DNA of 64,000 nucleotides, taken from Artemia franciscana. Its lineage: Eukaryota; Arthropoda; Branchiopoda; Anostraca; Artemiidae. Below, piece by piece: positions 1 through 64,000 of the stretch. The DNA is taken from contig NC_088868.1 in NCBI RefSeq assembly GCF_032884065.1, positions 370,001-434,000 on the forward strand, in the 5' to 3' direction. The translations under genes and the position numbers were made by a program. The notes below the pieces were generated by a model that was not told the DNA's origin, did no database searches, and saw nothing but the letters and a program-made list of their open reading frames with translations. Each line of letters opens with the position of its first letter. Within the stretch, counting starts at the first letter, position 1.

Positions 1-415
1 TCGAGTCAAGAGCTTGAATAAGCTTTGAGTGGTCCACCGTATCGAACGCTTTTTTCATATCCAAAAACAAAAAATGCAGGTATAACACCAGCTTCAAATT
101 CATCATTAATCCAATCAACCGATTTCAGAACTGCCATATCCGTAGATAGCACTTTTCTGAACCCAAATTAGTTTTCCATTAGAATTTTATTCTTTTCAAT
201 ATAATAGCTTAACTGGACATGTAACGCTTTCTCATATAACTTAGAGAAAAATGGGAGAATAGATATAGGTCTTCAATTCAATGGGTCATCTTTTTTCCCT
301 CCTCTATGAAGAGGAACCACTCTTGCAATCTTTAGTGCTTCTGGCAAAACTCCAAGATCCAGAGAAAGGTTGATGAGGTGAGTCAAGACAGGTAAGACAC
401 TCGTTTTTCGGATTT
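1..415 (-). mobile_element. LINE reverse-transcriptase fragment
   Basis: Read on the minus strand this stretch gives, with interruptions, a typical non-LTR retrotransposon reverse-transcriptase N-terminal part: an ALKIARVVPLHRGG-like block, RPISILPFFSKLYEKALH, then FGFRKVLSTDMAVL and a degraded block where the first catalytic motif (FDMKKAFDTV in relatives) should be. In-frame stops are present, so it is a dead fragment. It is cut by the window edge on the 5'-gene side's downstream end. I infer a CR1/jockey-like clade but cannot place it further. Confidence 0.75.
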
Positions 416-734
416 TACGAGTATAAAAATTTTAATTTTGTTTATTGTACATTAAAAATGGTATACTTTTTATCAATATATTTATTCAAATTTACTTAAG
501 CAATGTAGTTATCCACTAAATTAAGTTTATAAATACAAACATACCATATGGGATTCCCGAATCCAAAACTCCTTAAATAGAGAAATTCAGTCCCGTATCT
601 TCAAATCCTTTTTCTAAGTCAAGGAGACTGCATCCCTCCTACTCAATTTCAGCTTTTAAACTCAAAGTTCAAGGTTTTTGCTCACTTTAAGGCTTTCGGA
701 CTTATAGTTCTATTACTCTTTAAGATTATTATAT
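416..734. other. unassigned AT-rich stretch
   Basis: No open frame, RNA gene or repeat relative was recognised between the LINE fragment and the first repeat A piece. Confidence 0.5.
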
Positions 735-870
735 ATAAAAAACAAAGTTTTTTTTTACTGAAAGCAAGGAGCAATATTGAAGCTTAAAACAAACAGAAAT
801 TATTCCGTATGAAAGGGGGCTGTCCCCTCCTCAACACCCCGATCTTTACGCAAAAGTTTTTTTTATTATT
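735..870 (+). repeat. repeat A fragment (foldback arm)
   Basis: Carries the arm typical of repeat A: ACTGAAAGCAAGGAGC, then AACAGAAATTATTCCG, then a CCTCCTCAACACCCC / CTTTACGC block. It stops at a TTAA that is followed directly by a piggyBac-type terminal repeat, so the repeat looks interrupted by a transposon. Confidence 0.75.
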
Positions 871-1160
871 TTAACCCTTTCGCGACCGACGGGACCTTAC
901 AATCCCGGCATTTAAAAATCCTTTGGGCGCTTCTAAATTGATAGATAAAGTGATATAACCTGTTTCATCGTTTTCCACCTTTATTTGCCAGTCGATTGAT
1001 GGGTAACAAGTCAAGGTTGCGTTCAGTATGAGTTATTCAGCTGACGGTGAAGTTTTGCTACTACTTTTTTTCAAAAAAGGTAAGAAGTCTTTTTTTTTAT
1101 TTGTGATAGCGGGCTACAGCGTTTTAAGATCAGATCCAAAACTGCAATAGTTATTGCTTA
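871..1160 (+). mobile_element. piggyBac-type element end
   Basis: TTAA (871-874) is followed by CCCTTTCGCGACC, the same terminal sequence as at 3814 next to the transposase gene except for one base. Just inside lies an imperfect GGGAC...ATCCCGG inverted motif, also matched inside the other end. piggyBac elements insert at TTAA, which fits. A short open segment beginning at the ATG at 1028 runs to an AGGTAAGAAG donor-like site and could be a first exon, but I cannot identify it. The stretch is cut at 1160 by the Helitron terminus. The opposite end of this copy was not found. Confidence 0.55.
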
Positions 1161-1195
1161 CTAGCTGTTGGGGTGGCGCTTCGCGCCACCCCAAC
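1161..1195 (-). other. Helitron 3' hairpin and CTAG terminus
   Basis: Positions 1167-1179 and 1183-1195 are perfect 13-bp complements with a 3-nt loop; CTAG lies at 1161-1164 and the flanking base at 1160 is A on the + strand (T after CTAG on the element strand). This is the rolling-circle termination signal of the family. Confidence 0.85.
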
Positions 1196-1317
1196 ACCTA
1201 GTTGGCGGGGGCGCTTCGCCCCCCCCCAAGTCCCCTCGCGCGCGTATGTCGTTACGCGCCATATTAGTTACGTGCCATTGTAGTTGTGTCCCTGTGTCCC
1301 ACCTGTGAAAATAGATG

Positions 1318-1447
<130 letters not shown>

Positions 1448-1645
1448 TTAACTACGTGAAACTTGCGAATATACAACATTCTTCGCTGTCCCATTGTCTG
1501 TTCATATAAATAGAATGTCAGGTTTACCGACTCTTGAACATGCAACATATAATTGTCCGTGGAAAAACAATCCGTATTCAGATCTATACCGCATTTTTCT
1601 AACGATTGCCCTTGAGCTTTGTTGATGGTGATTGCTAATCGAACA
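1448..1645 (-). pseudogene. Helitron Pif1-like helicase C-terminal fragment
   Basis: The minus strand contains AITINKAQGQSLEKCGIDLN, the C-terminal helicase motif of Helitron Pif1-type proteins, followed by a degraded version of the HGQLYVACSRVGKP block. The same segment is much better preserved at 6438-7271. It is broken and lacks all upstream helicase motifs. Confidence 0.8.
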
Positions 1646-1925
1646 TTCCCTGTGTCCCCATTGTCATTTACATATCCCCCTGTGCCCCCCGGCGTCCCTG
1701 TTGTAGTTGTGTCCCTGTGTCCCGGTCGTCATTTGTGCCCCGGTATCCCAGTCTGTAATTTCTCTTTGACTGTCTCGGTGGTCATTTATATTCCCTCTGT
1801 CCCGGTGTCCTGGTTGTCATTTGTGTCCCGGCGTCCCTGTCTGTAATTTCTCTTTGAGTGTCCCGGTCGTCATTTATATTCCCTGTGTCGCGGTCGTCAT
1901 TTGTGTCCCGGTCTGTAGTGTCATC
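1645..1925. repeat. Helitron-internal minisatellite (GTGTCCCGG-like units)
   Basis: Irregular repeats built from CCCTGTGTCCCGGTCGTCAT and close variants, alternating with CTGTAATTTCTCTTTGA units. Minisatellites of this kind sit near the 3' end of many arthropod Helitrons; here it directly adjoins the helicase fragment. Confidence 0.85.
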
Positions 1926-2013
1926 TTATAATAACGTCATTTACACAGCCTTATATACTTATAATGACGTCACATGCAAACCCACAAACAAACAAACATG
2001 CATATATACAACT

Positions 2014-2128
<115 letters not shown>

Positions 2129-2410
2129 CTACATGAAAATCCATAAATACGGTGGAGTTTAGATAACGTTTAATCGAAAGTATTTCAAACGAGCAGCCTC
2201 CTGAAAATCTGATAGAGATTTCAGGATAGGTACACTATGCAGAGAAAAATCCCCTGAAAATGTGCCGGGAGAGGTACACCATACTAGGAGAGTGAGAGAA
2301 TCCCTGAAAATCCCGTGTGGATTGATAGCAAGCCATCGACTGGAGTGGCATTGAAAACGCACACTAGTGACACAATATATGAATACCTATGAATGCGGTA
2401 GAGTTTAAAG

Positions 2411-3813
2411 CAAACAGTTCGTGGCAACGAATGACCCAGAGCAGTTTGTAGTAAGGCGCAGTTTGTAAAAAATAAAATTTTGATACCAAAATATACATCA
2501 AAAGAATTGGAGTTCTATGCACATTTTAAATATATAAGTTTCGTCAAGTTTAGTCCTACCCATCAAAATTTACGAGCCCTAGAAAATTTGCCTTTTTTTG
2601 GAAAAACCAGAAGAAAGATCACGGATGTGTGTTTATTTGTTTTTTTTTTATTCCCCAAGGGTGATTGTATCGACCCAGCTGTCGTAGAATGTCGCGAGAG
2701 GGCTCATTCTAACAAAAATCCAAATTTCTAGAGCCCTTTTTAATTGAACAAGAAAATTGAACGACAACTAGGCCCCCTCTCATGCTAATTTTTGCCTAAG
2801 TCACCGGATCAAAATTTGAGATAGCTATTTTGTTCAGCATAGTCGATAATCTGATAAATATTTCTTTGAGGAAGACTTAAATCCACACAGTCTCCGTGGG
2901 AAGGGCTGCAAGTTATGAGCTTTGCCCATTGTTTACATGTAGCATTGGTTATTGGGAAGTATACTGACGTTTTCAGGGGGATTTTTTCTGGTGATGGTGG
3001 GGCGGAGGTCGGGAAGAGGGGGTTACATAAGAGAATTTTGACATGGAGGAATTTATCACGAGGGAAGAGATTTACCATGATTGGGAAGCTGGATTTTCTA
3101 GCATTATTAAAAAAACAATAGGAAATTAAATAAAAAAACAAGTTTTTTCAACTGAAAGCAAGGAGCATCATGAAAACTTAAAACGGACACGGAAATTATT
3201 ACGTATGTGAGGGGGTTAGTCCCCTCCTCAATACCTCGCTCTTTCCTCTAAAGCATTTTCAGTAGTCTCAAAAGAGCTATTTGTTCTAATTAAACAGCCT
3301 TTGTGAATCAGGGGCCATTCTTAAAGAATTGGAACAAAATTCAAACTTTACTTTAAAGAGCAAGGTATTGACAAGGGGGCGGACCCCCTTCATATTCGTA
3401 ATAAAAATATACGAATATAGAAATATTTACTACTAATAAAAACCTTCTTAAATAAAATTAAAAGTTCTAGTGGTTTTTGTAAGTAACCCAAAAAACTGGA
3501 GGTCAGCCAGGCCCCCATTTCCACCCCTTTTTTCAAACTACCCGATCAAAACTTTGAGTAAGCCAATTAGCCAAAAAAAGTAAAATTAATATGCAAATTT
3601 CGTTTTAGTTATTCGAGTGCGTTGAACCAAAATCAAAACCTGCGTTAACTCAAAAACGTTCAGAAATTAAATATTTTTTAAACTGAAAGTAAGGATTGAC
3701 ATTAAACCTTAAAACTAACAGAAATTATTCCGTATATGAAATAGGCTGTACCCTTCTTAACACCCCACTGTTTATGCTAAAGTTTGACTCTTTCTCACAA
3801 CTCTACTTTTTAA
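2411..3813 (-). repeat. repeat A, long copy, reverse orientation
   Basis: Begins with the outer signature CAGTTCGTGG (related to a CAGTTCGTTACCACGAACTG palindrome at the end of other copies) and runs through the same ordered blocks as 24556-26250, in reverse: CCCATCAAAATTTACGAGCC, a CGACCCAGCTGTCGTAGAATG block, GAAGGGCTGCAAGTTATGAG, and arms with ACTGAAAGTAAGGA near 3683. It ends at TTAA (3810-3813), where the piggyBac element is inserted. No conserved protein was recognised, so I treat it as a composite foldback-type repeat. Confidence 0.75.
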
Positions 3814-4097
3814 CCCTTTCACGACCAAGCCCTCGTTTTTCGAAAAAAATTGACGAAAAACATATGATTCCTGACCAAAAAGACATGCTGATCTTGAATA
3901 TGCACATAAAAACCTTCTAAAATGAGCATTAAAAAATCTGTTCAAAGCGGGACTCTGTAGTCCCGCTGGGCAAATGAATCTGACCAAATGCTAGCCGAAG
4001 GGACTGAGAAATCTCGCTGAGCAAGTTAATTTTTTGTAAAAGAAAAATCGTTTATTCACAATATAAAACTTCAATTGCAATGTTATTTGAAACTCAG
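3810..4097 (-). mobile_element. piggyBac element 3' end (TTAA and terminal repeat)
   Basis: TTAA at 3810-3813 then CCCTTTCACGACC, matching the terminus at 875. Around 3948-3974 an internal palindrome GCGGGACT...AGTCCCGCT occurs, a subterminal repeat common in the family. The transposase stop codon lies about 285 bp further in. The other end beyond 5967 was not found and may have been removed by the neighbouring (GA)n/Helitron junction. Confidence 0.7.
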
Positions 4098-5967
4098 TTA
4101 TTGATGATACTCATGATACTCAGCAAAACAATTCTTCCGTTCGTTGACGCACAACGTCACACCACATTTGGAGCAAATTGAGTGTGGTCTTGATTCAACT
4201 TGCTTTAGAGAACACATTTCACATCTTGAGCGTTGAGAAACAAATTTAGGCCAGTGATCGCCCAGACCACTAAGACGGACATCGTCTGGAATTGAGGCAC
4301 CGCAACTCCCTCGTCTTTTCTTGTTAACTGCAACAGCCTTCTGAAAAGCACTTCCATTTTTCCTCTTCAATTGTGGCACAGACACGAGTCCTCTCACGAC
4401 CCTTCGCCGAAACTCGAGCAGTGTCAATTTTTCTTCGGGAAAAAGGAGACTGTGCAAAACATGGGAATTACAGAGTGTCAAATCAACAAAACCCCAAAAC
4501 AGTCGGTGCCACCATTTTAAAGACTTTCTATCTCTTCCATATGCTACCCTTTTCTGGTCTGAAAGGTTTACACCACCCATATGGTCATGATAATCCTTTG
4601 CTACTTGAGGGGCTGTGATAACCGAAGCTACCTCTGTACCATGGTAGTTAGAGGCAAACAGAACGTTCTTGGAATCCCTCCATTTATAGACACCAATTGA
4701 TCCACTATGTTTTTGGTCGAAGCTTCCTCTATTTAAAGCTCTGTCGGGTGCAAGGACAGGAAGCCCCTTTCTGTTTGAGTGAATAGTACAACACGCAAAA
4801 ATACCATCTTCCTTAAGTTGCTCAAGAAGAGAGACAGACGAAAAAAAGTTATCAAAAATGACGATATGCTCTTTCTTGGTGAGACATTCAGTCATTTGCC
4901 TCGCGACTCTACCGCCAAGTCCAAATCATAAGTCGTATTTGATAGCTTGGAATTTTCCTTGGTAAACTTCAAAATTGTAGACATAACCGCTCATGCAGGC
5001 TAAGCACCAAAGCTTATAGCCCCTTTTTATCGGCTTCATTGGGTTATATTGCTTTAGTGTGGAGTGTCCTTTGAAAAGAATGATGGATTTGTCAACACTC
5101 AGCTAAGTTCCATGCTTCACTAACTGCTTGAAGCGAAAGTTGAGCAGGTCAATCATCGGTCGCAGCTTGAAAAGCCTGTCTTTCTGGCCAGCTGTGATTG
5201 TCAGGTTGTCTCTGACATGCAAGTTTCTTAGAATATCTTCGAATTTGTTTCTTGACATCCTTGACGATACAAAAGAGACACCAAGGTCAGGATCAGTAGC
5301 CCAGTAATCCCTCATGCTTAGAAGTTGGTGGTACCCCATTAATAGATTTATCCCTAAGAACACCTTAAGTTCATTGTCTGTTATGTTGAGATTCTTGCCC
5401 TTCTGAACAGAATTAAGATTTGACAGAAAAACAAGGAGCTCAAGAAACTCATTGCTCAAGCAGGTTAGAAAAAAATCCATAGGAGTTGATTCACACCCTA
5501 TTTCCTCTAAATTAGCCTCATGACTCTTCAAGTCCAACTGATGGGTTTGTGCGACAACTTTCTTCCATGTTCTTTGCCTTTCATTGACATTTGCTTTCCT
5601 TGCTGGTGGTCTTACATTTTTTTGGTTGATTGGCTGCACGAGACAGAACAGGTGCTGATGAAGCTGAAGGCACAGCAAGCCAAGGATCTGTATCGTTTGG
5701 GATCGGAAAAGTGGCTGTCGAGTCTTCTCCAGCATTTGGTAAGTCCGAACTTGGGAGAATATTAGCTAACGCCATGCCAATCAGGTCTTGCTCCATAGCA
5801 TCGTCTTCTGTGTCGGTGTTTTCCTGTAAATCCAGCTCTATCTCTTCAGACTGCTGAAACCAGACATCCTCTTCATCCAAATCACTAAGATCGCTTCCCA
5901 TCTCTTCTAAGACATTCAGTATGGTTCTTTGACTGGTAAATATTCGCTTTCGCATGGCCTGGAACAA
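4098..5967 (-). pseudogene. piggyBac-type transposase (PGBD-like), inactivated
   Basis: A DDE transposase of the piggyBac family, which cuts and pastes at TTAA sites. The N-terminus is acidic (DLSDLDEEDVWFQQ) as usual; then come PARKANVNERQRTWKK, the LSVDKSIILFKG block with the first catalytic Asp (relatives have SVDES), PMKPIKRGYKLWCLA, GYVYNFEVYQGKF, IVIFDNFFSS with the second Asp, GGVNLSDQKRVAYGRDRKS with the third, and a C-terminal Cys-rich finger (CEMC...CSKCGVTLC...C..H). The N-terminal 5581-5967 frame and the main frame differ by a frameshift, probably at the T7 run near 5610. Two in-frame stops (near 5104 and 4926) split the catalytic core. All three Asp residues remain. It is a plain DNA transposon relic about 600 codons long. 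Confidence 0.9.
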
Positions 5968-5989
5968 GAACTAACTAAACAATAAAATA

Positions 5990-5993
<4 letters not shown>

Positions 5994-6059
<66 letters not shown>

Positions 6060-6064
6060 AAGAA
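5994..6064. repeat. (GA)n microsatellite
   Basis: About 70 bp of GA repeats with a few interruptions, directly upstream of the transposase start and next to the Helitron end. Confidence 0.97.
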
Positions 6065-6107
6065 ACCAACAAAAAGAAATTTCTTTTTTCTTTGTTTAAT
6101 CTTGAAG

Positions 6108-6260
6108 CGCGCAACCCCAACACCTAGTTGGTGGGGCGCTTCGCACCCCCCCAAGCCCCCCCGCGCGCGTAAGTCGTTACGCGCCATATTAGTTACGCGC
6201 CATTGTAGTTGTGTCCCTGTGTCCCACCTGTGAATATAGATAGATTTATATATGTGTTTC
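6108..6260 (-). mobile_element. second Helitron 3' region, truncated
   Basis: Closely matches 1183-1320 (AACACCTAGTTGG, GGGGCGCTTCGC, GTCGTTACGCGCC, GTTGTGTCCCTGTGTCCCAC), but the outer arm of the terminal hairpin and the CTAG are missing. The copy therefore stops inside its own terminal hairpin at about 6110. Confidence 0.75.
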
Positions 6261-6437
6261 AAACTACGTAAAAATTGCGAATATACAACATTCTTGGCTT
6301 TCCCATTGTCTGTCCATATACAAAGCCGTATGTACTAATAATGACGTCATATGCAAACGCTCTTTTTACAAACAAACAAACATGCATACACACAACTCGT
6401 TTTTATATAGATAGATAGATAGATAGATACAATACAA

Positions 6438-7002
6438 ATTAACTACGTAAAACTTGTGAATATACAACAGTCTTCGCTGTCCCATTGTCTGTGCGTATAA
6501 ATAGATTGTCAGGTTTACCGACCCTAAAAGATGCAACATACAATTGTACATTGGTAAAGCAATCTGTATTAAGATCTATACCGCATTTTTCTAGTGATTG
6601 CCCTTGAGCTTTGTTGATGGTGGTTGCAAATGCTAATCGAATTGGGAATTGCAATCTTTTAAATTGAAAAAGCAGATCCGTTGGAATCATGGGAATGCGA
6701 GGAATAAGAACAGCCTCACCCCCTTAAGGCCCTGTCAAGATTGTGGCCTCTATTAGGTTTTCCATTGTTTTTTTTACGGCAAGTCGCGTGCCATTGCAAA
6801 GCTTTGGTGGGTTGATATTTCTTAAAAGTATTATTGGTACGCCTATTTTTAGTTGTAGCACGTGTGGTGGAAACCCTGAAGGATCTATGGAATTTAAAAA
6901 TTCAGATGGATAATTAACCGCTTCATTTGGTTCCAAAATACAAATTAACTGCGTAAAACTTGCGAATATACAACATTCTTCGCTGTCCAATTGTCGCTGC
7001 AT
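6438..7002 (-). pseudogene. Helitron Pif1-like helicase, extra C-terminal copy
   Basis: The minus strand encodes EPNEAVNYPSEFLNSIDPSG, then PPHVLQLKIGVPIILLRNIN, PPKLCNGTRLAVKK, NLIEATILTGP, MIPTDLLFQFKRLQFPIRLA, INKAQGQSLEKCGIDLN and a worn SRVGKPDNLF block, the C-terminal third of the helicase. It is read in two frames, with the break near 6724. It is joined end to end to the next copy, giving a direct duplication with an offset of about 510 bp. Its 5' part contains a segment that the longer copy at 7228-8055 lacks. Confidence 0.85.
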
Positions 7003-8432
7003 ATAAATAGATTGTCAGGTTTACCGACCCTCGAACATGCAACGTACAATTGTCCATGGGAAAAACAATCAGTATTAAGATCTATACCACATTTTTCTAA
7101 TGATTGACCTTGAGCTTTGTTAATGGTGATTGCAAATGCTAATCGAATTGGGAATTGCAATCTTTTAAATTGAAAAGGCAGATCCGTTGGAATCATGGGA
7201 ATGCGAGGAATAAGAACAGCCTCACCCTCAAAAGGCCCTGTCAAGATTGTGGCCTCTATTAGGTTTTCCATTGTTTTTTTTTACGGCAAGTCGAGTGCCA
7301 TTGCAAAGCTTTGGTGGGTTTATATTTCTTAAAAGTATTAAAACAATATTGTTGATTTCGTGGACGTCTATATTTTTGGGTGCGAGAATCGCTCTTTCAC
7401 TTAGCCATTTATTATTTTTATAATTTTTTAGAATATTCGGAAATACTTTTTCAATCAATTCATTTTTGGACGTCACTAAATTACAGAAATCAGCAGGTAG
7501 TTGTATACGTCCTGAAATTGAGTCTACTGGGAGCTTTCCGTTTCCCATTGCCAGCAATTGATCTGAAAATGCTTGACCAGAGTCATCGTTTTGCAATCGG
7601 ACACGCATATTTGTAGTTAATTTTAATGTTTTTACGTGTGCCCATAAATTAGAATTTTTCAGGCAAGCATTCATTTCGTCTGCAGGAGTTGATTTAGGTA
7701 TTATAGGTAATGTTTGCCTGAAATCTCCCGCAAGCAATATTAATGTGCTGCCAAAGGGTTTCGACTTCCCTCGCAAATCTTTCAAGCATTGATCCAGAGC
7801 CTCGAGCGATTTTTTGTGTGCCATTGTGCACTCATCCCAAATAATAAGTTTGCATTGCTGCAATACTTTACCCATCCCAGATGATTTGGAAATATTGCAC
7901 GTGGGAGTTTCTGTAGAATGCAAGTTCAGAGGCAATTTCAAAGCGGAATGAGCAGTTCTTCCACCAGGCAGCAATGTTGCGGCTATTCCGGACGACGCAA
8001 TTGCCAACGCTATATCATTTTTTGATCGAATTGATGCCAGAATCAGTTTTATCACAAACGTTTTACCAGTTTTCCTGGTGCATCCAAAAAGAAAATTCCT
8101 CCAACGTTGTTATCGACACAATGCATTATCGTATCATAAATGTCTTTTTGTTCCGACCTTAACTTGGAAATGTTATTTTGTACATACGACAATAGATCAC
8201 TCGTACTGTAACTTTGTTCACGATCCAATTCTACACATGTCGAAACAGCAGCGATACGGTTAGGTGAAGGCATTCCCAAATCCTGAAGAGGTTTGTTTGC
8301 CATACGTACGCACAAATCTTCTATGACAACTAAAGTGTAGTTATAAATTTCTGATGTAAAATCAAAAGTCATATCTGACGTCTCTAACTGTTTTCGATGG
8401 AGTATATCTTCGGACATGACGTCAGTCAACAC
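6945..8432 (-). pseudogene. Helitron Pif1-like helicase, main copy
   Basis: A DNA helicase of the Pif1 type, the C-terminal half of the Helitron RepHel protein that unwinds DNA in rolling-circle transposition. In order from 8432 downwards: MLTDVMSEDILHRKQLETSD, GGIFFLDAPG (Walker A region, damaged by a frameshift near 8052), AIASSGIAATLLPGGRTAHS, KLIIWDECTMAHK (DE-box), LAGDFRQTLPIIPKS, LTTNMRV, then ILAPKNIDVHEINNIV. About 60 residues expected here are deleted before LILLRNINPPKLCNGTRLA. After another frameshift near 7260 it ends with MIPTDLPFQFKRLQFPIRLA, INKAQGQSLEKC and HGQLYVACSRVGKP. No Rep nuclease (HUH motif) was found, so the element is partial and non-autonomous. Confidence 0.9.
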
Positions 8433-8723
8433 AGAAACATGACGTCACCTGATCCACAGACAGACACACAGACAGACAACTTATTTTTATATATATATAG
8501 ATAGATAGATATATATATAAAAATAAGTTGTATGTATTTTTGTGTTGAGGGTTTGCATATGACGTATGAAAAATAAAGAAGAAAAAGAAAACTGAAACTT
8601 AAAATGTAAAAACTGGGAATCGCATAAATATTTCAAAATATTTTGACAATAGATTAAAGTAATTCGAAAACCTTAAAACAGATACTTAAAATTTGAGGTT
8701 TATTATAAATTGTTGAGCTTTAG
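8433..8723. other. Helitron-flanking stretch with a short palindrome
   Basis: At about 8479-8530 ACAACTTATTTTTATATATA faces its reverse complement across a GATA run, giving a near-perfect hairpin of roughly 20-bp arms. The rest is AT-rich without a recognisable gene. Confidence 0.6.
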
Positions 8724-9000
8724 CATGCTTGGCATGTGAAGAATTTTTCAACTGTCAATGTTAGAATGAATATTGACAAATTGAAAAACATTGAAAAAGA
8801 TAGAATGTTACCAAAAATCAAAACCCGGCTTGCGGTTCAAAGAGAAAGGGCCAGATTAGGAATGTGCAATTTACGTCAACGAAGGCGTGTCGAGGAACTA
8901 CCAGAGCAACGCGAAACCATACTTGCTGCTGAAAGAGAAAGTAAAAAAAAGAAGGCGTGTCGAGGAATCACAAGAGCAACGTGAAAACAGGCTTGCGGCT
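8724..9000 (+). pseudogene. Arg/Glu-rich fragment like Helitron N-terminal repeats
   Basis: The + strand reads KIKTRLAVQRERARLG, then RQRRRVEELPEQRETILAAE and, after a frame change, RRRVEESQEQRENRLAASR. This R-Q-R-E heptad-like pattern resembles the short charged repeats at the start of many Helitron or helitron-like proteins. It is opposite in strand to the helicase, so it belongs to a different or rearranged copy. No catalytic motif is visible. Confidence 0.5.
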
Positions 9001-9180
9001 TCAAGAGATAAAGCCAAAAAAGAAAAACTTCAAAAAAGAAAAAACTAAAAAAGAAAAAATCTAAAAAAAACTAAAAAAGAAAACAAATCAATAAAATGAA
9101 TAAACTAAAAAAAAGAAAAAATAGAAAAGGAAAAAACTAAAAGAAAAAACTAAAAATGAAAAAAAAAACTAAAAAAGAAA
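9001..9180. repeat. A-rich low-complexity tract
   Basis: Irregular repeats of ACTAAAAAAGAAAA over about 180 bp. Confidence 0.9.
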
Positions 9181-9419
9181 CTATATCTATATATATACCC
9201 TACAGTTCACTACTGCTCGCTTTGCATGTTAATGCCACTCTTATCTTAATTTGAGAATAGAAGCTTTTTTTTAAAAAATAAAAATTCTGTTTTAATTAAA
9301 TAATTTTTAAGATCACACTGCTTTTCCATTTGCGAAAAAAATGCGAGAAAAACGGGCTTTGATTTCAACAAAGCAGTGATCAAAAAATAAAAACAAAACA
9401 AAACTTCAATTAAAAAAAA
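9181..9419. other. unassigned
   Basis: AT-rich sequence with no recognised feature. Confidence 0.4.
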
Positions 9420-9466
9420 CTCCGAATATTTCGGCCCAACGTCCGGGAGCCTTTCTCAACAAAAAA
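9420..9466 (-). mobile_element. Penelope-like terminal motif fragment
   Basis: The minus strand reads TTGAGAAAGGCTCCCGGACG then TTGGGCCGAAATATTCGGAG. The stem-forming GC block followed by GAAATAT is the same layout as CTGAAGACGGCC...GGGCCGAAATATC seen at 47700 and 51300. I associate this motif with Penelope-like element ends; no coding part is present here. Confidence 0.4.
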
Positions 9467-9489
9467 GTGAAAAAACACAAAAGAATTTA

Positions 9490-9850
9490 AGTAAGAGAAA
9501 AAAATAATTGTTTTAGAAATAAAACAAAAAACACAAAAAAACACTATTAAACAAACGAAATGAAAAAAAAAATAAGTAAGAACAACTCACATTATAAACG
9601 AACTTCCATCACTTATGTTATTACATAAGAATAAAGCCAAAGCGAATATTTATAGAATTGTCTTATGTGTATAGACATTCGCTTTAGTTTTATTTTTATG
9701 TCATAATATCAGTGCTGGAAGTTTGTTTATGATGTGAGTTGTTCTTAATTATTTATATATTTTTTCTTTTCATATATTTAGTTGTCGTTTTTTGTGTATG
9801 ATATTTTTGTGTTATTTTTAAAAACAGCGGTTTTTTCTCTCTTACTAAAA
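9490..9850. repeat. long inverted repeat (foldback or MITE-like)
   Basis: The core 9577-9650 (TAAGAACAACTCACATTATA, then AACGAACTTCCATCACTTAT) is mirrored by 9671-9747 (ATAATATCAGTGCTGGAAGT, then GTGAGTTGTTCTTA) around a short TTATAGAATTGTC loop. Weaker complementarity extends both arms outward to about 9490 and 9850. No coding sequence. The arms differ by several changes, so it is not recent. Confidence 0.75.
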
Positions 9851-9889
9851 CTATTTTGATTTAAAAAAATAAAAAAAAGTTCAGTTAAA

Positions 9890-11510
9890 TTTAATGGCGC
9901 AATAGACTTTACGATGTTTATGGTAACCCGTTCATACCCACACCCACCCCGGGTAAAACACCCCCAGTTTCTAAATAATAAATCGTACATGTAAGCTATA
10001 GGCGTTGTACATAGGTTGTAGCCTTTGTACCGGGAGCTTCATGGGTCATAACATCTTCAGACATGGGGACCATAGTTATTGGATCCTTTGACTATTCTGA
10101 ACAAAGAGCTATCTAAAGCTTTTCATCAGTGTTGAATAGAGGGTTAGATAAGTAAGGGACGGTTATTCTCCGATCATCCTTTTGAACACCCTGTTCGATA
10201 TCAATATGAGAATTTCTGAATTATAACGTCAGCTGTTCCTGAGACATTGCCTGTACCTGGATATTAAGATATCAACAATATGGACGTCTTTAATTTAGTT
10301 CACCACCCCCCTCGACATTCCCTAAAGTTTCACCTTAGTAATCTTGGACTATTCACACCAGCTCAGGATCATATATCCCCTCGACCAATAATCAATTCGA
10401 CAAATGAATAATAAAACGGCAAATCACACAATTTCTAATTTTTCCTCTGTGGCTGTGTGGGGGGGTCATGTCATTCTCAGAGGTATAGTTTTTAACCCTA
10501 TTAACTATTCTGAAGAAAAAACAATCTGAGCATTTTGTCAGTCTTGAGGGAAGCGAGGGACTCAAAAAGCCAGAGAGGAGGGGACTGGATGGGTCCAATC
10601 CTTTTTCAATACCCAACTCAACATGTCCTGAAAGTTTCAACTTAATGCCTTTAGCCACGCCTGAGATATTGTAAATAGGCTACAACATTTAGAAAAGTAG
10701 AATATGCTTGTTTTGTTTTCATTTTGTTTAACATACCCTCAACACTTCCTGAAAGCCTCATATTTTTACCCTTAGCCTTTTTGCAGACCCAGTTTCAAAC
10801 GTGACATCATTTCTTAGAAAATAACAACCTTATATGTAATCAATAAGCAAGTTTCTTAACTTACGACCCTTGTCCCAGAGATTCTGGGTGGCCCAGTCAT
10901 CCCTGGAGGTGCAATTATTTGACTTCTAAACTGTTTTGAGCAAAACTCGAAATTATGTTACGGCCATAGGAAAGGGGCTGGCCACCATTTAATCTTTTAC
11001 AATATCCTCCTAAAAATCACCCAAAATTTTAGATCAATATCCTTAGTCGTTCCTGAGAGATTGAAGGGAAACCCTATTGATAACCTGGATACAAATAATG
11101 CATTTCGATTTATTGTAAATTCCCCCAAATGTTCCTTGGAGTTTCACTTTAATATCCTTGGCCCTTTAAAACACACCAGAAATCAAAAATTTCCCCCTTT
11201 CCCAATAATAAATCCTATGTTTAAACGATTCAAAAGTTGTATAGTTTATAACGCTTATCTCAAAGGCTGTGAGTTCTGGCAATTCCCGTAGACATAGTTA
11301 ATTGACCTTTTGACAATTCTGGGAGAATGGCTATCTTACATTTCTGATCAGTATTGTGGGGGCTAACAAGTACTCAGTTAATGTTTTTGATTTTGTTAAG
11401 TGTCCCCCTCAACATTTCCTAGAAGTTCTACATAATACCTTGCGTCTTGTTGGAGACCCACGATCAAACATGAATCGTTTCTTAAAGACAAGTATTAGTT
11501 TTAAAACAAT
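9890..11510. repeat. repeat C, diverged tandem array (left block)
   Basis: A recurring phrase (xxCATAGTTATTxGACCTTTTGACTATTCTGAxCAAA) occurs at about 10068, 10482, 10907 and 11290, giving units of roughly 380-425 bp with heavy divergence. Within units a second phrase, CCTGAAAGTTTCAACTTAAT, recurs. The first phrase resembles an internal block of repeat A (60440-60490), so the two families are probably related. Confidence 0.65.
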
Positions 11511-13440
11511 TAGAAACAAGAGCCAAGAGCTCATATGGCACTTATGACGAGGTCGGAAGAGCCACGAGTCAAGAGCTTCTTCCCACCAAGTTTTATTTTG
11601 CTCCCTCCACTCTAAGTGTTTTCCAACTCAGGTTCCTCCCTCCAACTCTCCCCAATGCCACCAGATCCGGTCAGGATTTAAAATAAGAGCTCTAAGACAC
11701 TAAGTCCTTCTAACATCGAATTTCATTAAAATCCGTTAACCCGTTTGTAAGTAAAAACACCTAGTTTTTCAAATTTTTCCAAATTAACCGTCTTTCCACT
11801 CCCCCCCCAGATAGTCAAATCTGGGAAGCGACTATTTCTAATTTAATCTGGTCAGGTCCCTGATACGCCTGCCAACTTTCAGTGATCGCTATATTGATCA
11901 CGTATCTAGCTTCAGATCTTGTTCATGTAAATATTAAGGTGGTCTGGGATTTGAACTTAAGACCTGTCGTACCCTAAGCAAGAATCATACCCCTATACTA
12001 CAGGCCATACTTAAGAAGAACAATCATTTGTTTTATCGGCAAATAAAATTCTTCTGAACTATCTAATTCGCTCACTCCCCCCTCCCCAAAATGGTTGAAT
12101 TGGGGAAGAGACTACTTCTAATTTAATCCAATTTGGTCCTCGATACGCTTACCAACTTTCTTCGTCCTAGCTTATCTGGAAGTGCCCAAACTAGTAAATC
12201 CCCCCAAACTCACAAAAGAGAAAGGATCTAGTCCGGTAATGTCCATAACGTATCTAGGACATAAGCTTGTTCTTCCCACCAAGTCTCATCCGGATCTCTA
12301 CACTCTAAGCGTTTCCCAGGATATCCGGTTTCCTCCTCTAAGTTCCCCCCAACGTCACCGGATCCGGTCGGGATTTAAACTAAGAGCTGTGAGACACGAG
12401 GTCCTTCTAAATATCAAAATTTATTAAGATGATCACCCGCTTGTAAGTTAAAAATACTTTTCATTAAGATCTGATCACCAGTTCGTAGGTTAAAATGCAC
12501 AATTTTTCTAATTTTTTAGAATTACAACACCCCCTCCACCCTCCAACTCCCCAAATGAGAGCCAATCCGTTCTGGTTATGTCAATTACGTATCTAAGACT
12601 TGTGCTTACTCCTCTCACCAAGTATCATCACGATCTTTCCACTCTAAGCGTTTCCCAAGATTTCCAGTTTCCTCCTACGGCTCCCCCCAATGTCACCAGA
12701 TCTGGTCACGTAGGTAAGTTAAAAATATTTCATTTTTCTAATTTTTCTCCACTCTAAGCGTTTTCCAAGATTTTCGGTCCCCTCAACTTCCTTACGTCAT
12801 GGATCCGGTCGTAATTTAAAATAAGAGGTCTGAGGTACGAGGTCCTTATAAATATCAAATTTCAATAAGATTCGATCACTTGTTCGTAAGTTAAAAATAC
12901 CTCATATTGTCTATTTTTTCGGAATTAACCCCCCCCCCCACTCCCCCAAAGAAAGTGAATCCGTTCTGGTTATGTCAATAACGTATCTAGAACTTGTGCA
13001 TATTTTTTCCACCAAGTTTTATCCTCATCTCTCCACTCTAAGCGTTTTCCAAGATTTCAGGTTTCCCCTTTCAACTCCCCCCAATGTCACTGGAACCAGT
13101 CGGGATTTAAAATAATAGCTCTGAGAAACGGTATCCTTCTAAATATCAAATTTTCATTATAAATCAAATATCAGTCAAGATGCAATCATCCATTCATAAG
13201 TTAAAAACACTTCATTTTTTCTATTTTTTCCGAATTAATCGTCCTCCCACTCCCTTCCGGATGGTCGAATAGGACAAACAACTATTTCTAATTTAATTTG
13301 GTCTGGTCCCTGATACGCCCGCCAAATTTCATCGACCTAGCTTGTCTGGAAGTGCCCAAACTAGAAAAACCGGGACAGACAGACCGACAGAAATTGCGAT
13401 CACTATATGTCACTTAGTAAATATCTAGTGCCATAAAAAG
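11511..13440. repeat. repeat B, internally repetitive element
   Basis: Several diverged ~400-bp subunits, each with CTCCACTCTAAGCGTTTTCC, CACCGGATCCGGTCGGGATT, a GTCCTTCTAAATATCAAA block and TCGTAAGTTAAAAATACCTC. The right end has CCGGGACAGACAGACCGACA. It interrupts the repeat C array, whose units resume near 14150. No coding potential was recognised. Confidence 0.7.
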
Positions 13441-13689
13441 CATATTATAAAGTACTTACCTCAAGGTTTGAGTAGGAGGGCGTCATGTCATCACCAGAGG
13501 AAAATTGAAATGATATTTAGGCTGCGTTGCACAAAGTGACTGTATTCAAATTTTGACCAAATATGTTTGGAGGGGGTGACAGCTGTAAAGAGCATAGAGG
13601 GGAATTAGTCACGCTTCGATAACTTTGACTCTTAAAAAAGAGCGCCAGGACTTTTAATTTAAAATCCAATGATCTCCCTCCAACGTTTC
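13441..13689. other. unassigned spacer
   Basis: No feature recognised between repeat B and the AGTCACA-rich array. Confidence 0.4.
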
Positions 13690-14125
13690 TATGGCTACCT
13701 TTTCCATGTACAAGAAGTTAGAGTTACAAGTAGTTGCAGTGACAAGTGGTCTTAGTCACAAGAAGTAACAATCACATGGAGCCTTCTTCACAGTCGCAAG
13801 AAATAGCAATTATAGTCACACCTAGTCACAGTCACCGCTATTCACAGTCACAAGTAGTAACTGTCACAATTGCAAGCGCCCTTCTTGAAAGTCATAAGAA
13901 ATCTCAGTTACAGCCGCAAGTAGTCTCGGTCGCCAGTGGCAAGAGTCGCAACTATTCACTAGCACAAGTAGTTGAACTCGTAGTCACAAAGAATCGTAGC
14001 CACTGTAGTCATAATCGTAAGTAGTGACAAACACATCCAAAAGTAGTCGCTTGTCATAGCAGTCACTAGAATTGTAAGTCACAATCGCAAGTACTCATAG
14101 GCACAGTCACAATCAGTCATGTTCA
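13690..14125. repeat. degenerate AGTCACAAGT minisatellite
   Basis: Dozens of imperfect units of AGTCACAAGTAGT or CAGTCACAAGTAG. Open frames across it come from the short period. Confidence 0.85.
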
Positions 14126-15440
14126 CAGATGCAAACTGTCAAAGTTTCAAAATAATGCCCTCACTCGCTCCAAAGATGTTGCATATACGCCATTTCGACA
14201 AACTGGAGATGCATAGTGTCTTTTGATGTAGTTCGAAATTTTAGCTGTCTCAATCTATTTCTTATGGATTCCCCCTTAATATTCCTTCAACTTTCCACTT
14301 AATAACCATAGCCTTTTCAAACAGACCCCGGATTAAACATTTTCTCCTTTCCAATGAGAAATCATGTATGTAAACATTGGTAAAATACGCAGCTTAAAAC
14401 CCACGACCGGGGGCTCTAGGGAAGAAGGAACATGCCTGGAAGCATAGTTATTAAAACTTTTGCGAATCTCTAACAAGTGTTACCAGTAATCGCAATCGCA
14501 AGTAGTTCCAGTCACTAATAGAATTAGTCGTAGTACCCGTCAAAGTTGTAAGCAGTCATGGTCACAAGCAGTTGCAGTCACAAGTAATCATAGTCATAGG
14601 TCAAAATTAGTCTTAGTCACAAACAGTCACAGTCACAAGTAGTCACAGTCACAAGTAGTCACAGTAGTGGTCATAAAATTTTCAAGTTACTAGCCCCAGC
14701 CGGTCCTAAGATATTGCATATGCGTCCTTTTGATAATCTGGATGCACATAGTGTTGCTTGGTCTACTTCAACATATTCCTCAACATTCCCTGAAGTTTAC
14801 ATTTACCCCCTAGCGTTTTTTGGACTTATCCGGGATAAAGCACTCCCCCTTTTTCAATAATAGACCCTCAGTGTAAATAATGAATAAATTGTTTAATTTA
14901 CAACCCATACTCCAAGGGCTGTGGCACATGGAAGCCCGAAAGGTATGATTGTTAGACCTTTTGACATTTTGAAAATTTTGCAATTTAAAAATTTTGATCA
15001 GTGTTGAGGGGTGCAGGGCATTCAGAATGGATGGATTTAGTTCCTTTCTGATTATTTTTGGACATTCACCTAAAATGTCCTATAAGTTTCAACCCAATGC
15101 TTTCCACATTTCCTGAAATAATGTCAATACATTGCTTTGTCAACCAGCATGCACATAAGTTTGTTTCGATTTTGCACAACACCTGCTGGAAGTTCTACCT
15201 TTCTACCTTTCGGGCATTTTTGGAGACCCGAAATAAAAATGTCCCCCTTTTCATAAAACAAACCCTGTTTTTAAGCATTGCCTAACTTACATGACTTAAA
15301 AGCCTTCCCTCAAGGGTTGTTGAGGGAGGGTCAAGTCATTCCCAGAGGCATAGTTACTTTACCTTCAGACTATCTTGAACAAGATGCATATTTTAAATTG
15401 TATATTTTAAAGTTTTAATAGGATATCTTTGGGGGAGCTT
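14126..15440. repeat. repeat C, diverged tandem array (right block)
   Basis: The repeat C phrase recurs at about 14437, 14940 and 15342. A second patch of AGTCACAAGTAGTCACAGTC units lies at about 14465-14670. No gene is visible. Confidence 0.6.
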
Positions 15441-15465
15441 AACTAAAACGTACATGCCAGGAGAG

Positions 15466-15815
15466 GGGAGAAACAACAAGAAACAGAAACAGACACCAAA
15501 TAGAAACAAAGAGAGTAATATTCTATGATTCAGTGCTAAAGATTGTGCAGCAGTTAACATTTATTTTTATGACGTCATCTTGGGAGAAACGACAAGACAC
15601 AGAAACAGAGACCAAATAGAAAACAAAGGGAGTAATGTCTTATGTTTCAGTGCTAAAGAATGTGCAGCAGTTCGCATTTATTTCTATGGTGTCATCTTGG
15701 GAGAAATGACAAGACACAGAAACAGAGATCAAATAGAAAACAAAGGGAGTAATGCCGTTTGATTTAGTGCTAAAGAATGTGCAGCAGTTCCCATTTATTT
15801 TTATGAAGTATTTTC
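15466..15815. repeat. 117-bp tandem repeat, three copies
   Basis: Units start with GGGAGAAAC at 15466, 15582 and 15699. Each contains ACAGAAACAGAGACCAAATA and GTGCTAAAGAATGTGCAGCA. Copies two and three are more alike than copy one. As 117 is a multiple of three, an open frame of repeated residues arises, which I treat as spurious. Confidence 0.9.
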
Positions 15816-16457
15816 AAAACGATTCAGATGATTTCTTAGATGTATGCAAAATAAGGAAGCCAAATAACGCCACTTTTTCGTTGCTGTATTTTAGTTGTTT
15901 GTATTCAGAATCAAATCAGTTTCTTAGTCAAAATTTTGAGCAAAAAAAGGCAAACTTAATCAGTTCTTTTAGATGAAATTTTAAGTGAGTAAGATGACAG
16001 CTATGTGTCAGAAAACTTCTTCTAAAAGTAAACTCTTTATTTCCCTGTGTAAAAAAGCACAGAAACATCTTAAAAGTGACCTTAGTTGAATTCCATTCAA
16101 TTCTTAAACCTGTCAAAACATTTTTTTTCAAAAGCCCTGGTAAACAAAGTGGCTTGGTGAAAAGAAAAATAAATAATGCATAGTCATCGTCACTATTTAA
16201 ATTGTTAGAGCTCTGGAACTGCTTCTGCTATCAAGCCAGAACAAACAATGACAGTTTCTGGTCGAGACATTTCTTTTAGATGCAAATTATTGATTTCTCT
16301 GTGTAAAAAAGTGCAAAAATTACTTAGAAGTTACCTTTACTTGAACTTAAATCAATCTGAAAATGGTTCTGAATACCTTATTTATAAACCTTGACGTAAT
16401 CACTATGCCTTGTGCAATGTACTATCATCTTTACTAACACCTGACGATTTATTTCAA
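15816..16457. other. upstream region of the cornichon gene
   Basis: No coding feature. A short phrase is repeated twice (15998-16050 and 16265-16330: TTTCCCTGTGTAAAAAAGCA and a close variant). No TATA box or splice acceptor stands out before the ATG. Confidence 0.4.
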
Positions 16458-16877
16458 ATGCTAGCTTCATCTGCTATGTTAAGCCTTTGTCTAGCTTTTC
16501 CGTTAAATATAATTTTAATACTGGGCTCTGTTTATCGCATACTTGGATTGGTGGAATTACAAATAGATCACAAAAATCCAATTGATTTCTGCAAAAATTT
16601 CAATAAACTATTAATACCCGAGGGTGCACTCCACATAGTAATGAGTATTATCTATCTACTGGTAGAAGAAAAATTCATTCTGGTTTTAAATGCCCCTTTG
16701 ATTGTTTATCACTGCTACCAGTATTCCAAAAAGTCAACATACTTTCCATACGACCCTTCAACAATCATGCAGTCGAATAATTTAAATCTATCTATGAAAG
16801 AGGCTTGGATCAAAATGGTTCTTTACCTATTATTCTTTTTTTATAGTTATAGCAGAGTACTTTTCTTGATTTGGTGA
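16458..16877 (+). CDS. cornichon family protein, intronless
   Basis: A 139-residue protein of the cornichon (CNIH/Erv14) family, ER-to-Golgi cargo receptors in COPII vesicles with several membrane segments. I chose the ATG at 16458 because it places 34 residues before the conserved ELxxDxKNP block (VELQIDHKNPIDFC), as in human CNIH1. Then follow KLLIPEGALHI (family LVLPEYLIH), LVLNAPLIVYHCYQY (family GLNMPLLAYHIWRY), PYDPSTIMQ (family LYDPTTIMN) and MKEAWIKMVLYLLFFFYSYS (fly MREGWIKLAVYLISFFYYIY). The whole family length is present in one open frame without introns, unlike most animal cornichon genes as I know them, so it could be a retrocopy; no poly(A) tail is visible. The last ~30 codons are copied again at 18140-18224 by a tandem duplication. 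Confidence 0.88.
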   Translation: MLASSAMLSLCLAFPLNIILILGSVYRILGLVELQIDHKNPIDFCKNFNKLLIPEGALHIVMSIIYLLVEEKFILVLNAPLIVYHCYQYSKKSTYFPYDPSTIMQSNNLNLSMKEAWIKMVLYLLFFFYSYSRVLFLIW

Positions 16878-16885
16878 TAAAGATA

Positions 16886-16933
16886 TGACCAGTGACTTTT
16901 GAAATGGATCAGTGACTTTTGGCCCACCCTGTA
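16886..16933 (-). mobile_element. mariner/Tc1-like terminal repeat remnant
   Basis: The minus strand from 16933 reads TACAGGGTGGGCCAAAAGTC and continues with two tandem AAAAGTCACTG units. This matches the general form of mariner terminal repeats. It lies just after the cornichon stop. The partner end was not found. A copy is present at 18240-18286 in the second duplicate. Confidence 0.45.
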
Positions 16934-17255
16934 TAACAGATTAAGTTACGTTTGGGCGTTACTATTAGAAGAAAAGGAGATAGGGACTCAAGCTTCGCCA
17001 TGGCTTAGATGAGCTCGGAGTTATAATAGAAATTATCATAGGAAACCCCACTCCGTCCAGAAATCCGTCCAATCAAGATTTCCAGACGGAAATAGTTTAT
17101 TGGAGGCCTTTATAATTGAGGATAAAATGAAACACAACTCTGTGAAAATTTTGGGTCACAACTAAGACTACATTACCATCGAAAAGACACAAATGCCTGA
17201 TTTTTGCACGCTACTGATGAGATATTCAAGTTCGATGGGGTTTTCCAACGTATTG

Positions 17256-17892
17256 CTATAAGATTTTGCACTGGCGAGGTCCAACAGTAATACTGCAATT
17301 TCTGCCCGAGCGGCTGAGAGATCCTTTTTTTAAAACACTGATCATTTCCTGTAAAACTCCAATCTCACTTTCTTCTAAACCACTTGGTGAGGCTATTAGC
17401 GCTTGCTTGAGGTACTTTGCAGTTGACATGTCTTCGTTATCAGCAAGGGGTATAGTCTGGGGAATGGAGAGTGGCGTAGGAAATGGGGTAGTATTTTTGG
17501 TACTTCCTTTCAAATGCGATCTGGGTGTCATCACTATCCCAAAGGCGGTAGGCAGTTCAATAGTAGTTCCTTGTTTATTTAGGTGAGTATTTCTAATGGC
17601 AACAGAAAAGGGCGGGCGGTGTTGAATTGTTCATCGGCTTCCCAACCTTAGGTGTTTTTTGCTTGTTAGACTTAGCAGTGAACTCGATGCATAGCCATTT
17701 TAATGTGCACTCACTTGTGCTTTTCCGATGACATCTATTGATTCCGGTATCATACCATCTTTTACAACATGCTTGACATTGGACGGCAATTGAAGAGACA
17801 TGTAACCGGCATTTGGGGTGGTAATTTTTCTGACGTGACATTCTGTATATAAATTTTGCTAGTTGTAAATAACTAGTGGCAACACTAGACAA
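17256..17892 (-). pseudogene. LINE ORF1-like zinc-finger fragment, copy 1
   Basis: From 17892 down, the minus strand reads KNYHPKCRLHVSSIAVQCQA, CCKRWYDTGINRCHRKS and LKWLCIEF: C-x-H...C-x2-C...C/H...W-x-C spacing of a PHD-like finger as found in ORF1 of CR1-type LINEs. After a stop near 17593, a second open part (about 17534-17256) has a Pro/Ser/Thr-rich start, then LIASPSGLEESEIGVLQEMI. The parts are in different frames. A captured host exon is possible, but the neighbouring LINE-rich context favours ORF1. Confidence 0.45.
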
Positions 17893-18131
17893 TTTAAAAT
17901 TCAGTAGCTGGATTTAAGCTTCAAAGTATTCCAAGGTTGACGCAGGAAGGTGAATGAAATACAGAACTGGGTAACTAGATCACTGAATTAATTATTTTCA
18001 GTAAATTCATTGTAGGTCAGAAATTTACTATAGGCACGTTTCAAGTTCAAAGTCCCAAGGGATTTGATATTTAAGTATCTATTTTAAATTCACGTAGTGA
18101 AAATGTCAATAGCAAATAAATCTAGAATAAT

Positions 18132-18226
18132 TTAAATTATCTATGAAAGAGGCTTGGATCAAAATGGTTCTTTACCTATTATTCTTTTTTTATAGTTATA
18201 GCAGGGTACTTTTCTTGATTTGGTGA
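18132..18226 (+). pseudogene. cornichon 3'-end duplicate
   Basis: Encodes SMKEAWIKMVLYLLFFFYSY and the rest of the cornichon C-terminus to its stop, identical in protein to the original. There is no upstream coding sequence, so it is a fragment made by the tandem duplication. Confidence 0.85.
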
Positions 18227-18604
18227 TAAAGATATGACCAGTGACTTTTGAAATGTATCAGTGACTTTTGGCCCACCCTTTATAACAGATTAAGTTACGT
18301 TTGGGTGTTACTATTAGAAGAAAAGGAGATAGGGACTCAAGCTTCGCCATGGCTTAGATGAGCTCGGTGTTATAATAGAACTTATCATAGGAAAGCCCAC
18401 TCCGTCCAGAAATCCGTCCAATCAAGATTTCCAGACGGAAATAGTTTATTGGAGGCCTTTATAATTGAGGATAAAATGAAACACAACTCTGTGAAAATTT
18501 TGGGTCGCAACTAAGACTACATTACCATCGAAAAGACACAAATGCCTGATTTTTGCAAGCTACTGATGAGATATTCAAGTTCGATGGGGTTTTCCAACGT
18601 ATTG

Positions 18605-19230
18605 CTATAAGATTTTGCACTGGTGAGGTCCAACAGTAATACTGCAATTTCTGCCCGAGCGGCTGAGAGATCCTTTTTTTAAGACACTGATCATTTCCTG
18701 TAAAACTCCAATCTCACTTTCTTCTAAACCACTTGGTGAGGCTATTAGCGCTTGCTTGAGGTACTTTGCAGTTGACATGTCTTCGTTATCAACAAGGGGT
18801 ATAGTCTGGGGAATGGAGAGTGGCGTAGGAAATGGGGTAGTATTTTTGGTACTTCCTTTCAAATGCGATGTGGGTGTCATCACTATCCCAAAGGCGGTAG
18901 GCAGTTCCTTGTTTATTTAGGTGAGTATTTCTAATAGCAACAGAAAAGGGCGGGCGGTGTTGAATTGTTCTTCGGCTTCCCAACCTTAGGTGTTTTTTGC
19001 TTGTTAGACTTAGTAGTGAACTCGATGCATAGCCACTTTAATGTGCACTCACTTGTGCTTTTCCGATGACATCTATTGATTCCGGTATCATACCATCTTT
19101 TACAACATGCTTGACATTGGACGGCAATTGAAGAGACATGTAACCGGCATTTGGGGTGGTAATTTTTCTGACGTGACATTCTGTATATAAATTTTGCTAG
19201 TTGTAAATAACTAGTGGCAACACTAGACAA
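18605..19230 (-). pseudogene. LINE ORF1-like zinc-finger fragment, copy 2
   Basis: Duplicate of 17256-17892 with only a few residue changes (for example Thr for Ala after IEF, Tyr for the final His). It has the same finger motif and the same stop between the two parts. Confidence 0.45.
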
Positions 19231-19469
19231 TTTAAAATTTAGTAGCTGGATTTAAGCTTCAAAGTATTCCAAGGTTGGCGCAGGAAGGTGAATGAAATTC
19301 AGAACTGGGTAACTAGATCACTGAATTAATTATTTTCAGTAAATTCATTGTAGGTCAGAAATTTACTATAGGCACGTTTCAAGTTCAAAGTCCCAAGGGA
19401 TTTGATATTTAAGTATCTATTTTAAATTCACGTAGTGAAAATGTCAATAGTAAATAAATCTAGAATATC

Positions 19470-20877
19470 AGACAATAAATGTCTCTAGGGATATTACACA
19501 GACGGAAGCCTTACTCAATTGAAAGGTTAATATCCAAAAATGAAGTGTTTACTGAACTAACTCTGAATCAAGACTGAATGGTGATCCCAGTTATAATGAG
19601 ATCACCATTACTCACGTTGATCCCAGTATAACCCTATTAATAAACAGGTAAATTCACGTTCCGCATTTGTGCTTACCTCCGATGTCTCTTTAATTGTTGT
19701 TGGCGTGTGACTGACGCAATACTTGTTTGAAACTAGTCTAAATGGTCAATAACCCTAGTCAACCGCTTGAGGCATTCAAACTCTCCATCAATCACCGTCA
19801 ATGCTTGACTCAAGCGTCAAACAGGCCGCTAGACGGTCAATCATGCTTGAATCAATCAATTGACGGAAGCTTTTGACCCAGACAATTTACCGTTTAAGGC
19901 GTTCTGATCAATTGATTGATTGACAATGTGAAAGGCTTAGTGTGTAAAGTTTAAACTTACAGGAGCTGTTGTAGAGGATGCTGAACTTACTAATAGACAA
20001 TTTTTGCTTCTTATTGCAAATTTATACTACTCTTACTGCTTGAGCTACTACTACATTGTATTGAACTTAATCACAACTTACTATGGCCACACAGATTGTC
20101 TAGAGGACGTATCAGCAATGCTACAGGAACGGTTGATGGTATTAAGTCTATAGAGTGTTTATAGTATTTATAGTATTATATCATTTATAGTATTTATACT
20201 ATTAAGCTTCAAATCTGAGGGTTATAGTATTTAGAGTATATAGTATATATAGAGTGTTGAAGGGGATATTGAAGAAAAGAATGGTGCTGTGCGCATAATG
20301 TTATTGATTATATTTCAATTCAGGTATGGTGACTTAGATTTAATGAGAGTAGATATCGCAAATTTGGTTCATATATATTGAAAAATTTTTGTTATTTCTT
20401 TTCTCACACTTCTATCTTTTCTTAGTAATTTACTTTTGGTCTATTGTTTTGTTTGATGTTATTTTTGCTAAAACTCCGCGTATGCATTAAAACTAATAGT
20501 TTTATCATTGTGGAACAACAATCCGTCCTTTTTTGCACTTGGAAATCGAATGATGTCATTTTGCAGATGCTGTAAACAAGGAATTATTAACAAAATATTG
20601 GAATTGGAGTACTCACTGATCTAAAACATCATTGAAACAGAATATAAAAATTTTAAACGAATGTAAAACTCAATATTCACAAAACTGTAATAGAAAAGCT
20701 CTCAACCAGGAAGACTAGTGATTTCGGTTTCAAAATGCTGAAGACAAAGAATTAAAAACAAAATCTTAATAATTGAAAAAAACACAGCGACTTGGGATAT
20801 AAGTGAAGGATAGTAGAAATATATTACAAAGAATTAAAAACAAAGGAATCACGCAATTCTACTTCTCCTACTGAGAG
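19470..20877. other. mostly unassigned, with short repeats
   Basis: Contains a TCAATCAATTGAC-type patch (19790-19930), a fragment shared with 34900-35350 (GCTACTACTAC, then AGGACGTATCAGCAATGCTA, about 20030-20130) and a TATAGTATT-rich patch (20150-20255). No gene recognised. Confidence 0.5.
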
Positions 20878-20960
20878 TTCACTGCAGTACTGAGCCACTT
20901 GATGCCAATACAGCTGTGTGCATTTCTCCATTCCAATATATCGAAGATGTACACTTTTGA
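20878..20960 (-). mobile_element. LINE 3'-end fragment
   Basis: CTGCAGTACTGAGCCACTTG then ATGCCAATACAGCTGTGTGC match the 3' end of the LINE at 56080-57205, seen also at 34300 and 59690. Only the tail is present. Confidence 0.6.
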
Positions 20961-21865
20961 ATTAAAATGAAATAGTTGGGGGCATCAAGTCAAGGCTAAT
21001 TTTAGAAAAAGCCAAGATAGATAGTCCAATTGAATGAGAAGCAAACCTTGGCATTAATCCCCCCCCCCCCTTATTAGGTACGCAAAAAAATGATGTTTGT
21101 TCATTTGTTAATAGATGTGTCTATCAAATATCCGTCCATGCGTCATTGCTAGGGTAGTAGAACCAAAATAGATAGTCATAGAATTCACCAGTCTGAATTA
21201 TAACGGGTCATTTATCTTATCTCGTCCCTTTTCCAGCTCAACCAAGCTTTAGATCGTCCTAAAAATCGAAAACGAATTTTGGTGATGTGTTGATAGTGTT
21301 CATTGAATATCTTTCCAGCTGATACCTCCAGCATCCCATTTTATCAAAACGCCCTGCTTTTCGCCTAGCCCTATATAGATGATCAAAATAGAAGATGTTT
21401 GACAATCTGTCATCATCCCCTAATTTATGTGAAAACATAATGATCTAATGAACTAATGAACTAATGAATTAATAATGATCATATGATCTAGCCATCTCGA
21501 TCACGTAATCCGCACAAATTCAATTCACTTTCTGTTGGATAACTAGAAGGACCAGGAAAATTCTTATTTCCTTTTCTAGTTTTGTTTAATGCCTTCAAAC
21601 ATTGTTGGCTTTGTGAAAAAATGAAATGCCACTTGAGTTATCCTAAGGGACAGAGGGAAACATCGAGCTTATAAGGGCGGTCAAAAAAACAGAAACCTCC
21701 ATTCTCAACAATATTTTTCCTTTTTACCATATGACTTATTCATTTCTTTATTCTTACAGAAGATGTTAAAAATAGACATAAATAAAAACAAAAATAGTTC
21801 ACAAAACCAGAAACAAAAGTTCGTCTCAGATACACGATTTACCTCTGACTTTTTTCAACTTCTTC
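20961..21865. other. unassigned
   Basis: No gene or repeat relative recognised apart from a C10 run near 21060. Confidence 0.4.
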
Positions 21866-21985
21866 TGTTTCGTATGCTGACCAATGGTGTGCTGTACCAA
21901 TCTCCTAATTTGTCTGCTTTCCGTTGGGATTGCAATGCGTGGTCGGGGGCAAATAATCCGACTCTTTCCTGAGTCAGATAATAAT
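21866..21985 (-). mobile_element. SINE fragment, lacking the tRNA head
   Basis: Shares an ordered set of blocks with the SINE at 58565-58847: GACCAATGGTGTGC, CTCCTAAT, GGGATTGCAATGCGTGGTCG, GGGGCAAAT and CTCAGA-like. The tRNA-like promoter part is absent. Confidence 0.55.
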
Positions 21986-22075
21986 TTTATAATGGTAACA
22001 ATTTAACAATTATGTTTACTGGGTATAAAAATTAATGATAAAAACATACCAAAAACAATTGAATGGAAATAAAAT
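21968..22075 (+). repeat. 110-bp direct repeat, copy 1
   Basis: GAGTCAGATAATAATTTTAT, then GGGTATAAAAATTAATGATA and ACATACCAAAAACAATTGAA recur almost unchanged at 23160-23272. The two copies bracket about 1.08 kb. Confidence 0.85.
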
Positions 22076-23157
22076 CTGAGCCGTAGAACAGCCTGGCGGC
22101 AGAGAAGGGCTATTGGTTCAACTTATGTTAATTGGTGTTATTTCCCAATGTTTTTACTACCGCTAGCTAAAGTGACCATAAAAATGTGGTAATTGGAAAA
22201 ACAACTGATAAATTAACGGAAAATAAAGGAGGAATGGATAATATAGCAGAGAATTTAAAATGCGAAGGTGCGAAAGAAAATCTTGAAAAAAGTCAGATTT
22301 TGCATTTTGCATAAAAACTTTAAGCAATTAATTTTTCAAGAAAGTCGTTAAGCTATGGATGTGAATTTTTCTCTGACTTGGCTTGGAAACTTAAGACCTG
22401 TTCGTGACTTCTCACATTTAATAATGTCAATATATTCGCGTGATTAAATAAATTTGTCGGTATGAGTTTAAAATTTAAGCGTAGCTACGACTTTAGTATA
22501 CAGTTTGGAGGATACTCTCTTCAAAGTATATCATAATTGATTAGATTAACAGTTCATGAGTGAAGGTTGAAGCTACCACCAAAGTTCCACCCCCCATCCA
22601 CCCTATGACTGTGTGTGTATTGCTAATTTGCAGTAAGGGAATATTATTTCTGCAACTACACCCTTGTTGGGAGGTACAAGCATAAAAAGTTGCCATAGTG
22701 TCACAGCCCACTAATCAGATGCGGATCTATCAGAAGACTTGGCAGCCGTATTCTGCATTAGATTTCTTCGCACTCATGATTATACTGCAATGGCATTTCA
22801 GCTAAATAGTGTAAACCAAGAGTACTGTCTCGCATACCCAAAGATAACTGTAACATCCAAAAAGATAACCAACAAGGTTATAAAGTCTTATTTCAGAGTT
22901 AAGAGTGAACACATCTAAAATCGGATATCTTATGAACAGTATTACACCAGTGAATTTTTCAAGTGAACAAATTTAATATTTGTAACACCAATCGACTCGG
23001 GATTATAGTGACGTATAAACCTATCCTATTTTTATCAATTAGTTTCATTGACTATAGACTTTTCAGAAGAACTAAAATAGCAGATTATATTATAATTGGA
23101 TATTCTTGCTAATTTAATTAAGGTGCGGTAACATCTCTTCTCATGAGTCAGATAATA
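22076..23157. other. unassigned, between direct repeats
   Basis: AT-rich; no open frame of note or recognised family. Confidence 0.4.
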
Positions 23158-23272
23158 ACGAGTCAGTCTGACTCAACGAGTCAGATAATAATTTTATAAT
23201 GGTAAAAATTTAACATTTATGTTTATTGGGTATAAAAATTAATGATAAAAACATACCAAAAACAATTGAATG
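23158..23272 (+). repeat. 110-bp direct repeat, copy 2
   Basis: Second copy of 21968-22075, followed by a short inverted GAATGGAGTTACTCCATTG. The pair could be solo remains of a terminal direct repeat or a segmental duplication; nothing in between decides it. Confidence 0.85.
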
Positions 23273-23399
23273 GAGTTACTCCATTGAATGGAGTAACATC
23301 TCTTCTTTATTTTTTTACAGCCCCATTTTTTTATTTCATTTCATTGAGAAGCGTACTGGGAACAAGCAGAAGAGGGGAAGGAACCTCCCGCAAGCAACG

Positions 23400-24555
23400 T
23401 ATTGTACCCGCCGGTATTAAGTTACCCGTAAATTGCGGGGAATAGTTGAGAGGGTCCTTACGCTTCCCTTGTTCCTAAGTTCCTTCAGTCAGTTCACATC
23501 TAGCTTACCATCAGTTCGCATATCAACTTCATTCAGTTCGCATATTAACTCTGTACTTGTTCGGAATAAATAACGAGTGAATTACTTTTGAACTTGTAAT
23601 TGAAACTTTTTAGATAGATTTATAAACTTATATGTGATTACTTCTTAAGGATTATTTATGGATGTTGGCTCTGAGTTAGTATTCAGCACTACTATCACCT
23701 GAGTCGAGCATTTAAAATACTTAGATTAATTGCAATTACTTGCAAATTGTTGGATTACTTGCCCCACTCAAAGATAAGTTATTATTTATTCTCATTTCAT
23801 TCATTCAGCCAGTGCGGATCATTTCATAATTGTGCTTATCGAGAACTTCTCTGTGGATATACCTTTTTCGCTTAATTGTTTTTGGACTTATGCCGAGTCG
23901 CGAGTGAAACTTCCTTAATATGGATAATTGGAATACCGGTACGCTTTATTATTGCCCAGTTTTGAACTTTGTTCAGCACAATCTTGATGAGGGCTTAGAC
24001 GATCAGTCGATTGTGAAATACGCCAGTGATTTTTTCCTGTATGAGGACGTTTATGGCGCTAAGAAACTTTGATACAGCAATTGCTTCCCAGATGACCCTT
24101 TGCCTCATCATTCGGGACCCAGTGCTAACAGTAATTCATAGTCGGATATTATTGCTACTCTTTCTCGATGCTCTGCAGAAAATATTGGTATTCCAGAGCT
24201 TGTGATAAAATCCTCCTCTGAAGTCCCCACTATTCTGGCGTCAGCTTATTCTATTCTTGCCGCCAAAGTCAAACAGTGCCTTGATCAGCTAAAATTGCTT
24301 GCTCACTTCAATATTCCAGCAACGTCACTATATATAGTTCTTTGGTCTCAGATGGTAAGGCTTTCAATTGCAAACCCTCGTACTCCATTGTTCTTAAAAT
24401 ATCCACCTCCAGAACTATGAGACCCCGTTTCTCACAAGGAAAAGCTTGATTCTTTCGCCGGACATGACGGAATTAGACCGGTAAAGTCCGATCCGGTAAG
24501 GAAAAGATGGGTTGTTGTACTGCTGAGGAAGACTTAATCCGCACTCTCAACTCTG
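23400..24555 (+). pseudogene. LINE 5' region and ORF1
   Basis: After a ~500-bp stretch without long frames (possible 5' UTR), the ATG at 23921 opens MDNWNTGTLYYCPVLNFVQH, DDQSIVKYASDFFLYEDVYG, a stop, YSNCFPDDPLPHHSG and, after a second stop, IGIPELVIKSSSEVPTILAS to AEEDLIRTLNSAL. The layout (Cys-containing N-terminus, then a KSSSEVPT linker) fits ORF1 of a CR1-type LINE. ORF2 of what seems the same element resumes at 26253, after a repeat A copy. ORF1 identity is inferred from position and style rather than a decisive motif. Confidence 0.5.
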
Positions 24556-26250
24556 CTCTAAAATTAAATAAAAAAACAAGTTTATTTAACTGAAAGTAAG
24601 GAGCGACATTAAAACTTAAAACGAACAGAAATTACTTCGTATATGAAAGGGGCTGCTTCCTCATCAACGCCCCACTCTTCAAGCTAAAGTTTGACTCTTT
24701 CTCTCAACTCAACTTTTTAAAACAGTGAAAAACTTTAGCGTAAAGAGCGGGGCATTAATGAGGAAGCAGCCCCTTTCATATACGAAGTAATTTCTGTTCT
24801 TTTAAGTTTTAATGTCGCTCCTTACTTTAAGTTAAAAAAATTTTTTTTTATTTAATTTCTGAACGTTTTTCAATCAATGCATGTTTTGATCTTGGCTCTA
24901 AGCAGAGGAATAATTAAAACGAAATTTGCATACTTATTTTTTGGCTAAATGGCTTTCTCATAGTTTTGATCGAATGATTTTGAGAAAAAATGAACAGGGG
25001 GGGGGGGAAGCCTAGTTGCCCTCCGATTTGTTGGTTTACTTAAAAAGGCAACTAGAACTTCTAATTTTTTTCAAATGTTTTTATTAGTAAAAGATATACA
25101 TAACTAATGAATTAGCTTACGTAACGAACTTTTGTATTCTTATGTTTTTGTTACATATATGAGGGGGTTCACCCCCTCGTCAGCACCTCGCTCTTTACAC
25201 TAAAGCTTAAATTTTGTCCCAATTCATCAAGAATGACACCTGAATCACAAAAGCCCTAGAATAAATAGTTGAAATTACTAAAAATACTTTAGCGTAAAGA
25301 GTGAGGTATTAGGAGGAGGTGAGAACTTCATATGCGTAATAATTTCTGTTCGTTTTAAATTTTAATGATGCTCGTTACTTCAAGTTGAAAAAACTTTTTC
25401 ATATTTGTTTTTTCATTGTTTTTTTTTAATAATGCTAGAAAATCCTGAGCTTCGTTCATGGAGATTTTCTTCCCCCATGACAAATTCCTCCACGGAAAGT
25501 TCCCCCAACATATCCCCTCTTCTCAACCCCTCCCCCAACCAAAAAATCCCCCTGAAAAGGTCTGTACCCTTCCCAATAACCCTTACTATATGCAAGCACT
25601 GCTCAAAGTTTGTAACTTGTAGCCCCTCCCACGGGGACCGTGGGGGAGTAAGTCGTCCCCAAAGACACAGTTATAAGGTTTTTCGACTACGCTGAACAAA
25701 ATGGCTATCTCAGAATTTTGATCCGCTGACTTTGGGAAAATAATTAGCGTGGGAGGGGGCCTAGATGCCCTCCAATTTTTTGGTTACTTAAAAAGGGCAC
25801 TAGAACTTTTCATTTCCGTTAAAATGAGCCCTCTCGCAACATTCTAGGAACACTGGGTCGATACAATCACCCCTGGGAAAAAAAACAAACAAACAAATAA
25901 AAACGCATCCGTGATCTGCCTTCTGGCAAAAAATACAAAATTCCACATTTTTGTAAATAGGACGTTGAAACTTCTACAGTAGGGTTCTCTGATACGCTGA
26001 ATCTGATGGTGTGATTTTCGTTAAGATTCTATGACTTTTAGGGGTGTATCCCCCTATTTTCTAAAATAAGGCAAAATTTCTCAAGCTCGTAACTTTTGAT
26101 GGGTAAGACTAAACTTGATGAAACTTATATATTTAGAATCAGCATTAAAATTTTGATGCGGCTATTGGTATCAAAATTCCATTTTTTAGAGTTTTGAATA
26201 CTATTGAGCCGGGTTGCTCCTTACTACAGTTCGTTACCACGAACTGTTTG
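24556..26250 (+). repeat. repeat A, long copy, inside the LINE
   Basis: The fullest forward copy. Positions 24566-24712 and 24722-24850 form a palindrome (AACTGAAAGTAAGGAGCGAC versus its complement, loop at TTTTTAAAACAGTGAAAAAC). Then come a block with CCTAGTTGCCCTCC, a second hairpin around CTCGCTCTTTACACTAAAGC (25190-25310), a CCAATAACCCTTACTATATG block, CGATACAATCACCCCTGGGA, and the end palindrome CAGTTCGTTACCACGAACTG at 26228-26247. It is composite, with at least two hairpin modules. Confidence 0.8.
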
Positions 26251-28985
26251 AAATGAACCAAGCCACTATTTTAAGTTTTGCTTCTCTCAATATTAGCGGC
26301 ACGAAAGACAAAGACTTGTTAATTAATGAATAATTAGTCCATGACATAGTGTTCTTGCAAGAACATCTCTTGACCAAATCAAACGTTACTAGCCTAAAGC
26401 GATCTTCTGTCCACCATTTTTGTCGAAAGAGGCCTAGAAAATCAGAGGCCGCCCTTCCTGTAGTCTAGCAATTTTCTTCCGATCCCCATCAAAGCCCTCA
26501 GTGTTTCATTGTGATGATAACATCTTAGCGATTCAATGTGACAGTACTGCCTTTATAAATGTTTACTTACCTTGTGATCGACGTTCTATAGCATCGTTTA
26601 CATCTTTTGCTAGATGTTGCTCCAGTTTAAAGTGTCTACTCGAAAGTTTGCGTTTAAAAGACCTAAATTAGGTTTTAGCTGGTGAACTTAACTGTGGCAT
26701 TCTCGGTACCTCTGATAGGTCAATCCTCCTGCTAGAATCACTTCCTAGCAGATATCACGTCGCACATAAGAGCCTTCCATTCACGGATATTCATAACAGA
26801 GGCTATTCAAAATCAAAGGCTGGATCACATGATCACTTCCAGTTCCAGCTTATTATCGTCGATTTTCTGGGTGGACGAAGAGAAGATTGATGACGATCAC
26901 CTTATTCTTATGTGTGATTTGTCCTGTGAGCTATCTGGCCAAACACTTTCGGCTCAGCCGATTTGGCACACGAAGCTGTCGACCATAAAAGTGCCATGTC
27001 ACCTGCTGAAAACTTTGGTTTCCTCGCCTTCAGGCAGAATTGACCTAAATTTCTAATATTAGCAAATTGTCCATTGCCTTAAATCAGCTTCCAAAGCTGC
27101 AGAGCCTGTGGATAAAGTTTGGATCGTTGCTAGGAATCTTAATTGGAACGTTGATCCCGAAGTAAGACGTGCTAAGCAAAAAGCCAAATTTTGGCTGCGT
27201 ATGTGGACATCATCTGACCGACCATCGTCTGGAGCTGTGTTCTCTGCGAAACAAAAGTATAAACTTGAATATAAGGCCGGTTTGAAGAGAGCACGCTTGA
27301 ATGCATGGCTAGGCCCCACGGATAAGGCCTCATGGAATAAGATTATTAATAGCGAGCAATGTTGCCCATCTGCCCTATCTTGTCTCCAGCTAGCTAATTT
27401 TGTCGATCATTATAAGCACATGTTTAGTGTATTTAAGAGTTTTCTTCAGTCTTTTTATTATAAGATGCTTAAACCGCTATTACCATACTGTCTCCTGCAA
27501 GCTCATATTCAGCCAGTAGCAATGTTTGATATTCGCTGGGCTTTAAGAAAAATTAAACGTTCAAATAGCATTGACGGTGAAGGCCTTTATTACCGATTGT
27601 TTGCTTATAATTGTCCTGCTTTACTTAACCATCTACAAATACTTTTCCAGTCTTGCCTAGCACAGTCACTTGTTCCTGATAGTTTCCTTTGTGGACGTGT
27701 AAGGTCTATTCTAAAGCAGGCAAGGACCCCATTTCATGTGCAAATTATCGTCCTATTACAGTACTGTGTTTTTTGAGTAAGTTGCTTGAACATTTATTAC
27801 TACCGGAAATTGAGTCGAAATACGATTTTACGCCTTTTTAGTTTGGTTTTCAGAAAAGTTTCCGTTGCCCCCATGCACAACATATTTTAAGCCGGCTCAT
27901 GAAAGATGCCGTGAAAATAAAAATGTCTTTATACTGTCTTATTGTTTATATTTCTGGGGCTTTCGACAATGTTGTGCACTCTCAAGCTCTATTTTCACTT
28001 CCGTCTTCAGGTGTTAATCATTCTGTATTATGTTTATTTTCTTCTTGGTATTCAAAGTCTTGAATTCAAGTTACCATGAATGGCCAAATATCTGACCAGG
28101 TAAAAATTAATAAGGGAGTTCAGCAAGGTGCCGTGTTGTCTCCTAGTATATTTAAATGTGCACTTGCATCGTGCCTGCGTCCCCTTAAAAGTTTGTTTTT
28201 TACGGTAATATTGGTTTGTCTTATGTTGCATATGCAGGCAACGTTCTACTTGTTGGCCAGACCCGCCGTGGATTGCTTTCCAATTTCACTATATTAAACA
28301 ATGAACTATCTAAGATTGGACTGTCAGTTAATGCGTCTAAATGCGAGTTTATTTTTTTAAATAGCTCTTATGTGATCGCTCCATTTATTGCCGGGACTGC
28401 AGTTCTACCATATTCTACTTCAGTTAGATGGCTTGGTCTGTGTTTTGGCCCAACACTTTCCACTACCTGTTCATCCCTAGTGAATCAAGCCGTGAAAAAC
28501 CTATGCGTCACTTGCAGGAAAATATTCCCAAATAAAAGCCATTACAACCGTAAAGGTTTGTGCATGATTTATAACACTTATTGTGCCCCTGTACTTTTTT
28601 TTTATCGGGCATCGATCATCTGTTTCGCAAGAAACATTACCAGACTCTGCGTGCGGCCTCTTTAAGATGTTGCAAATTTCTCCTCCGGCTTTCTAGATAG
28701 CACCGAAACAAAAACGTCATTGCTCGATTTGGTTTAATAAACGTGCCCTCTCGGATTCAGTCTTTTAGTGGCGATTTATGTAAAAAGACTATCAACTTTA
28801 TTTACGTTTACGACCATCTGCAGCCTTTTTTTCCATATTTATACTGGTTAATTAGTTCATGTTGTCTTTGTTGGTTTGAACTTTTTTTCTCGCTGTTTAT
28901 CGTTTTCGCTTTTGTTTATTTATAATATTCCGTGCTTTTGTTTTTATACTTTTACGGGTAATAAAGTTCATTCATTCATTCAAGG
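26251..28985 (+). pseudogene. LINE ORF2: endonuclease and reverse transcriptase (CR1-like)
   Basis: A non-LTR retrotransposon polyprotein, broken by many stops and frameshifts. The ATG at 26253 starts MNQATILSFASLNISGTKDK, and LVHDIVFLQEHLLTKSN marks the APE-type endonuclease. The linker is open at 27108-27776 (NSEQCCPSALSCLQLANFVD, KRSNSIDGEGLYY). The RT follows with RPITVLCFLSKLLEHLL, YISGAFDNVVH (first catalytic Asp kept), VQQGAVLSPSIF, and YVAYAGNVLL where YADD is expected, so the second catalytic pair is lost. A C-terminal SVRWLGLCFG block precedes the tail TAATAAAGTTCATTCATTC, an (ATTC)n end usual for CR1/L2-type LINEs. Confidence 0.88.
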
Positions 28986-29665
28986 CTGACAACCTCTTAA
29001 ATTAGTCCCAATCCAGTCAACAGAAAATTTGATACAGGCAGCTTGTTTTAATACCAGCCCACCTATCGTACCGTTAAGCGTGCTCAAGTTACCCTTCCTT
29101 GCTTCAAAAATACCAGGTAACAGTGCTTCAGGTCAATCTGTTTGGTAGGAAATGAGACGAAACTAAAAAAATAGAAAATACGGTTATCTTTATCAAGTCT
29201 GTGTTTCTGAGCTAAACCCTATAAAACCAATTCTAAGACCTAAGCTAGACAATTTACTTTTTTTTTCTCTTCTCAACCTCAATTAAAGAGGTATTTTTAT
29301 TTGTCATTTATTGCCTCCCTGTTTGGAATTTTTCCAGAATCATTTCTATACTTTTTTCTAGAATCTGTCCACAATATAGCTTTCCATCCCATTTGCATTT
29401 TGAAAATCTGAAAACAGGATGAAATTGCAAAACTAATCTTCCACCCTGCGTTCGATTACTTGTCTGATTACTTATCCGACAAGTAGGATTACTAATCCAA
29501 TCGTTTCATGAGATACACTTAACGACAGATATTAGTCAGATAGCCATCCGGAACGCTCAGGATTACATATCTGAGGGCGTACACCGTCTAACCCCAGAAA
29601 ACGCAGGATTTTCTGGAAGATGTAACTAGACGGCATAAGGGTTAAATATTATACTGACATGTTAA
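28986..29665. other. unassigned
   Basis: No open frame or family recognised. Confidence 0.4.
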
Positions 29666-30040
29666 AAAAAGGCGAGGGTGTAGTCAATCTCGACTTATCC
29701 CAGTGAAAGATAGGAATGGGGCCACAATTAGTGATAAGCATAGAGTTAAAGAGAGGTGGGCGGAACATTTTGAGAATGTGCTAAACTGAGATTTAGTTGC
29801 AGGAAAAAATATAGAGGAAAATATAGAGGACCTTGGATGTGGAGGAAGATTTGTTTTGTGAGGAAGAATTAGTAACAGTACTAAAAGGATTAAAAAATAA
29901 TAAGGCTCCGAGTGTTAATATTGTGTTAAATTAGATTTTTAAACATGGTTTCCCTGAGGTTTGACATAAGCTACTGAAGATTTTGATAATGATTTTTAAA
30001 AAAGAGGAAGTATCTAATGAGTTTAGGAAAGCTCATTTTT
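29666..30040 (+). mobile_element. LINE fragment (pre-RT linker)
   Basis: VKDRNGATISDKHRVKERWA then EHFENVLN, with the second half (CEEELVTVLKGLKNNKAPSV, FKHGFPEV, FRKAH) in another frame. This is the well-known RERWAEHF...LKNNKAPG linker between endonuclease and RT in I/RTE-type LINEs. Stops and a frameshift are present. It ends at the edge of the inverted duplication. Confidence 0.85.
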
Positions 30041-30205
30041 TTTCCCTTTTTCCCTGTTAATAACCCTTTTACCTTTCTACGTTAAAAGTATCACTCTTCA
30101 TTGCTTAACCAAAAATAATCAGAAAATAAAAAAAATAATGAGAAAATTCAACAGATAATAGAACAAAATTAAAGAAAGTAGTATAAACAAAAAATAATTA
30201 CTTAC

Positions 30206-30439
30206 ATACTGCTTCCTAATAGCGTCAAACGCGCCTTTAAGCATGCCAAGCAGATGCTTGCAGTCTGGATTTTCAGATTTTACTTTCAAAACTTTACAGT
30301 TACCACCTTTTATGGGAAATTCAGCATAGTCATCTTCATTGTAGAGATTTTTCATATAAGCAATGGTTGATACAGATACTGTAAGAAGCTTTATTATGTA
30401 TGACTGAGAGCTTTCTTGGCCCTCAACAGCATAGAACTT
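30206..30439 (-). CDS. HORMA-domain exon, inverted extra copy
   Basis: A 234-nt exon-like segment on the minus strand, bounded by TTTCTTTTTTAG and GTAAGTAA, fully open for 78 codons. It reads KFYAVEGQESSQSYIIKLLT, VSVSTIAYMKNLYNEDDYAE, then CKHLLGMLKGAFDAIRKQY. This corresponds to the first part of the HORMA fold in HORMAD/Hop1 proteins (family: VKRLLAVSxSCITYLRGxFP ... GCYDALQKKY). It differs from the + strand exon at 42987-43220 by about 11 residues and only about five silent changes, suggesting little constraint on one of them. No matching downstream exons were found to its left on the minus strand, so it is either a bystander copy or part of an undetected antiparallel gene. Confidence 0.75.
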
Positions 30440-30572
30440 CTAAAAAAGAAAAGTACATTTTTTTCAAAATATATTTAACTACTTTGATAAAAATAAAACT
30501 TTAAACAAAACTACGATTCTCTCTTGCGGCAACAAAAAAGATAAAAGCCACGAAAATTTCAGAGGCAATCAA

Positions 30573-31735
30573 ACAGCCCATTGTAACGAGCTGTAAGTAA
30601 GGAGCAAAACGGCTCAATAGTAACTAAAACTCTAAAAATTTAGATACCAATAGATATATCAAGAGAATTGGCTTATTGTGCGGATTACATATATATCAGT
30701 ATCATTAAGTTTAGTGCTACCCATCAAACGCTGAGAAAATTTGCCTGATTTTCGGAAAAGCGAGGAACCCCCACCTTAAAAGTCAAAGAAGCTTAATGAA
30801 AATTACGCCATCAGATTCAGCGTATCAGAGAATCCTGCTGTAAATTTTTCGACCTCCTTTCTGCAAAATGTGGAAAATGTGGAATCTGTGAAAGATCACT
30901 GATGTGATTTCTTTTTTAAAGTTTTCCCCAGGGGTGATAGTATAGACCCAATGGTCGTAGAATATCGGAAGAAGGCTCATCCGAACGGAATTCAAAAGTT
31001 CTAGTGACCTTTTTAATTGAACAAAAACACTGGAGGGCAACCAGGCCACCTTCCATGCCCTTTTTTCTCAAAAAATTGTCCGATCAAAAACTTATGATAG
31101 CCATTTTGCTTAGCATAATCGAGAGGCCCAATAAATTTGCCTTTGGAAATAACATGACCCCTTGTTTGCCTCTTGTTTACTTATAGTATTTGTTATTGGG
31201 AAAGTATGCATGCGTTTTTTGGGCGGGGTGGGGGACAAATTTTACGCTGAGGGATTTTGCAGGGGGAAAATTTTCCATGGTGAGGGGGTGGGGTGAAATT
31301 GTCAGAAGTTTTACACTGGGAGAATTTGTCAGAATTCTTATACGAAATTCTTTTCATATCTTGCTTTCTCTTTGCTGACTCAATTTTACGCATGGAGACG
31401 TAAAAGGCAATTTTCCGGGCAAAATTTTTCCGTGAAGGTGGAGCCATACATCACGGCATGATTAAAAACACAATCAAAAATGCAAAAAAAAACAAGTTTT
31501 TCAACTCAAAGTAGGGAGCAACATTAAAACTTAAAACGAACAGGAATTATTAAACATATGAGGGGGGTTTACCCCTCCTCAACACTTCGCTCTTTACGCT
31601 AAACTTTGAATTTTGTCCCAATTCTTGTAAGAACACGAAACACAAGGGTGGTTTAATTAGAACACTAAACAGCTTTTTTTTAAAGAACTAAAAAACTTTA
31701 GCATGAACAGCAAGGTGTTGAGGAGAGGCAAACCA
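30573..31735 (-). repeat. repeat A copy in left arm
   Basis: Reverse orientation: GGAGCAAAACGGCTCAATAG at the outer end, then CAGCGTATCAGAGAATCCTG, a GGGTGATAGTATAGACCCAA block and the arm AGTAGGGAGCAACATTAAAA near 31510. It is mirrored in the right arm. Confidence 0.8.
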
Positions 31736-31749
31736 AAGAATATGTTGAT

Positions 31750-32395
31750 AATTTTAAATAAGACAAAAAACCAAACGAATAAGATATGAGGGACACTAAG
31801 ACTTCATCAGACATGCAGTTCAAATTAAGAGAACAATATTCCAGAGCAATCGTACACGGAACCAAAGGACATAATTGTTACTAACAGCTACAGGAGTAAA
31901 AAGACAAGGTCCTAGGTAAAATTATACCAGTTTTATTAGGGAATTATAATATCCATGTCGGTAGAAATAGGGATAGATGGTATCTTACCCTAGGTAAAGT
32001 TAATGTAGGAAAAGAAAACAGTAATGGTTAAAGACTGCTGCAATTTTGTAGGTGTAACAATCTAGTTAGAACCAATTCAGTATTTGGTCATAAAATGGCA
32101 CATAAGTTAACATGGTATGCACATGAAGATAAAACAACAAAACTTCTTGGGCATATTATTGTAAACCAAAGACTGGCAGGATCTTAAAAGATACTAGGGT
32201 ACAGAGAAGTGCTATTAAATGATATCAAAAGTAAAGATTGCTATCTAGTAGTGGCTAAGGTTGATCTAAAGCTATTATTTAGGAAGACTAACTACCTTGA
32301 GGATTTTTCACTGTTGATGAAAGATGAGGATTTGAGAGCGAATCCTCTAAATTGGAGGATTTTACTTCAGTTCTGTTTTTTTTAATTTCTGTAGG
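31750..32395 (+). mobile_element. LINE endonuclease fragment, left arm
   Basis: Reads SDMQFKLREQYSRAIVHGTK, IPVLLGNYNIHVGRNRDRWY, then LLQFCRCNNLVRTNSVFGHK, MAHKLTWYAHEDKTTKLLGH and VLLNDIKSKDCYLVVAKVDL. These are endonuclease blocks (LLGDFNAHVGRN, LTWYS in active relatives) of an I/RTE-like LINE, with the key Asp-Phe replaced by Asn-Tyr. Several stops are present. Confidence 0.85.
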
Positions 32396-32830
32396 GGAAG
32401 CAACTTTGGTATTTGTGTATTATGTGCAACTCACTCAAGTTTGCGCTGTGTAAAACTCAAGAAAAACCAGTTTTTTCGTTAGTTTCTTCGTTACTTTAGA
32501 AAAAAATTTGGGCTATAGATTTGCACATTAGGGGGAAGGGTTAAAGCATAGAAGTTATGCATCAAAATTTGTTAGGTACAATTATTCTGTGTATTATGAA
32601 GAAAGATTGTTTTTTGACTTCAAACTGTCCAACTACTTTACCCCCCCCCCCCTTCATGTGCTAATATATAGCCCAAATTATAATTTCACACATATTCTGT
32701 CACTTGTCTTGTCTCGCGCTACACTGAAAAAGACTAACGAAGAAACTTGTTTGTTCTCGAGGTTCACACAACGTAAACTTGAGTGAGTGGCGCATAATAC
32801 ACAAGTACCAAAATTCCTTCCCCCTACCGA
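32396..32830. repeat. foldback repeat D (two facing arms)
   Basis: 32400-32612 and about 32625-32820 face each other: GTGTATTATGTGCAACTCAC versus GTGGCGCATAATACACAAGT, and GGGCTATAGATTTGCACATT versus GTGCTAATATATAGCCCAAA, with a C12 run near 32641. Half of it lies in the inverted duplication, which therefore ends in the foldback centre. A relative is at 52790-53040. Confidence 0.7.
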
Positions 32831-33990
32831 AGGGGGATCTTTCCACCAGAGGATTTTCTGGGGGGTATTTTCAGGGAGGATGTTTTCCAGGGGGGTAATT
32901 GCCAAGGGGAGGGGGTAAACGCCTAGAACCGACTGAAAGACTGTGAAAATAAGAAACGCGACTTAAGCATTTTTTTTTATTACTTACATAGCTACACCTG
33001 CAAGTTTTCTTTTGCCAAGTTACTTCGATGGGAAAGATGTATTCGTTTCCAATTTTTTATCATTACAGTTTCAGCATCAACTTCAATTTTAGTCACAGTT
33101 AGTTTTATATAGGCTATCTAATTTATTTCTGTATTTACTTTTAGTGTAAACAGTTGCCGAAAATCCGACTTCACATAGATATAAGCTAGTAAAGAGGAAG
33201 ACTTTCATAGGTTCTTAAAACAGGCAAGACTGAAACTGAGAGTCAGAATTTAAGTATAGTGGCTAGTAACTGAATAGTAGCTAGAAACTGAGAGCCAGAA
33301 ACTGAAACCAGAACTTAGAGCCAGAACTTCGATATAGCAGCTAGTAACTAAATAGTAGCCAGAAACTGAGAGCCAGAATTTCGATACCTATTTAGAATTA
33401 AAACTATTTTTCACCGACGCATCTTCTGGTAAATACATGAATTCATGACTTTTTTTTGTTGACATACTAATTGGTAAGTTGTTTTGATATGGGTTACAAA
33501 CTCAACGAATCATACCTTTTCATCTCTTCCACAACATAATTGTGAAGAATTACTTTTCATCGGTGATAAATGACTGGAAATTTCAGACAGTTGGTCAATC
33601 TTAGGCTGCATTTGGTTTACAGTAATAAAAGTTTCAAGTGTTTCAAAAGAATCACACTTGCCATTATGCAACGTAAGCCTTGTAATGAACGCCCGAGCTC
33701 ATCGTGAAATGCAAAAATGTCAAAATGCAAATGCAAAAATGAGTTCGGAAAAAATGAAAAAAAAATTAGAAGTAATGTCCACCAAATAAGTGATCTTGAC
33801 AATGAATTCGACGTCCAGTAGATGTTTAATATGTTCAGTTTTTTCTTCCAAGTAAATTGTAACTTCATTACGCTATTTCACTAATCGTATCAGCACTCTT
33901 CCCCTGAATACCCAGCTAACTTCTGTTTGCAGAAGAAGAGATGTATCACGGCTACCCATTTCTTCATACTTGAAATCAGCGGGCAATACT
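32831..33990. other. unassigned, with a short tandem repeat
   Basis: Two copies of a 78-bp unit (AGTAGCTAGAAACTGAGAGC at 33276 and 33354) lie at about 33240-33390. Otherwise no gene recognised. Confidence 0.55.
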
Positions 33991-34039
33991 TTGGAAATCA
34001 GTGTTTCTCTATAAGGGCTATAGCGTCATCACAAAGCAC

Positions 34040-34360
34040 ACGGGCTTTGTGTACTGTGTGCCCTAATGAAAGAAAGTTTGAGATGGCTAAGACACATCCT
34101 GCAGATGAAGGATGACAGATTGCCAAAGAAAGGCCTTGTCAGTCTACTTTCTCGGCTAAGGGAGATACAGGTCGTCTCCGAATAGGTTGATAGAATGTTG
34201 CAAGGGAAGATTTAAGAGAAATGAGAACTTCTTGGGAGGGTGTAAAGAGGGAGACTTTAAATAGATTGGGGTGAAGGAGGAGTGTGCATAGCTACGTTGG
34301 CGTCTGGCAGCTTGAAGCTGCAGTGAATCGTTAGTAGCACCAGCATATAATTGATTCGCA
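34040..34360 (+). mobile_element. LINE C-terminal and 3' end fragment
   Basis: LRWLRHILQMKDDRLPKKGL-like reading, followed by AAGGCCTTGTCAGTCTACTT and the tail GAGGAGTGTGCATAGCTACG. It corresponds to the end of the LINE at 56080-57205 on the opposite strand. Stops interrupt the frame. Confidence 0.7.
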
Positions 34361-34529
34361 TTAATCATGCATTATTGGTATTATTTTACCAATTCACTTT
34401 GTGTGGAAAAAGTTGTCAACACTTCCAGAAGTGGCTCATTGGCCTGCAAACTAAAAGTCCTATTACTCTTTTAAGAGTCAAAAGTGATTAGAGGGTGAAT
34501 AGCCTCCCTAACCCTTATTCCCCTACAGA

Positions 34530-34735
34530 CATCCAATTTTTCTTTAAGATAGCCATCTCTATCTAGCACAGTGAAAGGTCCAATACCTATACCTTTTGGA
34601 ATGACACCAACCCCCACTATCCTTGGGGAAAAAGCTGCAAGTTATGCAATTTACCCATTGTTTACATATTGTATTTGTTATTGGGGAAGGGGTGGCATTT
34701 TTTACCTTGGTGTTCAAAATGAAATTAAAAGTAAA
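34530..34735 (-). repeat. repeat A fragment
   Basis: Contains AAAGCTGCAAGTTATGCAAT and TTGTTTACATATTGTATTTG followed by TTATTGGGGAAGGGG, an internal block of repeat A in reverse orientation. Confidence 0.65.
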
Positions 34736-35470
34736 GCTTTCAGGGAATGTTGAGTGGATTGTTGAACTAAGTCAAAACACACCATATGCATGCAGGTTGT
34801 CATAAAGTATTGAGTTATAACTTTCAGGGAATAATGAGGGGAGCGATAGAAGAAAAGGCAGTATGTGCAAGCTACTATTATTAATACTAAGCCTAAGGGT
34901 ATTAATTTGAAAATTTCAGGAATGTTGAGAAGGAAGTTGAAATAAATCAAAACAAAATATATGTATACAGGTTCTCACACAGACATGTCAGCTGTATCTT
35001 ATGAACAGCTTAGAGTATCGAGTTGAAATTTTCATGGCATGATGAATGGGATTTCAACTGATCAAAAAGCAATATTTACGTGCTACTACTAATACTATTG
35101 CTAATCCTATTACTACTGCTACTACTTAGGCTAAGGGAATTATGGTGAAAGTTTCAGGGAATATTGAGAGAAGTTGAACATCATCAAAACATACAATTTG
35201 ACTGCAGGTTGTACAAAAGGGCATATCAGCAATACCTTAGGAACATCTTAAAATACTTATAGGTGATGTTAAACATGCTATGGGGGATTTGGAACTAGCC
35301 AAAAGGCACTATGTGCATGCTACTACTACTACTACTACTTCTACTGCTACCACTACTACTAAAGTTATGGTAATTAAGGTTAAAAGTTAATGGATCACTG
35401 AGGCGATGAAGCAATATCTCAAGAATGGCTTAGGACTGGAATAAGGTATAAAGTAGAAACTTATAAAGTA
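34736..35470. repeat. repeat E, diverged tandem units with (CTA)n
   Basis: Recurring TTTCAGGGAATGTTGAG at about 34737, 34913 and 35151, alternating with CAGGTTGT and trinucleotide (CTA)n stretches (35080-35135, 35319-35365). A related fragment occurs at 20030-20130. Confidence 0.65.
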
Positions 35471-35579
35471 TAAACAAAAAGAAAGGTGATAAGAATAGGT
35501 GTCATAATTATTGAGGCATTAGTCTGTTCTCTGTAGATCCTGTAAAAGCAGGTTGTCCACATCAGGGATGGGAGGGTAT

Positions 35580-35730
35580 CATAAATACATAATTAAAGGA
35601 AATGGGAACTTCCTGGGAGGATGTAAAGAGCGAGGCTTTGAATAGATTGGGTTGGAGGAGGAACGTGCGTAGCTGTGTTGGCATAAGTTGGTTTCGTTCT
35701 GCTGTGAGTTGTTAGTAATAGTGGTAGTAG
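35580..35730 (+). mobile_element. LINE 3'-end fragment
   Basis: GGGAACTTCCTGGGAGGATG, TAGATTGGGTTGGAGGAGGA and a CGTAGCTGTGTTGGC block match the tail at 34220-34310 and, inverted, 56100-56190. Confidence 0.7.
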
Positions 35731-36435
35731 TCATTTTACAAACGAACATCTTATTAGTTAAACCAGGGATTGGATTTTAATAGAACTGTGAAAACGAACG
35801 CGTCAAATGCTGTACTTGAGAAATTACAAATGTAAGCGTTTTGCCATCTACTTCTCATTTCAGCAAATATTTTAAAAATCCAAATTGATGTCAATTCCAA
35901 AATGGCCAAAGTCTGTCAAGAAGTCAAGCAAAATCAGCCTCAGCTTCCTGTACTTTCATGTTTACTTCATTTCACTTCTTAATTTTTAGTTATAATGTGA
36001 TTTCATATGTATATTTTTGGCTATTAAGGGATTTATTCACAGCCAGTTAGCTAAGGTGTATTAGCCCCTTTCCTTCTTGAGTTGGCCTAGGAACCCAAGC
36101 TCTTGCCAATCTTTCAAGCACAATTTTCACGTAAAACCTTCAGAAAAATTACTTGGCTAGTGGCAATGTAGCTAGCCTATTGACAAGTTTAACATTATGA
36201 CAATTATTTTCAACCTAGCCTATCTTTTGACACAGATAGGCCTAATCATTGCTTTTGAACAATAATTTTTATTATTTATATCAAATAGGGTAATTTTTCA
36301 AGCTTGTCACACTAAGCATAATAAAAAGAAATTATGACAATGCTGACAACACAATAATCTACAAAAAATAACAAATCTATAATCTATAAATATTATTCTA
36401 TGAAAAATAACAACTGCACCAAACACTGACAAATA
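35731..36435. other. unassigned
   Basis: AT-rich sequence without recognised features. Confidence 0.4.
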
Positions 36436-36610
36436 ATACTATAAGTAATTTTTAAAATGATTTACTATGAAAATATGGTTCTGCTAGTTTTGTTTTGAAT
36501 ATGTTTATATCATCTGTTAGAAATGTTTCAGGTGGAAGGTTATTCAACATTGTAACATTTTCAGTCACACTCTAAGGATGTGCATTACAGCCTTGCAGCT
36601 TATATTATTT
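36436..36610 (-). mobile_element. LINE C-terminal fragment (CR1-like)
   Basis: The minus strand reads ILRVTENVTMLNNLPPETFL then TDDINIFKTKLAEPYF, the WNNLPPEVVxAxSxxxFKxxL block that ends many CR1/jockey LINE proteins. Confidence 0.65.
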
Positions 36611-36839
36611 AAATATAGGGTAGCCTAATTATTCTGCTTCTCAACACTTATCTTAAATCAAACCTATCCAGATTTATGATTTGGTCTACTAACACCCCTA
36701 TATTTAAGATTGTACTATGTTTTCCAATATCAGGTTCTATTATTGACTATCAGTGTATTTAAATTAACCAGCATTGAGTATAGATCAGTATTTCATCCTT
36801 GATAAAGCTGTGGTATAGAGCTTTTAAAGCTCTATATAC

Positions 36840-38066
36840 AAAGGCAATACCACCAAGATGGTCTCAAGCAGTTGTTTTCCCCATGCACAAGAAAGGTGAA
36901 TACTCTAAAGCAGAAAAATACTGACCTATGTGCCTGACATCACTGGTCAGTAAATTTGTGAAAGAAGCATAAAAGACAGGATATTAACCATGTATCATAG
37001 AGCAATATAATAAATTGTGACCAATATGGGCTCCTACCAAACAAAAGCTATACAACACAATTGTTAGAAACATTCAACAATTAAACACAAGGCCTAGAAT
37101 AGGGTCACAACATTATTTAAGAATTAACAACGCTTCTTGACTACTAAGGTCCCTGCATTGGCCCTGCAGTCCATTTCTGCAGCAGGATTTGATCTCTGGG
37201 TCCTGTATTACCAAGCTAAGGTCAAATCCACTTTGCCGCCACAGGACATAGGGTAACAACATCCTGGTAATTAAAAAAGCTTTTGAAAGTGTATCCCATC
37301 CCAAGGCAATGGATGAACTCTAACAGTACAATTTGCCAAGACAAATACTATCCTGGATAGAATCATTCCTCAGAAATCCAACCCAAAAGTTAGAATAGGT
37401 AACAGCATCTCAAATCCAGCAAAAGTTACCAGCAGGGTAATGCAAGGTAGTGTGATCAGTCCTCTCATCTTCATACTCTTTATCAGCAGAAATCAGAACT
37501 ACCAAAATCTATGCAGATGACACAAAACTCTATAGGCAGTTCATATCATCTCAAGATGTAGCAACACTACAAAAAGACATTAACACCTTAACTGAAAACC
37601 TCAAATACCAAGGTCTCAACTTCATTACATCAAAAATCAAGGTTTTGTGGATAAGGAAGAAAAATACTGCTTTTGTACCTCAACTAACAATAAACAACAA
37701 AGCAGGCTACAGAATACCACTGACACCTGTTGACTCTGAGAGATATATTGGCATTATCAATGATCCATAGCTTAAATTTCATCAGCACACCCAGAAAATT
37801 ATTTCTAAAGTATCAGAGCTAATTGGGCTGATTAGACAAAGTTTCGAGTACTTGGACAATGATACATTTGTAGAACTCTTTAAGGGGATGGTCAGAATTA
37901 AAATAGAGTATGGGAGCATGATTTGAGGACTAAAAGATGGACTCAGCCACCCTAAAAAAGGTCCAAATATGTGCCACCAAACTTCTTCCTAGTTTGAAAG
38001 ACTTAAGCTATGAAGAACAACTATTCAAACTAAACATATCCACCCTAAAATATAGACAAATGAGAG
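36840..38066 (+). pseudogene. LINE reverse transcriptase, split by a SINE
   Basis: RWSQAVVFPMHKKGEYSKAE, LTSLVSKFVKEA and LLPNKSYTTQLLETFN precede the SINE; VIKKAFESVSHPKAMDEL (first catalytic block, Asp replaced by Glu) follows it. Then MQGSVISPLIFILF, an intact YADDTKLYRQF box, a block with DINTLTENLKYQGLNF, and the C-terminal KIISKVSELIGLIR-like region. Multiple stops and frame changes make it non-functional. It is truncated at about 38066 by a Penelope-like insertion. Confidence 0.85.
37114..37248 (-). mobile_element. tRNA-derived SINE with target-site duplication
   Basis: On the minus strand the head reads TGTGGCGGCAAAGTGGATTT (box A-like), followed by AGAGATCAAATCCTGC (box B-like). The body ends with a CCTTAGTAGTCAAGAAGCGT block. 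It is flanked by TAGGGTCACAACAT (37100-37113) and TAGGGTAACAACAT (37249-37262), a 14-bp target-site duplication with one mismatch, and it splits a LINE reading frame precisely. The same family occurs at 48505-48645. Confidence 0.82.
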
Positions 38067-38380
38067 GATATCATAATATCATAAATTGGGTCAATATTTA
38101 AATTCCCTGTGTCTCTATTTATTGAAATATTAGCAAATATATGTTTTTTAATTTCTATAGCCTCCCTCGCCCACTGAGAAAGACCTCTATCATTAGAAAT
38201 AGCTGTAGCCTCATCAAATTGTATAAAATGTTCAGGATAAAAGATTGTGTGTTCAGCTAGAGCCAAAGCAAAAGTTTTGGGAGGCTTTCTTAGTTATAGG
38301 GTTTTTTCTATTGAGTAGCGATGCTCAATAAATCTTTCAGTAAATTGTTGGTGAGTTCTACCAATATAGAACTTTCTTTA
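38067..38380 (-). mobile_element. Penelope-like element, inverted piece
   Basis: The minus strand carries part of the GIY-YIG domain region, ALAEHTIFYPEHFIQFDEAT through AREAIEIKKHIFANISINRD, almost the same as the + strand copy that begins about 20 bp further right. Penelope-like insertions often carry such an inverted partial copy at their 5' side. Confidence 0.8.
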
Positions 38381-39260
38381 TTTTCATTTCTTTACCTTAT
38401 GTACCTACTTTGGGGGAGATGCTTAAAAGAATTTTGGGTAAACATAACATTGATACTTGTTTCCAATCAGTGAGACCATTAGGTAGTTTTCTTAATTCTG
38501 GGAAGGATTTAACCTGGGGGGATTTAGTTAGTGGGGTATATAAAATTCCTTGTTCCTGTGGAAAGTTTTATATTGGTAGAACTCACCAACAATTTACTGA
38601 AAGATTTGTTGAGCATCGCTACTCAATAGAAAAAACCCTACAACTAAGAAAACCTCCCAAAACTTTTGTTTCAGCTCTAGCTGAACACACATTCTTTTAT
38701 CCTGAACATTTTATACAATTTGATGAGGCTACAGCTATTTCTAATGATAGAGGTTTTTCTCAGTGGGCAAGGCAGGCTGTAGAAATTAAAAAACATATAT
38801 TTGCTAATATCTCAATAAATAGAGACACAGGGAATTTAAATATTGACCCAATTCATGATATTCTTTTAAAAAATGAACCAATAGTCGATGGGGGAATTAA
38901 AATTTTACACAATCACCAGGGGACAAGATTACCCACTAGACCAAAAAGAGTTGCTTCAATGTTAGCTTACAAAAGGATTGTTTTGCAACAGAATAATTAA
39001 CTAAGTTTCAATTTTCATAAATTTTCCTCAGTTGCTCTTTGATTCTCATTGAAGTAACTCGTATAGCTGCTTTTCCCTACGTGGATAAGTAGCGACAATT
39101 GTATTTATTATATTTGGTGGTGGTTTTTATTTGTTTTTAGATTAGTTTTCTTTTAATTTTCTATCTTGTGCTGAAGACACCTTGTTTTATACAGGCGAAA
39201 TATCCATGTTGTTTTAGTCTTTTAATTCTACTGGCCGAGTCTCGTTTGAAGTTTTGTTTT
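38381..39260 (+). mobile_element. Penelope-like element 3' part with GIY-YIG endonuclease
   Basis: The frame 38381-39000 reads ISLPYVPTLGEMLKRILGKH, NIDTCFQSVRPLGSFLNSGK, then the GIY-YIG nuclease core GVYKIPCSCGKFYIGRT followed by FTERFVEHR. These elements encode an RT (absent here) and this nuclease, which nicks the target DNA. The remaining C-terminal part is open to 39000. The 3' tail has a CTGAAGACACC...CAGGCGAAATATCC motif (39171-39205), a possible relic of the hammerhead ribozyme known from Penelope-like ends. The element is 5'-truncated and looks like a fossil. Confidence 0.85.
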
Positions 39261-39285
39261 TTAGAGTTTTATCTCTCTTGATTGT

Positions 39286-40560
39286 TTATAACTCTTGATT
39301 TAAAGTTTCAAGACAAGTTGCAGATACAGCATATTCTGACAGTCTATTCCAAAGGATGGTGACTCTGTTTGAAAAGAACTGATTTCTCTGGTGGAGTCTG
39401 CATGATGTCTTAGACAGTTTCTTTGAGTGACATCTGGTAGAAGAGGTGATGGCAAACAAGAATAAATCAGGGACAATGTTTGTTGAGATAAGTTTGAACG
39501 CAGTTATGACATCACTGTGTTTGCGCCTATATGTTAGGCTTGGTAGTTTGAGGTGGCAAAGACGCTCACAATAGAGGACTGTTTGGAATTTGCTAATCAA
39601 TTTTGTTGCTTGCCTTTGGACTGCTTCTAGGATGAATTTGTCCTTTGTGTAAAAAGGGGATACAAGTGTCATGTCAACTTCAGTTTTGTTCAAACAAGTG
39701 CTTTATATAGGGTTGTCATGACTAAGTGGAGAGCAGCTGCTGATGGTTCTCTTTATTATTCCTAGGGTCTGGTTAGCTGATGAAGCTGCAATAGCAACAT
39801 GATAATCAAATTTAAGTAAGTCTCTCATCAACCAAGACACTCAGATCTCCATCCTTGGGAATAGCCTCAAGTGGTAGGTCATTGAGAGTGTACCCAAAAC
39901 GCAAGTTTTTTTTATTCAAAATGAAGGATTTGGCATTTAAATGTGTTGAAGCTCAATAACCAGGCATTTGCCCAATTATTAAGCTAATTTATATCACGTT
40001 GGAAAACATCTGCATCAAGCTGGTTTCTGATACCAACAATGGGTTTTGAATAATCTCCATATAAAGTTAAATAATTGTGTACTGCACCAGGGGCATCATT
40101 AATAAAAATATTGAAGAGGGTAGGGCCAAGGATATTACCTTGGAGCACACCACTCTTGACTGGCAATGAATTTGAATAAATCAGCATTCCATGAGATGTG
40201 AATATTCTGACCTGTTGTTCTTTCAGCAAGGAATTCCTTAATCCAGCCAAAAACTTGGTTGTTTATTCCTGTAGCATGTAACTTGACAATCCGTCTCCTG
40301 TGACAGACCTTACCAAAGGCTTTGGCTAGTTCAAAGAGGGCAACATCAACAGGAATTCTCATGTCTATTAGATTTGTAACAAGATTGTAAGACTACAGCA
40401 AATTTGTGTCAACAGATCTACTAATTTGGAAACCATGTTGAGAATGGTGAAGGATGTCATTCTTTTCAAGATGTTTAATAACTGCATCATTAACTATTCC
40501 TTCAATCATATTAATAATCAATGTTTTTTAACATAATTCCAATGGTAAGATAGTCTACAC
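39286..40560 (-). pseudogene. LINE reverse transcriptase and C-terminus (CR1/jockey-like)
   Basis: From 40560 down: HSQHGFQISRSVDTNLL, DVALFELAKAFGKVCHRRRI (FDLAKAFDxV box, catalytic Asp altered to Gly-containing form), ATGINNQVFGWIKEFLAERT, SGVLQGNILGPTLFNIFIND and LYGDYSK where YADDxK is expected. Then, after gaps, VSPFYTKDKFILEAVQRQAT, RLCHLKLPSLTYRRKHSDVI, and FFSNRVTILWNRLSEYAVSA. Order and motifs are those of CR1/jockey-type LINEs. Frameshifts and stops break it, and both catalytic boxes are damaged. Confidence 0.88.
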
Positions 40561-40979
40561 TCTAGATCCTATAGACAAGATTTTACAATAATTTAATTGC
40601 TGAAGTAATGAGAATTTTGTATATTTAGGAAATTAGTATAGGAAGATGGACAAAACTTACGAATAGTATCCAGACCATTAAGGATTCCCTAGAAGGGTAT
40701 TTTGATGTACCTCCATCTATCCTTTCTTTTATGCCCTATCTTTTGTTGACCTATAAAAGTGAAACTCTTTCTTCATAATATGAAGAATAATTTTACCTAA
40801 CACATTTTGATGCATAACTTCTATACTTTACCCCTTCCCCCTATTGTGCAAATCTATAGCCCAAATTTGTTTCTAAAGTAACAAAGAAACTAACAAAAAA
40901 ACTGGTTTTTCTTTTGCTTTACACAGCACAAACTTGAGTGAGTTGCACATAATACACAAATACCAAAATTGCTTCCCCT

Positions 40980-41600
40980 ACAGAAATTAAAAAAACAGAA
41001 CTGAAGTAAAATCTTCCAATTTGGAGGATTCACTCTCAAATCCTCATCCTGGAGACTACCAACGTCATAGCCTCTTGGAAGGTAGTTAGTCTTACTAAAT
41101 AATAGCTTTAGATCAACCTTAGCCACTACCAGATAGCAATCTTTACTTTTGATATCATTTAATAGCACTTCTCTGTACTCTAGTATCTTTTAAGATCCTG
41201 CCAGTCTTTGGTTTACAATAATATACCCAAGAAGTTTTGTTGTTGTATCTTCATGTGAATACCATGTTAACTTATGTGCCATTTTATGACCAAATACTGA
41301 TTTGGTTATAACTAGATTGTTTTACCTACAAAATTGCAGCAGTCTAACCATTACTGCTTTCTTTTCCTACATTAAATTTACTTAGGGTAAGATACCATCT
41401 ATCCCTATTTCTACCAACATGGATATTATAATTCCCTAATAAAACTGGTATATTTTTACCTAGGACCTTGTCTTTTTGCTCCAGTAGCTGCAAGTAAAAA
41501 TTATTTCCTTTGGTTTTGTGTACGATTGCTCTGGAATATTGTTCTCTTAATTTGAACTGCATGTCTGATGAAGTCTTAGTGTCCCTCATATCTTATTCGT
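40980..41600 (-). mobile_element. LINE endonuclease fragment, right arm
   Basis: Minus-strand counterpart of 31750-32395: KNIPVLLGNYNIHVGRNRDR, then LLNDIKSKDCYLVVAKVDLK. It has its own differences (for example YLTLSKFNVGKESSNG). Confidence 0.85.
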
Positions 41601-41639
41601 TTGGTTTTTTGTCTTATTTAAAATCATCAACATATTCTT

Positions 41640-42865
41640 TGGTTTGCGTATGCTCAACACCTCGATCTTCATGCTAAAGTTTTTTAGTTCTTTCAAAGAA
41701 GCTGTTTATTGTTCTAATTAAACCCCCCTTGTGTTTTGTGATTCGTTCTTACAAGAATTGGGACAAAATTCAAAGTTTAGTGTAAAGAGCGAAGTGTTGA
41801 GGAGTTACAAACCCCTCTCATATGTGTAATAATTTCTTTTCGTTTTAAGTTTTAATGTTGCTCCCTACTTTGAGTTGAAAAACTTTTTTTTTGCATTTTC
41901 GATTGTGTTTTTAATCATGCCATGATGTATGGCTCCACCTTCATGGAAAAATTTAGCCTGGAAAATTGCCCTTTATGTCTCCATGCATAAAATTGAGTTG
42001 GCAAAGAGAAAGCAAGACATGAAAAGAATTTTGTATAAAAATTCTGGCCAATTCTCCCAGTGTAAAACTTCACCTGAAAATTTCACCCCCACCCCCTCCC
42101 TGTGGAAAATTATTCCCATGCAAAAACCCCAAGCGTAAACTTTGTCCCCCACCCCACCCAAAAAACGCATGCATACTTCCCAATAACAAATACTATAAGT
42201 AAACAAGGGGCAAATTTTATAACTTAAAGACCTTTCCTGGGGGCTGTGAGGGGTCATGTTATTTCCAAAGGCAAATTTATTGGGCCTCTCGTTTATGCTG
42301 AACAAAATAGCTATCTTAAGTTTTTGATCGGACGATTTTGTGAAAAAAGGGCATGGAAGGTGGCCTAGTTGCCCTCCAGTATTCTTGTTCAATTAAAAAG
42401 ATCACTAGAACTTTTAAATTCTGTTCGAATGAGCCTTCTCCTGATATTCTACGACCATTGGGTTGATACTATCATCCCTGGGAAAAACTTTGAAAAAAAA
42501 AAGAAATCACATCTATGATCTTTCACAGATGCCACATCTTCCACATTTTGCAGAAAGGAGGTCGAAAAATTTACAGCAAGATTCTCCGATACACGGAATC
42601 TGATGACGTAAATTTTATTAAGCTTCTTTGACTTTTAGGGTGGGGATTCGTCCCTTTTCCGAAAATCAAGCAAGTTCTCTCAGGCTCGTAGCCTTTGATG
42701 GGTAGCACTAAACTTAATGATACTGATATATCTGTAATCTGCATAATAAGCCAATTCTCTTGATATATCTATTGATACCTAAATTCCGTTTTTAGAGTTT
42801 CGGTTACTATTGAGCCGTTTTGCTCCTTACTTACAGTTCGTTACAACGGGCTGTTTGATTGTCTC
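41640..42865 (+). repeat. repeat A copy in right arm
   Basis: Forward orientation, from an arm around 41825-41890 to GCTCCTTACTTACAGTTCGT at 42821-42840. Mirrors 30573-31735. Confidence 0.8.
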
Positions 42866-42986
42866 TGACATTTTTGTGGCTGTTATCTTTTTTGTTGCCG
42901 CAAGGGAGAATCATAGTTTTATTTAGAGTTTTATTTTTATCAAAGTAGTTAAATATATTTTGAAAAAAAATACTTTTATTTTTTAG

Positions 42987-43220
42987 AAGTTCTATGCTGT
43001 TGAGGACCAACAAAGCTCTCAGTCATACATAGTAAAGCTCCTTACAGTATCTGTATCAACTATTGCTTACATGAAAAATCTATACAATGAAAATGACTAT
43101 ACTGAATTTTCCATAAAAGGTGGTAACTGCAAAGTTTTGAACATAAAATCTAAAAACCCAGACTGCAAGCATCTGCTTGGCTTGCTGAAAGGCGCGTTTG
43201 ACGCTATTGGGAAGCAGTAT
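42987..43220 (+). CDS. HORMA-domain protein (HORMAD/Hop1-like), first visible exon
   Basis: HORMA proteins of this class bind the meiotic chromosome axis and control recombination and synapsis. The exon is 234 nt, phase 0 to 0, bounded by TTTTATTTTTTAG and GTAAGTAA. It encodes KFYAVEDQQSSQSYIVKLLT, VSVSTIAYMKNLYNENDYTE, KGGNCKVLNIKSKNPDCKHL and LGLLKGAFDAIGKQY. This matches the opening of the HORMA fold (HORMAD1: VKRLLAVSVSCITYLRGIFP, then GCYDALQKKY). It joins in frame to LRELVLGIYTDP of the next exon, as the family KKYLRMxVLxxYTxP does. The upstream exon with the start codon was not found. The exon lies in the right arm of the inverted duplication and has a twin at 30206-30439. Confidence 0.85.
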
Positions 43221-43368
43221 GTAAGTAATTATTTTTGTTTATACTACTTTCTTTAATTTTGTTCCATTATCTGTTGAATTTTCCCTTTTTTTTTATTTTC
43301 TGATTATTTTTGGTTAAGGAATAAAGAGTGATACTTTTAACGTAGAAAGGTAAAAAGGTTATTAACAC

Positions 43369-44538
43369 AACTGAGACACAGCTGAGCACCTTCGAGGATC
43401 AGGAGATCTGAACCCTAAACTATACTGTAAAAGCAGTAAAAACTGTCTTTTGGAAGTTTTTCTTACCCCCTTGAAGATGTAACTTGTATGTCCAAGGACA
43501 TGTGACTCCAATGATACATGGTTCTAGTTTTTGACTAAAATAAATCAAAGAAAGGTGATTGATATACGAAGTATGTTTGGAAAGTAAATTCTGTGTTTTA
43601 ATAAATAACAAACGGAAAAAAAGCGCATTTAATGCAACAAAAGTAATTTTACGAATAAAGATAACCCTTACGCTATTTTTGACATAACTCCTAACATTTT
43701 CCAGGTATTTATTATGTTATTATGTGTCTGTTTCTTCTAAAAATTTGTTTATTATCTGTTTTTCTTCCTGATCTGTGCCCTCTCTTTTTTCCCTTTTTTT
43801 CGCTTTTTTTATTGTGTAGAAGCTGATGACTTTGTTTCAGATATAATGTAAGTGATGGAATTGCAGCAAAAATACGCATAGATAATGAAACGCTCATAGG
43901 CCATTTGATATGTCGTTTAGTCACACCAGCAACAAACAATGCAGAAAATATTTTTAGCCGTCTTTCCTTGTCAAAATGAAGATAAAAAAAATGTGCCTTT
44001 CTTCCACTTTAAAGTTTATTAACAAAGCAATATAAGAGAACCTCGCTAGAGTCATTTTTCAGTGAAGTGTAACAAAAGGATTAGATGATATTGAATTAGG
44101 ATCATCAATGCATGAAGGAGTATTGGCAATTGTCCTTAATTTTTCAAATGACATACAGAACTAATCGACATTTTTTTTCAAAATTTATAGACTCAGCTCG
44201 AAAATAACACTATAGATGCTTCCAGTATGATAAATAATTCACGTTGTCAATCTGATAAATTAGCTGCATAAATGAGAGTGATATAGATGCTCTTAGTATG
44301 ATAAATAATTCACGTCGTCAGTCTGATAAATTAGCCTACCTTCAAATCCCTATTTTTCAGTTGATAGTAAGAATGTACTGGATTTAGATCAATTATCCAA
44401 ACCAAATTGTTGCTTCTCTGTGCTTCAGCTCATTGTTCAAGGGCTTCATTTTTCGATCGATGAGTTTACGCAAATACTGTAGCCTATAATGGTCACTCAG
44501 GTTATAATAGTCCTTATGGGGCTTTTTAAATCTGAAAA
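43369..44538. other. HORMA intron; weak transposase-like trace
   Basis: At about 43905-43970 the + strand reads RLVTPATNNAENIFSRLSLS, faintly like the C-terminal dimerisation block of hAT transposases (A-x-N-A-E-R-x-F-S). Stops follow at once. A ~60-bp unit with TATGATAAATAATTCACG is repeated at 44227 and 44299. I see no reliable gene here. Confidence 0.35.
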
Positions 44539-44853
44539 TTGAATTCATGTTCCATCAACCAGGCTACAAACGAAAAACTTGAGTTTGAAAAACGGTGGCT
44601 AAAGATGGCCTTGCTGTCCATGTTTTGGATTTTCTTTTTTTCTGCTAGACGTGAACTGTTAAAAAATGAACAAGGGATATTTGAATACATGAATATTGAA
44701 ATTGAAATCCAAAGTAAAATTCAGATTATAGGTTATGTATTTTTTTTAGTGGGTCTGTTCCCTCTTCTCTTCAGATTCTTGATGTATTATTTGAAACAAT
44801 CAATTGTCATTCTTGTCAATTTTTCATTATGGAAAATTGTTTCCTTAATTTAG
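44539..44853 (+). other. unrecognised open frame with hydrophobic segments
   Basis: A 104-codon open frame with two strongly hydrophobic stretches (MALLSMFWIFFFSA and IIGYVFFLVGLFPLLFRFLM). I recognise no family. Its AT-rich composition makes chance Phe/Leu/Ile-rich frames likely, and it lies in an intron of the HORMA gene. Probably not a gene. Confidence 0.15.
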
Positions 44854-45540
44854 CTATTATCAAGAGTTTCATTCTAACTCTTGTACTCAACTGCTGCTTC
44901 TATGCTTGATAAGATTTTTCCAGCCATAACCTTGGTGAAAAATTTTATATTGATGGAGGGTATCTCAGGCTATTTTCTGTCCTTGCCTTTGTGAGCCAAT
45001 CGTTGGATAATCATCATTAAAATTTAATGATTAGAAGTTGGCTCTTTTTAGGTCACGATGGGTGAACCATTCTGAATGGTTTTTAAATTTAATTTGATTC
45101 AGATTCTCTGTTTCAATTGTTTGATTGTTCATTGAAAGAAGCAGCCTTGCAAACATATTATGTGTCCCTGTCGAACTATGTAATTAAATAGTAATTTAAT
45201 TAAAATAAAATAAAAAAATATTATAAATAAAAAATAAAAAAATAAATAATAAAAAAAAAACCGAATAAAAAAATCGTCCGAAATCAATGCGTCGAATCTC
45301 GCATTGAAAAGAAAAACAGTCCCATTAAGACCTTAGGTGATTCTTGATCTCATTAACAGCCGAAGCAAGAAAATCAATGGGATAATTAAGCTTCTCTAAG
45401 CTTAATTTTTTTTGCTCTTTTTTTGCTCTTTGCAACTTCAAACTTCTGAATGATGTAGAAGTTTTTCGAGTTCTAGTAAATTTTCTGCACGTAGGAAAAA
45501 CAGTAAAAATTGACAAACAATCAATTTTTGATCAGGTCAT
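44854..45540. other. unassigned intron sequence
   Basis: Contains an A-rich tract (45185-45265), otherwise no recognised feature. Confidence 0.4.
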
Positions 45541-46850
45541 CTGCTCATCCTCATTCTGCTCCTTCAACTGTTATGACCAATGGTTAAATCGTAAAGTGTA
45601 AGGTAAAAGTTAGGGACGCGTTTACTTCCTTTGTTTCCAATATAGGCAAAACTACAGCCTCTTCTGTAAGTCTTTCTTCTCTGCCTGATTTTAGGTCTTA
45701 TCTTGGACCTCCTTGTCTTAAATAAATGGTTTTGGAATTTGTCTCTGACGTTGAAATAGCCAGAGTTGCAGGTAGTTTGAGGGGTTCTTCATCTTCTGGC
45801 CAAAACTGTATTTCGAATACGGTTGCTAAGCTCATTCTACCTATAATTGTTTCTGTCTCACTAGGCTTGATCTGTCTTCTTTCTTTTTTGACGATCTTGT
45901 CTTCCCAACTGTTTTTTGCTTATACTGTTGTTTATTCAAAAGTTGGGATCACAGAACAATGCTGCGACAATCTTTTATCAGTGTTCGGTTATATTATTTA
46001 AAAGGCAATGGAATCTTGACTATATAATATAGGCTATGTACAAACTGGGAATCTATTACAACGTTCGCATACGCAATGAATGAGATATAAATTCCTCTTT
46101 TTGCAAAGCGAAATAAAATGAAATCCTACAGATAAAATTGAAGTTCCTCGTTAATGAGGTTACTAGGTAGGTAGGTAGGTTTTATTTTTATCCACAATAT
46201 AAACATAAATAAAAATGACAACACTAATAAATTTAATGCAGCAAAAAGAAAGTCCTAAGGACTTGTGCTGCAATTTCATACTATGATTTACATCTTATAA
46301 ATAAATATCTAAACATAACATCTCATGATTATCCACCTAGCCTATCTTATATATAAACAACAAAAACATACACATGAACACAATGCAACAAAATAATCCT
46401 ATTAAATATTATTTACCGGTTTCCGCCCCCGCATGGACGTGACCTTCTTGTTAGTCTCATGTTCTCTCATTTTGATGAAAATAATTCAGGACTTTTAGAA
46501 GCTGAGGAATTGAGATTGTCTCAATTCCAAGCATTTTTTCATACTTTTCAGCTTGGTTTTAGAGTGACGCAATCAACTGAGCATGCATTTGCAATTTTTT
46601 GATATTACTTACATTCAGCTTTCGAATGTGGTCCTGGTGCTCTTTTTCTTGATGTGAGAAAAGTATTTGGTTCATTAACACACTAGACTCTTCTTTGGAA
46701 GCAGCCTCATACTGCTATAAGAAATCTTCTGATTGGGGAGTTTTTGAGGTGGGTGAATTAGCCTGGTATTTTGTCTGTCCTGTTCCTCCCTACTTATGGA
46801 ACCTTACGGGGGAGACTTTTGAAGCTGATTTTATGTTTCTATAAATTTTG
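45541..46850 (+). pseudogene. LINE linker and RT, interrupted
   Basis: LEFVSDVEIARVAGSLRGSS, SSGQNCISNTVAKLILPIIV is the pre-RT linker (family: LRGSSSxGxDxIS). After an interruption at about 46158-46430, SQFQAFFHTFQLGFRVTQST and FECGPGALFLDVRKVFGSLT resume the RT (LDVRKAFDSL box, Asp replaced by Gly). Several stops. The interruption is the 3' end of another LINE. Confidence 0.8.
46158..46430 (-). mobile_element. LINE 3'-UTR insertion
   Basis: Starts with (TAGG)n then TTTTATTTTTATCCACAATA; internal AGCACAAGTCCTTAGGACTT on the minus strand. This layout is typical of a CR1-like 3' UTR with a short tandem-repeat end. It splits the LINE at 45541-46850. Confidence 0.55.
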
Positions 46851-47589
46851 TTTTAAGTAAAAGAATTCAAAACTGAAAATTATTCAGTTTAACCCAATGA
46901 AAACCCTTTTTGTAAAAAAAGGCAATTAAACGGTTGTGATTGTCTGAATGTAAGAATTCCCTTGAAGGACAGTGTAAACAAAACCTTTTTCATCCCGAAC
47001 CCTGTCAGCTTCTGTCAGAGCTGTCGTTTTCAGCTTCTTCAGAACTTAATGCTTGTGATTGTCTGAAAGTAGGTATTCTCTAGAACAGAATAAACAAAAC
47101 CTTTTTAACCTGGATTCTGTCAGCTATGTCTTAAGAATTTGCAAAGTTTTAGGGAACAGTGTATATGCTGCGTATCAATGAAGATGAGCCCTTCCCCTTC
47201 ATATTGCTCTATTTTATCGTGAAAATCAGTAAATTGATTAGTTCGCAGATGTAGACAAGCTGTTGAAGTTAGGCCAGGAATTAGTTCAAAATCAATGGAA
47301 AATTAAAGGCACGGGAATAGATTTGTTGAATCCTCGGGTAATTTGATAGATTTTTTTGATGGTTCAAACAACTACACAGGTTGCTTCTGAAAAATAATCG
47401 GGGAAAAAGTTCTTAGGGAATATTTGGGAAAAGGTTCCCAAATATTCAGATGCCATGGTATTTAAACATGCAGTGTCACACCTTCCTATTGGGGCAGTAA
47501 ATATGAACTAGACATTCTCTAAATAATATTAATATTTAAAAATTCTAATTAATATAGCATTAATGTTTTATAATAGGGTTGATTGTCTT
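46851..47589. other. intron sequence with a 120-bp tandem pair
   Basis: GTGATTGTCTGAA recurs at 46936 and 47055, each followed by AAACAAAACCTTTTT, giving two diverged ~119-bp units. No gene recognised. Confidence 0.55.
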
Positions 47590-48050
<461 letters not shown>

Positions 48051-48504
48051 ACAGATAATAAATGTGAGCAAAGATATGTTATTTACAGTTTGTATTATCA
48101 GGAAAGTTTATTTTGTTTGTATGAAAACTAAATTAAAGTTCAGAGGGAAGCTGAAGGTATGTGTTGCATTGCAAAAAAGGTACTTTAAGCTGAAATTAGA
48201 ATGTAGTTACTGTGACAAAATTTACAATACAGTGACCCTTTTATAAGCCCTTTTTAAAGTTACCATATTTTTTAATGCCCCTTTTTTAAGGCCTTCCCTT
48301 ATTAGCCAGTAGTGTCTGGTTTAGTGTTCATCGTTTTTGAATTTTTTTTTTCACCTCAACTTTGGAGGAAAAAGACTGGTCTGCATCTAGACGACTGATA
48401 GTTCGGTGTTAAAGCAGAAAAAGATATGTAAAAATATGCATGCATTGCGGTATATACTGTAGTTTAGTGACATAAGCCATTAGAGACCCTTGCATTGTAT
48501 CAGA

Positions 48505-48645
48505 TTAACGACGCCTAAGGTCCTTGCGTCGTTAGGACCTACTAAGGTCCTTGCGTTGGCCGTGCAGTGTGTTGTTACAGCTGGATACGAACCCTGGAAC
48601 CGTATTACTAAGTTGCGATCAAACCCATTGTGCCATCACAGGGTT
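48505..48645 (-). mobile_element. tRNA-derived SINE
   Basis: The minus strand reads CCCTGTGATGGCACAATGGG (box A-like TGGCACAATGGG), then CCAGGGTTCGTATCCAGC (box B, nearly canonical GGTTCGTATCC). The body has GGCCAACGCAAGGACCTTAG, matching the SINE at 37114-37248. In this copy the ACGCAAGGACCTTAG block is present twice. Confidence 0.8.
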
Positions 48646-48659
48646 AGAAATCTTTGTTT

Positions 48660-49049
48660 TTCAGTGAAATAGTTTTGAATGGCTAAAAAATGTGTTGAAC
48701 CATCAAGAACATCTTTGATCCAAATATATAAAGGTGATAATTGGCCTTTAATTACCATGTTTAAAGTAATAGCTGCTTTTCCAATCTCTGTTTTATCAGA
48801 TACCTCCATTTTGGGCCTTATTTTGGGTAATGAGGCCTAATTTTACTCTTATTCTTACCAATTCTTACTAAAGTTGCTTAAATTATGTTTCGAATCTACC
48901 TTACGGGTTAATATCATTTACGATTATGGAGTCGTGATTTAAGGGACTTTTCGGTACTCAATAATCCTGCCTGTAAGACACACCATAAAACCCTACCTTA
49001 AAGGTCTAAATATCTTCATTAAAAAAAAATCGTTTCTAATTATTGAGGG
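48660..49049. other. unassigned intron sequence
   Basis: No feature recognised. Confidence 0.4.
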
Positions 49050-49985
49050 AATGATCACTACCAGTGGTGTTAAACAACTAAAAATGAATTCTTAGTGTTT
49101 CTCTAACAAAATCTTTACGAGTGCTTTCTAGTATCTTTTTCAAATTTACCTCTCACAACACTTTGCGGCCTCTTGTATTTTCCTTGTTGACATCTCTAAT
49201 GCCGATATGAAAGAACATATATCTTGTTTCGTTAAAAAAAATTAAAATGATAAAACAAACGACCATAGATCGTCAATTTAATTGACATATACTGATATTA
49301 TTCCTTAAATTTTTAATAATTTTTATTTATGAAATAATGTTCTGGTCTTGAGAAGGCATGGGGGCTATCAGCCCTACTCATATTAATTTCTGCTCGTCTT
49401 GAGTTTGAAGCGGCTATTTATTGTAATTTCTGTTCGTGTTGAGTTTCATTTTTCATTGATAGTGACTTGTGCTAGTTTTATGCTGGGAAGTTTATTTGAC
49501 TTTATTTCTGTTCATTCTTGGCTTAATAGAGCTCTTTAATTTTCTTTCAAAAACTTTTTTTGTGGATAAATTCTTTAAATTAATATCCTAAAATAAGTGA
49601 CTTTTGGACTTCGGTGAAATCTCTTTTGGGTTTTGAGATTTTTCACGATTTTTAGACTTCTCTCTGTTTCTATCACATTTAACCAACTTGTCAGAGAAAA
49701 GATGGTAAGCTGATTTTAATATACTGTAATGCATATCCAAATTTTTGCATGATATTTGAGCATCAAACTTGAAATAATTTTACACAAAAAGATATATGTT
49801 GTTTCATGTCGGTATTAGAGATGTCAGCAAGAATTATACAATTAGCCGCGAAGTATTGTGAGAGGTAAATTTCAAAAAGATGCTAGAAAGCACTCGTAAA
49901 GACTTCATCTTGGACAAACACCAAGGAGTGATTTTCAGATGTTTGACAACCCTGGTAGTGACTTTATCTAGGTCTCAACAAGAAG
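49050..49985. repeat. foldback element in HORMA intron
   Basis: Left arm 49050-49240 (CACTACCAGTGGTGTTAAAC, TTTACGAGTGCTTTCTAGTA, TCTCACAACACTTTGCGGCC, GACATCTCTAATGCCGATAT) faces right arm 49785-49985 (ATGTCGGTATTAGAGATGTC, CGCGAAGTATTGTGAGAGGT, GCTAGAAAGCACTCGTAAAG, GTTTGACAACCCTGGTAGTG). The spacer is about 545 bp. The arms are roughly 80-85% alike by eye. No coding sequence. Confidence 0.75.
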
Positions 49986-50315
49986 GACTGAAGTCCCAAT
50001 AAAAAGGACTTAAAACTCTCAAACTCCTAAAAATAACTTACAAAGCTTTAGTTTGTTTAGTTTAAAAAAAAATATATATTTTTTTTGTTTCTTTTCTTAT
50101 TGACATAGTCTTTATCATGGAAAAGAAATTTACATCTTTTCGGTTTTTTTTCTGTAAGAATCTACAGTTTGGGTTGCTATTTGTATCTTGGAGAAATTTT
50201 TTCAACAATTTCTAATCTTGACAAAAACGGTATTTCTTAATTTTATTTTCCTGTCGGACACCCACTATCTTCATCTTGTGATCTTTCCCTGTCGTCCAAA
50301 AGCACTTCTATGTAA

Positions 50316-50338
50316 TATATATATATATATATATATAT
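50316..50338. repeat. (TA)n, short
   Basis: A 23-bp TA run ending 22 bp before the second HORMA exon, inside the polypyrimidine/branch region of the intron. Confidence 0.95.
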
Positions 50339-50360
50339 GGTTTATCTATGTTTTTTATAG

Positions 50361-50500
50361 CTACGAGAACTTGTACTTGGAATATATACAGATCCTAGGG
50401 ACAGAGAAGGCTCTTTCGTTGAATCGTTCAATTTTCTCTTTGAATATGGAGACGGCAACCACGTTACATTGTCTTACAAGCCGAATGGAGAAGGAAAAAT
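50361..50500 (+). CDS. HORMA-domain protein, second visible exon
   Basis: A 140-nt exon after TTTTTTATAG and before GTAAGTATTT. It enters in phase 0 and leaves after two bases of a codon. It encodes LRELVLGIYTDPRDREGSFV, ESFNFLFEYGDGNHVTLSYK and PNGEGK, matching the central HORMA strands (HORMAD1: YLRMVVLAVYTNP, then CYQFKFKYTNNGP). A different frame across it is also open for 116 codons but makes no known protein. The flanking introns are 7.1 and 7.5 kb, both full of transposon debris. Confidence 0.88.
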
Positions 50501-51119
50501 GTAAGTATTTGAAAAAAAAACAGTCTAAAGTTATTTAAAAATATTTCCATATAGTAAAATGTATAGTAAATAAACATAAATATAATTAAATTGATTAAAA
50601 TTATTGGAAATGATAAAAATGGTCAATAGAAAATTATATATCTGTTTAAGTATTACTGAAATCCATATACAAAAATTATATTCATTGCTACAGTACTTCG
50701 AATCATGTCATGTAGGCCTAATTTAAATTTTATTAGCTATGCTTCTTGGCGCAGTGTATGCAAAGACCAGTTTTTCTTTGATATCATATTTCTTTGAATT
50801 GGGACTTTGGGGAGTACTCACTAAATTCTTTGTACTCAAATTTAATTAAAAATGATCTAATAAAATATTTTATTAAACCAATTTATAATAGTATTGAACC
50901 AGTTACCAAAAGACCTACGAGGCAAGCTGCCAATAACGCAAGATTAGCTTTGAAAACTTGCATTTAATCATTTTCTTCTTTTTTCTTTGAATGAATTTAT
51001 CGTCTCACTTCATTCTATTTATCAGTCTTGTTGGAACCTCGTTAAAGTAAGGATGCTAGGGATGTTTTTTAAAAGTTTTTTTTTAAAACATTATTAGTTT
51101 TAATTCTCACATTTTAATG
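50501..51119. other. unassigned intron sequence
   Basis: AT-rich; no recognised feature. Confidence 0.4.
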
Positions 51120-51445
<326 letters not shown>

Positions 51446-51789
51446 AAAGACTTTGAAATTGACTGCAACTTGATTGTGTATTGTAAATTCTGCTCGGTTA
51501 GGTCTTATTCATTGACAGCGATTGTTGCTCGTATTAAGTTTCAAGAAGGATTGCTTGACTTTACTTTTGCTAGTCTTTGGCTTAATGCAGCTCTTTACTT
51601 TTTGATGAAAAAACTGCTTTTTTGAAGGAGGTTTCTTAGTTTAGTTTATGTTTATCGACTATTTCGACTGGATTCTCAAAAGGATTGTTTAAAGGCAAAT
51701 CAACTGTAGATGCTCTGGACGAACTTTTCACTGCAGTGGAAGAAAATAACCAGATGAAGAAATATACACTTGGCTTCTCATTGATATCA
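51446..51789. other. minor repeat fragments
   Basis: GTAAATTCTGCTCGGTTAGG and AATGCAGCTCTTTACTTTTT resemble 49420-49560; a low-copy family related to the repeat A arm. No gene. Confidence 0.4.
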
Positions 51790-52290
51790 AAGGTGCCTAG
51801 GTGTCCTCCAGTTTTTTTGGTCACTCAAAAAGGGAACTAGAACTTTTAATTTCCGTTAGAATGAGTCCAGTTGCAACATTTTAGGACCACTGGGTCAATA
51901 CGATCGCCCCTGGAAAAAAAATAAATAAACACGCATCCGTGATCTGGCTTCTGGCAAAAAATACAAAATTCCACATTTTTGGAGATAGGAGCTTGAGGCT
52001 TTAACAGTAGAATTTCTGATACCCCTGAATCTAATGGTGTGATTTTCGATAACATTCTATGACTTTTAGGGGGTCTTTCCCCTATTTTCTAAAATAAGGC
52101 AAATAGTCTCAGGCTCGTAACTTCTGATGGGTAAGACTAAACTTGATGAAACTTATATATTTAAAATCACCATTAAAATGTGGTTCTTTTGATGTAATAA
52201 TTGGTATCAAAATTCCGTTTTTTAGAGTTTCGGTTACTATTGAGCCAGGTTGCTCTTTACTATAGTTCGTTACCACGAATTGTTTGATAA
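51790..52290 (+). repeat. repeat A, 3' half
   Basis: Forward copy from GGTGCCTAGGTGTCCTCCAG through CCACTGGGTCAATACGATCG to GTTCGTTACCACGAATTGTT; 5' truncated. Confidence 0.85.
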
Positions 52291-52339
52291 ATTGTTACTT
52301 GTCACTAGGTTAAATTCATTTTTATGTTGAATTAATAAA

Positions 52340-52690
52340 AGTAATTGTTCCACTTGTGATTGTGGGGATGAAGTGACTTTATATCATTATCTTTTTGAGG
52401 GTAAACTTTTTGAAAATGAAAGAATCGAACTGCAATTTAAATTACAAGTTTTCTTTCTTTGATATTTTCAATATTAATGTTATTTGGTTTATTAAAGAGG
52501 CTCGATATGCCGTTCTCAGTATGCCGACCGAAGAGCTGGATATTGTCTGTAGTTTTCTTTTTGTTGTGCTTTTAGCAGATTTTTTTTTGTACCTGTGTTT
52601 GTGATATATTATATGGGCTGTGTTTTATAGTTTAGGTAGTGAAATATTGTGTACGGGTTTAGTCACTGAACAAAATCATTCATTCATGGT
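52340..52690 (+). mobile_element. LINE 3'-end fragment
   Basis: CSTCDCGDEVTLYHYLFEGK then LFENERIELQFKLQVFF is the Cys-rich C-terminal block of I/CR1-type LINE proteins (C..C...E...H.L..C...E..R). It ends with an ATTCATTCAT tail near 52676, like the LINE at 26251-28985. Confidence 0.65.
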
Positions 52691-52789
52691 ACTTGTATGA
52701 TAAACGCCCTATCGCTCAAGTTGTTCATTCATTGACGCATTATAGAACCGGTTATTTTGCGTTAGTTCCTTTCAGCTTAGCGTAAGATA

Positions 52790-53040
52790 AGACAAAGAGA
52801 AGTGACAGAATAGATGGAAAATATATAATTTGAGCTATATATTTGCATCTTAGGGGAGTAAAGTGTTTGGGCATTTTGAAGTTAGAAAACAATTCTTACT
52901 ATATGATATGCAGAATAATTATACCTAACACATTGGGCGTGTAGAACCGCTATACTTTACAATCTCGCACAACCCCCCTCCCTACCCCCAGCCCCTAATG
53001 TGCAAATATACGGCCCAAATTTTGTTTTAAGTATTATATT
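52790..53040. repeat. foldback repeat D copy
   Basis: TTTGAGCTATATATTTGCAT (52837) faces GTGCAAATATACGGCCCAAA (52999-53018), with AATTATACCTAACACATT in the middle, as in 32500-32690 and 40780-40870. Confidence 0.65.
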
Positions 53041-53639
53041 TTTGTTTTGTTTTGGTATAATTCACTTGTATTGAATGCCGTTTTTTAATTTATATTTTGT
53101 ATATTTTATACTTTATAGCTTTATATTTTCACAGAGACATCTTATTTTGATCGACAGATTTGTGCAAAAATGTTTTTTGTCTCTGTTGACACCTTTCAGA
53201 CAAAGGAAGCTCGTCCTTTAGCTCTATCACGCGTGTCGTAGATTTGTTAGTACATGATCTATAGTGCAGAGAGTTATACATGACTAAACGCTTAGAGTTA
53301 TACGCTTAATAATATTTACTAGGGTGATTTTCAAGGGGGAGCTACGTTGAGATTTGGAGGAAGTTACGAGGGAGTCTGAAAAAATCATTCGATGGGAGAA
53401 CGTCCAAATCTGCGAGAAACTTCTGAATCGTATCTGTGAATGAGGCGTCTGCGGCATGTTTTTGTTAAGATTGAACAGAAACTGATAGGAAGAATGTATC
53501 AACTGAATTTGATTTTGTTGGACCCTGTATATTTCCTTATTAATAAAAACACCCAATTCAGATAATAAAAAGGTAGTTAGAAGTAGGGACTCGGGTAATA
53601 CTATCATGGGCAATGATGGCAAATGAGTTCAGGTCTTGG
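53041..53639. other. unassigned intron sequence
   Basis: No recognised gene or repeat. Confidence 0.4.
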
Positions 53640-54550
53640 AGGTGAAACGGCATCGTTGAAATTATATCAGACATCTAGTCTAGTCGGTAGATTATCCTGC
53701 TCTTGCAGTAGATTATCTTGCTTCATATATGAGCAATATGGAATAAGTTAGGCTTTTGGATTGGGAAAAGCGGTAGCTCTAAATAAAAATGTGCCATCGC
53801 TTAAATTATATGAGACATCTAGGCTAGTCAGTAGGTTAATGACGTTTCTTAACTACAAACGACCTTGTGGTGGCTCGGATCGAACCCTAGCCCAATATCT
53901 GAGCAATATAGAATAAGTTAGGCTTTTGGATTGGGAAAAGCGGTAGCTCTAAATAAAAATGTGCCATCGCTTAAATTATATCAGACATCTAGGCTAGTCA
54001 GTAGGTTAATGACGTTTCTTAACTACATACGACCTTGTGGTGGCTCGGATCGAACCCTAGCCCAATATCTGAGCAATATAGAATAATTTAGGCTTTTGGA
54101 TTAGGAAAAGCGGTAGCTCTAAATAAAAATGTGCCACATATCGCTTAAATTACATCAGACATTTAGTGTAGTCAATAAATTAATGACGTTTCTTAACTAC
54201 AAAACTTCCTGGTGGTGGCTTGATCGAACCGTAGCCCCAAGTATGAGCAATATGGAATAAGTCAGGTTTTTGGATTACGAAATGCGGTAGCTCTAAATAA
54301 AAACCTGCCATCGCTTAAATTATATCAGACATCTTGTCTAGTCAGTAGATTAATGACATTCCTTAACTATCAACAACCTTGTGGTGGCTTGGATCGAACC
54401 CTATCCCCATATCTGAGCTATATGGAATAAGTTAGGATTTTGAATTAGGAAAAGCTGTAGCTCTAAATAAAAATGTGCCACATATCGCTTAAATTATATC
54501 AGATATCTAGGCTAGTCAGCAGATTAATGACGTTTCTTAACTACGCAAAA
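53640..54550 (-). repeat. 170-bp tandem repeat, about five copies, SINE-related
   Basis: GAGCAATATGGAATAAG-type anchors at 53731, 53901, 54071, 54245 and 54415 give periods of 170, 170, 174 and 170 bp. On the minus strand each unit carries CTAGGGTTCGATCCGAGCC, an RNA polymerase III box B (GGTTCGATCC), preceded by TTGCTCAGATATTGGG, loosely like a box A. The GACGTTTCTTAACTAC block resembles the tail of the SINE at 37114-37248. So it looks like a satellite made from a SINE-like unit. Confidence 0.85.
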
Positions 54551-54890
54551 TGATTTTAAAAAAATCGAATGTTCTTAGGAGGGAGAAATCCATAGAAGAA
54601 TAAATAATCGAACCTCAAAATTCCAAATGACTATTCCCTGACGTACCCCCTCCCCTCTTCCTCTTTGCAAAAGTTGAGCTTCGCCGATTATAGTCCAATG
54701 CTATCACTCTTTATAATATAAGCTTTTATTAACTCAATGTTTTATAATAGCCAATTACAAATGCATTTGCTGAATAAGGTCCAATAACTATGCTTTTGGC
54801 GATGACATAGCTCTCTATAGTCTTTGGGAAAAATGTTGAAAGTTACACAACTTGGTCCTACAAGAACAAATAGATTGAATTCGATCATCA

Positions 54891-54960
54891 GCCGCCGTAG
54901 TTCAGTTACTAGCGCGTTAGAATTTGAATCAGAATGACAAGGGTTCATCCTTAATCAGGC
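54891..54960 (+). mobile_element. tRNA-like SINE head or pseudo-tRNA
   Basis: GCCGTAGTTCAGTTACTAGC followed by GCG (box A-like) and AAGGGTTCATCCTTAATC (degenerate box B) at tRNA-like spacing. The acceptor stem does not close well, so it is not a working tRNA. No body shared with the other SINEs was recognised. Confidence 0.4.
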
Positions 54961-55569
54961 ATTTTTGTTTCAATCATTGTTTTCTGTCGTATATATGATG
55001 ATTTTTCAGCTAATTCGCTATTTTTGTTAATTTTTTTGTAAATTGTGAAATGTTCCATACTCTTCTTTTTGGAACAAATTACGTTCCGGACCCAAACCCC
55101 TTGCCACTTAGGGGTTAGAGACGTGTAGGCATATGGTTCTGGAACCACTCAAAGTTGTACCTTCAAAGAAGGATTACTTATTGTTATATTTATTTATTCA
55201 TATTATTTCATTTTTTTTACTATTTAATAGACAGAATAAAACTATTTGTAATGTGTACAGAGAAATCATAACACTAAGAACCTATTAGTATTTTTTTTTC
55301 TGTGATATTTTTCTGGTTGTCAGGTTACTTTCCAACTTTTTCTTGTTTATTGCTATTCCTCACCTGTGTGTCTAATGTTTTTTTGGTGTTTATCAGGGGG
55401 GGGGAGATGTTCAGTTAAATAAGTTAGAAATGCCAAAATTTTGCTTAGGTTTTGAAAACCTTAAAAATTGTCTTTAGAAAAATAATTACTCTTTCCAAAC
55501 TTTCGAGGTTGCCCACCTTCAAAAATCATGTACACCATTTTGTGTAGCATAGATTTCTGGGCATTATTT
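54961..55569. other. unassigned intron sequence
   Basis: No recognised feature beyond a G10 run near 55397. Confidence 0.4.
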
Positions 55570-55830
55570 GAAAAACGATCAGAAATTAAATTTCAACTTT
55601 TTCAACTTTTTTTTCAACTGAATGTAAGGAGTGACATTAAAACTTAAAACGAACAGATTTTATTCCGTATATGAGGGTGAATCCCCCCCATCTATAAAAA
55701 TTAAAAATATCATCGTAGTGTTGCTTCTGCATTATCTTTAAACTAAAACGGGCAAAAATTAATGTAAAAACAGTTTTTGAGGGAAGTAAAGAGCGAAGTT
55801 GAAACTTAAATCTAACAAAAATTATTGCTT
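55570..55830 (+). repeat. repeat A fragment
   Basis: AACTGAATGTAAGGAGTGAC then AACGAACAGATTTTATTCCG and GTATATGAGGGTGAATCCCC, followed by a weaker relative (GTAAAGAGCGAAGTTGAAAC). Confidence 0.7.
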
Positions 55831-56079
55831 TAACATTGCTATTGACATATATCCATAAAGCTAGTACAAATAAACCAAATAATCATACGTTCCTATATTT
55901 GCAGGATTATGGAGAACTAGCGCTTTACTGAAAACACTAAACAATATAAACGGATTCATTCTACGGTATACAAATAAAGTATTTTTTCAGTAATACTAAA
56001 GTGTATTTCTTGCAATTTAAAATTGTTTATTACGCTTTATTGGTGTTGTAGCTGGTGAGACCGAAATACTACTGTTGCT

Positions 56080-57205
56080 ACTACTACTAATAACTGACTG
56101 CAGCACCAAGCTGCCTGAGGCCAATACAGCTACGCACACTCCTCCAACCTAAGCTATTCAAGGCCTGCCACTTTACAACCTCCCAGTAAGTTTCCATTTC
56201 CTTTAGATCTTTATTTATGACATCCTCCCACCCCTGACAAGGACGACCTGCTTCCCGTGTAGCCCCAGGCGGTTGGCAAAAAGGACAATCATCCGTAATC
56301 TGTTATCCTTCATCCGCAGAACGTTGCCTAGCCATCTCAACCTTTCTTTCATTATAGCCCTAGAAAGCGGGATTCAACCACAATTTTCGTACAAACTAGT
56401 GTTTGAAATACGGTCAGTCAGCCGGGTCCCCAGAACAATCCGTAGGCAATTTCTCTGGAAAACATCTAGTAAATTTTCATCTGCTTTTCGGAGCGTCCAT
56501 GCTTCAGAGCCATATTTGACCACTGTCATCACTGTGGCTTCCAATATTCTAATCTGAGTTTGCAGACTTATCTTCCTATTCTTCCAAACTTTTTTCAACT
56601 GTGAAAAAACACCCTGAGCCTTAGGCATCCTACTTTAAACATCTTCACTGCTCCCATCGTCTTTACTAATAATAATACCAAGGTGAGTGAAGCTGCCCAC
56701 CTGTTCAATTTTTTCGTTACCTAATGTCACCTTTTCATCTTCACTTATTCCTAGCCTTAGGGACTTAGTCTTCTTAACATTTATCACCCTGAGCTCGTAA
56801 AACCTCTAAAAATTCTTTCATTTTGCTCACACTTTCATCTAATATGCTTAAATCATCAGCATAATCTAAGTCCAGGAGATGTTTTCCTCCCCATTTGATT
56901 CCGTGGTCTCCAATTGCTTTTCCTGTGCTTCTTAAGACGAAGTCCGTCAAAATGATCCATATAAAGGGGAATAGAACACAACCCTGCTTAAATTCTGATT
57001 TGATACAAAATCAGCTGTTAACCTCATTTCCTACTTTAACCGTAGCAGTATTATTCAGGTACATAGCACAAATCACTTTAATGCATTTGTCTGGTATACC
57101 ATACAAGTATAAGACCTTTGCTAAACCTCTTCTATCAACAGAATCTAACGCTTGCTCATAACCTATAAAACTGAGGACCAAAGGTGTTTGACAACGAAGG
57201 GACTT
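56080..57205 (-). pseudogene. LINE reverse transcriptase, 3' half
   Basis: From 57205 down: a GVKQGCVLFPFI-like region, KHLLDLDYADDLSILDESVS (intact YADD) then KMKEFLEVLR, VTLGNEKIEQVGSFTYLGII, MPKAQGVFSQLKKVWKNRKI, SLQTQIRILEATVMTVVKYG, SEAWTLRKADENLLDVFQRN, CLRIVLGTRLTDRISNTSLY, and RLRWLGNVLRM. The latter blocks are those of I/RTE-like LINEs that end in a degenerate domain with a WRWIGHVLRM motif. The frame is open from 56628 to 56374 but broken elsewhere. The tail CTTGGTGCTGCAGTCAGTTA marks the 3' end, shared by fragments at 20878, 34040, 35580 and 59676. Confidence 0.88.
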
Positions 57206-57232
57206 ATCAGTTATTAACCTATGAGTGAAAAC

Positions 57233-57442
57233 TAAGACAAAATGCCTGGCTAAGTGGTTGTCTTATGACTATGCATGTAAATTTTTGCTTATTTATAATA
57301 CTTATTTTGTCAAGAGTTTAGGGTCTTTTTGTTTTTTGTTCTTGAAGAACGCTAAGACAAAATGGCTGGCTATATGGTTATTTTATGAATGTGCATCTAA
57401 ATTTTCGCCTACTTTTAGCACTTATTTTGCCAAGATTTAGCG

Positions 57443-57444
<2 letters not shown>
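57233..57444 (+). repeat. 120-bp tandem pair
   Basis: CTAAGACAAAATGCCTGGCT at 57232 and CTAAGACAAAATGGCTGGCT at 57352; two diverged units at an exact 120-bp spacing. Confidence 0.85.

Positions 57445-57510
<66 letters not shown>
57445..57510. repeat. poly(T) tract, 66 bases
   Basis: An uninterrupted run of T. It follows the 120-bp pair directly and could be the poly(A) tail of a minus-strand retroposed sequence or an assembly-expanded homopolymer. The Phe- and Lys-only frames over it are not genes. Confidence 0.95.
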
Positions 57511-57513
<3 letters not shown>

Positions 57514-57998
57514 GTAATACTTTATCAGCTTGTTTTTTCTTTCTGTCCTTTTACGCAACCTCTTATTAGCTGTGTATTTAAAGGCAGTTCCTGATCTTGT
57601 CAGCACTGTCTTGCGAGTTTTTAGTGTGAGTAAGCTGATTGAATCCGCTGATTGAATAAGATGATTTGAATAAGCAGAAGCTGTTTAGAATCCATGTGGA
57701 TCTGGCTGCTTCTGCAAAATCATCGCAACATTAAGCCACGAGAGGTCGTAGGACAAATCTAACGCCGTCTTCTTTAAGACCTATTATTTGGCTGTCTAAC
57801 GAATCCCTAAAAAACTAGATTATTCTTATGGCTCCCCTATGTGAGCCAATTACTTCTGCTAGTTTAAGGTATTTCTGCAGACTATGGACACATCTAAAAT
57901 TCTCTTTTAAGCTTCAAGGCTTCTCTTCTAAGCTTCTCTTTCCTCTTCCCTTTTAGCCTTTGAAAATTTTAGTTTTTAACTTATTTTTTTGCTTAAAG
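57511..57998. other. intron sequence before the third HORMA exon
   Basis: No recognised feature. It ends in TTATTTTTTTGCTTAAAG, a pyrimidine-rich acceptor. Confidence 0.5.
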
Positions 57999-58138
57999 GT
58001 CCTCAAAAAATAAGATGAATCGAAAGGATGTTAACCGTATCTCAAAGGACCTGCTAGACGTTCTATATTCGTTCTGTTACAACAGCTCATTTAGTGGGAA
58101 GAAGGAGTACTTGACGATGAAATTTTACTATTACCCCA
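57999..58138 (+). CDS. HORMA-domain protein, third visible exon
   Basis: A 140-nt exon after TTGCTTAAAG and before GTAAGTTTAT. Its first base completes the split codon of the previous exon (AT plus G), and it leaves one base over. It encodes SSKNKMNRKDVNRISKDLLD, VLYSFCYNSSFSGKKEYLTM and KFYYYP. This corresponds to the C-terminal part of the HORMA core, where HORMAD1 has LIRKIYILMQNLGPLPNDVC and then LTMKLFYYDE. The exact phase match across both introns is strong evidence for one gene. The safety-belt end, closure motif and 3' exons must lie beyond this window or were missed. Confidence 0.86.
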
Positions 58139-58564
58139 GTAAGTTTATTTTCTATTATTTTTTGTAATGATCAGAAACTGGCTAATCTCCATCTGTAAAG
58201 GTACTCTGGAGAAATATTGGCTTGATTGACTTGGCGTTACGGAGTCATCCTAATTATAAAAGTAAATAAAGTAAAACTAATCATAAATGTAAAAAGATTA
58301 AAGAGTTTCTAAAAGTAAATATAAAGTAAAAGTAAAATGTACAAAATGTACATAAAAATGTATGTGTCACACGGAAACCTGGAAAAGATGTAGAAACTCT
58401 AGAAAAAAAACTCAAAACTCAAACTTGGAAATGAGCCAAGTAGTTCACATAAATCCACAAACTCTTTAAATGAAAGCATAAATAATTTTTCTGCTTAAAG
58501 AGCAACATCCATTACCACCAGGAGGTCAACTTAAATTTAAACTTAGAAGTAAAACTTTTCGCTT
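58139..58564. other. unassigned intron sequence
   Basis: AT-rich, with A-rich AAAGTAAA repeats; nothing recognised. Confidence 0.4.
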
Positions 58565-58847
58565 GCTGACCAGTGGTCGGCGTAGCGTGGGTACTAACCT
58601 CCTAGTTCTCAACCTTCGGCTGGGAGTGCAATGCACGGTTGGGGGCAAATCCTAGAACACTTCCCGATTTTTTCCCTCAGATTCCTCTAGGTAACCATTT
58701 AGAGCTCAGTTGACTCTGGCTGAGCTTACAGAGTCACACCGTTGACTCAATTCCAAACCAAATAATCAGCGATACCAGTACTCAAACCCCTGTCCTTATG
58801 GGCAAAGGATATGAAGTCTAGTGCGCTAACCACTCGGCTAGGAAGGC
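58565..58847 (-). mobile_element. tRNA-derived SINE, full length
   Basis: The minus strand starts CCTTCCTAGCCGAGTGGTTA then GCGC (box A TAGCCGAGTGGTTAGCG), with AGGGGTTTGAGTACTGG (box B-like) about 45 bp on. The head is therefore a tRNA relative with a leucine/serine-like D-arm. The body carries GTGACTCTGTAAGCTCAGCC, and a conserved part with TTGCCCCCAACCGTGCATTG, CACTCCCAGCCGAAGGTTGA and GACCACTGGTC. The conserved part recurs at 21866-21985. No clear target-site duplication was seen. Confidence 0.82.
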
Positions 58848-59675
58848 TAATTTAATTTTAAATTACTACTCATATTTCTAAATTTAAATATAATTTATCT
58901 TATGATAAGTTTTGTTGAATGTCTGATGTTGATGTCTTTCTTCCTTAATTCGTGGATGTGTAGGCTTAAAAATAAATTATATTTAAAATCTAATGATCAG
59001 AAGGCCTATATTGTAAATAGTCTGTGTTTTCATATTAGATATATGGTGGCATTAAAATCTAGAGCATATATGTGAAATAACAGGCAAAGTTGTAATGGCA
59101 TTTGATGCACATTATTACATTACCCTATTTCGCTTTTTTTTTTCTCCTCCATTATTTTAGTATATACCCATATCATCTACTTATTGTCTAGATTATCCAT
59201 TTGTCAATATCTTCATTTTGTTTTGTTTTGTGTTTTCGTTATTGTATTTGTGCTATTGCAGTGGGTGTATGCATATAAACAACTGAGTTTTAGTTCATTC
59301 ATTCTGTTATCTTTATATTCTACTAATAATTACAAAACTCCCTGTGGTAATTAAGTTCCTTGACCCCAAAAAAAGTCTAGAATTGTATCTTCCCCCAAAA
59401 TCACACTGTTTTCGAATTTCTTGGCTTTTTATTTAATATTTAGTTTTTAATTTGTCTGTCCGCATTACTTGTTTTAAGAAATAAAATGCTACAATCTATT
59501 GTGTAATAGTATTTTTTTAATGTCAAGAAACATGGTCATTGTAAATAGGTTCTTATCCATAGTGTCATTTGTACTCCCTCCTGAATCTAATTGACGATCG
59601 ATTTAACGGTTAAACTGCTGAGAAACCTTTTTTTTTACCGTTTCTGATGAGCTCGGAAAAATAGGATCATATTCC
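58848..59675. other. unassigned
   Basis: No recognised gene or repeat. Confidence 0.4.
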
Positions 59676-59752
59676 ATGTGACCTATCGCAGCACCAAGCT
59701 ATATGAGGTCAGCAGAGCTGCATACTCCTACTTCATACTAACCTATCAAATA
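59676..59752 (-). mobile_element. LINE 3'-end fragment
   Basis: CGCAGCACCAAGCTATATGA, then GCAGAGCTGCATACTCCTAC; same tail as 56095-56170. Confidence 0.65.
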
Positions 59753-59754
59753 AA

Positions 59755-60945
59755 ACAAAAGTTTTTTCAACTGAAAGTAAAGGGGCTGCTTCCTCATCAA
59801 CGCCCCGCTCTTTACGCTAAAGTTTGACTCTTTCTCTTAACTCTACTTTTTAAAACAATAAAAAACTTTAGCGTAAAGAGTGGGGTGTTTAGGAGGGAAC
59901 AGCCCCTTTCATATACGGAGTAATTTCCATTCGTTATTGTTTTAAAAAGTAGAGTTGTGAGAAAGGGTCAAACTTTAGCGTAAAGAGCGGGGGAGCAGCC
60001 CCTTTCATATACGGAGTAATTTCTGTTCGTTTTAAGTTTTAATGTCGCTCCTTACTTTCAGTTGAGAAAACTCGCTTTTTTATCTAGGAGGAGTTGAACC
60101 TTCTCATATGCGTAATAATTTTTGTTCGTTTTAAGTTTTAATGCTGCTCCTTACATCCAGTTGAAAAAAACTTTTCTTCTTTATTTTTTCATTGTGTTTT
60201 TTTAAGAATGCTAGAAAATCCTGCGACCTCTTCATGGAATTTTTCTCCCCCATGATATACTCTCCATGAAAAGATCACCTCACGTAATTCCCTCCTCTCA
60301 CCCCCCCCCCCAACCAGAAAAAATACCCCTGAAATTGTTTGTACACTTTCCAATTACCATTTCTATATGTAAAAACTGGTCAAAGTTTGTTACTTGCAGC
60401 CCCTCCCCCGGGGACTGTGGGGGAGTAAGTCATCCCCAAAGACATATTTATTAGGTTTTTGACTATGCTGAACAAAATAGCTATCTCAAATTTTGATCTG
60501 GTGACTTTGGGGGAAAATGAGCGTGGGAGGGGGCCTAAGTGTCCTCCAGCTTTGTTGGTTACTTAAAAAGAGCACTAGAACTTTTAATTTCTGTTAGAAT
60601 GACCCTTTTTGTGGCATTCTAGGGCCACTGGGTCGATACGATCACCCTTGGAAAAAAAAAATTAAGAAAAAAAAAAATAAACACGCACCCGTGATAAGTC
60701 TCCTGGCAAAAAAACACAAAATTCTATTTTTATGGAATATATATATATTTATAAAGCAAACTTTCTCAGGCTCGTAACTTTTGATGGGTGAGAATAAATT
60801 TGATGAAACTTATATATTTAAAATCAGCATAAAAATCCGATTCTTTTGATGTATCTATTAGTATTAAAATCCCGTTTTTGAGTTTTGGTTACTATTGAGC
60901 CGGATCGCTTCTTACTACAGTTCGTTACCACGAACTGTTTGATTC
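59755..60945 (+). repeat. repeat A, forward copy
   Basis: Starts with AACTGAAAGTAAAGGGGCTG, carries two facing hairpin arms (59790-60070; the second arm partly duplicated), then a CCAATTACCATTTCTATATG block, GGTCGATACGATCACCC, and ends at GTTCGTTACCACGAACTGTT near 60940. Confidence 0.85.
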
Positions 60946-61076
60946 AGAGTTTCATTTCTGTTCCTTCCCACGAATTTCCCACTTCCTTTGAATATGTCAA
61001 AACGACGTCTTTCTAAAACACAAAATATGATAATGGCACGGTAAAAGAAAAAATAAGCTTTTTGAACACGTTGACC
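60946..61076. other. unassigned
   Basis: Short stretch without features. Confidence 0.3.
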
Positions 61077-61417
61077 AGGGCTTCCCAACCTCTTTCAAAT
61101 CGCATTCGTTAGAAAGCTCTTTATCGTGGAGTACCACCCTCATCTTGATAAAGACTTCATCGTCTCCTTGATAACGACTAAGCTTTAAAGGCTGAAATTA
61201 AATATACAGTAAATATGAAAACTGAGTATGCTAATGATGTTATAAAACAAGACTAAACTTTTCTAAAACCCTTTTTTAAACTAAAATTCTAAGATAGGGT
61301 ATATTGTTTAACGATAGTGTAATGGTTTTGTCATTACTGATATATTTTTTTTTCGCGTACTCCTCACAAGCTTCCGCGTACCCGTGGGGGTATGTGTATC
61401 ACAGGTGGGGAACTACT
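61077..61417. mobile_element. hAT-like MITE candidate
   Basis: The left end CAGGGCTTCCCAACCTC and the right end read inward, CAGTAGTTCCCCACCTG, are similar inverted termini of the CAGxGxTTCCCAACC type typical of hAT elements. Inside, CTTCCGCGTACCCGTGGGGG pairs with the GTGGAGTACCACCCTC region. About 341 bp, non-coding. An 8-bp target duplication could not be made out clearly. Confidence 0.5.
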
Positions 61418-61565
61418 GCGTTAGATGATTGAGCATCTTGAGCTGCTTTTCTGCTATTATTGGATGTCTATACTATATACTGTATACTATATACTAATGT
61501 AGTATAAAGCATTTAGTGTATACTACATACTATAATTTTTATTTTTGACATTATTTTTTTTAATA
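61418..61565. other. TATACTA-rich patch
   Basis: Short irregular ATACTATATACT repeats at 61465-61530 next to the satellite. Confidence 0.6.
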
Positions 61566-62690
61566 TAAGTTTTGAATTAAAGCTTAACATGTATGCATGT
61601 AAAATGCTGCTCTGATTAGGTGGCAAAATGTAATTCAAGGAAGTATTTTTTAGTAATTTTTTGCTATTTAGTAATTTTAAGAGAGTAAAGTAGTTAGTTA
61701 TAAGTTTTGAATTAAAGTTTAACATGTATGCATGTAAAATGCTGCTCTGCTTAGGTGGCAAAAGGTAATTCAAGGAAGCATTTTTTAGTAATTTTTTGCT
61801 ATTTAGTAATTTTAAGAGAGCAAAGTAGTTAGTTATAAGTTTTGAATTAAAGTTTAACATGTATGCATGTAAAATGCTGCTCTGCTTAGGTGGCAAAAGG
61901 TAATTCAAGGAAGCATTTTTTAGTAATTTTTTGCTATTTAGTAATTTTAAGAGAGCAAAGTAGTTAGTTATAAGTTTTGAATTAAAGTTTAACATGTATG
62001 CGTGTAAAATGCTGCTCTGGCTAGGTGGCAAAGTTTAATTCAAGGAAGCATTTTATGACCAACATTTAGTAATTTTTTGCTACCTAGTAAGTTTAAGTGA
62101 GTAAAGTAGTTAGTTATAAGTTTTGAATTAAAGTTTAACATGTATGCATGTAAAATGCTGCTCTGCTTAGGTGGCAAAAGGTAATTCAAGGAAGCATTTT
62201 TTAGTAATTTTTTGCTATTTAGTAATTTTAAGAGAGCAAAGTAGTTAGTTATAAGTTTTGAATTAAAGTTTAACATGTATGCATGTAAAATGCTGCTCTG
62301 CTTAGGTGGCAAAAGGTAATTCAAGGAAGCATTTTTTAGTAATTTTTTGCTATTTAGTAATTTTAAGAGAGCAAAGTAGTTAGTTATAAGTTTTGAATTA
62401 AAGTTTAACATGTATGCGTGTAAAATGCTGCTCTGGCTAGGTGGCAAAATTTAATTCAAGGAAGCATTTTATGACCAACATTTAGTAATTTTTTGCTACC
62501 TAGTAAGTTTAAGTGAGTAAAGTAGTTAGTTATAAGTTTTGAATTAATGTTTAACATGTATGCATGTAAAATGCTGCTCTGGTTAGGTGGCAAAATGTAA
62601 TTCGGGGAAGCATTTTATGACCAACATTTAGTAATTTTTTGCTATTTAGTAATTTTAAGTGAATAAAGTAGTTAGTTTTAAGTTTGAATT
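61566..62690. repeat. 135/146-bp satellite, about nine copies
   Basis: Anchor TAAGTTTTGAATTAA starts at 61566, 61701, 61836, 61971, 62117, 62252, 62387 and 62532, with a last diverged unit near 62669: periods 135, 135, 135, 146, 135, 135, 145 and about 137. The longer units carry an extra ATGACCAACA. Because 135 equals 45 codons, the minus strand shows an open frame repeating SSILHAYMLNFNSKLITNYF; I regard this as a by-product. Confidence 0.95.
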
Positions 62691-63059
62691 AAAGTTTAAG
62701 TAACTTAGTAATCAGCAGAATTAAATCTTAGTCCTTCAACTTTGGTTGCTTCAACTTATATTTTGGTTAAACAACTTTTGTTACTTCGTCAAGGGATTTG
62801 TTAAGTTAAAAATGTTCAAATTATGCTGGGCATCCAGAAAATTTTGTCTACGCAACAAAAGCAACAGTATTCGCAACGCAAACAACGAGCATTCATAAAA
62901 GAGACAGTCATGTGCATCTAACAGCCAATAATATAATTCATAAATTCGATTCAAAACTATTGCATGTCGCAGGAATCTTCTTTGTGTGTGAACCTATTTA
63001 GAATGCGAGGATTGCGAGTCCGTAGATGTAGTTGCAATTGTTAATGAATCATTGTTAAG
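62691..63059. other. unassigned
   Basis: No recognised gene or repeat. Confidence 0.4.
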
Positions 63060-63350
63060 TTATAATTACTTATTTATAATTATTATAATATTTTTTTAAT
63101 ATTTGAATACTTTTAATATTTTAATTTAATTTTTTAATATTTTATTAATTTAATATTTGATATTTTAATTAATAATATTTTAATTATTTTTATTTATTAA
63201 TTTTAATTAATTAATTATTTTAATTATTTTTTAATTTATATAATATTTAATCTGTTCTAATTAATATTAATAATAATATTTTAGTTAATTTAATATTTTT
63301 AATATTTAAAATTTTTTATTATAATATTGAATATTTCTTCCTTGCAATAT
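63060..63350. repeat. TTAATATT-rich low-complexity tract
   Basis: Nearly pure A/T with imperfect TTTTAATATTT units over about 290 bp. Confidence 0.9.
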
Positions 63351-63464
63351 CTTCTAAATTACACGTAGAAAGGGGAGATAATAGAACGTAGGGTGTGACT
63401 CCTGATTATCTTCTGATTGCAATACATGTCTCTTTTGAGGACAAGGTTGTTACAAACCTGTTTG

Positions 63465-64000
63465 CGTAATTAAATAAAAAAAACTAATTTTTTTAGCTGA
63501 AAGTAAGGAGCGACATTAAAACTTAAAACGAACAGAAATTACTCCGTATATAAAAGGGGTTGTCTCCTCCGCAATCCCTCGCTCTTTACGCTAAAGCTTT
63601 TAATTGTTTTAAAAAGTAGAATTGTGGCAAAGAGTCAAACTTTAGCGTAAAGAGCGAGGGATTGCGGAGGAGACAACCCATTTTATATACGGAGTAATTT
63701 ATGTTCGTTTTAAGTTTTAATGTCGCTCCTTACTTTCAGCTAAAAAAATTAGTTTTTTTTAATTTAATTTCTGAACGTTTTTGAATTAATGCATGTTTGG
63801 TTTTGCCTCTCCCCACATAAATTATTAAAATGAAATTTGTATATTAATTCTTTTTTTGGATAAATGGCTTTCTCTTAGTTTTGATCAGACGATTTTGAGA
63901 AATAAGGGGTGGAGAAGGAGGCCTAGTTGCCCTCCAATTTTTCGGTTGCTTAAAAAGGCAACTAGAACTTTTAATTTTTAACGAACGTTTTTATTAGTAA
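63465..64000 (+). repeat. repeat A, forward copy, cut by window end
   Basis: A very regular palindrome: 63490-63600 (CTGAAAGTAAGGAGCGACAT ... GCTCTTTACGCTAAAGCTTT) faces 63640-63745. Then comes the CCTAGTTGCCCTCCAATTTT block as in 24985-25060. It continues past the window. Confidence 0.9.

Follow-up and report, generated by a model that had tools for sequence, protein, structure and literature searches.

A 2.6-kb piece of a HORMAD-type gene in Artemia franciscana was probably duplicated in inverted orientation by a small inversion that flipped an 8.1-kb segment. We propose that the inversion would have occurred within, or at the 5′ end of, the gene and would have left a copy of the 2.6-kb piece at each end of the flipped segment, the two facing in opposite directions. 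The right copy would have remained in line with the downstream exons and would serve the gene; the left exon copy, lying antisense upstream, is most likely a passenger. That the segment flipped, in what order the events took place, and that the left copy has no function are all inferred. The following features of the window (the whole stretch of DNA analyzed, 64,000 bases) enter the argument.

30055..32612, minus strand (gene-sense reading on the minus strand): left arm of the inverted duplication (repeat search, blastn, local alignment).
30206..30439, minus strand: left exon copy, 234 nt, with an open frame and intact splice sites, running antisense to the gene (sequence, Pfam, substitution count).
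32387..32831, no strand assigned: palindromic repeat, which we take to be MITE-like, whole, across the inner edge of the left arm (blastn, repeat comparison).
32613..40761, no strand assigned: spacer, 8,149 bp, repeat-rich, probably inverted relative to the older state (local alignment, repeat comparison).
40762..40985, no strand assigned: the same repeat, truncated at the inner edge of the right arm, probably the derived junction (blastn, repeat comparison).
40762..43367, plus strand: right arm of the inverted duplication, collinear with the HORMA gene (repeat search, blastn, local alignment).
42987..43220, plus strand: right exon copy, exon 2 (number provisional), phase 0-0, HORMA profile positions 1 to 69 of 209 (sequence, Pfam, substitution count).
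50361..50500, plus strand: 140-nt coding exon that comes next in the HORMA gene, with an AG acceptor and a GTAAGT donor (in-frame joining, HORMA profile).
52687..53030, minus strand: third copy of the MITE-like repeat (repeat comparison).
57999..58138, plus strand: 140-nt coding exon after the one at 50361-50500, with a GTAAGT donor; with it, the HORMA profile is matched as far as position 167 of 209 (in-frame joining).

An earlier sequence-only reading had described a 2.6-kb inverted duplication around about 8.15 kb with a splice-ready, open HORMA exon in each arm, and both parts of this description were borne out. Local alignment of the arms covered 2,538 aligned bases at 93.0% identity, with 177 substitutions (7.0%) and 26 indels in 88 gap columns. 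With blastn, the arms were recovered as a single match (30055-32606 against 43367-40766; 89.9% over 2,617 columns, gaps counted; E = 0.0), and a repeat search returned arm pieces of 61 to 356 nt that were 82 to 96% complementary and in mirror order. Divergence was similar inside the exon (18/234) and elsewhere in the arm (159/2,304). Where outgroup repeats permitted a call, arm changes were evenly distributed (17 fell on the right arm and 15 on the left, with 17 undecided). One identical run of 107 bp between the arms (0.08 such runs expected) hints at some gene conversion between them. Both exon copies were open in one frame, with the acceptor TTTTTTAG and the donor GTAAGT present at each, and both exceeded the Pfam PF02301 (HORMA) cutoff of 24 bits (42.9 bits for the right exon and 43.2 bits for the left). 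They differed at 18 positions (216/234 identical). By codon, 11 of the differences were replacements, as previously estimated, and 7 were silent, so that the earlier figure of about five silent changes was too low.

The right copy belongs to a recognizable HORMA gene. On its own, the exon matched a HORMA protein only weakly among solved structures (E = 0.012). Joined in one frame with 50361-50500 and 57999-58138, it gave a Pfam HORMA score of 91.3 bits (cutoff, 24; E = 7.9e-26; profile positions 1 to 167 of 209), and the best solved relative of the three-exon product was HORMA domain-containing protein 1 (E = 8.3e-13). Six distinct PDB sequences were matched at E values of ≤1, all of them HORMA proteins: HORMAD1, one named only HORMA domain-containing protein, two from Caenorhabditis elegans HIM-3 entries, HTP-2, and HTP-1. 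HORMAD1, HIM-3, HTP-1, and HTP-2 are HORMA domain axis proteins with a meiotic role, and the closest solved relatives of the product are thus meiotic axis proteins. The three in-frame exons resemble these proteins in matching HORMA, HORMAD1, and then the HIM-3 and HTP proteins; they differ in that the window yielded profile positions 1 to 167 of 209 only, without the C-terminal part. A tblastn search with an approximate piece of HORMAD1 yielded no convincing further exon up to position 64000, and the gene may extend beyond the end of the window. At the other end, no convincing first exon (ATG plus a phase-0 donor) emerged from the candidates, of which one lay in the left flank (20000-30054, plus strand) and six lay between 32613 and 42986 (four on the plus strand and two on the minus strand). 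The left-flank candidate and at least two of the others fell in repeats, and a stricter scan left two candidates, both in the spacer's own inverted repeat. A second HORMA gene on the minus strand using the left exon was rejected within the window, where exons 50361-50500 and 57999-58138 had no second copy.

Evidence for the flip came from the repeat at the arm junctions. The third repeat copy (52687-53030) matches across 32612|32613 (E = 8.7e-35), and the sequences on either side of that junction therefore belong together. The right arm, in turn, diverges from the third copy at 40762. When the four actual junctions were tested against the window, a repeat spanned 32612|32613 only. The third copy also spans the join made between the inner end of the right arm and the reversed spacer, a result that is not independent of arm identity. 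For the reconstructed junction 30054|40761, no spanning repeat was found within the window. By this pattern the left inner junction would be old and the right inner junction new, both calls coming from one repeat, and the right outer junction would be old from the continuity of the gene. That the left inner edge carries the repeat in full and the right one carries it truncated suggests an inversion of the spacer during or after the doubling. Two break histories would fit equally well. In one, a staggered double break would have been filled in, copying 2.6 kb during inversion of the segment; in the other, the inverted duplication would have come first and a crossover between the arms would then have flipped the spacer.

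A plain inverted segmental duplication without any flip would account for the arms, their identity, and the exon copies, and this is the alternative we take most seriously, though we consider it a good deal less probable than an inversion. The gene segment would have been copied upstream in reverse, would once have been longer, and would later have lost or replaced right-arm sequence beyond 40762, a replacement made easy by the repeat-rich spacer. It requires, however, an extra event that cut the repeat on the gene side, where arm homology stops. The inversion account has its own weak points in that the older orientation is read from one repeat element and that later loss of the remainder of the repeat on the right would mimic the same picture. 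Joining of two diverged haplotypes or paralogous loci tail to tail during assembly is very unlikely. Both copies are similarly intact, as expected of alleles, and a divergence of 7% can occur between haplotypes or paralogues; however, the 64,000-base sequence is free of gaps (zero N), and a false join is not an obvious source of a repeat left intact at one inner edge yet truncated at its counterpart.

The sequence-only reading had further suggested relaxed or altered selection on one exon copy without a stop having arisen, a suggestion that neutral simulations using the arms' own mutation spectrum did not favor. The frame stayed open in 48% of runs with 18 random substitutions and in 69% of runs with 9, so that the absence of a stop says little, and we rejected the view that selection shows in the left exon's open frame. 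Neutral runs gave 13.4 replacements on average, against the 11 observed (P = 0.14, or P = 0.27 when runs with a stop are set aside). The observed changes were milder than 18 fully neutral changes (P = 0.02 to 0.04), a contrast that was less clear when 12 or 14 neutral changes were placed on one copy (P = 0.04 to 0.55, depending on the measure). Ten random stop-free mutants (9 neutral changes; five mutants per copy) scored 27.1 to 42.8 bits, none reaching the 42.9 and 43.2 bits of the natural copies. Exchanging one residue at a time shifted the score of the right copy by −1.6 to +1.4; this covered 9 of the 11 replaced sites, since sites 7 and 9 fall outside the part matched by Pfam. The real differences between the copies are, on these scores, mild. 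Since the two copies score alike against HORMA, no decayed copy can be named by homology, and that approach was rejected. Against HORMAD1, the left exon scored higher than the right (BLOSUM62, 85 versus 77; tblastn, 37.0 versus 34.3 bits), and 8 to 18 neutral changes from the right copy reached this gain in 1.9 to 2.5% of runs; the differences cannot be polarized, because a comparison of 78 residues with a single distant homologue offers too little information. The HORMAD1 scores nevertheless sit uneasily with a pure passenger, as the left copy shows no visible decay and equals the right by Pfam.

Two functional readings of the paired exons were weighed against the inversion account. Recombination between the arms had been expected to flip the spacer and to swap which exon copy lies in sense. 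The junctions suggest that the spacer may indeed have been flipped once; the predicted exon swap is mostly wrong. A crossover between inverted repeats exchanges only the sequence on its spacer side and the exons sit outermost, and nearly all crossovers would therefore leave the exons, the expressed segments, in place. Runs confined to the spacer side of the exon hold 1,995 of the 2,361 identical positions, runs confined to its outer side hold 131, and a whole-exon swap would require crossovers in the outermost 147 to 151 bp. A switch alternating the expressed copy is thus the least credible of the readings, even though each copy keeps an open frame and intact splice sites, the HORMA scores of the two are similar, and the replacements are milder than fully neutral ones. 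A transcript across both arms could instead form a 2.6-kb double-stranded RNA over exon 2 and its splice sites, giving rise to small interfering RNAs (siRNAs) directed against the gene, to editing, or to hiding of the exon from the spliceosome. Such a hairpin is geometrically possible, given a transcript over both arms: the arms are complementary at 2,361 of 2,538 aligned positions, the inverted repeat is homologous to an exon of the would-be target gene (216/234 identical between arms), and skipping of the 234-nt, phase 0-0 exon would preserve the frame. Drosophila simulans hp58 lies beside its target gene and bears a piece of exon 2 from that gene as an inverted repeat (PMC10317233). The present locus is like hp58 and other Drosophila hairpin RNA loci in deriving its inverted repeat from an exon of a nearby gene; it differs in that its loop spans 8.1 kb and its arms are mostly intron. 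This long loop, the lack of a convincing first exon, and an exon divergence as high as that in the rest of the arms make a hairpin RNA source very improbable. The specific version in which the gene's own pre-mRNA would fold over exon 2, tuning a meiotic axis gene through siRNAs, through editing, or by leaving out 78 residues in frame, with selection for pairing keeping the left exon intact, we regard as a long shot.

A segment bounded on each side by inverted copies, the architecture expected of a small inversion, has counterparts in other animals. Among staggered-break inversions, the O8 inversion of Drosophila subobscura has a one-sided inverted duplication of a comparable kind (PMC5080602): a gene-containing inverted duplication at both ends of the flipped segment, derived from one breakpoint only. 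Both arrangements are characterized there, unlike here, where the segment is 8 kb and the older order is read from one repeat. In Atlantic herring, inverted duplications of 8 to 60 kb with 85 to 99% identity flank three of four inversions, which are attributed to recombination between such duplications (PMC11499932). The likeness lies in several-kilobase inverted duplications flanking an inverted segment; the difference is that the herring inversions are megabase sized, with both haplotypes sampled.

Further searches for relatives of the locus gave 8 pattern matches in viral contigs and 72 in prokaryote contigs, none confirmed, and no match of the right arm to plasmids. Scans of the 64-kb window returned no Rfam matches and, with bacterial settings, no tRNAs. 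A literature search for HORMAD1 with Artemia found nothing, and this locus was absent among the matches listed for HORMAD duplication, for HORMAD1 in crustaceans or parthenogenesis, and for inverted repeats with splicing or ADAR.

Taken as a whole, the locus looks like the ordinary debris of a small inversion rather than a demonstrated switch or silencing device. Should the hairpin reading prove correct, the locus would show the birth of self-targeting RNA regulation in a meiotic chromosome axis gene. On the inversion account that we favor, it would be a readable case of a small inversion that duplicated part of a gene and left an antisense exon copy alongside it.

The inverted exon duplication described in the sequence-only reading is real, and as such it had been read correctly. 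We aligned 2538 bases between the mirror-image arms, which differ by 177 substitutions and 26 indels and flank a spacer of 8149 bp. The duplication is ordinary in kind. The window is rich in repeats and carries an intron-split HORMAD-like gene, which points to an animal source; its relevant features are as follows.

4098-5765 and 7228-8109 (- strand), transposase, DDE_Tnp_1_7 (Pfam), two frames, and a PIF1-type helicase frame
30055-32612 (gene sense on -), left arm
30206-30439 (-), left exon
40762-43367 (gene sense on +), right arm
42987-43220 (+), right exon, provisionally exon 2
50361-50500 and 57999-58138 (+), following exons of the HORMA gene

A dispersed repeat makes up part of each arm. 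Its other copies in the window (~72-82% identity) fall well under the arm-to-arm identity, and thus the arms represent one duplicated segment, not two independent insertions. The transposase frames are presumably piggyBac-type, and a reverse transcriptase match in the window was weak (under the Pfam cut-off). Tandem arrays were seen at 61564-62699 and 53725-54544; their repeat units measure roughly 135-146 bp and about 170 bp. The spacer contains a second inverted repeat (38075-38376 and 38561-38862; 302 bp, 95%), adjoined by a frame (38344-39000) that had no match in Pfam and that we take to resemble a Penelope-type GIY-YIG end. One open frame at 16395-16877 (+; 160 residues; Pfam Cornichon, 95.8 bits, cut-off 29.2) is possibly an intronless retrocopy, and a 1.35-kb tandem duplication (16775-18129 and 18125-19467; 97.6% identity) starts inside it.

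The right exon corresponds to Pfam HORMA positions 1-69 (42.9 bits; cut-off 24). Searched alone against solved proteins, it gave a weak match to a HORMA protein (E 0.012), and the second-ranked hit was an unrelated protein (0.11). The two following exons were located with pieces of HORMAD1 (E 0.015 and 0.37), and all three exons join in frame via acceptor AG and donor GTAAGT sites. The 171-residue product covers positions 1-167 of the 209 in the HORMA profile (E 7.9e-26), and the best match among solved proteins was to HORMA domain-containing protein 1 (8j69; E 8.3e-13), which we take to be human; all 6 distinct PDB sequences with an E of 1 or better were HORMA proteins. This in-frame product places the right exon in line with the gene, whereas the left exon lies upstream of the gene and antisense to it. 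We found no second copy of the two following exons within the window, and no convincing first exon of the gene. Both arms may therefore sit in the first intron, or the left arm may fall outside the gene.

Divergence was similar in the exon (18/234) and the remaining arm (159/2304). The earlier counts of ~18 differences and ~11 replacements stand, while silent changes number 7 rather than about five, giving a dN/dS of 0.39 (Nei-Gojobori). Random placement under the arms' own spectrum yielded a mean of 13.4 replacements (P 0.14 for 11 or fewer; 0.27 counting stop-free runs alone). The lack of stops says little about selection: by chance alone, 18 changes left the frame open in 48% of runs, and 9 changes did so in 69%. 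The replacements were somewhat milder than those from 18 neutral, stop-free changes (mean BLOSUM62 0.73 versus -0.23, P 0.02; radicality, P 0.04), and 0 of the 11 fell in residues 17-35, a stretch picked post hoc (P 0.03). When the comparison was with 12 or 14 neutral changes confined to a single copy, the corresponding P values were 0.05 and 0.04 for mean BLOSUM62, 0.55 and 0.28 for radicality, and 0.10 and 0.07 for the post hoc stretch. This pattern fits one constrained and one drifted copy, whichever of the two that is, or two lightly constrained copies. Both exons score equally with Pfam HORMA. By BLOSUM62 against HORMAD1, the left exon scores 85 and the right 77; neutral drift from the right copy reached the left exon's score in 1.9-2.5% of runs, whereas the difference was unremarkable if the right exon had drifted from the left. 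The higher left score counts against the left exon being a passenger, but weakly, since it concerns one distant homologue examined after the fact.

Changes polarised by three outgroup copies of the repeat part fell 17 on the right arm and 15 on the left, with 17 undecided. In gene sense, 38 sites had G on the left and A on the right and 17 the reverse (uncorrected P 0.006); C/T differences were balanced (30 and 27). A run of 107 identical bp (41518-41624 and its left-arm mirror; 0.08 expected) may mark gene conversion between the arms. Recombination between the arms had also been proposed to swap which exon lies in sense. A crossover between inverted repeats, however, exchanges just the sequence between the crossover point and the spacer, and the exon lies 151 bp (left) or 147 bp (right) from the arm's outer end. 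Among 2361 identical arm positions, 1995 lie in runs entirely spacer-side of the exon and 131 in runs entirely outside it, the remainder being in runs that touch the exon; a whole-exon swap would therefore be a rare outcome, and an invertible exon switch is unlikely.

The junctions bear on the history of the spacer. A palindromic repeat (32387-32831; presumably MITE-like), whose ends match at 84% over 104 columns, spans the inner edge of the left arm. A third copy (52687-53030) matches 32496-32810, on both sides of junction 32612/32613 (E 8.7e-35), and the right arm, which has the arm-side portion alone, leaves that copy at 40762. Because the repeat is whole at the left inner edge and partial at the right, 32612/32613 would most simply be the old junction and 40761/40762 the new one. 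Judging by the continuity of the HORMA gene, the outer edge of the right arm is probably old as well, so that old and new junctions would alternate, as expected from inversion of the spacer during or after doubling of the segment. Within the window, no repeat spans the remaining three actual junctions or the junction reconstructed by joining the left flank to the reversed spacer (30054/40761). The main rival is a later loss of sequence on the right side, which would need no inversion; we consider it probable that the spacer was flipped. Staggered breaks can leave one breakpoint's segment duplicated, in inverted orientation, at both ends, as described for Drosophila subobscura inversion O8 (PMC5080602). 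Alternatively, a crossover could have occurred between inverted duplications already present, as argued in an account of herring inversions (PMC11499932). The present data fit either route.

A hairpin RNA from the arms is possible, although unsupported. The hp58 hairpin RNA of Drosophila simulans is described as built from a neighbouring gene's exon (PMC10317233). In a putative transcript running through the two arms, 93% of the aligned positions would pair along 2.6 kb, and the pairing would take in exon 2 and its splice sites.
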